42,644 nt of DNA from assembly GCA_020442725.1 (NCBI GenBank), contig JAGRJO010000001.1, forward strand, positions 1-42,644. The letters are read 5' to 3'. Positions 1 to 42,644 of this stretch are shown one piece after another. Made by a program: the position numbers and the translations under genes. The first letter of the stretch is position 1, and each line of letters begins with the position of its first letter. This DNA comes from Lysobacterales bacterium (lineage in GTDB: Bacteria; Pseudomonadota; Gammaproteobacteria; Xanthomonadales; Marinicellaceae). Below the pieces are notes generated by a model. The model searched no databases. It had not been told where the DNA came from and worked only from the letters and a program-made list of their open reading frames with translations.

Positions 1-2188
1 TTTTTAACAATTCGACATCAAATCCGGAAAGTTCAATTTCAATCGGATTGCTTAGCTCGAAATATTCACCGGCTTGTAATTCTGCACTCAGTCCGGGATG
101 TTGTTCCAGAATTTGCAAAACCTGACTTTCTATGTTTGACTTATTGCTGTTTGCAGATGTTCGTATCAATAATTGCCCGGTATTCTCTCCGGCTGATAAT
201 GCCGACACATCGAGTTTTGAACCCTCACCACCAATTCCATAAACAAATTCGACCGATTCGATGTTGTTTATTTTTTCACTCAGTAATTGGACTGTTTCGT
301 CAGTTCTTTCAATGACTTCGCCCTCAGCCAATTTAAAGTTGATTCTGATGGTATTGGCATCCAAATCCGGAATCAAATTCATTCCCAATCTTGGAATAAT
401 CATAATCGTCAAGAGGAAAACAGTTAAGGTAACAGACAAAACAAGGGCTTTATGTTTCAGACTCCAAGGTAATAACTTATGATAAATTGAAGCAATAGCA
501 TTAAAAACTGTGTTAATTAATTTTGATGCCGGCAGGAAGAAGTAGTGCAATCCTTTGGAAATTAGTACCAGTAAGCCCTTAATTAAACTCACTAAATCTC
601 CAACTAAAACATTAAATAAAAACTTTCTATCTTTTCTTAAATAGTAGCCTAATTGGGTTTTCGGTTGATACTCTTTTTCATCAATTTCCATGCTGTAGGT
701 TTTCTTTGTACCTAAGCTCATCAGCATAGGAACTAAAGTCAAGGCAATGAACAACGAGACAATCAATGTAAAAGTCACCGTTAACGCCTGATCTTTAAAC
801 AACTGCCCGGCAATTCCCTTTACAAAAACCAAAGGCAGGAAAACAGCGACGGTTGTTAAAGTGGAAGCAACAATGGCACTTCCAACTTCGACCGTGCCTT
901 TTTGCACTGCTTCAAGTTTGCCTTCACCCTGATTTCGTTTGGATGCAATGTTTTCCAACACTACAATTCCATTATCTACCAACAAACCGATGGCAAGTGC
1001 GATTCCTCCCAGTGACATGATATTGAATGAAATCCCTGCCTGATACATGAGGAAGAACCCGGCAATCACAGAAACCGGAATTAATGTCGAAATAACGACT
1101 GTTGCTGAAAACTCCTGCAAGAACAAATAAATAATCAGAACCGCCAAAACACCTCCAATGATTGCCGATGTCACAACATTGCCAATCGCATCGGAGATAA
1201 ACACCGATTGGTCATTGATAATTGCAATTGATGAGTCCGCCGGCAAACTTTTCTCAAGTTCCTTGAGCTTTAGTTTTACATTATCTGCAACTTCAACGGT
1301 ATTGGCATCACCTTCTTTGTAAATTGCCACTTCGATGGCTTCTTTACCATCCAGACGATTGATGGAATCTCTGTCTTTATGATGTTTACTAACTTTTGCG
1401 ACATCTTTTAGTTTAACCGGCTTATTGTCCCTGATTGTGACAACAATCTCTTGAATCGACTCGACGTTTTCAAACTGATTGACGGTTCTTACCAGATAAA
1501 GTTGCGTTCCTTGTTTGATTGCACCACCTGAAAGGTTGATGTTTTCTTGTTTTAAACGGTTGGAAATATCATTGATGGATATTCCAAGTTGAGCTAATTT
1601 ATATTGATCGGGTTCAACCTGAACCTCTTGCTCCAGCCCTCCGCTGACTTTCACTGCCGCAACGCCTTTAACCGGTTCCAGTTTCTTTTTGAATAACTGT
1701 TCAGTCAAAGTTCTCAAGTCCTGCAAACTTTCCATTGAACTGTTCTCAGCAGAGAAAGTTAAGGCAATTTGCATAATCGGAGCTGTTGATGGGTTGAATC
1801 GTAATAAATAAGGCGACTCTGCATCCAAAGGCAAGCGCACAGAGTCAATTCGGTCCCGTATTTCATAAGCAGCTTGTTTGATATCTGCATCCCAACCTAG
1901 TTCGAGTTTGACATCCGAACGACCGGTTGTAGAAACCGAATAAATCCGTGATAAACCTTTGACCACACCAACTGACTCTTCAACAGGCTTAGTGATTAGC
2001 AATTCTATTTCCTCAGGACCGGCATTTTCATAGTTTGTTCTCACAGTAAATGTCGGATATTCCAAATCCGGCAAAAGTGTCAACGGCATTTCTTTAACAG
2101 CAATGCTTCCGAAAAGAATCAATGTCAATGCCAGCATCAGGACGGTGACCCGTCGGTTTGTGGCAAATTTTATAAGCGCGGAAATCAT
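1..2188 (-). CDS. RND efflux permease, HAE1/AcrB-like (3' part outside window)
   Basis: This is an inner-membrane proton-driven efflux permease of the RND superfamily, seen here as about 729 N-terminal residues before the window edge. The start MISALIKFATNRRVTVLML gives the cytoplasmic tail and TM1. A large periplasmic loop follows, then the TM2-TM6 block with IALAIGLLVDNGIVVLENI as the TM4 proton-relay motif. In AcrB this position is Asp-Asp; here it is Asp-Asn. The second half begins with another TM and a periplasmic loop (PDLDANTIRINFKL). The ATG lies one base after the TAA of the adaptor gene, so the two are an operon and probably translationally coupled. Family membership is clear. The substrate cannot be read from sequence, and no TolC-type channel gene is adjacent in the window. 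Confidence 0.93.
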   Translation of the reverse strand, partial: MISALIKFATNRRVTVLMLALTLILFGSIAVKEMPLTLLPDLEYPTFTVRTNYENAGPEEIELLITKPVEESVGVVKGLSRIYSVSTTGRSDVKLELGWDADIKQAAYEIRDRIDSVRLPLDAESPYLLRFNPSTAPIMQIALTFSAENSSMESLQDLRTLTEQLFKKKLEPVKGVAAVKVSGGLEQEVQVEPDQYKLAQLGISINDISNRLKQENINLSGGAIKQGTQLYLVRTVNQFENVESIQEIVVTIRDNKPVKLKDVAKVSKHHKDRDSINRLDGKEAIEVAIYKEGDANTVEVADNVKLKLKELEKSLPADSSIAIINDQSVFISDAIGNVVTSAIIGGVLAVLIIYLFLQEFSATVVISTLIPVSVIAGFFLMYQAGISFNIMSLGGIALAIGLLVDNGIVVLENIASKRNQGEGKLEAVQKGTVEVGSAIVASTLTTVAVFLPLVFVKGIAGQLFKDQALTVTFTLIVSLFIALTLVPMLMSLGTKKTYSMEIDEKEYQPKTQLGYYLRKDRKFLFNVLVGDLVSLIKGLLVLISKGLHYFFLPASKLINTVFNAIASIYHKLLPWSLKHKALVLSVTLTVFLLTIMIIPRLGMNLIPDLDANTIRINFKLAEGEVIERTDETVQLLSEKINNIESVEFVYGIGGEGSKLDVSALSAGENTGQLLIRTSANSNKSNIESQVLQILEQHPGLSAELQAGEYFELSNPIEIELSGFDVELLK

Positions 2189-2189
2189 A

Positions 2190-3302
2190 TTATTCTACAA
2201 CTTCAACCAATGATTCTTCAGAAATATTGTTCTTACCTGTTGTCACAACCTTTTGCCCGATCTCTAAATCAGATAAAACTTCAATGCTGTCATCCATCTC
2301 ATATCCAGTTTCAATCACTACTTTGGAAACAGTTTTATCATCGTTAATGACATAAACATAATTGTCTTTATCTTCGCGAATCACTGCGTCTTTACTGACC
2401 AGAACTGCATTATCATGTTTATCCAGAATAATCTGTGTTTTGCCAAACAAACCCGGACGAAGTTTTTCCAAGTCGGTATTATTGATTTCTATCGTCACAC
2501 GAAATGTTCCTGTCGAGCTGTCAACCACCGGATCAATTCTCAGAATTTTCCCTGAAACCACTTCTTCAATTCCGGCAAAGTTAATTCTCGCTTCGAGTCC
2601 ATTACGCATTTGTGTCCATTTGCTTTCCGGAATATTAACAATGGCCTGAATCGACTCAAAGTTAACAATTTCAAAAACTTCACTGTGTTGCGGAATTAAA
2701 TTGCCTTTTTTGATGTTTCTTTTGGTGATTAATCCTGAAATCGGAGCCTGTACCTTGGTAAATTCCAAATCCAGTCGTGCTTCATCCAGTTTGGTTTTCA
2801 GAGCTTTGGTTTCAAATTTGAGATTATCCACTTGCTCTTGATTTGCTAAACCTTTGCCAATCAGTGCTTTAGCTCTTTCGTAATTATTCAAAGATTTTTG
2901 ATAATTGGCTTCTGCACTTTTGAATTGGAGTTCTTGAACATCTGACTCTAAAACAGCTAAGACATCACCCTCACTGACTTTATCTCCAACCTCAACATTA
3001 ATATCCAAAACGATTCCACTGGCTTTTGAAGTGACAGCTGATTCCAAATCAGCTTCAAGAATCGTGGTGGTGTTGAAAATTGAAATAGCTTCACCTGTAT
3101 AAACTTGAGAGGCTTCAACATTGATTGCATTTTTTTCAGGTGTATTATCATCCTTGTTTCCCCATTTGCCTTTTTGGGAATCTTTATTACCACTCTGGGA
3201 TGCGTTATTTCCTGTTGTGTTTTTTGCATCCACAGGTTGACCAGATTTATCACCGCATGAGACCAAAAGTGTAATACACACTAGTAAAATTATTTTTTTC
3301 AT
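2190..3302 (-). CDS. RND efflux periplasmic adaptor (HlyD/MFP family), lipoprotein
   Basis: This is the membrane-fusion protein that links an RND permease to an outer-membrane channel; 370 aa is normal for the family. MKKIILLVCITLLVSCG is a lipoprotein signal with lipobox LVSC, so it is expected to be anchored by a lipidated Cys. A low-complexity Asn/Lys/Gly/Ser linker follows. Next come the split biotinyl-lipoyl domain (ILDINVEVGDKVSEGDVLAVLES and APISGLITKRNIKKGNLIP), an alpha-helical hairpin between them, a beta-barrel and the membrane-proximal domain. I chose the ATG at 3302, which starts the signal peptide cleanly. A TTG nine bases upstream would add three residues and has AAAGG only 3 nt before it. 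The permease gene follows after one base. The substrate is unknown. Confidence 0.93.
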   Translation of the reverse strand: MKKIILLVCITLLVSCGDKSGQPVDAKNTTGNNASQSGNKDSQKGKWGNKDDNTPEKNAINVEASQVYTGEAISIFNTTTILEADLESAVTSKASGIVLDINVEVGDKVSEGDVLAVLESDVQELQFKSAEANYQKSLNNYERAKALIGKGLANQEQVDNLKFETKALKTKLDEARLDLEFTKVQAPISGLITKRNIKKGNLIPQHSEVFEIVNFESIQAIVNIPESKWTQMRNGLEARINFAGIEEVVSGKILRIDPVVDSSTGTFRVTIEINNTDLEKLRPGLFGKTQIILDKHDNAVLVSKDAVIREDKDNYVYVINDDKTVSKVVIETGYEMDDSIEVLSDLEIGQKVVTTGKNNISEESLVEVVE

Positions 3303-3342
3303 TGATTGCAAGAGCCTTTAATTTTTCTGAATTAACATCGGA

Positions 3343-3371
3343 ATTCTAGCTTTAATAAAGGTTTTAACCAA
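3343..3371 (-). promoter_or_regulatory. Possible sigma-70 promoter of the adaptor-permease operon
   Basis: On the minus strand TTGGTT (3371-3366) and TAGAAT (3348-3343) are separated by 17 bases, about 40 bases upstream of the adaptor ATG. The match to the -35 consensus is partial, so this is only a plausible assignment. Confidence 0.35.
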
Positions 3372-3415
3372 TAGGCAATAAGTCATTTTTTTGAATAATA
3401 CAGACAATCAATGAG

Positions 3416-3433
3416 TTTTGACCTCTGTCAAAA
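3416..3433. promoter_or_regulatory. FNR/ANR/DNR-like inverted repeat
   Basis: The sequence TTTTGAC-CTCT-GTCAAAA is a perfect 7-bp inverted repeat with a 4-bp spacer. Its core TTGAC-N4-GTCAA resembles the TTGAT-N4-GTCAA box bound by ANR/DNR/FNR regulators in Pseudomonas and relatives. Its centre lies about 64 bases before the start expected for the promoter at 3456-3482, which is near class I activator distances. The gene it precedes encodes an ODP-type diiron protein, which suits oxygen or NO control. The regulator itself is not in the window. Confidence 0.4.
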
Positions 3434-3455
3434 TAAATTTAAAGTCTATAGAATC

Positions 3456-3482
3456 TTGCAAAAAACAGACTTTGTTTATAAT
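3456..3482 (+). promoter_or_regulatory. Probable sigma-70 promoter of the ODP-family gene
   Basis: TTGCAA (3456-3461) and TATAAT (3477-3482) are separated by 15 bases; shifting the -35 one base left gives 16. The -10 is a perfect consensus. It lies 46 bases before the ATG at 3528. Confidence 0.5.
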
Positions 3483-3527
3483 ATACTTAACGATACACAA
3501 TTTTGTTAATAATAAAAAGAAGAAACA

Positions 3528-4319
3528 ATGCAGCATTCTAAACCCATTACTTTGTACAAAGATAATAGTCATTCTTTTCTGATGTTTCCTGATCTGGTAA
3601 CAGGTCACGGTGTTCAGGCTAACCAATTCATGATTGTAGATAATGGCAAAACCATGTTATTAGATCCGGGCGGGGATTTAACTTACATGCCTTTGACAAT
3701 TTCAGTTGGTCAGTTTATGAAAACCAAAGAGTTGAATTATATTTTTGCATCGCATCAAGACCCGGATATTATTGCTTCAATTGATCGCTGGCTGCTCCAT
3801 ACTGAATGTAAAGTCATTATTTCCAAATTATGGGGACGTTTTTTACCTCATTTGGTTTCAACTTTCATGGACAAAAGTGGTGCTGATATTGCCAAACGCA
3901 TTATTGAGATTCCTGATCCCGGTCGCAGAATGACTTTCGGGAATAATGAATTAGTATTTCTACCGGCTCATTTTTTACACTCTGTGGGCAATATTCAAGT
4001 TTATGATCCGGTTAGTAAAATTCTTTTCACCGGAGATGTTGGTGCCTCTCTTGTGGATATGACTGACTCTGTCTATGTTGAAGATTTTGAGGCTCATTTG
4101 CCATCCATGCAAGGATTTCACGAGCGTTATATGGTTTCCGGCAAGGTCACCGCTTTCTGGGTCGAAATGGTGCGCGAACTTGATGTTGAAATGATTGTCC
4201 CTCAACATGGCAAAGTTTTTAAAGGGAAAGAAATGATTGAAAAATTTTATGATTGGTTCTCCAAGTTGGAGTGTGGTGTTGATTTGCTGCGCCGCAGAGA
4301 TTATCAAATTCCTGAATAA
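3528..4319 (+). CDS. MBL-fold diiron protein, ODP (oxygen-binding) family
   Basis: This single-domain 263-aa metallo-beta-lactamase-fold protein has the metal ligand set of flavodiiron proteins but no flavodoxin domain. Visible ligands are H76-Q-D78-P-D80, an H148/H151 region (PAHFLHS), D170 in LFTGDVG and H227 in VPQHGKV. The His-x-Asp-Pro-Asp variant is typical of the ODP group, whose members bind or sense oxygen and are often linked to chemotaxis or cyclic-di-GMP proteins. No signal peptide is present, so it is cytoplasmic. A purine-rich AAGAAG stretch precedes the ATG. It is monocistronic, between a divergent efflux operon and a convergent lipase gene. A sensor role is family-based inference. 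Oxidase or NO reductase activity would need an electron-donor partner not seen here. Confidence 0.85.
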   Translation: MQHSKPITLYKDNSHSFLMFPDLVTGHGVQANQFMIVDNGKTMLLDPGGDLTYMPLTISVGQFMKTKELNYIFASHQDPDIIASIDRWLLHTECKVIISKLWGRFLPHLVSTFMDKSGADIAKRIIEIPDPGRRMTFGNNELVFLPAHFLHSVGNIQVYDPVSKILFTGDVGASLVDMTDSVYVEDFEAHLPSMQGFHERYMVSGKVTAFWVEMVRELDVEMIVPQHGKVFKGKEMIEKFYDWFSKLECGVDLLRRRDYQIPE

Positions 4320-4341
4320 TCCGTTTCAATTCAACCAAATC

Positions 4342-4372
4342 AAAAAAAGCTGATAATAATTCAGCTTTTTTT
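4342..4372. terminator. Bidirectional intrinsic terminator
   Basis: A perfect 12-bp stem (AAAAAAAGCTGA paired with TCAGCTTTTTTT) has a 7-base loop TAATAAT. The A- and T-runs are part of the arms, so it can terminate in both directions. It lies between the convergent ODP gene (ending 4319) and patatin gene (ending 4397). Confidence 0.85.
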
Positions 4373-4396
4373 GTATGAGGAATTATTTATAGAAAT

Positions 4397-5608
4397 CTAA
4401 TGATTAATTGCCCTGGAGAGTTTATTTAATGTCTCGTCCAGTCTTAGCATCACTCGAGAGTTAGCCATTTTTTCCTGATTGAGAAAATCCTTCATCTGGC
4501 GTTTACGAGAATATAAATTGGTTTCGTTAATTGTATACGAATGGCGTTCCAATATCGGTTGAATATCCTTTATCTGCTCTCGGATTTGTCTGCGGGTTTG
4601 CTGATAAGCATACTCACACAATTTGTCTCTGTTGGAATAACTAAACAAATTGGTACTAAACAACATTTCATCATCTTTATAAGGTTCAATCAAAATGATA
4701 TCAGCCTTGGGATATTGAGTGTGATACTTATCAAGACCTGATTTCAACCGAGATTGGACTATTGACCTGAACGTCTGAGATAAAACCAACGGTAAACCAC
4801 CTTTGAGAAGTTTTGACTTCTGATGCAATCGTTGTTTGCTGGCAAATGGAACTATTGGATTCACTGCAAATAACAGATGAACATTCTGATTCAAAGCTGC
4901 AGATGCATTCATTGTTCGTCTCAAAGCACCATCCACATAAAATCGCCCTTTAATATTAACCGGCTCATATAAACCAGGTAATGCAGAAGATGCCTGAACC
5001 GCTTTTGAAATCGGCACATCTGAGTTTTCATCGGTACTGAATGTAGCGATTTTTCCGGTATTGATGTCACAGGCAACAATATACAGTTTGTGTTTCAGTT
5101 TGCGAAAATCATTGGTGCAGTGTTTAGTGGTTAGTATCTTACTGAGAAACTTCTCAAGACTGGAGTTATCAAACACTCCGTTGGGAAGAATAGTTCCCAA
5201 TTTCTCCAAAACATCAACCACACTAGTTTTGAAAGGGTTTTTCAGCCAAGACAAAATTGCCTCAGATGTTACAAACGGGCTTGTCGATAATTTCTTGATG
5301 AACTGTTTATACGCCGGGCGTAAAAAATGATCAGGGTTAAACGGTGTCTCAGCGTTTTTATTGTATGCAAAGATATTGGCAATTTCTTCAGTACTGATTC
5401 CATTAGCCAAAGCTGATACTAAAAATGCACCGGATGAAACACCAACATAAACATCCAGGTTGTTGAGATTGAGTGCATTGACGCTATCTTTTAATGCACA
5501 TAATGCACCCAATTCATAAAAACCACCCAAAGGTCCGCCACCGGCAAGTGCCAGGCCGGACTTCAGGTTGCTTTTAACAGGCTTGGAAGCCCTCTTAATT
5601 GTTATCAT
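4397..5608 (-). CDS. Patatin-like phospholipase family protein
   Basis: This 403-aa protein has the patatin Ser-Asp dyad architecture. The oxyanion-hole loop is AGGGPLGG (residues 22-29). The nucleophile elbow GVSSG (56-60) has Ser58. The catalytic Asp lies in the later motif YVDGALRR, a DGA variant of the usual DG[GA]. The family hydrolyses phospholipids or acylglycerols. There is no N-terminal signal peptide, only a basic leader, so it is probably cytoplasmic or membrane-associated. The C-terminal third is helical and basic (RKRQMKDFLNQEK). The ATG is preceded by AAGGG. It starts 18 bases after the GAPDH stop and is probably co-transcribed with it. The substrate is unknown. Confidence 0.88.
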   Translation of the reverse strand: MITIKRASKPVKSNLKSGLALAGGGPLGGFYELGALCALKDSVNALNLNNLDVYVGVSSGAFLVSALANGISTEEIANIFAYNKNAETPFNPDHFLRPAYKQFIKKLSTSPFVTSEAILSWLKNPFKTSVVDVLEKLGTILPNGVFDNSSLEKFLSKILTTKHCTNDFRKLKHKLYIVACDINTGKIATFSTDENSDVPISKAVQASSALPGLYEPVNIKGRFYVDGALRRTMNASAALNQNVHLLFAVNPIVPFASKQRLHQKSKLLKGGLPLVLSQTFRSIVQSRLKSGLDKYHTQYPKADIILIEPYKDDEMLFSTNLFSYSNRDKLCEYAYQQTRRQIREQIKDIQPILERHSYTINETNLYSRKRQMKDFLNQEKMANSRVMLRLDETLNKLSRAINH

Positions 5609-5626
5609 AACGCCCTTTTTGTTATT

Positions 5627-7087
5627 TTATCTTCTTTTTGGATAAGATGGCCAATTCACGCCGGCAAATTTTTCCAGACATCTGACAACCTGACATGAGT
5701 AGCCAAACTCATTATCATACCAGCAGTAGACCACAATATTTTTACCATTACAGATTGTTGCAGTTGAGTCTATGATACATGCTTCTCTGGTTCCGATAAA
5801 GTCCGATGATACAACTTCAGTCGAATTTGTGTAACCAATTTGTTGTTGGAGTCTGGAGTGCAGTGCTTTATATCTCAAAAACTCTTTCAACTCCTGCAAG
5901 TTTGTTTCTTTTTCAAGACGAATTTTTAAGATTGCCATAGAAACATCAGGAGTTGGCACACGGATTGCATTTCCTGTGAGTTTTCCTTCCAATTCCGGTA
6001 GAACTTTCGCAACTGCTTTTGCTGCCCCGGTTGACGTTAGAACCATATTTAAAGCAGCGCTTCTTCCTCTTCTGTCACCTTTGTGAAAGTTATCAATTAA
6101 GTTTTGGTCATTCGTATAAGCGTGAACAGTTTCCACATGACCATTTTCAATGCCGTATTCATCATTCAAACATTTCAAAACAGGAACAATTGCATTGGTG
6201 GTGCAAGAAGCCGCACAAATAATTTGATGGTCCGGTTTGATATCATCCTGATTCACACCATAAACAATATTCGGTATATCATCTTTTGCCGGAGCCGTCA
6301 GTAACACTTTGGAAACCCCGGGGCGAAGATGCTCGCTCAATCCGGCTTTATCTTTCCACACACCCGTGTTATCAACGACAATCGCATTGTTTATACCATA
6401 CTCAGTGTAATCAATTTCAGATGGCGAGTTTGCGTAAATAATCTTAACTTCATTTCCGTTTATGATTAACTTGTTCTGAGATGCCAAAACACGAATTGTA
6501 CCGTCAAAACTTTTATGAACGGAATCTTTACGCAATAGCGAAGCCCTTTTTTCAATATCATTGACATGTTTTGAGTCTCTGAGAACAATTGCTTTCAACA
6601 CCAAAACATCACCACCACCGGTTTTATCAACCAGCAAACGGGCAACTAAACGACCAATACGTCCGAATCCGTATAAAACAACATCTTGTGGCTCTGGAAT
6701 TGGTTTAGTTTCTGAACCAATTAAATCGGCAAGCTCTCTCTTCACATACTCAAAAACGTCTTCATTATTTCCATCTTGTAAGTATTGATAAACCATCTTA
6801 CCAACATCAACATGTGCCGGTCCAAGAGTCAGTTCTGAAATGGCTTTTACAAATGGAAAAGTCTCGAACAAGCTTAATTCATTACCTTCAACCTGACGCA
6901 CATATCTGTGTGCTTTCATGATATCCGTCACTTTTTGGTTGATTAGTCTTTTGCCATACATATAAAGTGATACATTGTTTCTTCTGTATAACCGACCGAT
7001 GAGAGGAATCATTTTTTCTGCTAATGCTTCTCTTTCTTTCCAGTCTTTGAAAAACTCTTCGGGGACAGGTCTATTTTCTTCGCTCAT
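5627..7087 (-). CDS. Glyceraldehyde-3-phosphate dehydrogenase, long form with N-terminal extension
   Basis: This enzyme would oxidise glyceraldehyde 3-phosphate to 1,3-bisphosphoglycerate with NAD(P), or run the reverse. At 486 aa it is about 150 residues longer than classical GapA. Residues 1-130 form a helical extension absent from GapA. The Rossmann motif GFGRIG is at 140-145. The catalytic centre has Cys295 in CAASCTTNA and His322 in VETVHAYTND, and the C-terminal YDNEFGYS motif is intact. Similar long forms occur in marine gammaproteobacteria and Bacteroidetes. I chose the ATG at 7087 because GGAG lies 5 bases upstream. An in-frame TTG at 7126 would add 13 residues without that support. 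The patatin gene follows in the same operon. Whether it works in glycolysis or gluconeogenesis cannot be told from sequence. Confidence 0.92.
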   Translation of the reverse strand: MSEENRPVPEEFFKDWKEREALAEKMIPLIGRLYRRNNVSLYMYGKRLINQKVTDIMKAHRYVRQVEGNELSLFETFPFVKAISELTLGPAHVDVGKMVYQYLQDGNNEDVFEYVKRELADLIGSETKPIPEPQDVVLYGFGRIGRLVARLLVDKTGGGDVLVLKAIVLRDSKHVNDIEKRASLLRKDSVHKSFDGTIRVLASQNKLIINGNEVKIIYANSPSEIDYTEYGINNAIVVDNTGVWKDKAGLSEHLRPGVSKVLLTAPAKDDIPNIVYGVNQDDIKPDHQIICAASCTTNAIVPVLKCLNDEYGIENGHVETVHAYTNDQNLIDNFHKGDRRGRSAALNMVLTSTGAAKAVAKVLPELEGKLTGNAIRVPTPDVSMAILKIRLEKETNLQELKEFLRYKALHSRLQQQIGYTNSTEVVSSDFIGTREACIIDSTATICNGKNIVVYCWYDNEFGYSCQVVRCLEKFAGVNWPSYPKRR

Positions 7088-7341
7088 AACAACTCCGGTG
7101 ATTTTCTGATTTAATTGATATACCAATTACTATTTTGAATAACCCGTGTATATTACATATTTTTACAGTTTCATTAAAGTTATATTCCGGTATTTGAGAA
7201 ATAAAGCAACTTATATTAGCAATTTCTAATAGAGCACTAAAAGCGAAATAGATAATTGTAATTAGGATGTTTTTTAGGTAAAGTAATAGCTTCGTTATCT
7301 GTTGCTACAGAAAACTGAACTATCTCACAGCGGAGACACTG

Positions 7342-7986
7342 ATGATAAAAGTTATTTTAGTTGACGACCACGAAATTGTCCGTACCGGATTGAAAATGAT
7401 TATTGACAAAATGTTCGGCATATCCATTATTGCCGAAGCAAGTAATGGTCAAGAAGCTGTCGATTTGGTATCCAAACACAGACCCAATGTTGTCCTGATG
7501 GATGTCAACATGCCAATACTGAGTGGAATTGAAGCCACTCGACGAATTTCACATCTTTATCCTGATTCAAAGGTTATAATACTCACCGTTCATGCCGAAA
7601 ACCCTTTCCCGGCTCAGTTGCTCGAGGCCGGTGCCAGTGGTTATTTAACCAAAGGGTGTGCTGCCGAAGAACTGGAAAAGGCAATAAAGTTTGTAGCTGA
7701 AAAAGGGAGATACATTGGTGCTGATATTGCTCAGCAAATGGCTCTGTCTATGATGCCCGGAGGCGAATCTTCACCATTTGATGATTTATCAACTCGCGAA
7801 ATGGAAGTGATGATGCTACTGGCACAAGGTAAGAAACCCAAAGAAATTGGTGATACCATTTTCCTCAGCCCTAAAACAATTGCCACATACAAATACAGAA
7901 TTTTAGAAAAATTAGGATTGACAAATGTTATTGAGCTCGCCCATTTGGCAATTCGACACGGAATCATTGAAGATAACAAAAAATAA
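7342..7986 (+). CDS. uvrY: LuxR/FixJ-type response regulator, UvrY/GacA-like
   Basis: This 214-aa two-component response regulator has a receiver domain (residues 1-120) with acidic pair D8-D9, phospho-acceptor D54 in VVLMDVNMP and the conserved Lys after LTVHAENPF. A LuxR-type helix-turn-helix follows (about 145-205; LSTREMEVMMLLAQGKKPKEIG). Residue pattern and length match UvrY/GacA, which with BarA/GacS activates CsrB-type small RNAs in gammaproteobacteria. GGAG lies 7 bases before the ATG. No histidine kinase is adjacent, as is usual for uvrY. trxC follows after 11 bases, so the two are probably co-transcribed. The GacA-type assignment is likely, but other NarL-family members cannot be fully excluded. 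Confidence 0.85.
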   Translation: MIKVILVDDHEIVRTGLKMIIDKMFGISIIAEASNGQEAVDLVSKHRPNVVLMDVNMPILSGIEATRRISHLYPDSKVIILTVHAENPFPAQLLEAGASGYLTKGCAAEELEKAIKFVAEKGRYIGADIAQQMALSMMPGGESSPFDDLSTREMEVMMLLAQGKKPKEIGDTIFLSPKTIATYKYRILEKLGLTNVIELAHLAIRHGIIEDNKK

Positions 7987-7997
7987 CGAGAATATTT

Positions 7998-8423
7998 ATG
8001 AGTAAACATGTCGTTTGTCCAACATGTCTGGCTGTAAACAGAGTCCCTGACAATCGAATCCAGGATAATCCAAACTGTGGAAAATGCCATGAAGATTTAT
8101 TTTCCAACAAAGCTATCGAAGTGGACACACGAACCTTCAATAAAATCATCAGTAAAAGCAATATTCCCGTCATTGTTGATTTTTGGGCAAGCTGGTGTGG
8201 TCCTTGTCGCATGATGGCTCCGGCTTTTAACCAAGCAGCAGCTCAACTACAAGGGCAATATATTTTGCTAAAAGTGAACACCGAACAGGAACAACAACTT
8301 TCAGGACAATTCGGAATCCGCTCCATTCCGACGCTCATGGCTTTCAAAAATGGCCGTGAAGTCAATCGCATGTCCGGAGCATTGCAACTACCGCAATTGT
8401 TGCAATGGATTCATAACACCTAA
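7998..8423 (+). CDS. trxC: Thioredoxin 2 (TrxC)
   Basis: This 141-aa cytoplasmic disulfide reductase has the two-part architecture specific to TrxC. An N-terminal zinc ribbon carries C7-x2-C10 and C27-x2-C30. A thioredoxin fold follows, with active site WCGPC (C67 and C70) and the cis-Pro loop SIPTLMAF. Length is typical. TrxC reduces substrate disulfides with electrons from thioredoxin reductase and in enterobacteria belongs to the oxidative stress response. The Shine-Dalgarno is weak (ACGAGA). The stop is 6 bases before the start of the disrupted sixA-like gene, so the order regulator-trxC-sixA looks like one transcript. Confidence 0.95.
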   Translation: MSKHVVCPTCLAVNRVPDNRIQDNPNCGKCHEDLFSNKAIEVDTRTFNKIISKSNIPVIVDFWASWCGPCRMMAPAFNQAAAQLQGQYILLKVNTEQEQQLSGQFGIRSIPTLMAFKNGREVNRMSGALQLPQLLQWIHNT

Positions 8424-8429
8424 CATTTA

Positions 8430-8930
8430 ATGAAACACCTCATAATCCTCAGACATGCGAAATCCAGTTGAAGTGATTTATCACTTTCAGACCATGATCG
8501 CCCATTGAATCAACGCGGAAAGAATTCTGCACCAATTATGGGGCAGCGATTATCGAAGAAATCAATTCAACCTCAAATAGTTCTTTGCAGTACGGCGGCG
8601 CGAGCACAGGCAACTGCTCAAAAAGTATTGGATCAAATTCCGCAAAAATACGAGATTCAATTTCTGAAAGATTTGTATCATGCTTATCCTGATGAAATTC
8701 TAAATATTGTTTCTAAAGTGTCAGACAACTACCAAAACATCATGATAGTTGGTCACAACCCTGGATTAACCGAACTTGCTAATGACTTGATGGGCGAATA
8801 CCATTTTCCGAATATTCCAACAGCCGGGTTGGTTACTTTTGAGTTAGATATTGATAGTTGGAGTGCAATTGTGGATATGCCAAATCCAGCGATATTACTC
8901 GATTATGATTACCCGAAGAAATCAAAATAA
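8430..8930 (+). pseudogene. SixA-like phosphohistidine phosphatase with in-frame TGA (Trp position)
   Basis: Read from the ATG at 8430, the protein is a histidine-phosphatase-superfamily (SixA-type) enzyme. It begins MKHLIILRHAKSS and carries the catalytic RHA motif at residues 8-10. The 14th codon, 8469-8471, is TGA. Reading through, the frame continues without another stop to 8930 (SDLSLSDHDRPLNQRG, VGHNPGLTELANDL, final DYDYPKKSK). SixA relatives usually have Trp after AKSS, so one G-to-A change from TGG explains the stop. A later in-frame start (TTG at 8505) would lose the catalytic His. TGA clearly ends other genes here, for example the DUF885 and TetR genes, so the genetic code is standard. 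It is a recent pseudogene, a readthrough case or a sequence error. Confidence 0.8.
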
Positions 8931-8962
8931 AGCCATTACAAACCTTATAGCTTCCATTTGTT

Positions 8963-10831
8963 TCAATCGAAGTGATTATAAAAAATCACATCATTGATAT
9001 GAACTCCATCATCATATTCATACGCTCCCATATCATAATACCCTAATTGTGGAACTGTGTATTGATAACCTCTGGGTACACTCATAATATCATGATGTTT
9101 TGGTTGATACAGACTAGTATCGCACATATCAATGGCTGCAGAATCAAAGTCTATAAGATAATCATTGTTAGCTGCATTGATAAAACCAGGATTAGAAATC
9201 GGGGTTAATGCTCCAAATCCTACCGGCAAGTTTTGATTGTCATGAACGATGAAACAATTTCCGCTGTAATTGTTAGTATTAGAAACTTCCAGAAATAACG
9301 AAGACGGAGAATTCCATAATATAGAACTATTAACTTTAAGTGTCTGATTGGTAGCATCAGTATTACTCATGAAAAATACGCTTAACGATAAATTATCTGT
9401 CAGCGTATTAAATGCAAAATCCAATGTCGCTTTATTATCAAGGAAAAACATTGAATCAGATTCATCAAATTCATCCTTATTGTTAAACAATAGGTTGCCT
9501 TCCATTGTATTAATACAAGAACTTGTATTGTCACCATTAAAATGGGCTACAGAAGCGAGTGTCGATATATTCCCCCTGATAGTGGTTTGAAAGACATCAA
9601 TAGTTCCACAGTCATCTGTAAAAAGAGTTCCGCTTTCCGATTGGTTATCGTATATCAATGAGCATTCTTCATCGGCAAAACAATTTCCTGGTACCCGACG
9701 AATTTTCACTTTTGCTCCGCCTGTGCTAGCAATTGCAGAACCAAACTTTGAATCATTTCCTGCAAAGCTACCATTAATTATAGTAACAACTGTACTTGAG
9801 CCCCTGGCATAAATTGCTCCACCATGTGCATTAATATTATTTTCATCAGTCCAGTTGCCATAGATATTGACATAGTTATCAGTAGTTCCTTTCAATACCG
9901 CTGTACTATTTTCAATATACATTCCTCCACCGGCAAAGTCTGCATAATTGGCTTTGATTCCTACACCATTATTGGGTCTAGTACTAGTCGTTCCACTCTC
10001 AATTAACACATCACAATTACTAGTTGCAAATATCCCTCCTCCTGTTTGCGATTGGTTATTGTTGAGTCTTGAAGTCAGATCCATTTGCAGGAATGAATTT
10101 GAACAGTAGACTCCACCTCCATAAAGAGATGAATCATTACTACCAATTAATGCATCAAGCGAGACTAACCTACTTTGAGAAGACAAAGAAACTCCTCCCC
10201 CGTTACCACTGGCATTATTGTTTCTAACATCTCCTCTATTCATTGTTATCACCGCACCTTGAGAAGCAGCAATTCCTCCGCCTACAGCTGAACTATTATT
10301 CTGAATTGAAGTTGAGTCGAGTAGTAAAGAAGCACCCAATCCTCCGAAAATGTAAATCCCACCGCCATGTGTAGCCGCTGAATTATAATTAATTAATGAA
10401 TCTATAATTGAAACACTGACATTACCAGAAATGTCAACTCCTCCAGCCAAATATCCTGCAGATGTTGCTCCTTCGGTGACATGCAAACCGTCAAGAACAA
10501 CCGCCTGATGAGCATGCCCATTACCACTGGTTGTGTTCACAATGATAACCGTTTCCGAGTTGCCACCATTGACCTCAGTTTCAAAAAATCGTTGAGCATC
10601 CACTTCTGCATCACTACAATTTTCGTAACCGGCAATAATTTGGACGGACTTATCAATAATTTGAAATGGAGTCAGAATTTGTTGTTTTGTTACTCTGACC
10701 TCAGAATTATTATTAACTGCCGTTTGGAATTGCACTGGCGAATAATCACATCCGGCATCTGTTCCAACTGTCACAAATGCCTGAGAATTGATAGAAAAAA
10801 ATAAAATAAATATTAGGTATGAAAATCTCAT
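8963..10831 (-). CDS. Secreted parallel beta-helix protein with choice-of-anchor-Q-like end and IFxNxF tag
   Basis: This 622-aa exported protein begins with a Sec signal peptide (MRFSYLIFILFFSINSQA). The body consists of right-handed beta-helix rungs seen as repeated GGGI/GGGV turns and Asn ladders (HGGGIYIFGG, VGGGIAASQ, NGGGVSLSS, YGGGVYCSN), as in polymorphic outer membrane protein repeats. The C-terminal block, with PGFINAANNDYLIDFDSAAIDM and DMGAYEYD, resembles the choice-of-anchor Q domain that precedes surface-anchor signals. The last residues, INDVIFYNHFD, match the tag on the two paralogues at 20-25 kb. The ATG has a GGGGG Shine-Dalgarno 6 bases upstream. It is monocistronic. A cell-surface or adhesive role is inferred; no enzymatic motif is seen. 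Confidence 0.85.
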   Translation of the reverse strand: MRFSYLIFILFFSINSQAFVTVGTDAGCDYSPVQFQTAVNNNSEVRVTKQQILTPFQIIDKSVQIIAGYENCSDAEVDAQRFFETEVNGGNSETVIIVNTTSGNGHAHQAVVLDGLHVTEGATSAGYLAGGVDISGNVSVSIIDSLINYNSAATHGGGIYIFGGLGASLLLDSTSIQNNSSAVGGGIAASQGAVITMNRGDVRNNNASGNGGGVSLSSQSRLVSLDALIGSNDSSLYGGGVYCSNSFLQMDLTSRLNNNQSQTGGGIFATSNCDVLIESGTTSTRPNNGVGIKANYADFAGGGMYIENSTAVLKGTTDNYVNIYGNWTDENNINAHGGAIYARGSSTVVTIINGSFAGNDSKFGSAIASTGGAKVKIRRVPGNCFADEECSLIYDNQSESGTLFTDDCGTIDVFQTTIRGNISTLASVAHFNGDNTSSCINTMEGNLLFNNKDEFDESDSMFFLDNKATLDFAFNTLTDNLSLSVFFMSNTDATNQTLKVNSSILWNSPSSLFLEVSNTNNYSGNCFIVHDNQNLPVGFGALTPISNPGFINAANNDYLIDFDSAAIDMCDTSLYQPKHHDIMSVPRGYQYTVPQLGYYDMGAYEYDDGVHINDVIFYNHFD

Positions 10832-11089
10832 GTTTGCCCCCGATTAATTGTAAATTATGTCAGGTTTTAAGATAACAAATAAATCTTTCTGAATCTTGAA
10901 TGAAGTTTGATTAAGTTTGATTAAGTTTGAATAGTAGAGCAATATCTAGCGTCGATGAATTAAATTATCGTAATAACCAGCTGATTTTTATCGATTTTTG
11001 AAAAATTATTTTCCAAATAATATGGAAAGAATCAAATAATATTAAATTTCCCCTGCAACCAACATATAGTCTGTCAAGGCTATAGTCAT
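10832..11089. other. AT-rich intergenic region with a short tandem repeat
   Basis: This 258-base gap upstream of the beta-helix gene should hold its promoter on the minus strand, though I could not assign one with confidence. It contains 2.8 copies of the decamer AAGTTTGATT at 10903-10930 and an inverted repeat TTTCCA-N7-TGGAAA. No coding potential or terminator is evident. Confidence 0.4.
10903..10930. repeat. 2.8-copy tandem decamer AAGTTTGATT
   Basis: Units at 10903-10912 and 10913-10922 are identical; the third covers 10923-10930 before diverging. It lies 72-99 bases upstream of the beta-helix start codon, where a copy-number change could alter promoter spacing. Function is unknown. Confidence 0.7.
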
Positions 11090-11479
11090 TTACTTGAAAG
11101 TCTCACGCATAAAAACACTCAGAGCCAAAGCACATTGGTCAGCGAGTTTCTGACCTTCCATTTTATTGGTTTTATCCAAAATCTGTTTTTTCTGTTTTGC
11201 CAGCATATCTTCAAACTTATACCCTTGTGTTTTAGCATCATGATCAGAAAACTTCTTACCAACTTTCAGAGTGTTTTTGTTATTTGCTTTCCAGTTAGCA
11301 ATCAGCATTTCATTCACTTTGGCAAACTCAGGCGATAATTTCTCGCAAGAATACAGCATCTCATTTGCCATATGCGACTGGATATACATGATACCTGCTT
11401 CTTCACTGAAATTTCCAGCTTGGGAAGTCGTGGTAATTATTAAAAATAGTAGAAGTGATAAAGATATGAATTGTTTCAT
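11090..11479 (-). CDS. Small secreted protein of unknown function
   Basis: I do not recognise a family for this 129-aa protein. It has a Sec signal peptide (MKQFISLSLLLFLIITTTSQA, cleavage before GNFSEE). A helical, Lys-rich mature part follows with two cysteines (LYSCEKL and ADQCALAL), placed so that they could form a disulfide in the periplasm. I chose the ATG at 11479 because GGAG lies 5 bases upstream and the signal peptide starts there. An upstream in-frame start would add 28 residues that do not resemble a signal sequence. It is monocistronic and divergent from the orphan gene at 11651. Confidence 0.7.
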   Translation of the reverse strand: MKQFISLSLLLFLIITTTSQAGNFSEEAGIMYIQSHMANEMLYSCEKLSPEFAKVNEMLIANWKANNKNTLKVGKKFSDHDAKTQGYKFEDMLAKQKKQILDKTNKMEGQKLADQCALALSVFMRETFK

Positions 11480-11650
11480 TGAAACTCCGGAACGTGTGTG
11501 TTTATTCTTATTACGGAGTATTGGGGGGATTTGTGACATTATCTTCATAAATATATACAACAATCATAACCTAAACTATGATATATTTAACCCATTAATT
11601 AAGATTACTGAAAAATTCCATCCATTAGACAATACTGATAATTTCGACTT

Positions 11651-12286
11651 ATGATAGATTATGATTATATAGAGTTCTCTGGGGTATTTCACATTCCCCA
11701 AAATAATATACGCTATGTCATAGAAGAACAAAAATGTTTTTTTCTATTTGATGATATTTGCAAAGGCGTTAATTTGGACAATAATCATTCTGATTTTATT
11801 AAAGGCTTATTAGCCAAATTTGAAGACATTTGTGTTGAAGAAGAGATAAATATTGAAGATTCGATTTCATATAATATTAAAAATTATGGTCTCGGTAAAT
11901 TTTTTATTAGTAGTGTAGAGGTTGCAGCTACTATTACTATAGTACAAATTTTAATACAATATTACTTTCTTAATGGTCAAAGAGTATTTTATGAGAAGGA
12001 TGATATCCTTAAATTAATATCCCTAACAAAAAATAGTAATTTTATTGATTCTTTGCTCGATTGTGAAAATAAGAAAATTGAGAATAATTTATTTGAATCA
12101 TTAGTTTTACAATCATTTAAAGAGATGCCTAACTATTTAAAGCAAATAGAGAGTGTCCCAAATATTAATTTTTTACATCAAGTAGTCACTAGGTTATTAC
12201 CCTTCAGCAAAAATATTGAAAGAGATGAAGTACAGAAAAGTTTACTACAAAGAATATTTAAAAATAGAAAAAGACCTGTTTATTAA
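11651..12286 (+). CDS. Hypothetical protein, AT-rich orphan
   Basis: I do not recognise this 211-aa protein. It is predicted to be mostly helical, with an acidic N-terminal half (FEDICVEEEINIEDS) and one hydrophobic stretch around residues 83-107 (VEVAATITIVQILIQYYFL) that could be a membrane or buried helix. The tail is basic (FKNRKRPVY). The coding sequence is visibly richer in A/T than its neighbours, no Shine-Dalgarno precedes the ATG, and a repeat-rich block follows. These traits suggest recently acquired or fast-evolving DNA. It could also be a decaying gene. There is no signal peptide, so it is presumably cytoplasmic. Confidence 0.55.
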   Translation: MIDYDYIEFSGVFHIPQNNIRYVIEEQKCFFLFDDICKGVNLDNNHSDFIKGLLAKFEDICVEEEINIEDSISYNIKNYGLGKFFISSVEVAATITIVQILIQYYFLNGQRVFYEKDDILKLISLTKNSNFIDSLLDCENKKIENNLFESLVLQSFKEMPNYLKQIESVPNINFLHQVVTRLLPFSKNIERDEVQKSLLQRIFKNRKRPVY

Positions 12287-12590
12287 TCTTAATCAATGGG
12301 GCAATAAACCTTTAACTCTCACCGAGATATTTTCGTAAATTTGGAAAAAAGCATGTAAGTCTTTGAACATTGCTTGTAATGTGAGTTTTTACAAACTCCA
12401 AATTTAAGAAAATAGTGAGGGAAGCCAAAGGCCGAGAGTTCGGGGCGTGCTTTTGCGCTCCTTTTGCACGAGCAAAAGGAGCAAAGAAAAGATACTGAAA
12501 TAAATTCAGCATGACCAATGATTGCTGAGATACATTCGACTTCGTGTGCGTTCGCACACTCCGCTCAGTATGACAACACACTATTGAATA
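12287..12590. repeat. Intergenic mosaic of short palindromic repeats
   Basis: This 304-base stretch between convergent genes has no credible gene. From about 12400 it is built of palindromic modules. One is GCTCCTTTTGC-ACGA-GCAAAAGGAGC at 12457-12482 (11-bp perfect arms). Another is CTGAA-ATAAA-TTCAG at 12495-12509. A third is GTGTGCG-TT-CGCACAC at 12544-12559, followed by CTCCGCTCAGTATGACA. The last two resemble dispersed intergenic repeats I know from several marine and soil bacterial genomes. The hairpins may act as transcript ends for the flanking convergent genes. Whether they are multicopy cannot be tested in this window. Confidence 0.65.
12457..12482. terminator. Strong hairpin, possible terminator or REP-like unit
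   Basis: Arms GCTCCTTTTGC (12457-12467) and GCAAAAGGAGC (12472-12482) pair perfectly around a 4-base loop. No long T-run follows on either strand, so it is not a classical intrinsic terminator. It lies between genes ending at 12286 (plus) and 12591 (minus). Confidence 0.4.
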
Positions 12591-14327
12591 TCACAAATTC
12601 TCCCGAATAAATTCCTCAACAATCCCCTCCAATACATTCAAAGGCACAGACCCTTGCGATAGTATCGCATCATGGAAAGTGCGGATGTCGAATTTTTCGC
12701 CCAATTCTTTTTCCGCTTTACTACGCAGTTCCCAGATTTTGATTTCACCGAGTTTGTAGGATAAGGCTTGTGCCGGCCAGCCGATATAACGATCGATTTC
12801 AGTGCGGACATTGTGTTTGGACAGGGCTGTGTTTTCTTCCATCAGTTTGATGGCTTCGTCACGGCTCATGCCCATGGCGTGCATTCCTGTATCCACTACC
12901 AAACGCATAGCGCGCCACATATCGTAGGTCAGGCGACCAAATTCTGAATATGGATCTTGATAAAAACCAACTTCTTTTGCCAGTTTTTCACAGTACAAAC
13001 CCCAGCCTTCGCCATAAGCGGAAATATAACTGTAGCGACGAAAATCAGGTAAAAAGTCCAACTCCTTACTCAAGGCACTTTGCAAGTGATGACCCGGAAC
13101 GGCTTCGTGAAAAGTGAGTGCTTCAAGATTGTATAGTGGCCTCTTCTCCAACGCGTAAGTATTGACCCAATATTGCCCGGGACGAGTGGAATCCAATGGA
13201 GCCGAGGCATATCGACCGGTGGTGTAGTTGGGAGCAATGCTTGCAGGAACCGGATTGACTGTGTAAGGCTGCCTCGGTAGTTTAGTAAATAATTCCGGTA
13301 ATTTGCCATCCATACGCTTGGCAATATAACTGGCTTCTTTGAGAAGTTCTTCCGCTGTTTTGGCATAAAATCGTTCATCAGTTCGTAGAAACTCGAGGAA
13401 TTGAGCAAAACTGCCTTTGAATCCGACTTGTTTTATGACTTCTTCCATCTCGGCGCGGATTCTTTTGACTTCCTGCCAACCGATTTGATGAATTTCCTCA
13501 GGTGTTAATTCCAGCGTGGTGTATTCTTTAATCTGCTGCTGATAGTAGGCTTTGCCATCAGGAAGTGATCTTGCAGCAATATCCTCTCTCGCATTGGGAA
13601 TATACACATTCACCATAAAATCCTTGAAATTCGCGTAAGATGGTTGGATTTGTTGTGAAATGATATCTTTTGCCTGTTTTTGAAACTCTGTGAATGTCTT
13701 TTCATCAATGAACTGTGGTTTGTTTTTCAGTGGACTGAAATAAATCGAATCCTCAACATCATCAACAATATATTTCTGAATAAATTGCGGATAATGCTCA
13801 ATGATAACTTTGGGTTGAGTTCTTCCTTCTTTTAAACCAGCTCGCATATTGTCGATATTCTGCTGCATCACATCGTCCACCTGTGAGAGTTTGGAGAGGT
13901 AATTTTTAAAATCCTTTTCAGTTTTCAGATTGGCATATTGAGCCATAAATGCCAGATTGACATGAAAAGATCCTTCGGAATTGATGGGCATTTGGTATTC
14001 CTTGAAGTCTATATCAGCAATTTCGTCATGTAATTTTTGTGCAAACATATCATAGTTGATTTGTTGTTCAGAACTGAGTTTTGAGCGTTTGATTTTATGC
14101 AAACCTTTCTGTAACTCTTCAAGTTTGGCTTTGACTTGCAAATGATAAGCCTCACTCGCCGATACCAGCTCTCCATCCTTGTTTTCATAACTCAAATCCT
14201 GAATTTCCTGCCAGCCGGACTCCAGAAATTTCAACATTTTTTTATCATATCGAGTATTTCCCGCAATACAAAGTCCGGAAAATAAAAGCAAAAAAATCAT
14301 TAAAAAGCGAAGAGAAAACAGTTTCAT
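12591..14327 (-). CDS. DUF885 family protein, putative secreted metallopeptidase
   Basis: This 578-aa exported protein of the DUF885 family carries the signature HEAVPGHH at residues 407-414. It resembles the HExxH zinc site of gluzincin peptidases and has an inserted Pro-Gly-His-His. A Sec signal (MKLFSLRFLMIFLLLFSGLCIAG) is followed directly by a helical domain. The C-terminal block NVRTEIDRYIGWPAQALSYKLG is the conserved family end (RYI.WPGQA.[ST]Y..G type). I chose the ATG at 14327 because it begins the signal peptide; an in-frame upstream extension would add 15 hydrophilic residues. The stop is TGA, showing that TGA terminates in this genome. Peptidase activity is family inference. No neighbour suggests a substrate. 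Confidence 0.88.
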   Translation of the reverse strand: MKLFSLRFLMIFLLLFSGLCIAGNTRYDKKMLKFLESGWQEIQDLSYENKDGELVSASEAYHLQVKAKLEELQKGLHKIKRSKLSSEQQINYDMFAQKLHDEIADIDFKEYQMPINSEGSFHVNLAFMAQYANLKTEKDFKNYLSKLSQVDDVMQQNIDNMRAGLKEGRTQPKVIIEHYPQFIQKYIVDDVEDSIYFSPLKNKPQFIDEKTFTEFQKQAKDIISQQIQPSYANFKDFMVNVYIPNAREDIAARSLPDGKAYYQQQIKEYTTLELTPEEIHQIGWQEVKRIRAEMEEVIKQVGFKGSFAQFLEFLRTDERFYAKTAEELLKEASYIAKRMDGKLPELFTKLPRQPYTVNPVPASIAPNYTTGRYASAPLDSTRPGQYWVNTYALEKRPLYNLEALTFHEAVPGHHLQSALSKELDFLPDFRRYSYISAYGEGWGLYCEKLAKEVGFYQDPYSEFGRLTYDMWRAMRLVVDTGMHAMGMSRDEAIKLMEENTALSKHNVRTEIDRYIGWPAQALSYKLGEIKIWELRSKAEKELGEKFDIRTFHDAILSQGSVPLNVLEGIVEEFIRENL

Positions 14328-14491
14328 AGAAGTTCCAAAATATTTACTATCAGCTATCATAGCACCATTCAAAATCTAAATAAAAAACTTACTGAAAAAT
14401 TTAAAATTAACCAGAAATCAATAGACTAGAGACATTTATTATCAATTTATGCTATAACTAGCACTGAATTCACGTTCTATTGAGGATTGCT

Positions 14492-14935
14492 ATGAGAATC
14501 ATTATTTTTGTATCACTTTGTTTATTATTCACAACTGCCAATGCCAAGCAGAAATACTATAAATGGACCGATGAAAACGGTAATGTGCATTATTCCGAAA
14601 AAAAACCGGAGAATAAAGAGGCACAGGAATTAAAAATCCGCTCAAAAGCTCCAAAACCACAGGAAACAGTAAGCGAAGAAGCCAGTACAGATAAGGAATT
14701 ACCTCCCGATCAACAAGCTGTTGAAGATTTCAATCGCAATGAACAAGCCAAAGCCAAAGAAGCTCAGGATCAAGCCAATTGTGAGATTGCAAAGAAAAAC
14801 TTGCAAACTTTAGAAAGTCGAAGCCGTGTCAAACGAGTCAACCCGGCAACAGGTGAGGAAATTTATATGGATAACACCGAAGTTGAAAAAATGATTAATG
14901 TGGCTAAACAATCCATCAGAAATTTGTGTAAATAA
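14492..14935 (+). CDS. DUF4124 domain-containing envelope protein
   Basis: This 147-aa exported protein has a signal peptide (MRIIIFVSLCLLFTTANA) followed by the DUF4124 motif KYYKWTDENGNVHYSEKKP. The rest is a charged, Pro/Glu/Lys-rich linker and a short helical end with two Cys (ANCEIA and NLCK). Such proteins are common in gammaproteobacteria and have no established function. The ATG at 14492 has GAGG 6 bases upstream; an in-frame TTG at 14480 is less suitable. The TRAP binding-protein gene begins 4 bases after the stop, so the two are co-transcribed. Confidence 0.85.
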   Translation: MRIIIFVSLCLLFTTANAKQKYYKWTDENGNVHYSEKKPENKEAQELKIRSKAPKPQETVSEEASTDKELPPDQQAVEDFNRNEQAKAKEAQDQANCEIAKKNLQTLESRSRVKRVNPATGEEIYMDNTEVEKMINVAKQSIRNLCK

Positions 14936-14939
14936 AACA

Positions 14940-16037
14940 ATGAAAAGAAGAAATTTAGTCAAAGCTCTTGGCGTGAGTGCTGTTGCAGGAGCGATTTCAG
15001 CTTGTAAACCGAAAGCTCAGGATTGTACGAATTCAACCACAGCTGATACAAAAACCTACAAGTGGAAAATGGTGACTGCATGGCCCAAGAATTTTCCGGG
15101 TTTGGGAACTGGAGCTAATTTTCTGGCAGAAATCATCAATTCCATGAGTGGTGGACGACTGCAAATAACTGTTTATGGAGGTGGTGAGCTTGTTCCACCT
15201 TTGGAAGTTTTTGATGCTGTTTCCAGCGGCACCGCTGAAATGGGACATGCAGGAAGTTATTACTGGAAAGGTAAAGTGCCGGAGGCTCAATTTTTCGGAG
15301 CTGTTCCTTTTGGCATGAACGCACAAGAAATGAACGGCTGGATTTATCACGGTGGTGGTATGGAGTTATGGACAGAACTTTATGAACCGCATAATTTGGT
15401 TCCATTCCCGGTGGGTCATTCCGGCGTGCAAATGGGTGGCTGGTTTAACAAGGAAATCAACACTAAAGACGATTTGAAAGGATTGGTGATGCGAATTCCC
15501 GGGCTTGGCGGTGATGTTCTTGCTCGCGCCGGTGGTTCGCCCAAATTACTACCCGGCTCGGAATTATTCACTTCTTTGCAAACCGGAAATATCGATGCCA
15601 CTGAGTGGGTTGGACCTTATAATGATTTGGCGTTTGGTTTGTATCAAGCGGCAAAATACTACTATTATCCGGGTTGGCACGAACCAACAGCATGTCTAGA
15701 AGGAATTGTTAATAAGCAGGCTTATGATTCCCTGCCTAATGACTTGCAGGAAATTATTCGTATCGCTTGTATGGCTGCCACACAAAATATGCTGGCAGAT
15801 TATACAGCGAAGAATAACACCGCTTTGGAAACCCTCGTCAACGAACATCAAGTTGATCTCCGTAAGTTTCCCGATGAAGTTTTAGAAGAGCTGAAAAAAC
15901 ATGCTCATGATGTTGCTGAAGAGTTAGGTAATCAATCCGAAATGGGCAAAAAGATTTATCAATCTTATAAAACCTTTGCTGAGAAAATCCGAAAATGGTT
16001 GGAAGTATCTGAGAAAGCGTATTTGCAAGCTCGGTAA
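14940..16037 (+). CDS. TRAP transporter solute-binding protein (DctP/TakP-like), Tat lipoprotein
   Basis: This 365-aa extracytoplasmic binding protein belongs to the DctP family, which delivers carboxylates or 2-oxoacids to TRAP transporters. The leader MKRRNLVKALGVSAVAGAISAC has a twin-arginine motif (KRRNLVK) and a lipobox (ISAC), so Tat export and lipid anchoring are both predicted. Family features include WKMVTAWPKNFPGLGTGANF, the Arg-containing segment LVMRIPGLGGDVLARAG and EWVGPYNDLAFGLYQAAKYYYYPGWHEP, close to the TakP subgroup. The ATG lies 4 bases after the DUF4124 stop; the Shine-Dalgarno is weak. No DctQ or DctM membrane subunit is in the window, so the transporter must be elsewhere or the protein works differently. 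Confidence 0.9.
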   Translation: MKRRNLVKALGVSAVAGAISACKPKAQDCTNSTTADTKTYKWKMVTAWPKNFPGLGTGANFLAEIINSMSGGRLQITVYGGGELVPPLEVFDAVSSGTAEMGHAGSYYWKGKVPEAQFFGAVPFGMNAQEMNGWIYHGGGMELWTELYEPHNLVPFPVGHSGVQMGGWFNKEINTKDDLKGLVMRIPGLGGDVLARAGGSPKLLPGSELFTSLQTGNIDATEWVGPYNDLAFGLYQAAKYYYYPGWHEPTACLEGIVNKQAYDSLPNDLQEIIRIACMAATQNMLADYTAKNNTALETLVNEHQVDLRKFPDEVLEELKKHAHDVAEELGNQSEMGKKIYQSYKTFAEKIRKWLEVSEKAYLQAR

Positions 16038-16049
16038 AATTTCTTTTCC

Positions 16050-18395
16050 ATGGAAATTTTCGAACTTAGCCCATTTGTAAAGAATCAGTTTGATAAATAT
16101 CCGGCATTAAATGGAATGTCGAGTAATGAGTTGAATCTGCAATCTGATTGGGATGATTTTCAACGGCAAAATACGCACCTTGATATTTTTTCTCTGTTGC
16201 GAAACTATCGGCAATCACGATTGGCTTTGATTGCCGTTCAGGATTTAAAGCACTTCGATTTACTGAAAACCTTAAAACTCGCCAGTCAATTGGCACGACT
16301 TCTAATTCGCAAGGCTTATGATTACGCACTCACCGAACATGAAGAGAAATTCGGACAAATTATCAATGATGGCAATACTGCCAAACTGATTATTTTTGCT
16401 CTCGGAAAACTCGGAGGCAATGAGCTGAATTATTCTTCGGATGTGGATTTGGTTTTTTGTTACACCGCAAACGGTGAATCCAATGGTCGGAAATGCACTG
16501 ATGCTCAGAGCTATTTTCAGCGCTTGGGACAACGAATTATTCAAATTCTGGAAACAACCACAACTGATGGAATTGTCTATCGGGTAGATATGCGCTTGCG
16601 TCCTTTCGGCAGTGCTTCACCTTTGGTTTGTACCACGGATTATTTAATCCGTTATCTCGAATCCGAAGGCAGAGACTGGGAGCGTTATGCCTGGCTTCGG
16701 GCTTCCTGCATCGCCGGAGATATTGAAAACGGTGAGAAAACCATACAAAGTATTCAACCTTTCATCTATCGTAAATATCTGGATTACAATATTTATGAGT
16801 CCTTACGGCAAATCAAACAGCAAATTATCAGAAAACAGCTTGAAGATTTAGACAATATTAAACTCGGAAAAGGCGGAATCCGCGAAATCGAATTTATTGT
16901 ACAAACCTTGCAACTGACATTTGCCGGCAGAAATCAACAACTTCGCGGCAATGATTTGTGGTTTCAACTTCAGCAGTTGAAGCAATATAAACACCTCAAC
17001 TCTGAGGAATTTGAAAAGCTGTCAGATGGATGGATGTTTCTTCGTCGGTTGGAAAATCTTTGCCAAATCATCAATGACACCAGCACTCATCATTTACCAA
17101 ACGATCAACAAACTCTGGCGCTATCTTTGAATTTCAAAAATACCGATGATTTGTTAAAAGAATTGCGCACTCACCGAGCAAATGTTAACGAGATTTTCCA
17201 ACAATTGTTCTCTGAAAAGAATAACAAACCAACGACAAACAACCCGGAAATTCAAAAAATCAAAGACCAGGTTGCTGAGAAAAATTTTCCGAAATCAATC
17301 AAACATAAAATTTATGATACATGGGATGCAATGTCTCAATTACTGACTCCATTTAACCAACAAGATGAAATCATTGGGCGGTTTCAGAAAATCATCAATG
17401 CCATCAGTAAAAGAAGCAGTTATCTTTCTATGTTGATTGAATCGCCTTTAATTTTGGAAAAATTACTTCATCAAATTTCCCAAAGTCATTATTTTTCAGA
17501 TTCCATCGCCAAAAACCCGATGCTGCTGGAGAGTTTATTTCACACTATTGACAACAATGATTTTCACATTTCTGAGCAATGGGATTTATTAATCAGAAAA
17601 CAGAAATCTCAGGATGAAGAGCAGTTCCATGAGTTGCTTTGTCAGTTCAAGCAAATGATTCAATTTAAAACTGTTTCCGCTTTTTTTGATGAAATCATCA
17701 ATGCTGTTCAAGCCTCAAAAATATTAACAAATCTTGCTGAGTTTATTCTCAAAAATGTGATTGAACAATCATGGCAACAAACACAAAAAAGACTACCTTC
17801 CTCAGTTTGCAATAATGATTTAATAGTAGTTGCTTATGGCTCACTCGCAGTTGGGAATATGCATCTGAACTCCGACTTTGATATTGTCTTTATTTCCCAA
17901 AACGAGTTGCCGGGTGAGGATTATCGTTTTGTCATACGCTGGATAAAACGAATTATCAATATGTTATCGTTGCCAACTTATTATGGCTCACTTTACCAAA
18001 TTGACATGCAATTGCGACCAAACGGAAACTCTGGAACAGCTGTAGTCACCAAATCCGGATTTGAAGATTATCAGTTCAACCATGCATGGCTGTGGGAACA
18101 CGCAGCGTTGATAAAATCCCGGGCTGTTTATGCAACTAACGAACAGAAAATATGGTTTGATAGCATTCGTGAGAAAATAATTAGGCTGAAAAGAGACCCG
18201 AAAGAAGTTGATAAACAACTCAACGAAATGTCAGAAAAACTCAAACTACAAGGCAATAAAAATCATGAAAAAGAATTTGAAGTTTTAGGGAATATTTTAA
18301 AAAAGGCTCACAATCAGCCGGAGATTATCAATACTGTTTTTGAACAATCTGATAACAGTATCAAATTTGAAGCTTCGATAAATATCCATGAATAA
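16050..18395 (+). CDS. glnE: Glutamine-synthetase adenylyltransferase/deadenylylase, C-terminally shortened
   Basis: This bifunctional regulator of glutamine synthetase has two nucleotidyltransferase domains. The N-terminal deadenylylase domain is canonical: GKLGGNELNYSSDVDLVF with D131 and D133, VYRVDMRLRPFG, and KGGIREIEFIVQ. The C-terminal adenylylase domain keeps D609 and D611 (LNSDFDIVF) and YQIDMQLRPNG. However, the glycine-rich loop is YGSLAVGN instead of YGKLGG. The protein also ends about 50 residues after the WEHQAL-like motif (WEHAALIKSRAVY). The last 100 or so residues of E. coli GlnE, including GGITDIEF, are missing, so length is 781 aa against about 946. mnmC overlaps the end, so no remnant lies downstream. 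The start codon lies in the loop of an 8-bp hairpin (16036-16060) without a Shine-Dalgarno. Confidence 0.88.
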   Translation: MEIFELSPFVKNQFDKYPALNGMSSNELNLQSDWDDFQRQNTHLDIFSLLRNYRQSRLALIAVQDLKHFDLLKTLKLASQLARLLIRKAYDYALTEHEEKFGQIINDGNTAKLIIFALGKLGGNELNYSSDVDLVFCYTANGESNGRKCTDAQSYFQRLGQRIIQILETTTTDGIVYRVDMRLRPFGSASPLVCTTDYLIRYLESEGRDWERYAWLRASCIAGDIENGEKTIQSIQPFIYRKYLDYNIYESLRQIKQQIIRKQLEDLDNIKLGKGGIREIEFIVQTLQLTFAGRNQQLRGNDLWFQLQQLKQYKHLNSEEFEKLSDGWMFLRRLENLCQIINDTSTHHLPNDQQTLALSLNFKNTDDLLKELRTHRANVNEIFQQLFSEKNNKPTTNNPEIQKIKDQVAEKNFPKSIKHKIYDTWDAMSQLLTPFNQQDEIIGRFQKIINAISKRSSYLSMLIESPLILEKLLHQISQSHYFSDSIAKNPMLLESLFHTIDNNDFHISEQWDLLIRKQKSQDEEQFHELLCQFKQMIQFKTVSAFFDEIINAVQASKILTNLAEFILKNVIEQSWQQTQKRLPSSVCNNDLIVVAYGSLAVGNMHLNSDFDIVFISQNELPGEDYRFVIRWIKRIINMLSLPTYYGSLYQIDMQLRPNGNSGTAVVTKSGFEDYQFNHAWLWEHAALIKSRAVYATNEQKIWFDSIREKIIRLKRDPKEVDKQLNEMSEKLKLQGNKNHEKEFEVLGNILKKAHNQPEIINTVFEQSDNSIKFEASINIHE

Positions 18396-20328
18396 AAATC
18401 CTTTTCCTTTGGCAGTTACAACAAATCCAATTGTTCAAATCGAAGACGACTCTGTTCTTTCAAATAACTTCAAAGACATCTATTTCCAACCAAACAATGG
18501 TTTAGAAGAAAAAAAATACGTTTTCCTTGATGGAAATAACTTACCTCAGAACTGGAAAAAAAAGTCGGTATTTACCATTGCTGAAACCGGATTTGGGGTT
18601 GGGTTTAATTTTCTAAACACTTTAAAACTTTGGCATGAAACCCATGAAAAAAACCAGCAATTACACTACATCAGCTGTGAGTTATTTCCTTTTGATATTC
18701 AGCAGTTAGATGATATTTTATCACCGATAGAAACCCTCAAACCTTTTACAAAAATATTTCTGGAGAAATATCCCCAAATCAAAACCTATGGTTTTCATCG
18801 CATTCGCTTTGAAGAATTTAACTGCACATTAACGTTGATTTTCGGTGATTGTGTCGATGCTTTTGAAAACCTGGATGCCAAAATTGATGCATGGTTTCTG
18901 GATGGTTTTGCTCCGAGTAAAAACCCACAAATGTGGTCTGAAAAACTTTTTAAAAGAGTTTCTCAACTTTCACATCAAGGAACCACCTTATCAACATATT
19001 CTGTTGCAGCACCATTAAAAAAACAACTGACGGAAAATGGTTTTGTTATTCAAAAGAAAAAAGGTTTTGGTAAAAAACGTGAAATGCTGACTGCCACATT
19101 TCAAGATGAACAAACCGAAATATTCGATAAACAACCTTGGGCGCAAACATTTTCAGTCAAGGAAAAAGATGAAATTACCATTCTGGGCGCTGGAATTGCA
19201 GGGTTGAGCATTGCCGATTGTTTTTATTCTTATGGCAAAAAAGCCACCATGATTGACAGGCAAGTTAAACCTTGTTTGGAAACTTCGGGAAATCCCCAGG
19301 CGATGGTCATGCCCTCTTTTGATTTGAATGATTCGCCAGAAGCTCGTTTTTATCTCACGGCTTTTTTATATGCTGTCAGATACTATTCAAATCAGTTTTA
19401 TCATCCGGTTGGAGTTCATCATCTGGCTTTCACAGAGAAACAACAAAGCTGGCAGGATAAATTGCTGAACAAATTCAACCTGCCGGAATTACTGATCAAA
19501 TATCATGATAGAGGCATTCTTTATCCCTCAGCCGGTTGGTTGGATACTCAAGGTCATGCAGAAGATAAATTCAAAAAAATTGACAACTATATCAATGCTG
19601 AGATAGATAAAATTCTGTTTGAAGATGGACTCTGGCATCATTTTTCAAATGGTGAATTAATACACAAATGTAAGACGTTAATACTGGCAAATGGTATTAA
19701 TGTCGTTCAGCTTTTAGCCAACTCTGACATTGATTATCATCTGCCTTTAACGGCAAAGCATGGTCAAATCAGTTATTTTAAAACTGAGAATTCAGACTCT
19801 ATTATTGCCAAAAGCCCTCATGTTCAGCTCGCGGATGGTTATATCACTCCGCAATCGAATGGAGTTCAAACTTGTGGTGCAACTTTTGATCATTTGCCTG
19901 AGAATCAATGGTTTCAGCCGGCTTTTCCTGGAGAAGACCACTGGCAGAGAAATATTGAATTTTGGAAAGATACCGACCACTATTCCGAACTATTAAGATT
20001 CCAAAGCCATCAAACTCGTGCCGGGATTCGCGTCACCATACCGGATCATTTGCCGGTTTGCGGTGCAGTTATTGACCAGAAGCAATTTTGCAAAGATTAT
20101 CATGATATTCATCACGGCAGACATTGGAAGCAATATCCAAAACCCAATCCAATCAATAACTTATATATTTTGACAGGATTGGGCTCTCGTGGATTCTGCT
20201 CTGCCCCATTGCTTGCAGAATATCTTTGTAATCAAATATTGGGACAACCCTTAGCACTTAACAAACAACTACAAAAGTCTGTTCACCCGAATCGGTTTTT
20301 GTATCGGAAATTAAAAACCGATAACTAA
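18388..20328 (+). CDS. mnmC: Bifunctional tRNA modification enzyme MnmC
   Basis: This fused two-domain enzyme completes 5-methylaminomethyl-2-thiouridine at tRNA wobble U34. The N-terminal MnmD methyltransferase domain (about residues 1-240) has the SAM motif ETGFGVGFNFL and the catalytic-region motif DAWFLDGFAPSKNPQMWS. The C-terminal MnmC1 FAD-dependent oxidoreductase domain starts with the dinucleotide-binding motif ILGAGIAGLSIAD. It ends with the conserved block YILTGLGSRGFCSAPLLAEYL. Length (646 aa) is typical of the gammaproteobacterial fusion. Its ATG overlaps the glnE stop by 8 bases (ATGAATAA), which suggests translational coupling. The gene converges on the beta-helix gene ending at 20342, with only 13 bases between and no obvious terminator. 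Confidence 0.95.
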   Translation: MNKNPFPLAVTTNPIVQIEDDSVLSNNFKDIYFQPNNGLEEKKYVFLDGNNLPQNWKKKSVFTIAETGFGVGFNFLNTLKLWHETHEKNQQLHYISCELFPFDIQQLDDILSPIETLKPFTKIFLEKYPQIKTYGFHRIRFEEFNCTLTLIFGDCVDAFENLDAKIDAWFLDGFAPSKNPQMWSEKLFKRVSQLSHQGTTLSTYSVAAPLKKQLTENGFVIQKKKGFGKKREMLTATFQDEQTEIFDKQPWAQTFSVKEKDEITILGAGIAGLSIADCFYSYGKKATMIDRQVKPCLETSGNPQAMVMPSFDLNDSPEARFYLTAFLYAVRYYSNQFYHPVGVHHLAFTEKQQSWQDKLLNKFNLPELLIKYHDRGILYPSAGWLDTQGHAEDKFKKIDNYINAEIDKILFEDGLWHHFSNGELIHKCKTLILANGINVVQLLANSDIDYHLPLTAKHGQISYFKTENSDSIIAKSPHVQLADGYITPQSNGVQTCGATFDHLPENQWFQPAFPGEDHWQRNIEFWKDTDHYSELLRFQSHQTRAGIRVTIPDHLPVCGAVIDQKQFCKDYHDIHHGRHWKQYPKPNPINNLYILTGLGSRGFCSAPLLAEYLCNQILGQPLALNKQLQKSVHPNRFLYRKLKTDN

Positions 20329-20341
20329 TTCAAATAAGTAC

Positions 20342-22855
20342 TTACTCAAAACCATTTTTAAAAATACGATCATCATCAGGGCTGTCATATTCATAAGCAC
20401 CAAGATCGCGAATATTATTGACAGCAAAACCTCGTTGATCTTGGTTTGTTGAGTTGGCATCACCCAAGTCAATGGCTTCGCTTCCATCCAGTAAAGCATG
20501 TGTCTTTACACAGTTTCCATTTGCAAAAGGTGTGACGCATTCATTGTCCTCCAAACCACCCAAGGTTGTAGGTGTTAAAATCGTGGCTAACATTCCGTTA
20601 CATCCTCCGGATGCGTTATCTGACATGTTGTTGCTACCGCTTTGAGTGCCTCCGTTGTTATAGCAATCATCCCCGCTTGTCGTTGCTGAATTACTGTGAA
20701 ACAAAGAATTGTTTAGACTTGAAATCACTCCGGTTAAACTGTTTGATACAGCACCACCATTATTTCCTGAATTCCCCGAAAAAGTAACATTGAGAATCTC
20801 GGTGAGTGTTCCGGTATTTGCGAACCCTCCGCCAAGATTATCAACCGAGTTTCCTGACACAGTGCTGTTGCTTAATTTGGTTAAAGTTCCGGCATTGAAC
20901 CCGGCACCACCGGCATTTGCCTGATTATTAAAAAATGTTGTTTTCCTGATTGCAGTAGCCAGTCCTTCATTATAAACAGCCCCTCCTCGATGAGCTTTAT
21001 TGGTTAGGAACGCTGTTTTTGCGATGACCAAATCGCCTGAGTTTAATAGGGCTCCACCATAAAAAGTTTCAGTGTTTGAATTTCCATCCACACAGCCACG
21101 TTTAAGAACAAGATTACTCAAGTCCAGATCACCGGCAGATCCCACTCTAAGCAGTCTAAACTCGGAATCATTCGTTATTCCGTCATTGTTACAACCCAGG
21201 AAACTATCTCTTTCCAGAATATAGCCCATGCCATCAATAATCACAGAACTATTTATCGAGTTGGTTCCGGTATGACCATAAGTTGCATCATTATCCTCAA
21301 CACGTTTTAAAACTATATCATTCCCAAAAATGATAGTATCAGTTGTTGCTGTAAAGATATTGGCACAATAAATTGCCTGATTCAGTTCATGAGCAGAGGT
21401 TACTGTTTTACTAAAATCGGAAGTCACATCCATCCCTAGTGCAAGACATCGTACTGCTGGGGACATATACTCAAAAGCACCAATATCCCGTGTACCTAAA
21501 TTACCAAACCCTCTTTGATCATTAGCTGTTCCCGATACGGCTTCATCAACGGCTTCACTATCCATGTTCAAAGCATGCGTTTTGGTACAACTTCCATCGG
21601 CAGTCGGGACAACACAACCATTATCAGCAATGGGATTTACCGTTGATGTTGACAACAAGGTTGGTAATTGACCCGGACAACCGCCAAAGTTATTATCAGA
21701 CATATTATTTGTTCCGGTAAATATATTTCCCGGAGTGCTGTAACAATCATCCCCATTATCGGCGGAATTATTGTGGAAAAGTGAATTGTTTAAGGTGATA
21801 GCATTCGTAACACTGTTGTAAATTGCTCCTCCATCCGATGCCAGACCTCCAAAGTTTCCAAAAAATGATGAATTGTTGATATTGTCTATCGAGCCAATAT
21901 TAGAAATAGCACCACCATTATCATCACCTTCATTATTTGAAAAAGTGCTGTTATTAATTGCAACAATGGTTCCTGCATTACGAATTCCTCCTCCATACAA
22001 TGCTTCATTGTTATAGAAAGTGCTATTATTCAATGCATTGATTATCCCTCTGTTCATTAATCCTGAACCATAAATAGCACCATTTCTTGAAATCGTGTTG
22101 TTATCAAATAATGCAACGGTTGCATTACCCTGATAAATTCCACCACCTTCAGAATCTGTACTGCCAGTACTATTATCTGAGACAATATTATTACTGAACA
22201 TTGTAATTGAACCGAAGTTTTGTATTCCTCCACCATCAGCAAAAGCATAATTATCTGAGATGATATTATTGTTGACAACTGGTAATGGACCCGAACTGTA
22301 AATACCTCCTCCGACATTTGCTGAGCTGAATTTGACTTCACTATTTTCTATCGACAAAGTCCCTTCCGATTTAATAGCTCCACCCTTAAATTTATTTATT
22401 GAACCGCCATTTCCGTTGACACAACCATGCTTTAACCTAATGTTATTCAGACTCAATGTTCCTAAATCGCTGACTCTGAATATCCTGAATTCCGATGCAT
22501 CTGAAACACTGTCATCATTACACGCAAGTGAACTATCTCTTTGAACAGTATATCCATTCCCGTTAATTGTAATTTCACTCACAACAGCCGGTGTCCCTGT
22601 TCCACCATGAGTGACACTACTTTCATACCTTTCAGTCAGAACAACACCCACAGTCAATTCAATGGTATCGCTCCCTGCATCACCAGCCGGGCAATCACCA
22701 ACAGCAGTGTCTGTGTTTGCCGCTTCGATTGCTTCGGTGATGGAGCACAATCCGTTCGAATTGATAGCTCCGCCTGCTGAGTCATCAACAGTAATCGTTG
22801 CAGAAAATGCAGTGGATGAAACCAGCAGTAAAAAATATATAAACTTATAATTCAT
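20342..22855 (-). CDS. Secreted beta-helix protein, CSLREA type, two similar halves, IFxNGF tag
   Basis: This 837-aa exported protein has a signal peptide (MNYKFIYFLLLVSSTAFSA) followed by a CSLREA-like motif (NGLCSITEAIEAAN). Rungs of parallel beta-helix follow, rich in GGG and NNSTFxNN. The first half ends in a choice-of-anchor-Q-like block (GTANDQRGFGNLGTRDIGAFEY). A second half then repeats the plan (SAHELNQAIYCAN, RRLLRV-type segment, beta-helix, DQRGFAVNNIRDLGAYEY). The C-terminus is DDRIFKNGFE. It is a tandem paralogue of the gene at 22953-25409, and the bases just before both ATGs are similar. No enzymatic residues are recognisable. A surface or biofilm role is inference. Confidence 0.87.
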   Translation of the reverse strand: MNYKFIYFLLLVSSTAFSATITVDDSAGGAINSNGLCSITEAIEAANTDTAVGDCPAGDAGSDTIELTVGVVLTERYESSVTHGGTGTPAVVSEITINGNGYTVQRDSSLACNDDSVSDASEFRIFRVSDLGTLSLNNIRLKHGCVNGNGGSINKFKGGAIKSEGTLSIENSEVKFSSANVGGGIYSSGPLPVVNNNIISDNYAFADGGGIQNFGSITMFSNNIVSDNSTGSTDSEGGGIYQGNATVALFDNNTISRNGAIYGSGLMNRGIINALNNSTFYNNEALYGGGIRNAGTIVAINNSTFSNNEGDDNGGAISNIGSIDNINNSSFFGNFGGLASDGGAIYNSVTNAITLNNSLFHNNSADNGDDCYSTPGNIFTGTNNMSDNNFGGCPGQLPTLLSTSTVNPIADNGCVVPTADGSCTKTHALNMDSEAVDEAVSGTANDQRGFGNLGTRDIGAFEYMSPAVRCLALGMDVTSDFSKTVTSAHELNQAIYCANIFTATTDTIIFGNDIVLKRVEDNDATYGHTGTNSINSSVIIDGMGYILERDSFLGCNNDGITNDSEFRLLRVGSAGDLDLSNLVLKRGCVDGNSNTETFYGGALLNSGDLVIAKTAFLTNKAHRGGAVYNEGLATAIRKTTFFNNQANAGGAGFNAGTLTKLSNSTVSGNSVDNLGGGFANTGTLTEILNVTFSGNSGNNGGAVSNSLTGVISSLNNSLFHSNSATTSGDDCYNNGGTQSGSNNMSDNASGGCNGMLATILTPTTLGGLEDNECVTPFANGNCVKTHALLDGSEAIDLGDANSTNQDQRGFAVNNIRDLGAYEYDSPDDDRIFKNGFE

Positions 22856-22952
22856 AGTTCTGACCGTTTAAAAATTCATTGTATTATAAAAATTCTAAAA
22901 AATTCAAACCTGACTTAATTCTGAAAAAGTTATGAATTTTTTATTAGAAATC

Positions 22953-25409
22953 TTACAATTCAAACCCATTTGTAAAAATGACATCATTGATTCCTTCATA
23001 TTCAAACGCTCCGATATCACGAATACCATTAGCAAGAAAACTTCTTTGATCATGAGTTGTTGCATTCACATCTCCTTCATCAATAGCTTCACTCCCAGCC
23101 AATAAGGCATGAGTCTGAATACAGTTACCGTTGGCTAAAGGTGTAGAACAACCATTGTCTTCAAGAATCCCCAAAGTAGAAGGTGTCAATGTTGTCAAAC
23201 GTAATCCGGGACAACCTCCTGCAATATTGTCAGACATGTTATTGCTACCGCTGAATGTACTGCCATCGTCAAAGCAATCATCATTACCTGAACTGCTTGA
23301 GTTATTGTGAAATAAGGAGTTTTCCAATGATGAAATCGTACCGCTCAATACATTTGCAATGGCTCCTCCGGCTGAACTATTGCCATTTGCGGAAAATGTA
23401 TTATTTTTGATGCTGTCAATGGTTCCTGAATTCCCTACTGCTCCACCCGCAGCATTGCCGGAATCATTTCCGGAAAAGGTATTATTTCTCATTGTTGTTA
23501 CAGCATTATCATTAAACATTGCTCCTCCGCCGGATTCAGAGTTATTACTATAAAAAGTACTGTTTCTGAGAGTTGACAAAGTTCCGGTATTATAAATCCC
23601 TGCTCCGCGATTCGCTTTGTTGAATAAGATTGCAGTCTTTGCCATCGCTAGCGAACCTGAATTGTAGATAGCGCCTCCATAGAACCAGTTCTCGTTGAAA
23701 GCTCCATTGACACAACCTTTCTTCAACACTATGTTTTTCAGCTGCAAATCTCCGCTACTATCCACTCTTAGTAATCTGAATTCAGAATCATTTTGAATAT
23801 CATCATTATTACAAGCCAGCGAATTATCTCTTTCCAAACTGTGTCCCGCTCCATCAATAATCATTGGAGATTTCACGGCACGGGTTCCGGTATGACCATA
23901 AGTGACATCATCTTCTATAAGTTGGCTTAGGACAATATCGGCTGTGAAATTAATCGTGTCAGTAGTCGATGAATTCAGATTCGCACAAAAAATAGATTGA
24001 TTGAATTCATGAGCAGAAGCCACGGACTTGCTAAAAACTCCTGAAGTATCCATTCCTAAATTCAGACAACGCTCTTCGCCCGTCAGGAATTCAAATGCTC
24101 CAATATCCCGCATGCCATCATGCGAAAACCCCCTCTGATCGAATGCCGTTCCACTGACAGCTGCATCAATTGCCTCACTGCCAGCAAGTAAGGCATGAGT
24201 TCCGACACACCTATCACCCGCTAGCTGGGTGACACAGCCATTATCTGCCAAAGAACCAACAGTTGATGCTGAAAGAGCTGTACCTAATAACCCGGGACAA
24301 CCTCCTGACAAATTATCGGACATATTGTTATTACTTGTGACTATACTTCCACTATTCTCACAATCTTCACCTCCCGAGCCACTCACGTTATTCACAAATA
24401 ATGAGTTGGCAAACAACTGGATAACACCTCCGGTCAGATTGCTGATTGCGCCACCGGCTAAGATTCCTGATGAATTATTTGAGAAGGTTATATTCTTCAT
24501 AAGAACAATATCGCTCGTATTTGAGATTCCACCACCAGATGTTGAACCTATATTTCCTGAAAAAGTACTGTTGTATAGGTTTGTTATAGTACCGTTAAAG
24601 TCATTTCTAATACAACCTCCATAGAATGAAGTATTATTTGTAAAAACGCTCTGGCTTATATTGGTAATAGATGCTGTATTCCTTATACAACCTCCATTGT
24701 TACCTGCTTGGTTATTATAAAACCTGCTATTATTGATCTGTGATATCACTCCGGATGCATGGTGAATAGCTCCTCCACCTGTTTCGGCGTAATTGGACGA
24801 AAAGTCACTATCTCTAATTTCCATGTCACCTGTGTTATATACACCACCGCCAAATTTTGCCTGATTTTCTGATATTTTACTTCTGGTGATTTCGAGGATT
24901 CCATTATCATTTAATATGCTGCCACCATAAAATTTGAATAGACTTGTATCCGCGTTCACGCAACCATATTTCAAAGTAATATCCTGCAAATATAATTCGC
25001 CACTTGGTGAGACCCGCATAAGCCTGAATTCTGTAGCATCAGAAACTGAATCTTCATTACAAGCCAGTGAGTTATCTCGCTCCAGTGTATGTCCCATGCC
25101 ATCAATTGTAATTATTGAAGTGATGCCCGGCGTTCCGGTTCGTCCTGAGTCACCTGGACTGCCGGTGTCAATATTCTCGTACTGCTCCGTTAGAACAATA
25201 TTAACACTCAACTCAATAGTATCATTTCCCGAATCACCTGCCGGACAACTATCCACAGCAGAATCTGTATTAGCAGCAACAATAGCCTCAGTAATCGAAC
25301 ACAACCCGTTAGAGTTGATAGAACCGCCGACAGTATCATCAACAATAATTGTTGCAGAAAAGATAATTGGTGAAACCAATAATAATGAAAGAAGAATTTT
25401 GAATTTCAT
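22953..25409 (-). CDS. Secreted beta-helix protein, CSLREA type, two similar halves, IFxNGFEL tag
   Basis: This 818-aa exported protein is a close paralogue of the preceding gene. The signal peptide is MKFKILLSLLLVSPIIFSA. A CSLREA-like NGLCSITEAIVAAN follows, then a beta-helix with rungs of the type NGGCIRN, GGAISN and NNTFSGN. The first half ends in FDQRGFSHDGMRDIGAFEF. The second half starts at CLNLGMDTSGVFSKSVASAHEF and ends with DQRSFLANGIRDIGAFEYE. The tail INDVIFTNGFEL carries the shared tag plus one Leu. Many Cys pairs (for example DDCFDDG and EDCENSG) suggest disulfides. The ATG at 25409 follows AACAGTCAAAACC, similar to AACGGTCAGAACT before its paralogue, which points to a duplication that included the leader. 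Confidence 0.87.
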   Translation of the reverse strand: MKFKILLSLLLVSPIIFSATIIVDDTVGGSINSNGLCSITEAIVAANTDSAVDSCPAGDSGNDTIELSVNIVLTEQYENIDTGSPGDSGRTGTPGITSIITIDGMGHTLERDNSLACNEDSVSDATEFRLMRVSPSGELYLQDITLKYGCVNADTSLFKFYGGSILNDNGILEITRSKISENQAKFGGGVYNTGDMEIRDSDFSSNYAETGGGAIHHASGVISQINNSRFYNNQAGNNGGCIRNTASITNISQSVFTNNTSFYGGCIRNDFNGTITNLYNSTFSGNIGSTSGGGISNTSDIVLMKNITFSNNSSGILAGGAISNLTGGVIQLFANSLFVNNVSGSGGEDCENSGSIVTSNNNMSDNLSGGCPGLLGTALSASTVGSLADNGCVTQLAGDRCVGTHALLAGSEAIDAAVSGTAFDQRGFSHDGMRDIGAFEFLTGEERCLNLGMDTSGVFSKSVASAHEFNQSIFCANLNSSTTDTINFTADIVLSQLIEDDVTYGHTGTRAVKSPMIIDGAGHSLERDNSLACNNDDIQNDSEFRLLRVDSSGDLQLKNIVLKKGCVNGAFNENWFYGGAIYNSGSLAMAKTAILFNKANRGAGIYNTGTLSTLRNSTFYSNNSESGGGAMFNDNAVTTMRNNTFSGNDSGNAAGGAVGNSGTIDSIKNNTFSANGNSSAGGAIANVLSGTISSLENSLFHNNSSSSGNDDCFDDGSTFSGSNNMSDNIAGGCPGLRLTTLTPSTLGILEDNGCSTPLANGNCIQTHALLAGSEAIDEGDVNATTHDQRSFLANGIRDIGAFEYEGINDVIFTNGFEL

Positions 25410-25487
25410 GGTTTTGACTGTTAAAAATGAATCAATTATAAAAATTGGTAATTTTTAAACCTGTATAACTTCTGAAATCTTTCTGAA

Positions 25488-26447
25488 TTATGCCATTGAG
25501 AATAAACTTGATAAATTTTTCATTGAAATATTTCCGCCACTCATCACCAGGACAACTTTTTTGCCATTGAGTGCTGACTTTAATTTCAAAGCAGCGGCAA
25601 AAGTTGCCGCCGATGCTTCTTCAATTAAATTATGAGTGGTTTCAATTAGAGTTTTATTGGCTGAAATAATTTCTTTATCATCAACCAGCACAAAATCATC
25701 AACCAGTTCCCACATAATTTCCTGTGTATTCATAAACGGTACACCGGTCGCCACGCCCTCTGCAATTGTGTGGTTTTCGGCTTCTATGAGCTTTGAGATC
25801 TTCCAACTCAGTTGTTGAGCCGGGGCTTGTGCGGATTGAACACCGATGATTTTGATTTTAGGATTAATCGACTTTGCAACAATCGCTGTCCCACAAACGC
25901 CACTTCCGGCTCCAACCGGAACAATAATGACGTCCACATCCGGTAATTCATTGATGATTTCCAAACCATAAGTTCCGACACCTTTTATCAAAACATCATC
26001 AGTCGGGCCGATGAACATTCCTTTGTTTTCTTGTGCCGCTTGTAGTGCTCCTGCCCTCGCCTGATCAAAATCATCTCCGTAAAATTCAACATTGGCTCCA
26101 AAAGCTCGCATGGATTCCACTTTACCGGGGTTTGCACCTTTTGGGACAAAAACATTGGCTTTTACACCAAACTTTTGGGCTGAAAATGCTATCGATTGCC
26201 CATGGTTTCCAGTAGAAGCTGTATATACACCGTTACGTTTTTGTTCTTCAGTAAGAGTGGACATTAAATGAATTCCACCCCGAACCTTAAAAGCACAGGT
26301 TGGGTTGTGGTTTTCATGTTTGAGCCATACATCTGTACCCAGCATATCACTGAGAATCTGATAATGTCTTAACGGAGTTGGTTTAAGAAATTTATAAACA
26401 TCATGACTAGCTTTGATGATGTCCTTGATTGTAATTTTATCGTACAT
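25488..26447 (-). CDS. Threonine/serine dehydratase-like PLP enzyme (fold type II)
   Basis: This 319-aa enzyme resembles catabolic threonine dehydratase, which converts L-threonine to 2-oxobutyrate and ammonia. It has the catalytic domain only, without an ACT domain. The PLP lysine is K54 in NPTCAFKVRGG (usually NPTGSFKxRGA). The substrate loop is ASTGNHGQS, the phosphate-binding glycine loop is VGAGSGVCG and the C-terminal motif is VMSGGNIS. Serine racemase and hydroxyaspartate dehydratase share this architecture, so exact substrate is uncertain. Its ATG overlaps the stop of the upstream DUF3667 gene (TAATG), a sign of translational coupling. Confidence 0.85.
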   Translation of the reverse strand: MYDKITIKDIIKASHDVYKFLKPTPLRHYQILSDMLGTDVWLKHENHNPTCAFKVRGGIHLMSTLTEEQKRNGVYTASTGNHGQSIAFSAQKFGVKANVFVPKGANPGKVESMRAFGANVEFYGDDFDQARAGALQAAQENKGMFIGPTDDVLIKGVGTYGLEIINELPDVDVIIVPVGAGSGVCGTAIVAKSINPKIKIIGVQSAQAPAQQLSWKISKLIEAENHTIAEGVATGVPFMNTQEIMWELVDDFVLVDDKEIISANKTLIETTHNLIEEASAATFAAALKLKSALNGKKVVLVMSGGNISMKNLSSLFSMA

Positions 26448-27622
26448 TAAATATTTCCAAATAAGAGTGAACTGGCTATCACGACCAAAATGATAGAGAG
26501 GAATAAAATAACCGTATCAAAAAAGACCAATCCAATATTTTTTATTAAAGTCATAAAAATTGATTGGCGGTAAACTTTTAGCATGGATATAAAACTGAAT
26601 AGCCAAATGAGTGCTGCCAATATACTCCAAAACCAATATCCATAACTCAATGGAAGCAGAATTGCTATAATTCCTGTGACAAAGATCATCGATCGGAGGT
26701 TCAAAAAGAAAACAAAATGTTCGACATATTTTCTCTTTGTACGAATATAAAACAGCTTGCCAACCATTGAGATTAACAGCACTTCAAGTAATATAGCCCA
26801 AGGAAGATTTTTTACTATGAAATCCCGAAATGCAGTGGCATTTTTATTGAGTCGCAAGGCCTGATTCATTAATAAAGTTTCAAAAAAACCACTCACTTCA
26901 TATTTTTCAATCAACTGATTGATAGGCATATTACTGATATCAAAAATGTTAATATCATAAGTTTTTGTTGATACGAGCTTAATGTTGGTTGTTTTTGTTC
27001 GATCAATATTCAGGTCCTTCTCAATTTCATCCAGTTTTACAATCGACTCTTTCAGTTGTTGGATTTGTTCTTTTAATGACTCCGGTGAGGACTTTAGAAC
27101 ACTTTTAACTTTCTCACTTTGGCTTTTTTCCAAAACCTTTATTTTCTTCTCAGAGAGTTCAATTTGATTATTAAATTCATATCGTAATTTTGAGATAAGT
27201 TTATCGTATCTCAGTTCAACGTATCCTTGTTCCATAAGGTCATAAATACTATCATCACCACCGCCTGTAATCACCACATCATCATTTTCATTGGTTGAAC
27301 TCTGTAGAGTTAATTGCCCGGATTCCTTAAACAACATGGCAAAAAATATAAACATCAGAAAGATAAAAGTCCGTGCCGGAGGAAAGTAGGAAACTCTTTT
27401 ATTGGTTAGAAATTGATTTGTTAAAAACCCCGGGATAAAGACACCACGCAAGGTGGTAAAGATTTTGGAGTCATAATTAAAAATACTTGAGAAAAAATCG
27501 GAAATAATCGACCAGACACTGAGTATTCTTAGTTTTCTTTTTTGCCCACAGTTGAGGCAAAAATTAGCTTCCGGTGAATTGACACTTTCACAATTAGGAC
27601 AAGTATTTGAAGAGTTTGTCAT
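26447..27622 (-). CDS. DUF3667-like membrane protein with N-terminal zinc ribbon
   Basis: This 391-aa protein starts with a zinc-ribbon-like four-cysteine motif (C8-x2-C11 and C22-x2-C25), followed by the DUF3667 segment (NYDSKIFTTLRGVFIPGFLTNQFLTNKRVSYFPP region). A first membrane helix follows (about residues 85-105), then a soluble, probably coiled-coil segment rich in Lys/Glu (about 145-205). Three or four membrane segments lie in the C-terminal third, ending LFLSIILVVIASSLLFGNI. Function is not known. The ribbon side should be cytoplasmic. There is no Shine-Dalgarno at the ATG. The gene lies about 135 bases downstream of the terminator of the structured RNA at 27756-27878, so that RNA could act on it in cis. 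The dehydratase gene follows with a one-base overlap. Confidence 0.78.
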   Translation of the reverse strand: MTNSSNTCPNCESVNSPEANFCLNCGQKRKLRILSVWSIISDFFSSIFNYDSKIFTTLRGVFIPGFLTNQFLTNKRVSYFPPARTFIFLMFIFFAMLFKESGQLTLQSSTNENDDVVITGGGDDSIYDLMEQGYVELRYDKLISKLRYEFNNQIELSEKKIKVLEKSQSEKVKSVLKSSPESLKEQIQQLKESIVKLDEIEKDLNIDRTKTTNIKLVSTKTYDINIFDISNMPINQLIEKYEVSGFFETLLMNQALRLNKNATAFRDFIVKNLPWAILLEVLLISMVGKLFYIRTKRKYVEHFVFFLNLRSMIFVTGIIAILLPLSYGYWFWSILAALIWLFSFISMLKVYRQSIFMTLIKNIGLVFFDTVILFLSIILVVIASSLLFGNI

Positions 27623-27755
27623 TTTTATTATTCATAAACGTATGTACATGAAATATACACAAAAACAGAAGATGTATGAAATATTTATAAATAAATGACG
27701 AAAGATAAGGCTTAAGGTTACAAATTTTTTCTGGATTTTTACAAATGCCGGAAAT

Positions 27756-27790
27756 AAAAAAGCCAGCTACACCGGGCGGTGTAACTGGCT
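27756..27790 (-). terminator. Intrinsic terminator of the structured RNA
   Basis: The minus-strand RNA forms a 14-bp stem (AGCCAGUUACACCG with CGGUGUAGCUGGCU) including one U-G wobble, followed by UUUUUUAUU. The plus-strand transcript would have a C-A mismatch at the wobble position and no U-run, so the terminator works on the minus strand. Confidence 0.85.
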
Positions 27791-27878
27791 AACGCACAGC
27801 CGTGGAGCCGTGCAATCCCACTAAAATAGCTACTGTCTAGGCTTTGACCAGACCTAAGTCGTAGCGTTTACCCACGAG
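27756..27878 (-). ncRNA. Candidate small RNA or structured leader, about 123 nt
   Basis: A near-consensus promoter lies just upstream (27885-27912), and a strong intrinsic terminator ends the RNA near 27756. The transcript folds into hairpins: GCUAC...GUAGC (27865-27829), then GCACGG-CUCCACGG-CUGUGC (27813-27794), then the terminator. Two stems contain G-U pairs that would be A-C mismatches on the other strand, supporting minus-strand transcription. The second hairpin exposes CUCC, complementary to Shine-Dalgarno sequences and also to two GUGGG segments of the same RNA. It does not match 4.5S, 6S, Spot 42, tmRNA, CsrB-type or any riboswitch I can recall. It may be a free sRNA or an attenuator for the DUF3667-dehydratase operon downstream. 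The start point is estimated from the -10 box. Confidence 0.68.
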
Positions 27879-27884
27879 CTTCAA

Positions 27885-27912
27885 ATTATAAGGAGATGAG
27901 AATAATTATCAA
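27885..27912 (-). promoter_or_regulatory. Strong sigma-70 promoter for the structured RNA
   Basis: On the minus strand TTGATA (27912-27907) and a perfect TATAAT (27890-27885) are separated by 16 bases. It lies in the gap after the CPBP-like gene (stop at 27931), so the RNA should be transcribed independently of that gene. Confidence 0.75.
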
Positions 27913-27930
27913 TGTGTAAATTTGCACAAA

Positions 27931-29298
27931 TTATTTCCAGAACCATTGAAACACTTTTGCTGAATAGAGCACCGATTCATCTATAATTGCATACAAGACT
28001 AGTGCTAGCAAAGAGTGAGACAGAGCCAAAGGCAGCAATCTCTTAAATTTGAGCCAGCTATAAGCCCAAAATAATCCGGCAACAAATGTTAATCCAAACA
28101 TGGCAAAAGATGGCAAATGGAGTGTTGCAAAAATTAAAGAGGCTGCCAAAGCCGAATAAAAACGATGACATGTTTTTGTGAAAAAGATTTTTTCTGACAG
28201 TATAAACCCCAGAAAAAACTGCTGAACCATTGCCCAAACAAAGTATTGAGGAAATGCATTCAAAAACGCCAAGTTAAATTGATTCATCCAAAGCATCGGA
28301 ATGAAAAGCAGAATTGTTGGTGATAAAATAAATAGCCAGGATTTTAATAAATTAGGTTCACTAATAGTTGAAACCCAAGAGTCTATGACTTTTGGCTTTC
28401 TGCTAAAGACCCAATAAACAATAATCAACACAAGTAGTACATACGCATACAAAACAGCGTTTATTGACTCTATTGAACTATACTGATGATTGATTTTATG
28501 TAATTTCGGACTTTGCCATGAACTTATGCCTTTAATTGTTAGAATACTTTCAGGAAATTTCTCTATCAAATGACTTTTCAGCCACATATATTTTGACGGA
28601 AAAAGACAGTACTCTTGCAATTCAAAAATATTGATATCTGACAAAAGTATATTTTTAGTCTCGATATTATCACCATCACAATTAATTGCTGTTGTCGCCT
28701 CAGTCATTGGTGTTGAAGAATATGGTAATAAAATTTCATCAAGTATAATATCCGCATTGGGATTTTCGAATATTAGAACAATTGAAGAAATCTTTTGCGA
28801 CAGATTACCCCATTTAAAGGGTTTCTTTTCTTCTGAAATATCACTCAGACCAATCCAACTCAACTTTGTTAAATCAATATGGTTTTCTTTATCTTGCAAC
28901 GGAATGTTATAGCTGTAATAAAAATAATCATCATCCAGTTGTTGTTTCGCTTGAAGGAGCAGCTTCGCATCTATGTTTTGCGGTGATTTGATGATTATGT
29001 TTCCATGAATACCACTATTGATAATTTCGGAAGAAAAGTTCAGTGAAATTCGCGGATTACTACCTTTTTTGGCACCCAACAGACCTTTCTCTTGTCGATA
29101 TTGCCAGTACTTGTAATACGATGATACCACATCAGAATCACTCTCAAAATTCCACACAAACGGTGAAATTTCTTTTTGTAAATTCAATAATTTATTTTCA
29201 GCTTCGGTCTGAATTCGTATTCGAGTCAAAGAAACCGAAACCAACCAGGAGCTAAAAATTATTATCAAAACAGGAAGAATATATCTGATTTTAATCAA
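27931..29298 (-). CDS. CPBP (CAAX-like) family membrane protein with Gln-Gln in place of the Glu pair
   Basis: This 455-aa protein has an N-terminal signal anchor (ILPVLIIIFSSWLVSVSL), a soluble, probably periplasmic region (about residues 30-275) and a C-terminal block of membrane helices resembling the CPBP/CAAX protease and bacteriocin-processing family. Motif 2 is FATLH (H394) and motif 3 is LSHS (H428), both as expected. Motif 1, normally EExxxR, reads QQFFLGF with Q359-Q360. The catalytic Glu pair and Arg are therefore missing, and it may be catalytically inactive or use another chemistry. The start is uncertain: the frame opens with a TTG at 29298, and no in-frame ATG precedes the anchor. 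The gene is monocistronic, next to the structured RNA. The long extracytoplasmic domain is unrecognised. Confidence 0.7.
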   Translation of the reverse strand: MIKIRYILPVLIIIFSSWLVSVSLTRIRIQTEAENKLLNLQKEISPFVWNFESDSDVVSSYYKYWQYRQEKGLLGAKKGSNPRISLNFSSEIINSGIHGNIIIKSPQNIDAKLLLQAKQQLDDDYFYYSYNIPLQDKENHIDLTKLSWIGLSDISEEKKPFKWGNLSQKISSIVLIFENPNADIILDEILLPYSSTPMTEATTAINCDGDNIETKNILLSDINIFELQEYCLFPSKYMWLKSHLIEKFPESILTIKGISSWQSPKLHKINHQYSSIESINAVLYAYVLLVLIIVYWVFSRKPKVIDSWVSTISEPNLLKSWLFILSPTILLFIPMLWMNQFNLAFLNAFPQYFVWAMVQQFFLGFILSEKIFFTKTCHRFYSALAASLIFATLHLPSFAMFGLTFVAGLFWAYSWLKFKRLLPLALSHSLLALVLYAIIDESVLYSAKVFQWFWK

Positions 29299-29391
29299 CT
29301 TTTTTCACTTTCTGAAAGATAGGACTTGTAGAAAAAATTATTGGAACTATTATCGCTATATTCAGTTTTAAATCAATCGGAGAATATTAAA

Positions 29392-29808
29392 ATGGCTCAA
29401 ACGGTCACAGCACATTGGCTTCAAGATTATACTTTTGTCGGAAAAACCGATAGTCACAAGTCTGTTATAATGGATGCACCAACTGTCAAAGACGGAGAAA
29501 AGTGCGCACCTTCACCAATGGAAATGGTGCTTCTGGGTTTAATGGGTTGTGCCGGAATTGATGTCAAATTAATTTTATCCAAATCCAAAAAGGAAATCAC
29601 TAAACTCGAAATCAAGGCAACTGCCAATCGTCGTGATGAGTTCCCGCGTATTTTTACGGATATCCACCTTCATTTTATAGTTTCCGGTGAAGATTTGGAT
29701 GAGAAGTCAGTCTCACGCGCGATTAAACTTTCTGCTGAAAAGTATTGTTCGGTTTCAGCAATGCTAGAGAAAACTGTCGAAATCACTCACGATTTTGAAA
29801 TTGTTTAG
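29392..29808 (+). CDS. OsmC family protein
   Basis: This 138-aa protein of the OsmC/Ohr superfamily has the two redox cysteines expected for thiol-dependent peroxidases: C53 in GLMGCAGIDV and C119 in AEKYCSVSAML. Length is normal and there is no signal peptide. The family reduces organic or inorganic hydroperoxides. This branch (YhfA-like OsmC) is less well defined. I chose the ATG at 29392 because GGAG lies 9 bases upstream; an in-frame TTG at 29341 would add 17 residues. A glutathione peroxidase gene follows after 84 bases on the same strand, so the locus looks like a peroxide-defence pair. Confidence 0.88.
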   Translation: MAQTVTAHWLQDYTFVGKTDSHKSVIMDAPTVKDGEKCAPSPMEMVLLGLMGCAGIDVKLILSKSKKEITKLEIKATANRRDEFPRIFTDIHLHFIVSGEDLDEKSVSRAIKLSAEKYCSVSAMLEKTVEITHDFEIV

Positions 29809-29892
29809 AGCTTTCTAATTGCAATTGATTCTCATTATTGATTTGTAAGAATCTCTCCCCATATAATGAACTTAAACTTTTTGGAGACATTT

Positions 29893-30372
29893 ATGAGTAA
29901 GTTTTACGAATTTTCCGCAACCGATATTTCAGGCAACGATGTTTCAATGTCCGATTACAAAGATAAAGTGGTTCTCGTTGTTAATACAGCGAGCAAGTGT
30001 GGACTCACGCCACAGTTTGAAGGTTTGCAAAAATTATATGAGGACTACAAAGATCAGGGATTGGAAATTCTCGGTTTTCCATGCAACCAATTTGCATCGC
30101 AAGACCCGGGCAGTAATGAAGAAATAGCCAGTTTTTGTGTCAAAAATTATGGTGTTGACTTCAAAATGTTCGATAAAATCGACGTCAATGGTGATGATGC
30201 TCATCCTGTATTCAAATATCTCAAAGATGAATTGGGAGGAACACTTGGGAAAAAAATCAAATGGAACTTCACCAAATTTCTAATTGGTAAAGACGGACAA
30301 CCGATTAAGCGTTTTGCTCCAACCACCAAACCGAAAGATATTGAAAAATATATCAGTAAGGCACTTGCATAA
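29893..30372 (+). CDS. Glutathione peroxidase family protein
   Basis: This 159-aa thiol peroxidase of the Gpx/BtuE family reduces peroxides with glutathione or thioredoxin. The peroxidatic Cys is C36 in [11 protein letters not shown]. The partner motifs [12 protein letters not shown] (containing the conserved Gln and the usual resolving Cys region) and KWNFTKFLI (Trp-Asn-Phe) are intact. It is a Cys enzyme, not a selenoprotein. I chose the ATG at 29893 because GGAG lies 6 bases upstream. No export signal is present, so it is cytoplasmic. It follows the OsmC-like gene, and a hairpin terminator lies 9 bases after the stop. Confidence 0.93.
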
Positions 30373-30381
30373 ATCTCTAAA

Positions 30382-30409
30382 ATGAAGAGCAGTATTTTCT
30401 GCTCTTCAT
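30382..30409. terminator. Bidirectional hairpin terminator between gpx and the HIT gene
   Basis: Perfect 11-bp arms ATGAAGAGCAG (30382-30392) and CTGCTCTTCAT (30399-30409) surround a TATTTT loop. The T-run is weak on both sides, so termination efficiency is uncertain. It sits between convergent genes. Confidence 0.65.
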
Positions 30410-30419
30410 CTTTGCAAAT

Positions 30420-30848
30420 TTAGATGTGAGCTTTACAGAAATGATTCGTAAACTCTTGCAATAATAATTGTATCAGTCTTTCTACTTCTTCTTTTTTGTA
30501 CTCGGTTTTTTCAACACGACCCCAAACCACTCCCGGCCAGAAAGCATCATCAACACTTCTGCCAATAATATGAACATGCATCTGCGAAACAATATTGCCA
30601 ATTGTTGCTATGTTCAGTTTGTCGGTTTTGAAATGATTAACAAGAAGCCCTGAAAGTAAGTCAATATTTTTATCCAGTTTGGCTCTTTCAGCCTTATCCA
30701 ATTTAAAAAGTTCTGTTTCTTGTGTGTTTGGTAAAATAATAAACCACGGAACTAAAGAATTATTCATCAACAATAATGTTTGTTCGTTAAGCTGACCAAG
30801 TTCAAAAGTATCGGCCTTGAGTTTTGGATTTATAGTGATTGTTGTCAT
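30420..30848 (-). CDS. HIT domain protein
   Basis: This 142-aa protein of the histidine-triad nucleotide hydrolase superfamily has the motif QMHVHIIGR, with H91 and H93. The third His of HxHxH is Ile, and the motif continues into DDAFWPGVVWG, a signature of a proteobacterial HIT subgroup. The middle His (H93) is the usual nucleophile, so activity may be retained. Members cleave nucleoside phosphoramidates or dinucleotides; the real substrate is unknown. It starts 12 bases after the DUF924 stop and is co-transcribed with it. Confidence 0.85.
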   Translation of the reverse strand: MTTITINPKLKADTFELGQLNEQTLLLMNNSLVPWFIILPNTQETELFKLDKAERAKLDKNIDLLSGLLVNHFKTDKLNIATIGNIVSQMHVHIIGRSVDDAFWPGVVWGRVEKTEYKKEEVERLIQLLLQEFTNHFCKAHI

Positions 30849-30860
30849 ACGCTAAAAAAA

Positions 30861-31397
30861 TCAGAAACTGGAATTGGGTTGTTTAAGGAACTCAATCTCT
30901 TGTTCAGTCGATTGACGACCTAATATTGCGTTGCGATGAGGATAACGACCAAACCGATCAATAATTGTTTTATGTTTGTACTCAAATTCCAGATTACTTT
31001 CAACTCCCAAAGCTGTAAAAAGTTTGACAGCTTCTTCATGAATCAGCTGAGATTCACTATGCATAAACGGCATATACATAAACACACACTGAGCTTGAGA
31101 TAATTCCGTATCAAAACCTTTGGAAATTGCAACTTGAGAAAGAGTCAAAGCCATTGCATCATAAGCAAATGACTCTGGTTTATCACGAAACATGTTACGA
31201 GAAAATTGATCCAAAATAATGATTTCAGCCAAACTTCCTACAGATGTTTCTCGCCATTGAAACAATTCTCCCGAAATGGCTTGTTTATGTATCGTTCCAA
31301 AACGATTTTCAATCAACGAGTCAAATTCCTCGCTTTTTTGCCACCATTGTTTGGGCTCAATTTCTTCAAACCAGAAATCGATAATTTCTTTGTACAT
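30861..31397 (-). CDS. DUF924 family protein
   Basis: This 178-aa cytoplasmic protein is assigned to DUF924 by the pattern IIDFWFEEIEPKQWWQKSEEFDSLIENRF, the block ILDQFSRNMFRDKPESFAYD and RFGRYPHRNAILGRQST near the end. Length is typical. These are helical TPR-like proteins without known biochemical function. The ATG has GGAG 4 bases upstream. It is the first gene of a two-gene operon with the HIT protein and divergent from the WYL regulator. Confidence 0.9.
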   Translation of the reverse strand: MYKEIIDFWFEEIEPKQWWQKSEEFDSLIENRFGTIHKQAISGELFQWRETSVGSLAEIIILDQFSRNMFRDKPESFAYDAMALTLSQVAISKGFDTELSQAQCVFMYMPFMHSESQLIHEEAVKLFTALGVESNLEFEYKHKTIIDRFGRYPHRNAILGRQSTEQEIEFLKQPNSSF

Positions 31398-31601
31398 TTG
31401 ACTCCATCCCTCTTCATTCTTAATCTTTGAGTTTACGATATTACTTAAATTCGGTCAATATCGCTTATGCGTATAAACCTCTCTTATGTTTCAAAATAAT
31501 ATTTACCAATTCAAACCTTAGCAAAGTTTTTCTACAACATCATTGTAAACTTATGGTATAAAATGCCTAGTAATTCAAAATGAAACCAAACTTAGTTTGC
31601 T

Positions 31602-32555
31602 ATGAAAAAACACGATAAAATCTATCTTTTGGATCAAATGTTGAAAGCTGCGAAATATCCGATAAGCAAGGAATACATTGCCGAACGCCTTGAGTGTTCC
31701 ATTGCAACGGTTTATCGAACCATTGGTGACCTACGCGATGGTTACGGTGCTCCTATTGAGACCGATGCCAACAACGGTGGATTTTATTATCATGGTGATG
31801 ATTCCTTTGAACTGCCCGGATTGAGATTGCAATCTGATGAAATTGAAGCTCTTTTAATGGCAAGTCATCTTCTTGAAGATATACAAAAAGGTCTGTTGAA
31901 AGAACCTCTTTTACGCTTGCTAAATAACATCTCCAATCTGCTGAAAGAACACGGCATCAAGGATAAGAGAAACATTCAAATCATTTATGCACTGTTCCGA
32001 AAAGCCGATCCGGAAATTTTTTCACAAGTTTTTCAAGGATTGCAGAACGGTAAAAAACTACAAATCGAATATTTGGCTCGCTCAACAAAAGAAACCAGCC
32101 AAAGAAGCATTTCACCATTGAAATTAACGAACTACAAAAACGCCTGGTATCTGGATTCATGGTGTCATTTACGCGAAGCGATTCGTAGCTTTGCATTAGA
32201 ACAAATTGTCAGTTGTAAAATTTGCGATGAACCCGCAATTGAGGTCAATCAAAAACTTCTGAAAGAGCATTTTAGTGGCTCTTATGGAATTTTCTCCGGT
32301 GAACCGAAGTACACCGCACGCCTCAAAGTGTCGGAGCAAGTCGCAGGTTGGGTTGCCAAAGAGCAATGGCACTCCAAACAAAATTTGATGGAATTGAAAG
32401 ATGGTTCGTTATTCCTTGAAGTGCCTTATAACAACGACACTGAGTTGGTGATGGATATTTTACGCTATGGCGAAAATATCACGGTGCTTAGCCCGGATTC
32501 TCTCAGAGAAAAAGTCAAATTAACCATCGAGCAAATGCAAAAGAATTATCAATAA
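31602..32555 (+). CDS. HTH-WYL (YafY/DeoR-like) transcriptional regulator
   Basis: This 317-aa DNA-binding regulator has an N-terminal winged helix (about residues 18-45: ISKEYIAERLECSIATVYRTIGDL) and a WYL ligand-binding domain (about 140-210) with NAWYLDSWCHLREAIRSFALEQI. WYL proteins sense nucleotides or other small ligands and often control stress, DNA repair or defence genes. The ATG lacks a Shine-Dalgarno. An extended -10 (TGGTATAAAAT) lies 40-50 bases upstream. It is probably monocistronic; the next gene has its own promoter and operator. Targets are unknown. Confidence 0.88.
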   Translation: MKKHDKIYLLDQMLKAAKYPISKEYIAERLECSIATVYRTIGDLRDGYGAPIETDANNGGFYYHGDDSFELPGLRLQSDEIEALLMASHLLEDIQKGLLKEPLLRLLNNISNLLKEHGIKDKRNIQIIYALFRKADPEIFSQVFQGLQNGKKLQIEYLARSTKETSQRSISPLKLTNYKNAWYLDSWCHLREAIRSFALEQIVSCKICDEPAIEVNQKLLKEHFSGSYGIFSGEPKYTARLKVSEQVAGWVAKEQWHSKQNLMELKDGSLFLEVPYNNDTELVMDILRYGENITVLSPDSLREKVKLTIEQMQKNYQ

Positions 32556-32616
32556 TCTCTCCGGCTTTAATCAGCAAGTTAAATTTCAGTTATTGATTTA
32601 TATTTCAAAATAAATA

Positions 32617-32644
32617 TTGAATTTAGATTCTGAATCTGTAAAAT
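32617..32644 (+). promoter_or_regulatory. Promoter of the TetR-adaptor-RND operon
   Basis: TTGAAT (32617-32622) and TAAAAT (32639-32644) are spaced by 16 bases. The predicted start falls at the beginning of the TetR operator, the usual arrangement for autorepression. Confidence 0.6.
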
Positions 32645-32650
32645 TTAAAA

Positions 32651-32669
32651 ATGACCGACCATCGGTCAT
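32651..32669. promoter_or_regulatory. TetR-type operator palindrome
   Basis: ATGACCGA-CCA-TCGGTCAT is a perfect 8-bp inverted repeat with a 3-bp spacer, placed just after the -10 box and 23 bases before the regulator's ATG. TGACCGnnnnCGGTCA-type sites are common operators of TetR repressors of efflux operons. This placement also shows that an ATG at 32651, inside the palindrome, is not the real start. Confidence 0.8.
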
Positions 32670-32692
32670 TTATTATTTTGGATAAACTATTT

Positions 32693-33292
32693 ATGGCTAT
32701 AATTGTAGATAAAGACAAAAAACGCAGAGACATTGCAATTGCATGCACAGAATTACTTTTGGAAAAAGGTTTAAAGAATTTAACCGTCGCTGAAATTGCA
32801 AAAACCGCAGGAATTGGCAAAGGAACGGTGTATGAATACTTCTCAAAAAAAGAAGATGTTGTCTATGAAATCATCAGAAACTTGATGGCTGAGCATCAGC
32901 AGGATATCGCTTCTCGAACTGATTCAAACACATCAACCAGACAAAAAGTTTTTTATCTCATGGATTTTTTACTCCAAGAGGATAAAGATTATTCCAAACA
33001 TTTAGAAACCTACAAAGAGTTTGTCAGTATCACTTTGTCTGATTCAAATGCGGATGAAATGCATCAATTTAATGCCGAGTGCAATTCATTTATGAAATCC
33101 ATGCTGACCGACATCATTAATGAAGGAATCGAGAAGAATGAAATTATTCCTGAGTCCAAAAACCTCATCGGCGGCATCATGATTAGTGAGTCCGGAGCTA
33201 TGCTCAGAGCTTGGCTGACCAACACAGACACCAAAAAAGAATTTAAAAATTATATCAACACCCTGTTTAATCTTATCGAAATAAAAAAATGA
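32693..33292 (+). CDS. TetR/AcrR family repressor of the adjacent RND operon
   Basis: This 199-aa regulator has an N-terminal TetR helix-turn-helix (about residues 20-50: LTVAEIAKTAGIGKGTVYEYFSKKEDVVYE) and a helical ligand-binding domain. I start it at the ATG at 32693 because the in-frame ATG at 32651 lies inside the operator and would add 14 atypical residues. Its TGA stop overlaps the ATG of the adaptor gene (ATGA), so the repressor, adaptor and permease are co-translated. It probably binds the palindrome at 32651-32669 and releases it on binding a pump substrate. That model is inferred from family and layout. Confidence 0.9.
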   Translation: MAIIVDKDKKRRDIAIACTELLLEKGLKNLTVAEIAKTAGIGKGTVYEYFSKKEDVVYEIIRNLMAEHQQDIASRTDSNTSTRQKVFYLMDFLLQEDKDYSKHLETYKEFVSITLSDSNADEMHQFNAECNSFMKSMLTDIINEGIEKNEIIPESKNLIGGIMISESGAMLRAWLTNTDTKKEFKNYINTLFNLIEIKK

Positions 33293-34008
33293 AGAAATCA
33301 TTATTAATTATCCTGTTCCTTTTCAGCCATCAACTCTTTGCAGAAGAGGTTTATGCAACATTTACCGTTCACGCCAGACAAAATGCCAACTTGGCTTTTA
33401 GTTATAGTGGAATTGTCAAAGACATCAATGCGGATATCATGAGCGAAGTGAAAAAAGACGATGTTCTTGCCACTTTGGTCAGCGATGACTTGATTGCTAC
33501 ACACAACGCAACCAAGGTTGAGCTGAAGTACGCCAAACTGGAATATGAACGCCATAAAGATTTGTATGCAAAAAAGCTCATCGACAAATCTCAGCTGGAT
33601 AAATATGCTCTTGCATACGAAAGTCTTCTTGCAAAAATTGAGTATGAAAAAACAATTTTTGCCAAAACCATTTTGACAGCCCCTTTCGATGGAGTGATCA
33701 CTCACAGATATATTGAATCGGGAGATGTTGTCAGCGGACAGATGATTAAAACTGCTTTCACCATACAAAGTCCGAGTCAAAGAGTTCTCGTTGCCGAGTT
33801 TGATCAAAAGTATAACAATCAAGTCAAGATAGGTGATTCATTCATATTTACCGTTGACGGTGATTCCAAACAACACAAAGCCAAAATTGACCGAATTTAT
33901 CCTCAGGCCAATGAAGACAACCGAAAAATATATGCTCAAGTTTTTGTAGAGGGCATCAAAGTCGGTATGTTTGGTGAAGGAAAAATTATTACGTCTGCTA
34001 CTGAATAA
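33289..34008 (+). CDS. RND efflux periplasmic adaptor, short form
   Basis: This 239-aa HlyD/MFP adaptor is about 130 residues shorter than usual. A signal peptide (MKKSLLIILFLFSHQLFA) without lipobox is followed by a lipoyl half-domain (GIVKDINADIMSEVKKDDVLATL). A short helical hairpin comes next (THNATKVELKYAKLEYERHKDLY to AYESLLAKIEYEKT), then the second lipoyl half (LTAPFDGVITHRYIESGDVV) and a beta-barrel. The membrane-proximal domain appears to be absent. The ATG overlaps the repressor stop. The permease gene begins 21 bases after the stop. Such minimal adaptors occur beside HAE1-type pumps; here it presumably contacts the pump through a reduced interface. Confidence 0.88.
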   Translation: MKKSLLIILFLFSHQLFAEEVYATFTVHARQNANLAFSYSGIVKDINADIMSEVKKDDVLATLVSDDLIATHNATKVELKYAKLEYERHKDLYAKKLIDKSQLDKYALAYESLLAKIEYEKTIFAKTILTAPFDGVITHRYIESGDVVSGQMIKTAFTIQSPSQRVLVAEFDQKYNNQVKIGDSFIFTVDGDSKQHKAKIDRIYPQANEDNRKIYAQVFVEGIKVGMFGEGKIITSATE

Positions 34009-34029
34009 ATAATCAGGAATCGTTAAATT

Positions 34030-37000
34030 ATGTATAAGTTTGCAATAAACAGACCAATTACCATCTTAATGGCAGTAATGGCGTTAATTATTTTTGGCTT
34101 GAAATCCTACACAACTATGCCGTTGGCATTATTTCCAAATGTTGACTTTCCTATTATCACCATTAAAACAGTTTACCCGGGTGCGGATGCTAAAACTGTA
34201 GAATCGAAAATTACTGACAAAATTGAAGAGGCTGTCTCCGGTATTAACCAAATCGACAAACTGTTTTCAACCAGTTATGCCGGAGTGAGTTTTGTAGTGG
34301 TGCATTTTGAACTGGAAAGAGATTTGGAAGCTGCTGCAAATGATGTCAGGGAAAAGATTGGAGGGGTCGTTCTTCCAAATGACAGTGAAGCTCCGTTAGT
34401 ACAAAAAATCAGTACTGCCGGTGAAGCGATAAGTGTTTTCATTAGTAGCAAAAGCGGAGACTTATCAACATTAATGCAATTAGTGGATGAAAAAATCAAA
34501 CCGAAATTGCAAAGAATTCCCAATGTCGGCGATGTTGATATGGATGGTTACCGTGATCGTGAGATACGCATTATGGTTGACCCTTATCTTCTCAACAAGT
34601 ACAAAATTTCTTCCTCAGAATTACAGACAATTATTGCATCGGCAAACTTTCAGTCCAGTTCAGGTAAGAGCATTAACAATCTTCAGGAATTAATTATTAA
34701 ATTTCAGGGAGATGCCAAATCAATTCAAACATTGAGAGACATTGAAATTCGCCCCGGTTTACGACTTCAAGATATCGCTCAGGTTTATGATGGATTGAGT
34801 GACGAAGTGAGTATTTCCACTTTTAACGGAAAGCAAGGTGTGATGCTAAACCTGATGAAAATACCGGGAACCAACGTCATCGAAATCATCAATGAAGCCA
34901 AAAGAATCTTTCCGAACTTGAAAGAGACTGCAGGTGATGATTTTGAACTCACACTCATTAAAGATCAATCCGATAAAATTCTGCAAGGCGTCAATCAGGT
35001 TAAATTTGACTTGATATTTGGAGCTATTCTGGCGATTGTTATTGTGTTCACTTTTCTTAGAAATATCACGGCGACCATTGTTTCTGCTCTGGCGATTCCA
35101 ACATCAATTATCGGAACTTTTGCCATTATCAATTATCTTGGTTATGATTTGAACAAACTCACATTAATAGGTTTAACATTGGCAATTGGTATTTTTATTG
35201 ACGATGCCATTGTGGTGATTGAAAACATCAGCAAAAAGATGGAATCCGGCGTCGAATCTTTCAAAGCCACTTATGAAGGAGTCCATGAAATTGCCTTTTC
35301 ATTACTGGCAATTTCTGCAATGTTATTGGCTGTATTTATTCCCATCGCTTTTATGAGCGGAATGGTTGGTAAGTTTTTTAACGCTTTTGCGATCACTGTA
35401 GCTTCCGGCGTGGTGATTTCTTATTTGGTCGCAATCATGCTGATTCCATCAGTGAGTGCCAGAGTGTTACAACACAAAGAATCCAAATTTCATGCGGTGA
35501 CAGAGAAATACCTAAAAAAACTGGATAACGGCTATGTTGCCATTCTCAAGCCGTTGATTCGTTTTAAATATATCACTGTTTTAGTGACCTTTGCCTTGTT
35601 AATTCTGTCCGGTAAAATATTTAATGTCGGGATGGATTTTGTACCTACCGAAGATAACAGCGAGTTTCAAATCACCGCCAAAGCTGAAGTCGGAACATCT
35701 TTAGGGGAAATGCAAAGAAAGATGCAACCCATCATTGAACTGATCAAGAAAGATGAAAATGTTGAATACTATGCATTGAGCATTGGCTATACCGATTCCA
35801 ACGAATCACACAAAGGTTTGCTTTACATCAAATTAAAACCGGTGATTGAGCGTAGCATTGGACAAGTTGAAATTATCAACCAATACCGCGAAAAGTTAGA
35901 CTTTATTAAAGACATGACCTTAGCGGTTGAGAAAATTCCGCCAATAAATACAGGAACCAGTAACGCTCCGGTACAAATCGTTATCACAGGTGACAGCCTT
36001 GATAAACTCAAGGAAATTTCAAATGAAGTTTCTCAAATGCTTGGTGGTTTTGAAGGCGCTGTTGATATTGACAGCGATTATCAGGATGGCAAGCCAGAGA
36101 TTACCATTTCTATTCTCAGACATAATTCTGCCAGACTTGGAATTACTGCCGCACAAATTGCAACTCTGTTATCGTCCAACTATTCCAGCGATATTGAAAT
36201 CAGCAACTATGAGGAAAAAGGTCGCGAATATGACATCACTTTACGTTTTGATGACCAAAACAGAGCCGATATGGAAAGCCTTAAAAAACTCCAAATCAGA
36301 AGTGCGAATGGTGAATATGTTTTCCTCGATGGCTTAATTAATATCGAACAAGGGAGTTCTATAGCCTCTGTCAATCGCTTTGACAGGGAAAGAAAAGTCA
36401 TGATTAGCAGCAACCTGAAAGAAGTTCCCCTCAATAGCATTGTTGAGCAAGTCGAAGAAAAACTTCCCGAAATTCTTCCAAAAGGTTATAACTACACATT
36501 TTCAGGGGATGTTGAAAGAATGAAAGAAACTGCTGTTTCATTCAGCACAGCGGTTGGCTTGGCGGTCATTCTGATTTATCTGATTCTTGCCGCATTGTAC
36601 GAATCTCTGGTGCAACCGATTATTATTATGATTACCATGCCATTGGCATTTACCGGCGTTATAACGGCGTTGGGTTTGAGTGGCAATAATTTTTCACTAT
36701 TTGTCATGATTGGGATTATTTTGCTTTTGGGAATGGTTGGTAAAAATGCTATTTTGGTAGTTGATTTTGCCAACAGAGCCATTAAACAAGGTAAAACGAT
36801 TGATGAAGCATTGATTCAGGCGGGTGAAAAACGACTCCGACCTATTTTGATGACCACTTTTGCAATGGTCGGAGCAATGATTCCATTAGCTTTTGGAAGT
36901 GGTGCCGGACACGAATTAAACTCTCCGGTTGGATTATCAATCATTGGTGGACTGATTAGTTCAACCATACTGGCACTTCTGGTTGTACCGGCATTTTATA

Positions 37001-37059
37001 AAATTCTCTATCCGCTGGATCGCTGGTTGAGAAAATGGTATGAAGTTGGGAAGATTTAA
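34030..37059 (+). CDS. RND efflux permease, HAE1/AcrB-like
   Basis: This complete 1009-aa RND permease has TM1 at MYKFAINRPITILMAVMALIIFGL, two large periplasmic loops and twelve predicted membrane helices. The TM4 proton-relay motif is GIFIDDAIVVIENISKK, with the Asp-Asp pair intact, unlike the Asp-Asn of the pump at the left edge. The second TM cluster includes IGIILLLGMVGKNAILVVDFANRA. The gene is last in the TetR-adaptor-permease operon, and no outer-membrane factor follows. It exports hydrophobic compounds, solvents or lipids by family inference; the substrate is not readable. No terminator is obvious before the convergent iscA-like gene. Confidence 0.95.
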   Translation: MYKFAINRPITILMAVMALIIFGLKSYTTMPLALFPNVDFPIITIKTVYPGADAKTVESKITDKIEEAVSGINQIDKLFSTSYAGVSFVVVHFELERDLEAAANDVREKIGGVVLPNDSEAPLVQKISTAGEAISVFISSKSGDLSTLMQLVDEKIKPKLQRIPNVGDVDMDGYRDREIRIMVDPYLLNKYKISSSELQTIIASANFQSSSGKSINNLQELIIKFQGDAKSIQTLRDIEIRPGLRLQDIAQVYDGLSDEVSISTFNGKQGVMLNLMKIPGTNVIEIINEAKRIFPNLKETAGDDFELTLIKDQSDKILQGVNQVKFDLIFGAILAIVIVFTFLRNITATIVSALAIPTSIIGTFAIINYLGYDLNKLTLIGLTLAIGIFIDDAIVVIENISKKMESGVESFKATYEGVHEIAFSLLAISAMLLAVFIPIAFMSGMVGKFFNAFAITVASGVVISYLVAIMLIPSVSARVLQHKESKFHAVTEKYLKKLDNGYVAILKPLIRFKYITVLVTFALLILSGKIFNVGMDFVPTEDNSEFQITAKAEVGTSLGEMQRKMQPIIELIKKDENVEYYALSIGYTDSNESHKGLLYIKLKPVIERSIGQVEIINQYREKLDFIKDMTLAVEKIPPINTGTSNAPVQIVITGDSLDKLKEISNEVSQMLGGFEGAVDIDSDYQDGKPEITISILRHNSARLGITAAQIATLLSSNYSSDIEISNYEEKGREYDITLRFDDQNRADMESLKKLQIRSANGEYVFLDGLINIEQGSSIASVNRFDRERKVMISSNLKEVPLNSIVEQVEEKLPEILPKGYNYTFSGDVERMKETAVSFSTAVGLAVILIYLILAALYESLVQPIIIMITMPLAFTGVITALGLSGNNFSLFVMIGIILLLGMVGKNAILVVDFANRAIKQGKTIDEALIQAGEKRLRPILMTTFAMVGAMIPLAFGSGAGHELNSPVGLSIIGGLISSTILALLVVPAFYKILYPLDRWLRKWYEVGKI

Positions 37060-37071
37060 GTATTTTGAGAA

Positions 37072-37398
37072 TTAATTAACTGTAAAACTCTCACCACAAC
37101 CACACTCACCAGTGGCTTTAGGATTGTGATAAACAAAAACGTGATTGATACCTTGTTGTTCAAAATCAATTTCTGTTCCGTCAATCAATTCCAAAGCCTC
37201 TTGTGAAACAATCAAATCAACTCCTTTATCCTGAAAAACCACCTCATCATCAGAAATTTGATGAGCAATTTCCACTTCATAACCCCAACCGGAACATCCT
37301 GTTTTAACCACATTCACGCGAAAACCCACGGATTCAGAATCTTTTTGCAGGAATTTTACAATTCGCTCCGCTGCTGCTTGAGTTAAATGTAATGCCAT
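37072..37398 (-). CDS. iscA: IscA/HesB family iron-sulfur carrier
   Basis: This 108-aa A-type carrier delivers Fe-S clusters to apoproteins. The three ligating cysteines are C35 in KTGCSGWGYE, and C99 and C101 in GECGCGESF, matching the IscA/ErpA/SufA pattern. The tail GECGCGESFTVN and the SGWGYEVE loop are closest to IscA. It is a stand-alone gene with no iscS, iscU or suf neighbours. ErpA is the alternative, which only wider phylogeny would settle. The ATG at 37398 opens the conserved MALHLTQAAAERI. Confidence 0.88.
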   Translation of the reverse strand: MALHLTQAAAERIVKFLQKDSESVGFRVNVVKTGCSGWGYEVEIAHQISDDEVVFQDKGVDLIVSQEALELIDGTEIDFEQQGINHVFVYHNPKATGECGCGESFTVN

Positions 37399-37771
37399 AT
37401 TTTCAATTTAAAATTTATAAAGCCGATATTATAATTTGATTTTCAAAATACTTCCTGTATTTATAATAAAAATCTACTGATTTTGAAGCTGTGACATTTT
37501 CTATCACATAAAATTTCGAGGTTGCAACCTTGATTTTACTCCATTATCTTCTATTAATTAAATCCATTTAAAATCAACATGTTAAATCATTAGTTTTTTA
37601 AAGCTTTTTCTTGCCAAAAAATACGCAAAAAAATTGTAAATAAAATGATATCGCAGATGAAATTTTACTTTAATTATTTTTTTTTTAAGAGTATAAGGCG
37701 AAATTGATTTGGCTGAAATAATTCCAATTCACAGAAAGGGTATTTTTACTAACATTTTATGAGAAAACATC
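37399..37771. other. Long AT-rich divergent intergenic region
   Basis: This 373-base gap lies between the divergent iscA-like and SET-domain genes and should contain promoters for both. It holds a perfect palindrome AGGTTGCAACCT (37519-37530), poly-A/T tracts around 37620-37690 and no open frame of note. A TATAAT on the minus strand near 37428 lacks a convincing -35. An eight-codon frame starting at 37759 overlaps the SET start out of frame and is probably chance. Confidence 0.45.
37519..37530. promoter_or_regulatory. Perfect 12-bp palindrome AGGTTGCAACCT
   Basis: It lies about 120 bases from the iscA start and 240 bases from the SET start, in otherwise featureless AT-rich DNA. It could be an operator for a dimeric regulator. 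No known consensus is matched with confidence. Confidence 0.35.
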
Positions 37772-38242
37772 ATGTTATATCCTAAAGAATACGGAGACGA
37801 CCCATGGTTTCCACAAGCAAAAGACTTTAAAGTCGTTGATAAAAATGGTATCGAAGGCAAAGGAGTATTTTGTTATAAACCTTTTAAAAAAGGAGAATTA
37901 CTAGCCAAAATACATGGGGAAGTAACTCAAGAAATCACTCAACACACTTTACAAATTGATGAAACCAATCACTTGTTGGATTTATACTTTGTCGGATATC
38001 TGCTGCATTCCTGCAATCCGAATGTCATTGTCGATATGAAAAACCGCACTGTAAGAGCCTTACGCCAAATCAAAGCGAATAGTTTTTTGTATATGGATTA
38101 TGCGAGTACTGAAGATGTTCTTTACAAACAGTTTCATTGTTCCTGTGGTTCAGCCAACTGTCGTGGTTTAATTCTTGGCAGAAAAGAGATGCCTTTGACG
38201 AATGAAACCTTATCATCCTTGAAAAAACTGAGCGGACCCTAG
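37772..38242 (+). CDS. Small SET-domain protein, putative lysine methyltransferase
   Basis: This 156-aa protein consists of little more than a SET domain with a post-SET zinc site. Visible motifs are GIEGKGVF (residues 26-33, SAM-binding strand), LLHSCNPN (78-84, the NHxCxPN-type motif), YMDYAST around Y110 (catalytic Tyr region) and a post-SET C123-x-C125-x4-C130 in HCSCGSANCRG. SET enzymes transfer methyl groups from SAM to lysine side chains. Bacterial examples are uncommon and mostly uncharacterised. The start has no strong Shine-Dalgarno. The PLP decarboxylase gene begins 2 bases after the stop, so they form a tight pair. The substrate is unknown: a protein lysine or a small amine are both possible. 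Confidence 0.87.
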   Translation: MLYPKEYGDDPWFPQAKDFKVVDKNGIEGKGVFCYKPFKKGELLAKIHGEVTQEITQHTLQIDETNHLLDLYFVGYLLHSCNPNVIVDMKNRTVRALRQIKANSFLYMDYASTEDVLYKQFHCSCGSANCRGLILGRKEMPLTNETLSSLKKLSGP

Positions 38243-38244
38243 CT

Positions 38245-39447
38245 ATGAAATCCATGCAATGGTGGGAAAGAAATGACCTGCACTATCACAACAACAACTT
38301 GCAATTTGCTGAGAGACAAGTTCAGCAACTGGCAAACCAACTGGAAACACCCTGTTTTATTTACAATTCCAAAAGAGTCATCAATAATCTGCAAAGGCTG
38401 AAATCAGCTCTTAACGAGAATGGTTTTAAAAACAAGCACAAAATCTTTTACGCAATGAAAGCGAATCGTTTTGCTCCTTTGCTGACATTTTTAAAAACAT
38501 CAGGGCTTTGCGGAATTGATGCTTGTTCTCCGGCAGAAGCCGATTTAGCAATTTCGTGTGGTTTTGGTGCCAATGAAATTTCTTATACAGGAAGCAGTTT
38601 ATCCAAAGCGGACTTGCAATCATTATCAATGAAATCAGGACTCCTGATGAATTGCGACAGCTTGCACAGCATTGATAGTTGGGGACAACTAAAGCCGAAT
38701 AGCGAGATTGGTATTCGTATCAATCCAGCCATCGGAATTTGCCGTACCAATAATGAAAAACTGCAATATTGCGGTGAAAATATCACCAAATTCGGAATCT
38801 ATCGGGAACAATTTGAAAAAGCTCTGCAAATTGCCAAAAAACATGGGCTTAAAATCACTCGACTACATTTCCACACCGGTTGCGGTTATCTCGATGCCGA
38901 ACTGGAACAATTATCCAACGTGCTAAAAGCCAGCCATTGGTTTATTGAACAATTACCGGACTTGGATATGATAAATATTGGTGGAGGTTTGGGCGTTCCT
39001 CATACTGAAACCGAAAAATCACTCGATTTAAACAAATGGGCAGCCACTATTCATAAAAACCTGGGTCAATTTGATATCACTTTGGCTGTTGAACCGGGTG
39101 AATACATTGCCAAGGATGCCGGATTATTGCTATTGGAAACCACTTATCTGGAATACAAAAAGGACAAACTTTTTCTCGGTGTCAATGCCGGATTCAATCT
39201 GGCTCCGGAACCGGCTTATTACGACATGCCTTTTCTTCCTGTAGCAATGTCAACCAACGGAATCACTCAAAAACTCAGCATTGTCGGCAATATTAACGAA
39301 GCTCTGGATGTCTGGTATGAAAATTTGGAGTTTACAGTATCCGATGATATGACGCATATTGCAATCATCAACGCCGGAGCTTATTCATCATCCATGTCCT
39401 CCAATCATTGTATGCGTGGGAAGTTTAGCGAGTATTTGTTGTTTTAA
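38245..39447 (+). CDS. Divergent fold-III PLP decarboxylase (LysA/ODC-like)
   Basis: This 400-aa enzyme has the alanine-racemase-like barrel of diaminopimelate and ornithine decarboxylases. The PLP lysine is K72 in YAMKANRF. The His stacking motif is HFHTGCGYLD, the glycine loop is INIGGGLGVPH and the C-terminal Tyr motif is NAGAYSSSMSS. Two normally conserved sites differ. EPGR reads EPGE (residues 283-286), and the CES-D motif at the substrate end reads NEALD (351-355). It is therefore unlikely to be ordinary LysA. Start ATG 38245 is 2 bases after the SET stop; an alternative ATG lies at 38254. A decarboxylase acting on a modified basic amino acid is an inference from pairing with the SET enzyme. 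Confidence 0.82.
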   Translation: MKSMQWWERNDLHYHNNNLQFAERQVQQLANQLETPCFIYNSKRVINNLQRLKSALNENGFKNKHKIFYAMKANRFAPLLTFLKTSGLCGIDACSPAEADLAISCGFGANEISYTGSSLSKADLQSLSMKSGLLMNCDSLHSIDSWGQLKPNSEIGIRINPAIGICRTNNEKLQYCGENITKFGIYREQFEKALQIAKKHGLKITRLHFHTGCGYLDAELEQLSNVLKASHWFIEQLPDLDMINIGGGLGVPHTETEKSLDLNKWAATIHKNLGQFDITLAVEPGEYIAKDAGLLLLETTYLEYKKDKLFLGVNAGFNLAPEPAYYDMPFLPVAMSTNGITQKLSIVGNINEALDVWYENLEFTVSDDMTHIAIINAGAYSSSMSSNHCMRGKFSEYLLF

Positions 39448-39484
39448 GCTAATCTTCCCTCAGATGGTTAGTTTTAAATGCTTG

Positions 39485-42400
39485 CTAAATTTTTCCACCT
39501 ACGCCCTTAAACTTTTCGACAAAAGCAGAGATCTTTTGAAACACATTTTGCTTTTTAATTAAGTGTTGAGGATTCAATGGGCTCATCTTAGGCAAAATAT
39601 CATTCAAATCCTTACCGCTGTCACTTGCATATTCTCGCCTAAGAGAAGCGCCGATATAACGTCTGGCTTCTTCAGCATTAAGACTTTCTGCACTGATTAG
39701 CTCTTCAGCTTCACGTTGTTGTTCTGCTTGGGCGAATGCAAAAAAGACTTCGATCACACTGGCTTTATCGCCTATATTGTCGAGGTCAGTCTGATTGATA
39801 AAATCGACCACCAGACTTTCTTTAGCACGGTTGCCCAGGCTGGCGCGAATCACGCGACGCACTTCGTCCACCAGATCCACTTTGCTCTTGTTCTTTTTGT
39901 TGTGCTCGAAAATCAGCTCCAGAATGTAATCGAGGTTGATTTCCTGAGACTTGAGCAAATCGACCTCAAACACCACATCATCCCAGTCGATATTGGATTG
40001 CTCTTTGTCCTCGGCTGATTTTTGCCGGCGCTGCCAATCTCGGATGTCGTTGTAGGTCGAGCGATAATCCTGAACCTTGCGCTCGGCAGGCAGGCTTATG
40101 GTTTGTAGCTCTGCCAGTTTTTCATCATCCAGATAGTGCTCGGCTTTAAATGCTTCTATCGCCTCCGGGTCGCTCATGTCTACGCTCTGTAGTGCCTTCA
40201 AACTGGCGAATTCATCGTAGTTTTGCAGGATGTTTTCAACCCGCAGGTATTCACCAAATAGTTTGGCAAAAGCTTTCTTGTCAGACTCTTTTTCAATATT
40301 TGCCGGATCAGGAAAGCGTTGCTCCAGCTCGCTGACTACCTCCACAAAACCACGCCGCGCTTCACCAGTGACTACATCGGTAAAGCCCTCCATATATTCC
40401 TTGTAACTCTTTTCCAACACCACGTTTTTGGTGTTTTTATCGCCAAACAAGGTAATTGCATCAACTGTAGCCCGCTCTAAATCACGGAAGGTCACGATAT
40501 TGCCAAAGGTCTTGGTGGCATCATAAATACGATTGGTGCGTGAGTAGGCTTGCATCAAGCCGTGATAACGCAGGTTTTTATCCACAAACAAGGTGTTAAG
40601 CGTTGGCGCGTCGAAACCGGTCAGGAACATACCTACCACAATCAGTAAATCAATTTCCTTGGACTTTACCCGCTTGGCCAAATTGCGGTAGTAGTTCTGG
40701 AAACCATTACTGTCCACGCCATAGTTAGATTTAAACATGGCGTTGTAATCGTTAATCGCGGCGCTCAAAAACTCTTTTGCGCTGCTGTTCATGGAACTGA
40801 CTTCAAAACTCTCATCTAAAATATCACCAATTGCGTCCTGCTCTTCATTGGCAGCAAATGAGAAGATAGTCGCAATACGCAGAGGTTTACTTGTAGGTCC
40901 ATTTTCGGCCTCGGCCTGCAATGTTTTAAAGGTTTCATAGTACGCTTTCGCTGCATCAACACTACTGACCGCAAACATGGCATTAAAGCCCTTCGCATTC
41001 GCTTGCAGACGATGGGTCTTCTGGCGGTAATTATTCAGAATGTATTGGGAGATTTCCCGGATACGCTCTGGGTGTAGCAAGGCCTGTTTGTTTTCGAGGG
41101 CACTCAGCCTTTCCTCGTCCTGCTCGGTTTCTATTTCCTTAAACTTAGGGCGTACATCGTTGTAGTCTACCTTGAACTTGAGCACTTTCTCATCGCGGAT
41201 GGCATCAGTGATTACATAAGAATGCAATTCCCGACCAAACACGCTGGCGGTGGTTTCAGCACCCAAGGCGTTTTGCGGAAAGATTGGCGTACCGGTAAAA
41301 CCGAACTGGTAGAAGCGTTTGAATTTCTTATTCAGGTTCTTCTGCGCCTCACCAAACTGGCTGCGATGGCATTCATCGAAGATAAACACCACCTGCTTGT
41401 TATAAATAGCCAGATCACCTTCGCTCTTCATCAGGTTGTTGAGCTTCTGAATGGTGGTGACGATGATTTTGTTATCGTCTTTATCCAGATTGCGTTTGAG
41501 GCCAGCGGTGCTATCGGAACCATTCACGCTGTCGGGTGAAAAGCGCTGGTATTCCTTCATGGTCTGATAATCGAGGTCTTTGCGGTCGACCACAAAGAAA
41601 ACCTTGTCGATAAATTCAAGTTCTGTGGCCAGCCGTGCCGCTTTAAAGCTGGTTAAGGTCTTGCCAGAGCCTGTGGTATGCCAGATATAGCCGCCGCTCT
41701 CTGGCTTGCTCCAGTTTTTCGCTTCAAACGAACTTTTCACCTTCCACAAAATGCGCTCGGTGGCCGCTATCTGATAGGGGCGCATGACCAGCAGCGTGTC
41801 GCTAACATCAAACACCGAATAATGTAGTAGTACATTCAGCAAAGTATTTTTCTGAAAGAAGGTAGCGGTAAAGTCTTTTAGGTCTTTAATCAGACTGTTA
41901 TCGGCCTTCGCCCAATTCATTGTGAAGTCGAAGCTGTTTTTATTGCGCTTCGTCGTGTTGGCAAAATAGCGGCTATCGCTACCGTTAGAAATAACAAACA
42001 GCTGCAAGTACTTATACAGCGAATGCTCGCTGTTAAAGCTCTCTTTGCTGTAACGATGAACCTGATTAAAGGCTTCACGAATCGCCACGCCGCGCTTTTT
42101 CAGCTCAATTTGTACTAGCGGTAGGCCATTTACCAGAATGGTGACATCGTAGCGATTGGCATGGCTACCTGTTTGCTCAAACTGCTTGATCACCTGCGCC
42201 TTGTTGCGTGTAATATTCTTTTTATCTAACAGATAAATATTTTGAATGCGGCCATCGTCAAACACAAAATCGTGGATATAGTCATCGTGAATCTTTCGAG
42301 TTTTATCAACAATGGTGTCGCTGGGCTTATCCAGATAGGTCTCGACAAAGCGCTGCCACTCGCCCTCTAAAAACTCGACGTTATTAAGTGCCTGTAATTG

Positions 42401-42598
42401 CACACGAACATTGGCAAGCATGGCTTCCGGGTTAATCAGCGCAGGTAGGTATTCATAACCTTGATTGACCAAATCCTGAATCAGCTCGCGCTCTAAAGCA
42501 TCTTCGCTTTGGTACGTCTCAGCTACCTGCCATTCCTTGCTGTATTTATCGAGTACGATGAAGTTTTTAGATTCAGCGATGGCTTTATATTCTGTCAT
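39485..42598 (-). CDS. hsdR: Type I restriction enzyme, R subunit (HsdR)
   Basis: This complete 1037-aa motor-nuclease subunit belongs to a type I restriction-modification system. The nuclease domain has D151, E165-L-K167 (VQIELKKRG) and QVHRY (179-183). The SF2 translocase has Walker A HTTGSGKT (about residues 308-315), IFDECH (about 404-409), FTGTPIF and the later motif [15 protein letters not shown]. The C-terminal helical part would contact HsdM. With HsdM and HsdS it cuts DNA lacking the host methylation. hsdM and hsdS are not in the window and are expected beyond the right edge, upstream of this minus-strand gene. Base composition is visibly richer in G/C than all other genes here, consistent with horizontal acquisition. 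Confidence 0.95.
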
Positions 42599-42644
42599 AG
42601 GTATTCCTTGACACCTGTGTAGTGTCTCTTTGTTGTTTGTTTAT

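Follow-up and report, generated by a model that had tools for sequence, protein, structure and literature searches.

The window, that is, the whole stretch of 42,644 nucleotides that was analysed, contains an ORF encoding a small protein with SET and post-SET domains and, after a gap of 2 bp, a second ORF encoding a fold-III decarboxylase (Table 1). The initial annotation had described this arrangement and Pfam agrees with it: the SET domain of the first product scored 29.4 bits (cut-off 22.4), and in the second product Orn_Arg_deC_N was found with 116 bits and Orn_DAP_Arg_deC, the C-terminal sheet domain, with 27 bits. Structure predictions of both proteins, made from shallow alignments, had mean pLDDT values of 35 and 58 and were set aside.

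Table 1. Coordinates of the two genes and of the codons discussed in the text (positions in the window).
Feature	Position	Strand	Basis
SET plus post-SET protein, predicted BurB-like methionine S-methyltransferase	37772..38242	+	156 aa; similarity to BurB 9L4T, pocket residues, tree
Codon of Y110 (equivalent of BurB Tyr124, between Met and SAM)	38099..38101	+	Alignment to BurB
Fold-III PLP decarboxylase, BurI/SMM-decarboxylase-like	38245..39447	+	400 aa; Pfam, lysA model score, alignment, tree
Codon of E286, in place of the EPGR arginine (T. maritima Arg249)	39100..39102	+	Alignment
Codon of E322, in place of T. maritima Arg285	39208..39210	+	Alignment
Codons of N351-E352 (LysA Cys314 replaced by Asn; Glu315 retained)	39295..39300	+	Alignment

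The flanking genes have no obvious tie to the pair. From the appearance of their sequences, we take the upstream neighbours to be an RND efflux pump and a small CGCG-tailed iron-sulfur-type protein, and the downstream neighbour, on the opposite strand, is presumably a type I restriction HsdR-like gene. Unlike in a malleicyprol-type cluster, no NRPS-PKS genes were found among the ORFs of the window. A phage origin of the SET protein was also considered and rejected, as no phage record matches it. Elsewhere in the window (20342–25409) there are two long adjoining proteins of 837 and 818 aa, similar to each other, which look like repetitive surface beta-helix proteins. Comparison of the region 37023–38654 with a sibling MAG (L004) gave 99.6–100% identity over more than 5 kb and then 96–98%, falling to 76–80% at the end of the SET gene and on into the decarboxylase gene; this drop could reflect a recombination tract, a strain mixture or an assembly join.

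Relationship of the SET protein to BurB

When the SET protein was compared with all PDB chains, the best match was BurB (9L4T; E 3.6e-33, 118 bits); the next match reached 29 bits, and histone methyltransferases appeared at about 1e-5. The alignment to BurB is ungapped, with 59 of 133 residues identical (44%). BurB of Burkholderia thailandensis converts free methionine into S-methylmethionine (SMM), which starts DMSP synthesis (PMC12542666; PMC7496086), and is inactive on MTHB and MMPA (PMC12542666). Like the window protein, BurB (9L4T, 9L4V; PMC12542666) is a small SET plus post-SET protein with no other domains, paired genetically with an SMM-decarboxylase-type enzyme. The window pair differs in lying outside any NRPS-PKS cluster and in having the decarboxylase gene directly after the SET gene.

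The published residue numbers of BurB agree with the sequence of the PDB chain, and the mapping of its active site onto the window protein is therefore sound. His72, Thr73, His93 and Tyr124 of BurB are retained as H58, T59, H79 and Y110, respectively, and Val130 is also retained. Tyr124 sits between Met and SAM, and the Y124A mutant is nearly inactive (PMC12542666). However, Arg133 and His138, both of which contact SAM in BurB (PMC12542666), are replaced by Lys119 and Ser124, and further replacements affect Ser88 (Val), Arg42 (Glu), Arg70 (Thr), Ala44 (Lys) and Met132 (Tyr). Since the contacts of BurB to methionine, that of Arg70 included, are main-chain contacts, and the S88A mutant retains more than 60% of the activity (PMC12542666), the changes in the pocket of the window protein neither exclude nor prove activity. 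In a tree with 29 other SET proteins, the window protein fell into one group with BurB and the bur-like relatives of BurB (support 89/89), and ten other bacterial SET proteins lay outside this group. The SET protein of the window is a BurB homologue and a predicted methionine S-methyltransferase.

The decarboxylase, its pocket and its partner genes

The best NCBIfam model for the decarboxylase was lysA (TIGR01048), with 207.6 bits, under the cut-off of 297.9. Its identity was 46–66% with the decarboxylases encoded beside SET genes in other species, 45–47% with the two plasmid-borne ones next to MmtN-type genes, and about 27% with LysA. In our alignments, a homologue encoded in the bur-like cluster of Eleftheria terrae stood in for BurI as the representative of its clade; the window decarboxylase (P0002) shares 44.6% identity with this homologue. 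This value is close to the 48% between BurI and the SMM decarboxylase of S. mobaraensis (PMC7496086) and was for this reason counted in favour of kinship with the SMM decarboxylases. In the tree of decarboxylases, the SET-adjacent, the MmtN-adjacent and the bur-like E. terrae members formed one clade (support 100/100) separate from LysA and ODC, inside which the SET-paired enzymes were not a single group. BurI and the S. mobaraensis enzyme (PMC7496086; PMC12542666) are, like the window protein, fold-III PLP decarboxylases, and the E. terrae homologue shares its clade; the window enzyme is about 45% identical to that homologue and to the MmtN-adjacent ones. It belongs to the BurI-type clade, with decarboxylation of SMM as its predicted activity.

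To describe the pocket, the window protein was aligned with 13 related decarboxylases and the less closely related G789, as well as with three LysA of solved structure and two paralogues encoded in its own genome, with a numbering that reproduces the residue names of PMC8277567. LysA of T. maritima uses Arg249 and Arg285 to bind the distal carboxylate of DAP and Glu315 of the other subunit to bind its distal amino group (PMC8277567). The window decarboxylase has the motifs EPGE (E286) and N351-E352-A353-L354-D355, as the initial annotation had noted. That annotation had tied the EPGR arginine to the PLP phosphate; the equivalent Arg249 of T. maritima contacts the distal substrate carboxylate instead (PMC8277567). 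The loss of the second distal-carboxylate arginine (Arg285), now E322, had been overlooked.

These replacements form a signature present in 14 proteins: R249 is E or D, R285 is E, C314 is N and S316 is A. Position 285 is E in all 14 and R in LysA, position 249 is R in the three solved LysA and in the LysA of the genome itself, and Asn-Glu-Ala occupies positions 314–316 in 14 of 14 members. Lys46, Asp65, His179, Glu246, Glu315 and Tyr343 (LysA numbering) are retained in all of them. The pocket of G789 differs from the signature, with T, N, N and S at the four positions. As the two arginines holding the carboxylate are now acidic, the pocket would suit a substrate ending in a sulfonium cation, and we infer that the acidic residues accommodate such a side chain. 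Among the papers searched, no analysis of the pocket of an SMM decarboxylase was found beyond the Bur papers. Two further loci, which weigh against the reading proposed below, carry a decarboxylase relative with no SET gene within 1.5 kb on each side: L062 (G800; 42% identity), with the full acidic signature, and L063 (G789; 32%), with T and N in the pocket.

The genes found beside related decarboxylases were also informative. On a plasmid of Rhizobium lusitanum, a decarboxylase gene of this kind (45%) is followed by the gene for a class-I methyltransferase. This methyltransferase has a single PDB match, 7VVV (E 3.9e-105), the structure of MmtN; PKS genes come after the pair. A Rhodovulum plasmid has, in a row, an aminotransferase, a decarboxylase (47%) and an MmtN-like sequence. 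In the latter (L047, Rhodovulum sp. P5, 8938–11168) the decarboxylase frame extends into the MmtN-like sequence, the remainder of which is annotated as a separate hypothetical protein, and either a frameshift or an annotation error could explain this. The MmtN/DMSP methylation pathway (7VVV; PMC9135737) shares with the window pair the predicted first reaction, from Met to SMM, and the type of partner decarboxylase, but MmtN belongs to the class-I methyltransferases and is unrelated to SET proteins. The strongest evidence for SMM as the substrate of the decarboxylase is its occurrence beside two unrelated enzymes that make SMM. In E. terrae, the SET protein, an aminotransferase, an aminobutyraldehyde-type dehydrogenase and the decarboxylase are encoded in one NRPS-PKS cluster, with the decarboxylase about 18 kb from the SET gene. 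This bur-like cluster (L049, plasmid positions 178000–215000) also contains FkbH, and its host is a soil betaproteobacterium outside Burkholderia. A search for MmtN in the cassette genomes tested, run with no positive control, was empty.

The exchange of partners bears on two other readings of the pair. The initial annotation had suggested that the SET enzyme acts on the decarboxylase itself. SET domains are best known for protein-lysine methylation and the homologues of the window protein are publicly annotated as protein-lysine methyltransferases; however, the nearest characterised relative, BurB, acts on free methionine, and a need for lysine methylation would leave unexplained that the decarboxylase clade is paired with the unrelated MmtN on two plasmids. 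From the homology with BurB and the exchange with MmtN, we judged it highly improbable that the SET protein modifies or regulates the decarboxylase, or any other protein, by lysine methylation.

The second reading is that the decarboxylase has a different basic or sulfur amino acid as its substrate (lysine, ornithine, DAP or an N-methylated form), in line with the lysine-like substrate proposed initially. The enzyme does share with LysA of T. maritima, H. pylori and E. coli the fold, also that of ODC, the catalytic Lys, His, Glu and Tyr and the glutamate for the distal amino group, and lysA is its best model. Nevertheless, it falls under the cut-off of that model, both distal-carboxylate arginine positions are acidic across the clade and Cys314 has become Asn, which indicates that it is not a normal LysA. 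In addition, the genome has a separate LysA-type domain, in an 860-aa frame of contig C77 with both arginines present, and an ODC-like protein on contig C400, so that the role of LysA need not fall to the window enzyme. Moreover, the genes of the clade travel with SMM-forming enzymes. Any substrate of this other kind is very unlikely, and lysine, ornithine and DAP were rejected on the basis of the pocket residues, the lysA cut-off and the separate LysA- and ODC-type genes; homology points to a relative of BurI and of the SMM decarboxylases, next to a relative of BurB.

Distribution of the pair and the predicted pathway

A sample of 369 gammaproteobacterial genomes was probed with both proteins. 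The SET probe gave five strong matches (E ≤ 3e-42), the decarboxylase probe identified the same five genomes, and in all of them the genes were adjacent and in the same order. Ten more genomes of the class had weaker SET matches, and the flanks of these matches, up to 1.5 kb in either direction, contained no such decarboxylase. In the family of the window genome the pair was found in G776, G771 and G754, and in a close relative (G747) it is split over contigs; the sequences of L004, L005 and L006, from the named collection, correspond to those of G747, G771 and G776. The distribution is uneven: within the genus and family, most genomes are without the pair. The pair also occurs in an alphaproteobacterium-type genome of another class (G609, from a wider sample) and, with a 4-bp overlap, on a plasmid of Sphingomonas paeninsulae. 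Wherever the start codon was clear, the intergenic gaps were small or negative. The distances of the SET protein and the decarboxylase correlate (r 0.71, a value reached in none of 2000 permutations). Thus the adjacency is not confined to the window genome, and its recurrence side by side in distantly related genomes is beyond chance. The initial suggestion of a small pathway with an altered substrate pocket is supported, and this two-gene pathway is conserved.

Two neighbourhoods were recorded apart from this. At L024 (G256, 7742–14171) and L046 (S. paeninsulae, 7471–17188) there are pilus chaperone-usher and spore-coat-U-like genes near the pair, which could be coincidental. On plasmid p7 of Rhizobium bangladeshense (L050, 8995–9864) the gene for a BurB-like SET protein (43.5%) comes after one for an asparagine-synthase-like protein and before one for a small S-adenosylmethionine decarboxylase-like protein; RuvC, ribonucleotide reductase and ParB-like genes are found in the same stretch. 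Here, SET-made sulfonium amino acids may be put to a different use.

It is very probable that the two closely spaced genes form an operon that covers the first two steps of the methionine-methylation route to DMSP. In the first step, the SET enzyme would methylate free L-methionine at its sulfur, with SAM as the donor, yielding SMM. The decarboxylase would form a PLP aldimine with SMM, hold its dimethylsulfonium end in the pocket with the two acidified arginine positions and, by release of CO2, give 3-dimethylsulfoniopropylamine (DMSP-amine). Both activities and the role of the acidic residues are predictions from sequence. Transamination and oxidation to DMSP would probably be carried out by general aminotransferases and aldehyde dehydrogenases, which are proposed for these last steps because the dedicated BurD and BurE are not encoded beside the pair.

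Relatives of BurD and BurE were sought with the E. terrae proteins as queries. No close homologue was found in the window genome (74.5% complete; best matches 32% and 29%) or in nine cassette-bearing relatives (at most 42% and 41%); for comparison, the aminotransferases of Rhodovulum and Eleftheria are 63% identical. Nor were genes of this type found beside any of the stand-alone cassettes examined, so the dedicated enzymes are probably missing. The cassette genomes tested do carry general class-III aminotransferases and aldehyde dehydrogenases. In B. thailandensis, deletion of burI leads to accumulation of SMM, and burB and burI are essential for the product (PMC7496086). The burD and burE genes are not, since their deletions still yield a DMSP-derived product in reduced amount, which the authors credit to housekeeping enzymes (PMC7496086). 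Given that burD and burE are dispensable in that host, a two-gene cassette may still give DMSP, and we infer that DMSP is the probable, if by no means assured, end product; that DMSP-amine or some other compound is formed instead has a smaller but considerable chance.

One version of the latter is that the pair makes SMM and DMSP-amine and that the amine or a conjugate of it is itself the end product, as a cationic osmolyte, a polyamine-like compound or a signal, with no DMSP. The lack of BurD/BurE-type genes beside the examined cassettes and of close homologues elsewhere in the tested genomes speaks for it, but the product still formed by the deletion strains and the general enzymes present in these genomes speak against it, and we consider it rather unlikely. 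It is likewise unlikely that the pair is a widespread two-gene module ending in 3-dimethylsulfoniopropylamine or a derivative and not in DMSP.

The initial annotation had known of no described system of this form, yet the reactions from Met to SMM and its decarboxylation have been published (PMC7496086; PMC12542666). BurB had been found only in some Burkholderia according to a 2022 paper (PMC9135737), and a review of June 2026 describes the BurB-type enzyme as reported exclusively from B. thailandensis and likely of little environmental weight (PMC13360808). A search mostly outside the subscription literature gave no stand-alone SET-decarboxylase operon in other proteobacteria, and nothing on a bacterial SET-decarboxylase pair beyond the Bur papers. 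The chemistry of BurB and BurI is already known; what is new is the stand-alone two-gene form outside Burkholderia, without BurD, BurE or NRPS genes nearby.

The inverted charge of the pocket is a testable rule for distinguishing SMM decarboxylases from LysA. The pair would also give a gene marker, at present annotated as a protein-lysine methyltransferase plus a diaminopimelate decarboxylase. Should the module ending in the amine be true, it would represent a class of sulfonium metabolites so far unrecognised in environmental proteobacteria. Finally, cassettes in several gammaproteobacterial families and in the Alphaproteobacteria would widen the range of candidate producers of DMSP or sulfonium amines.
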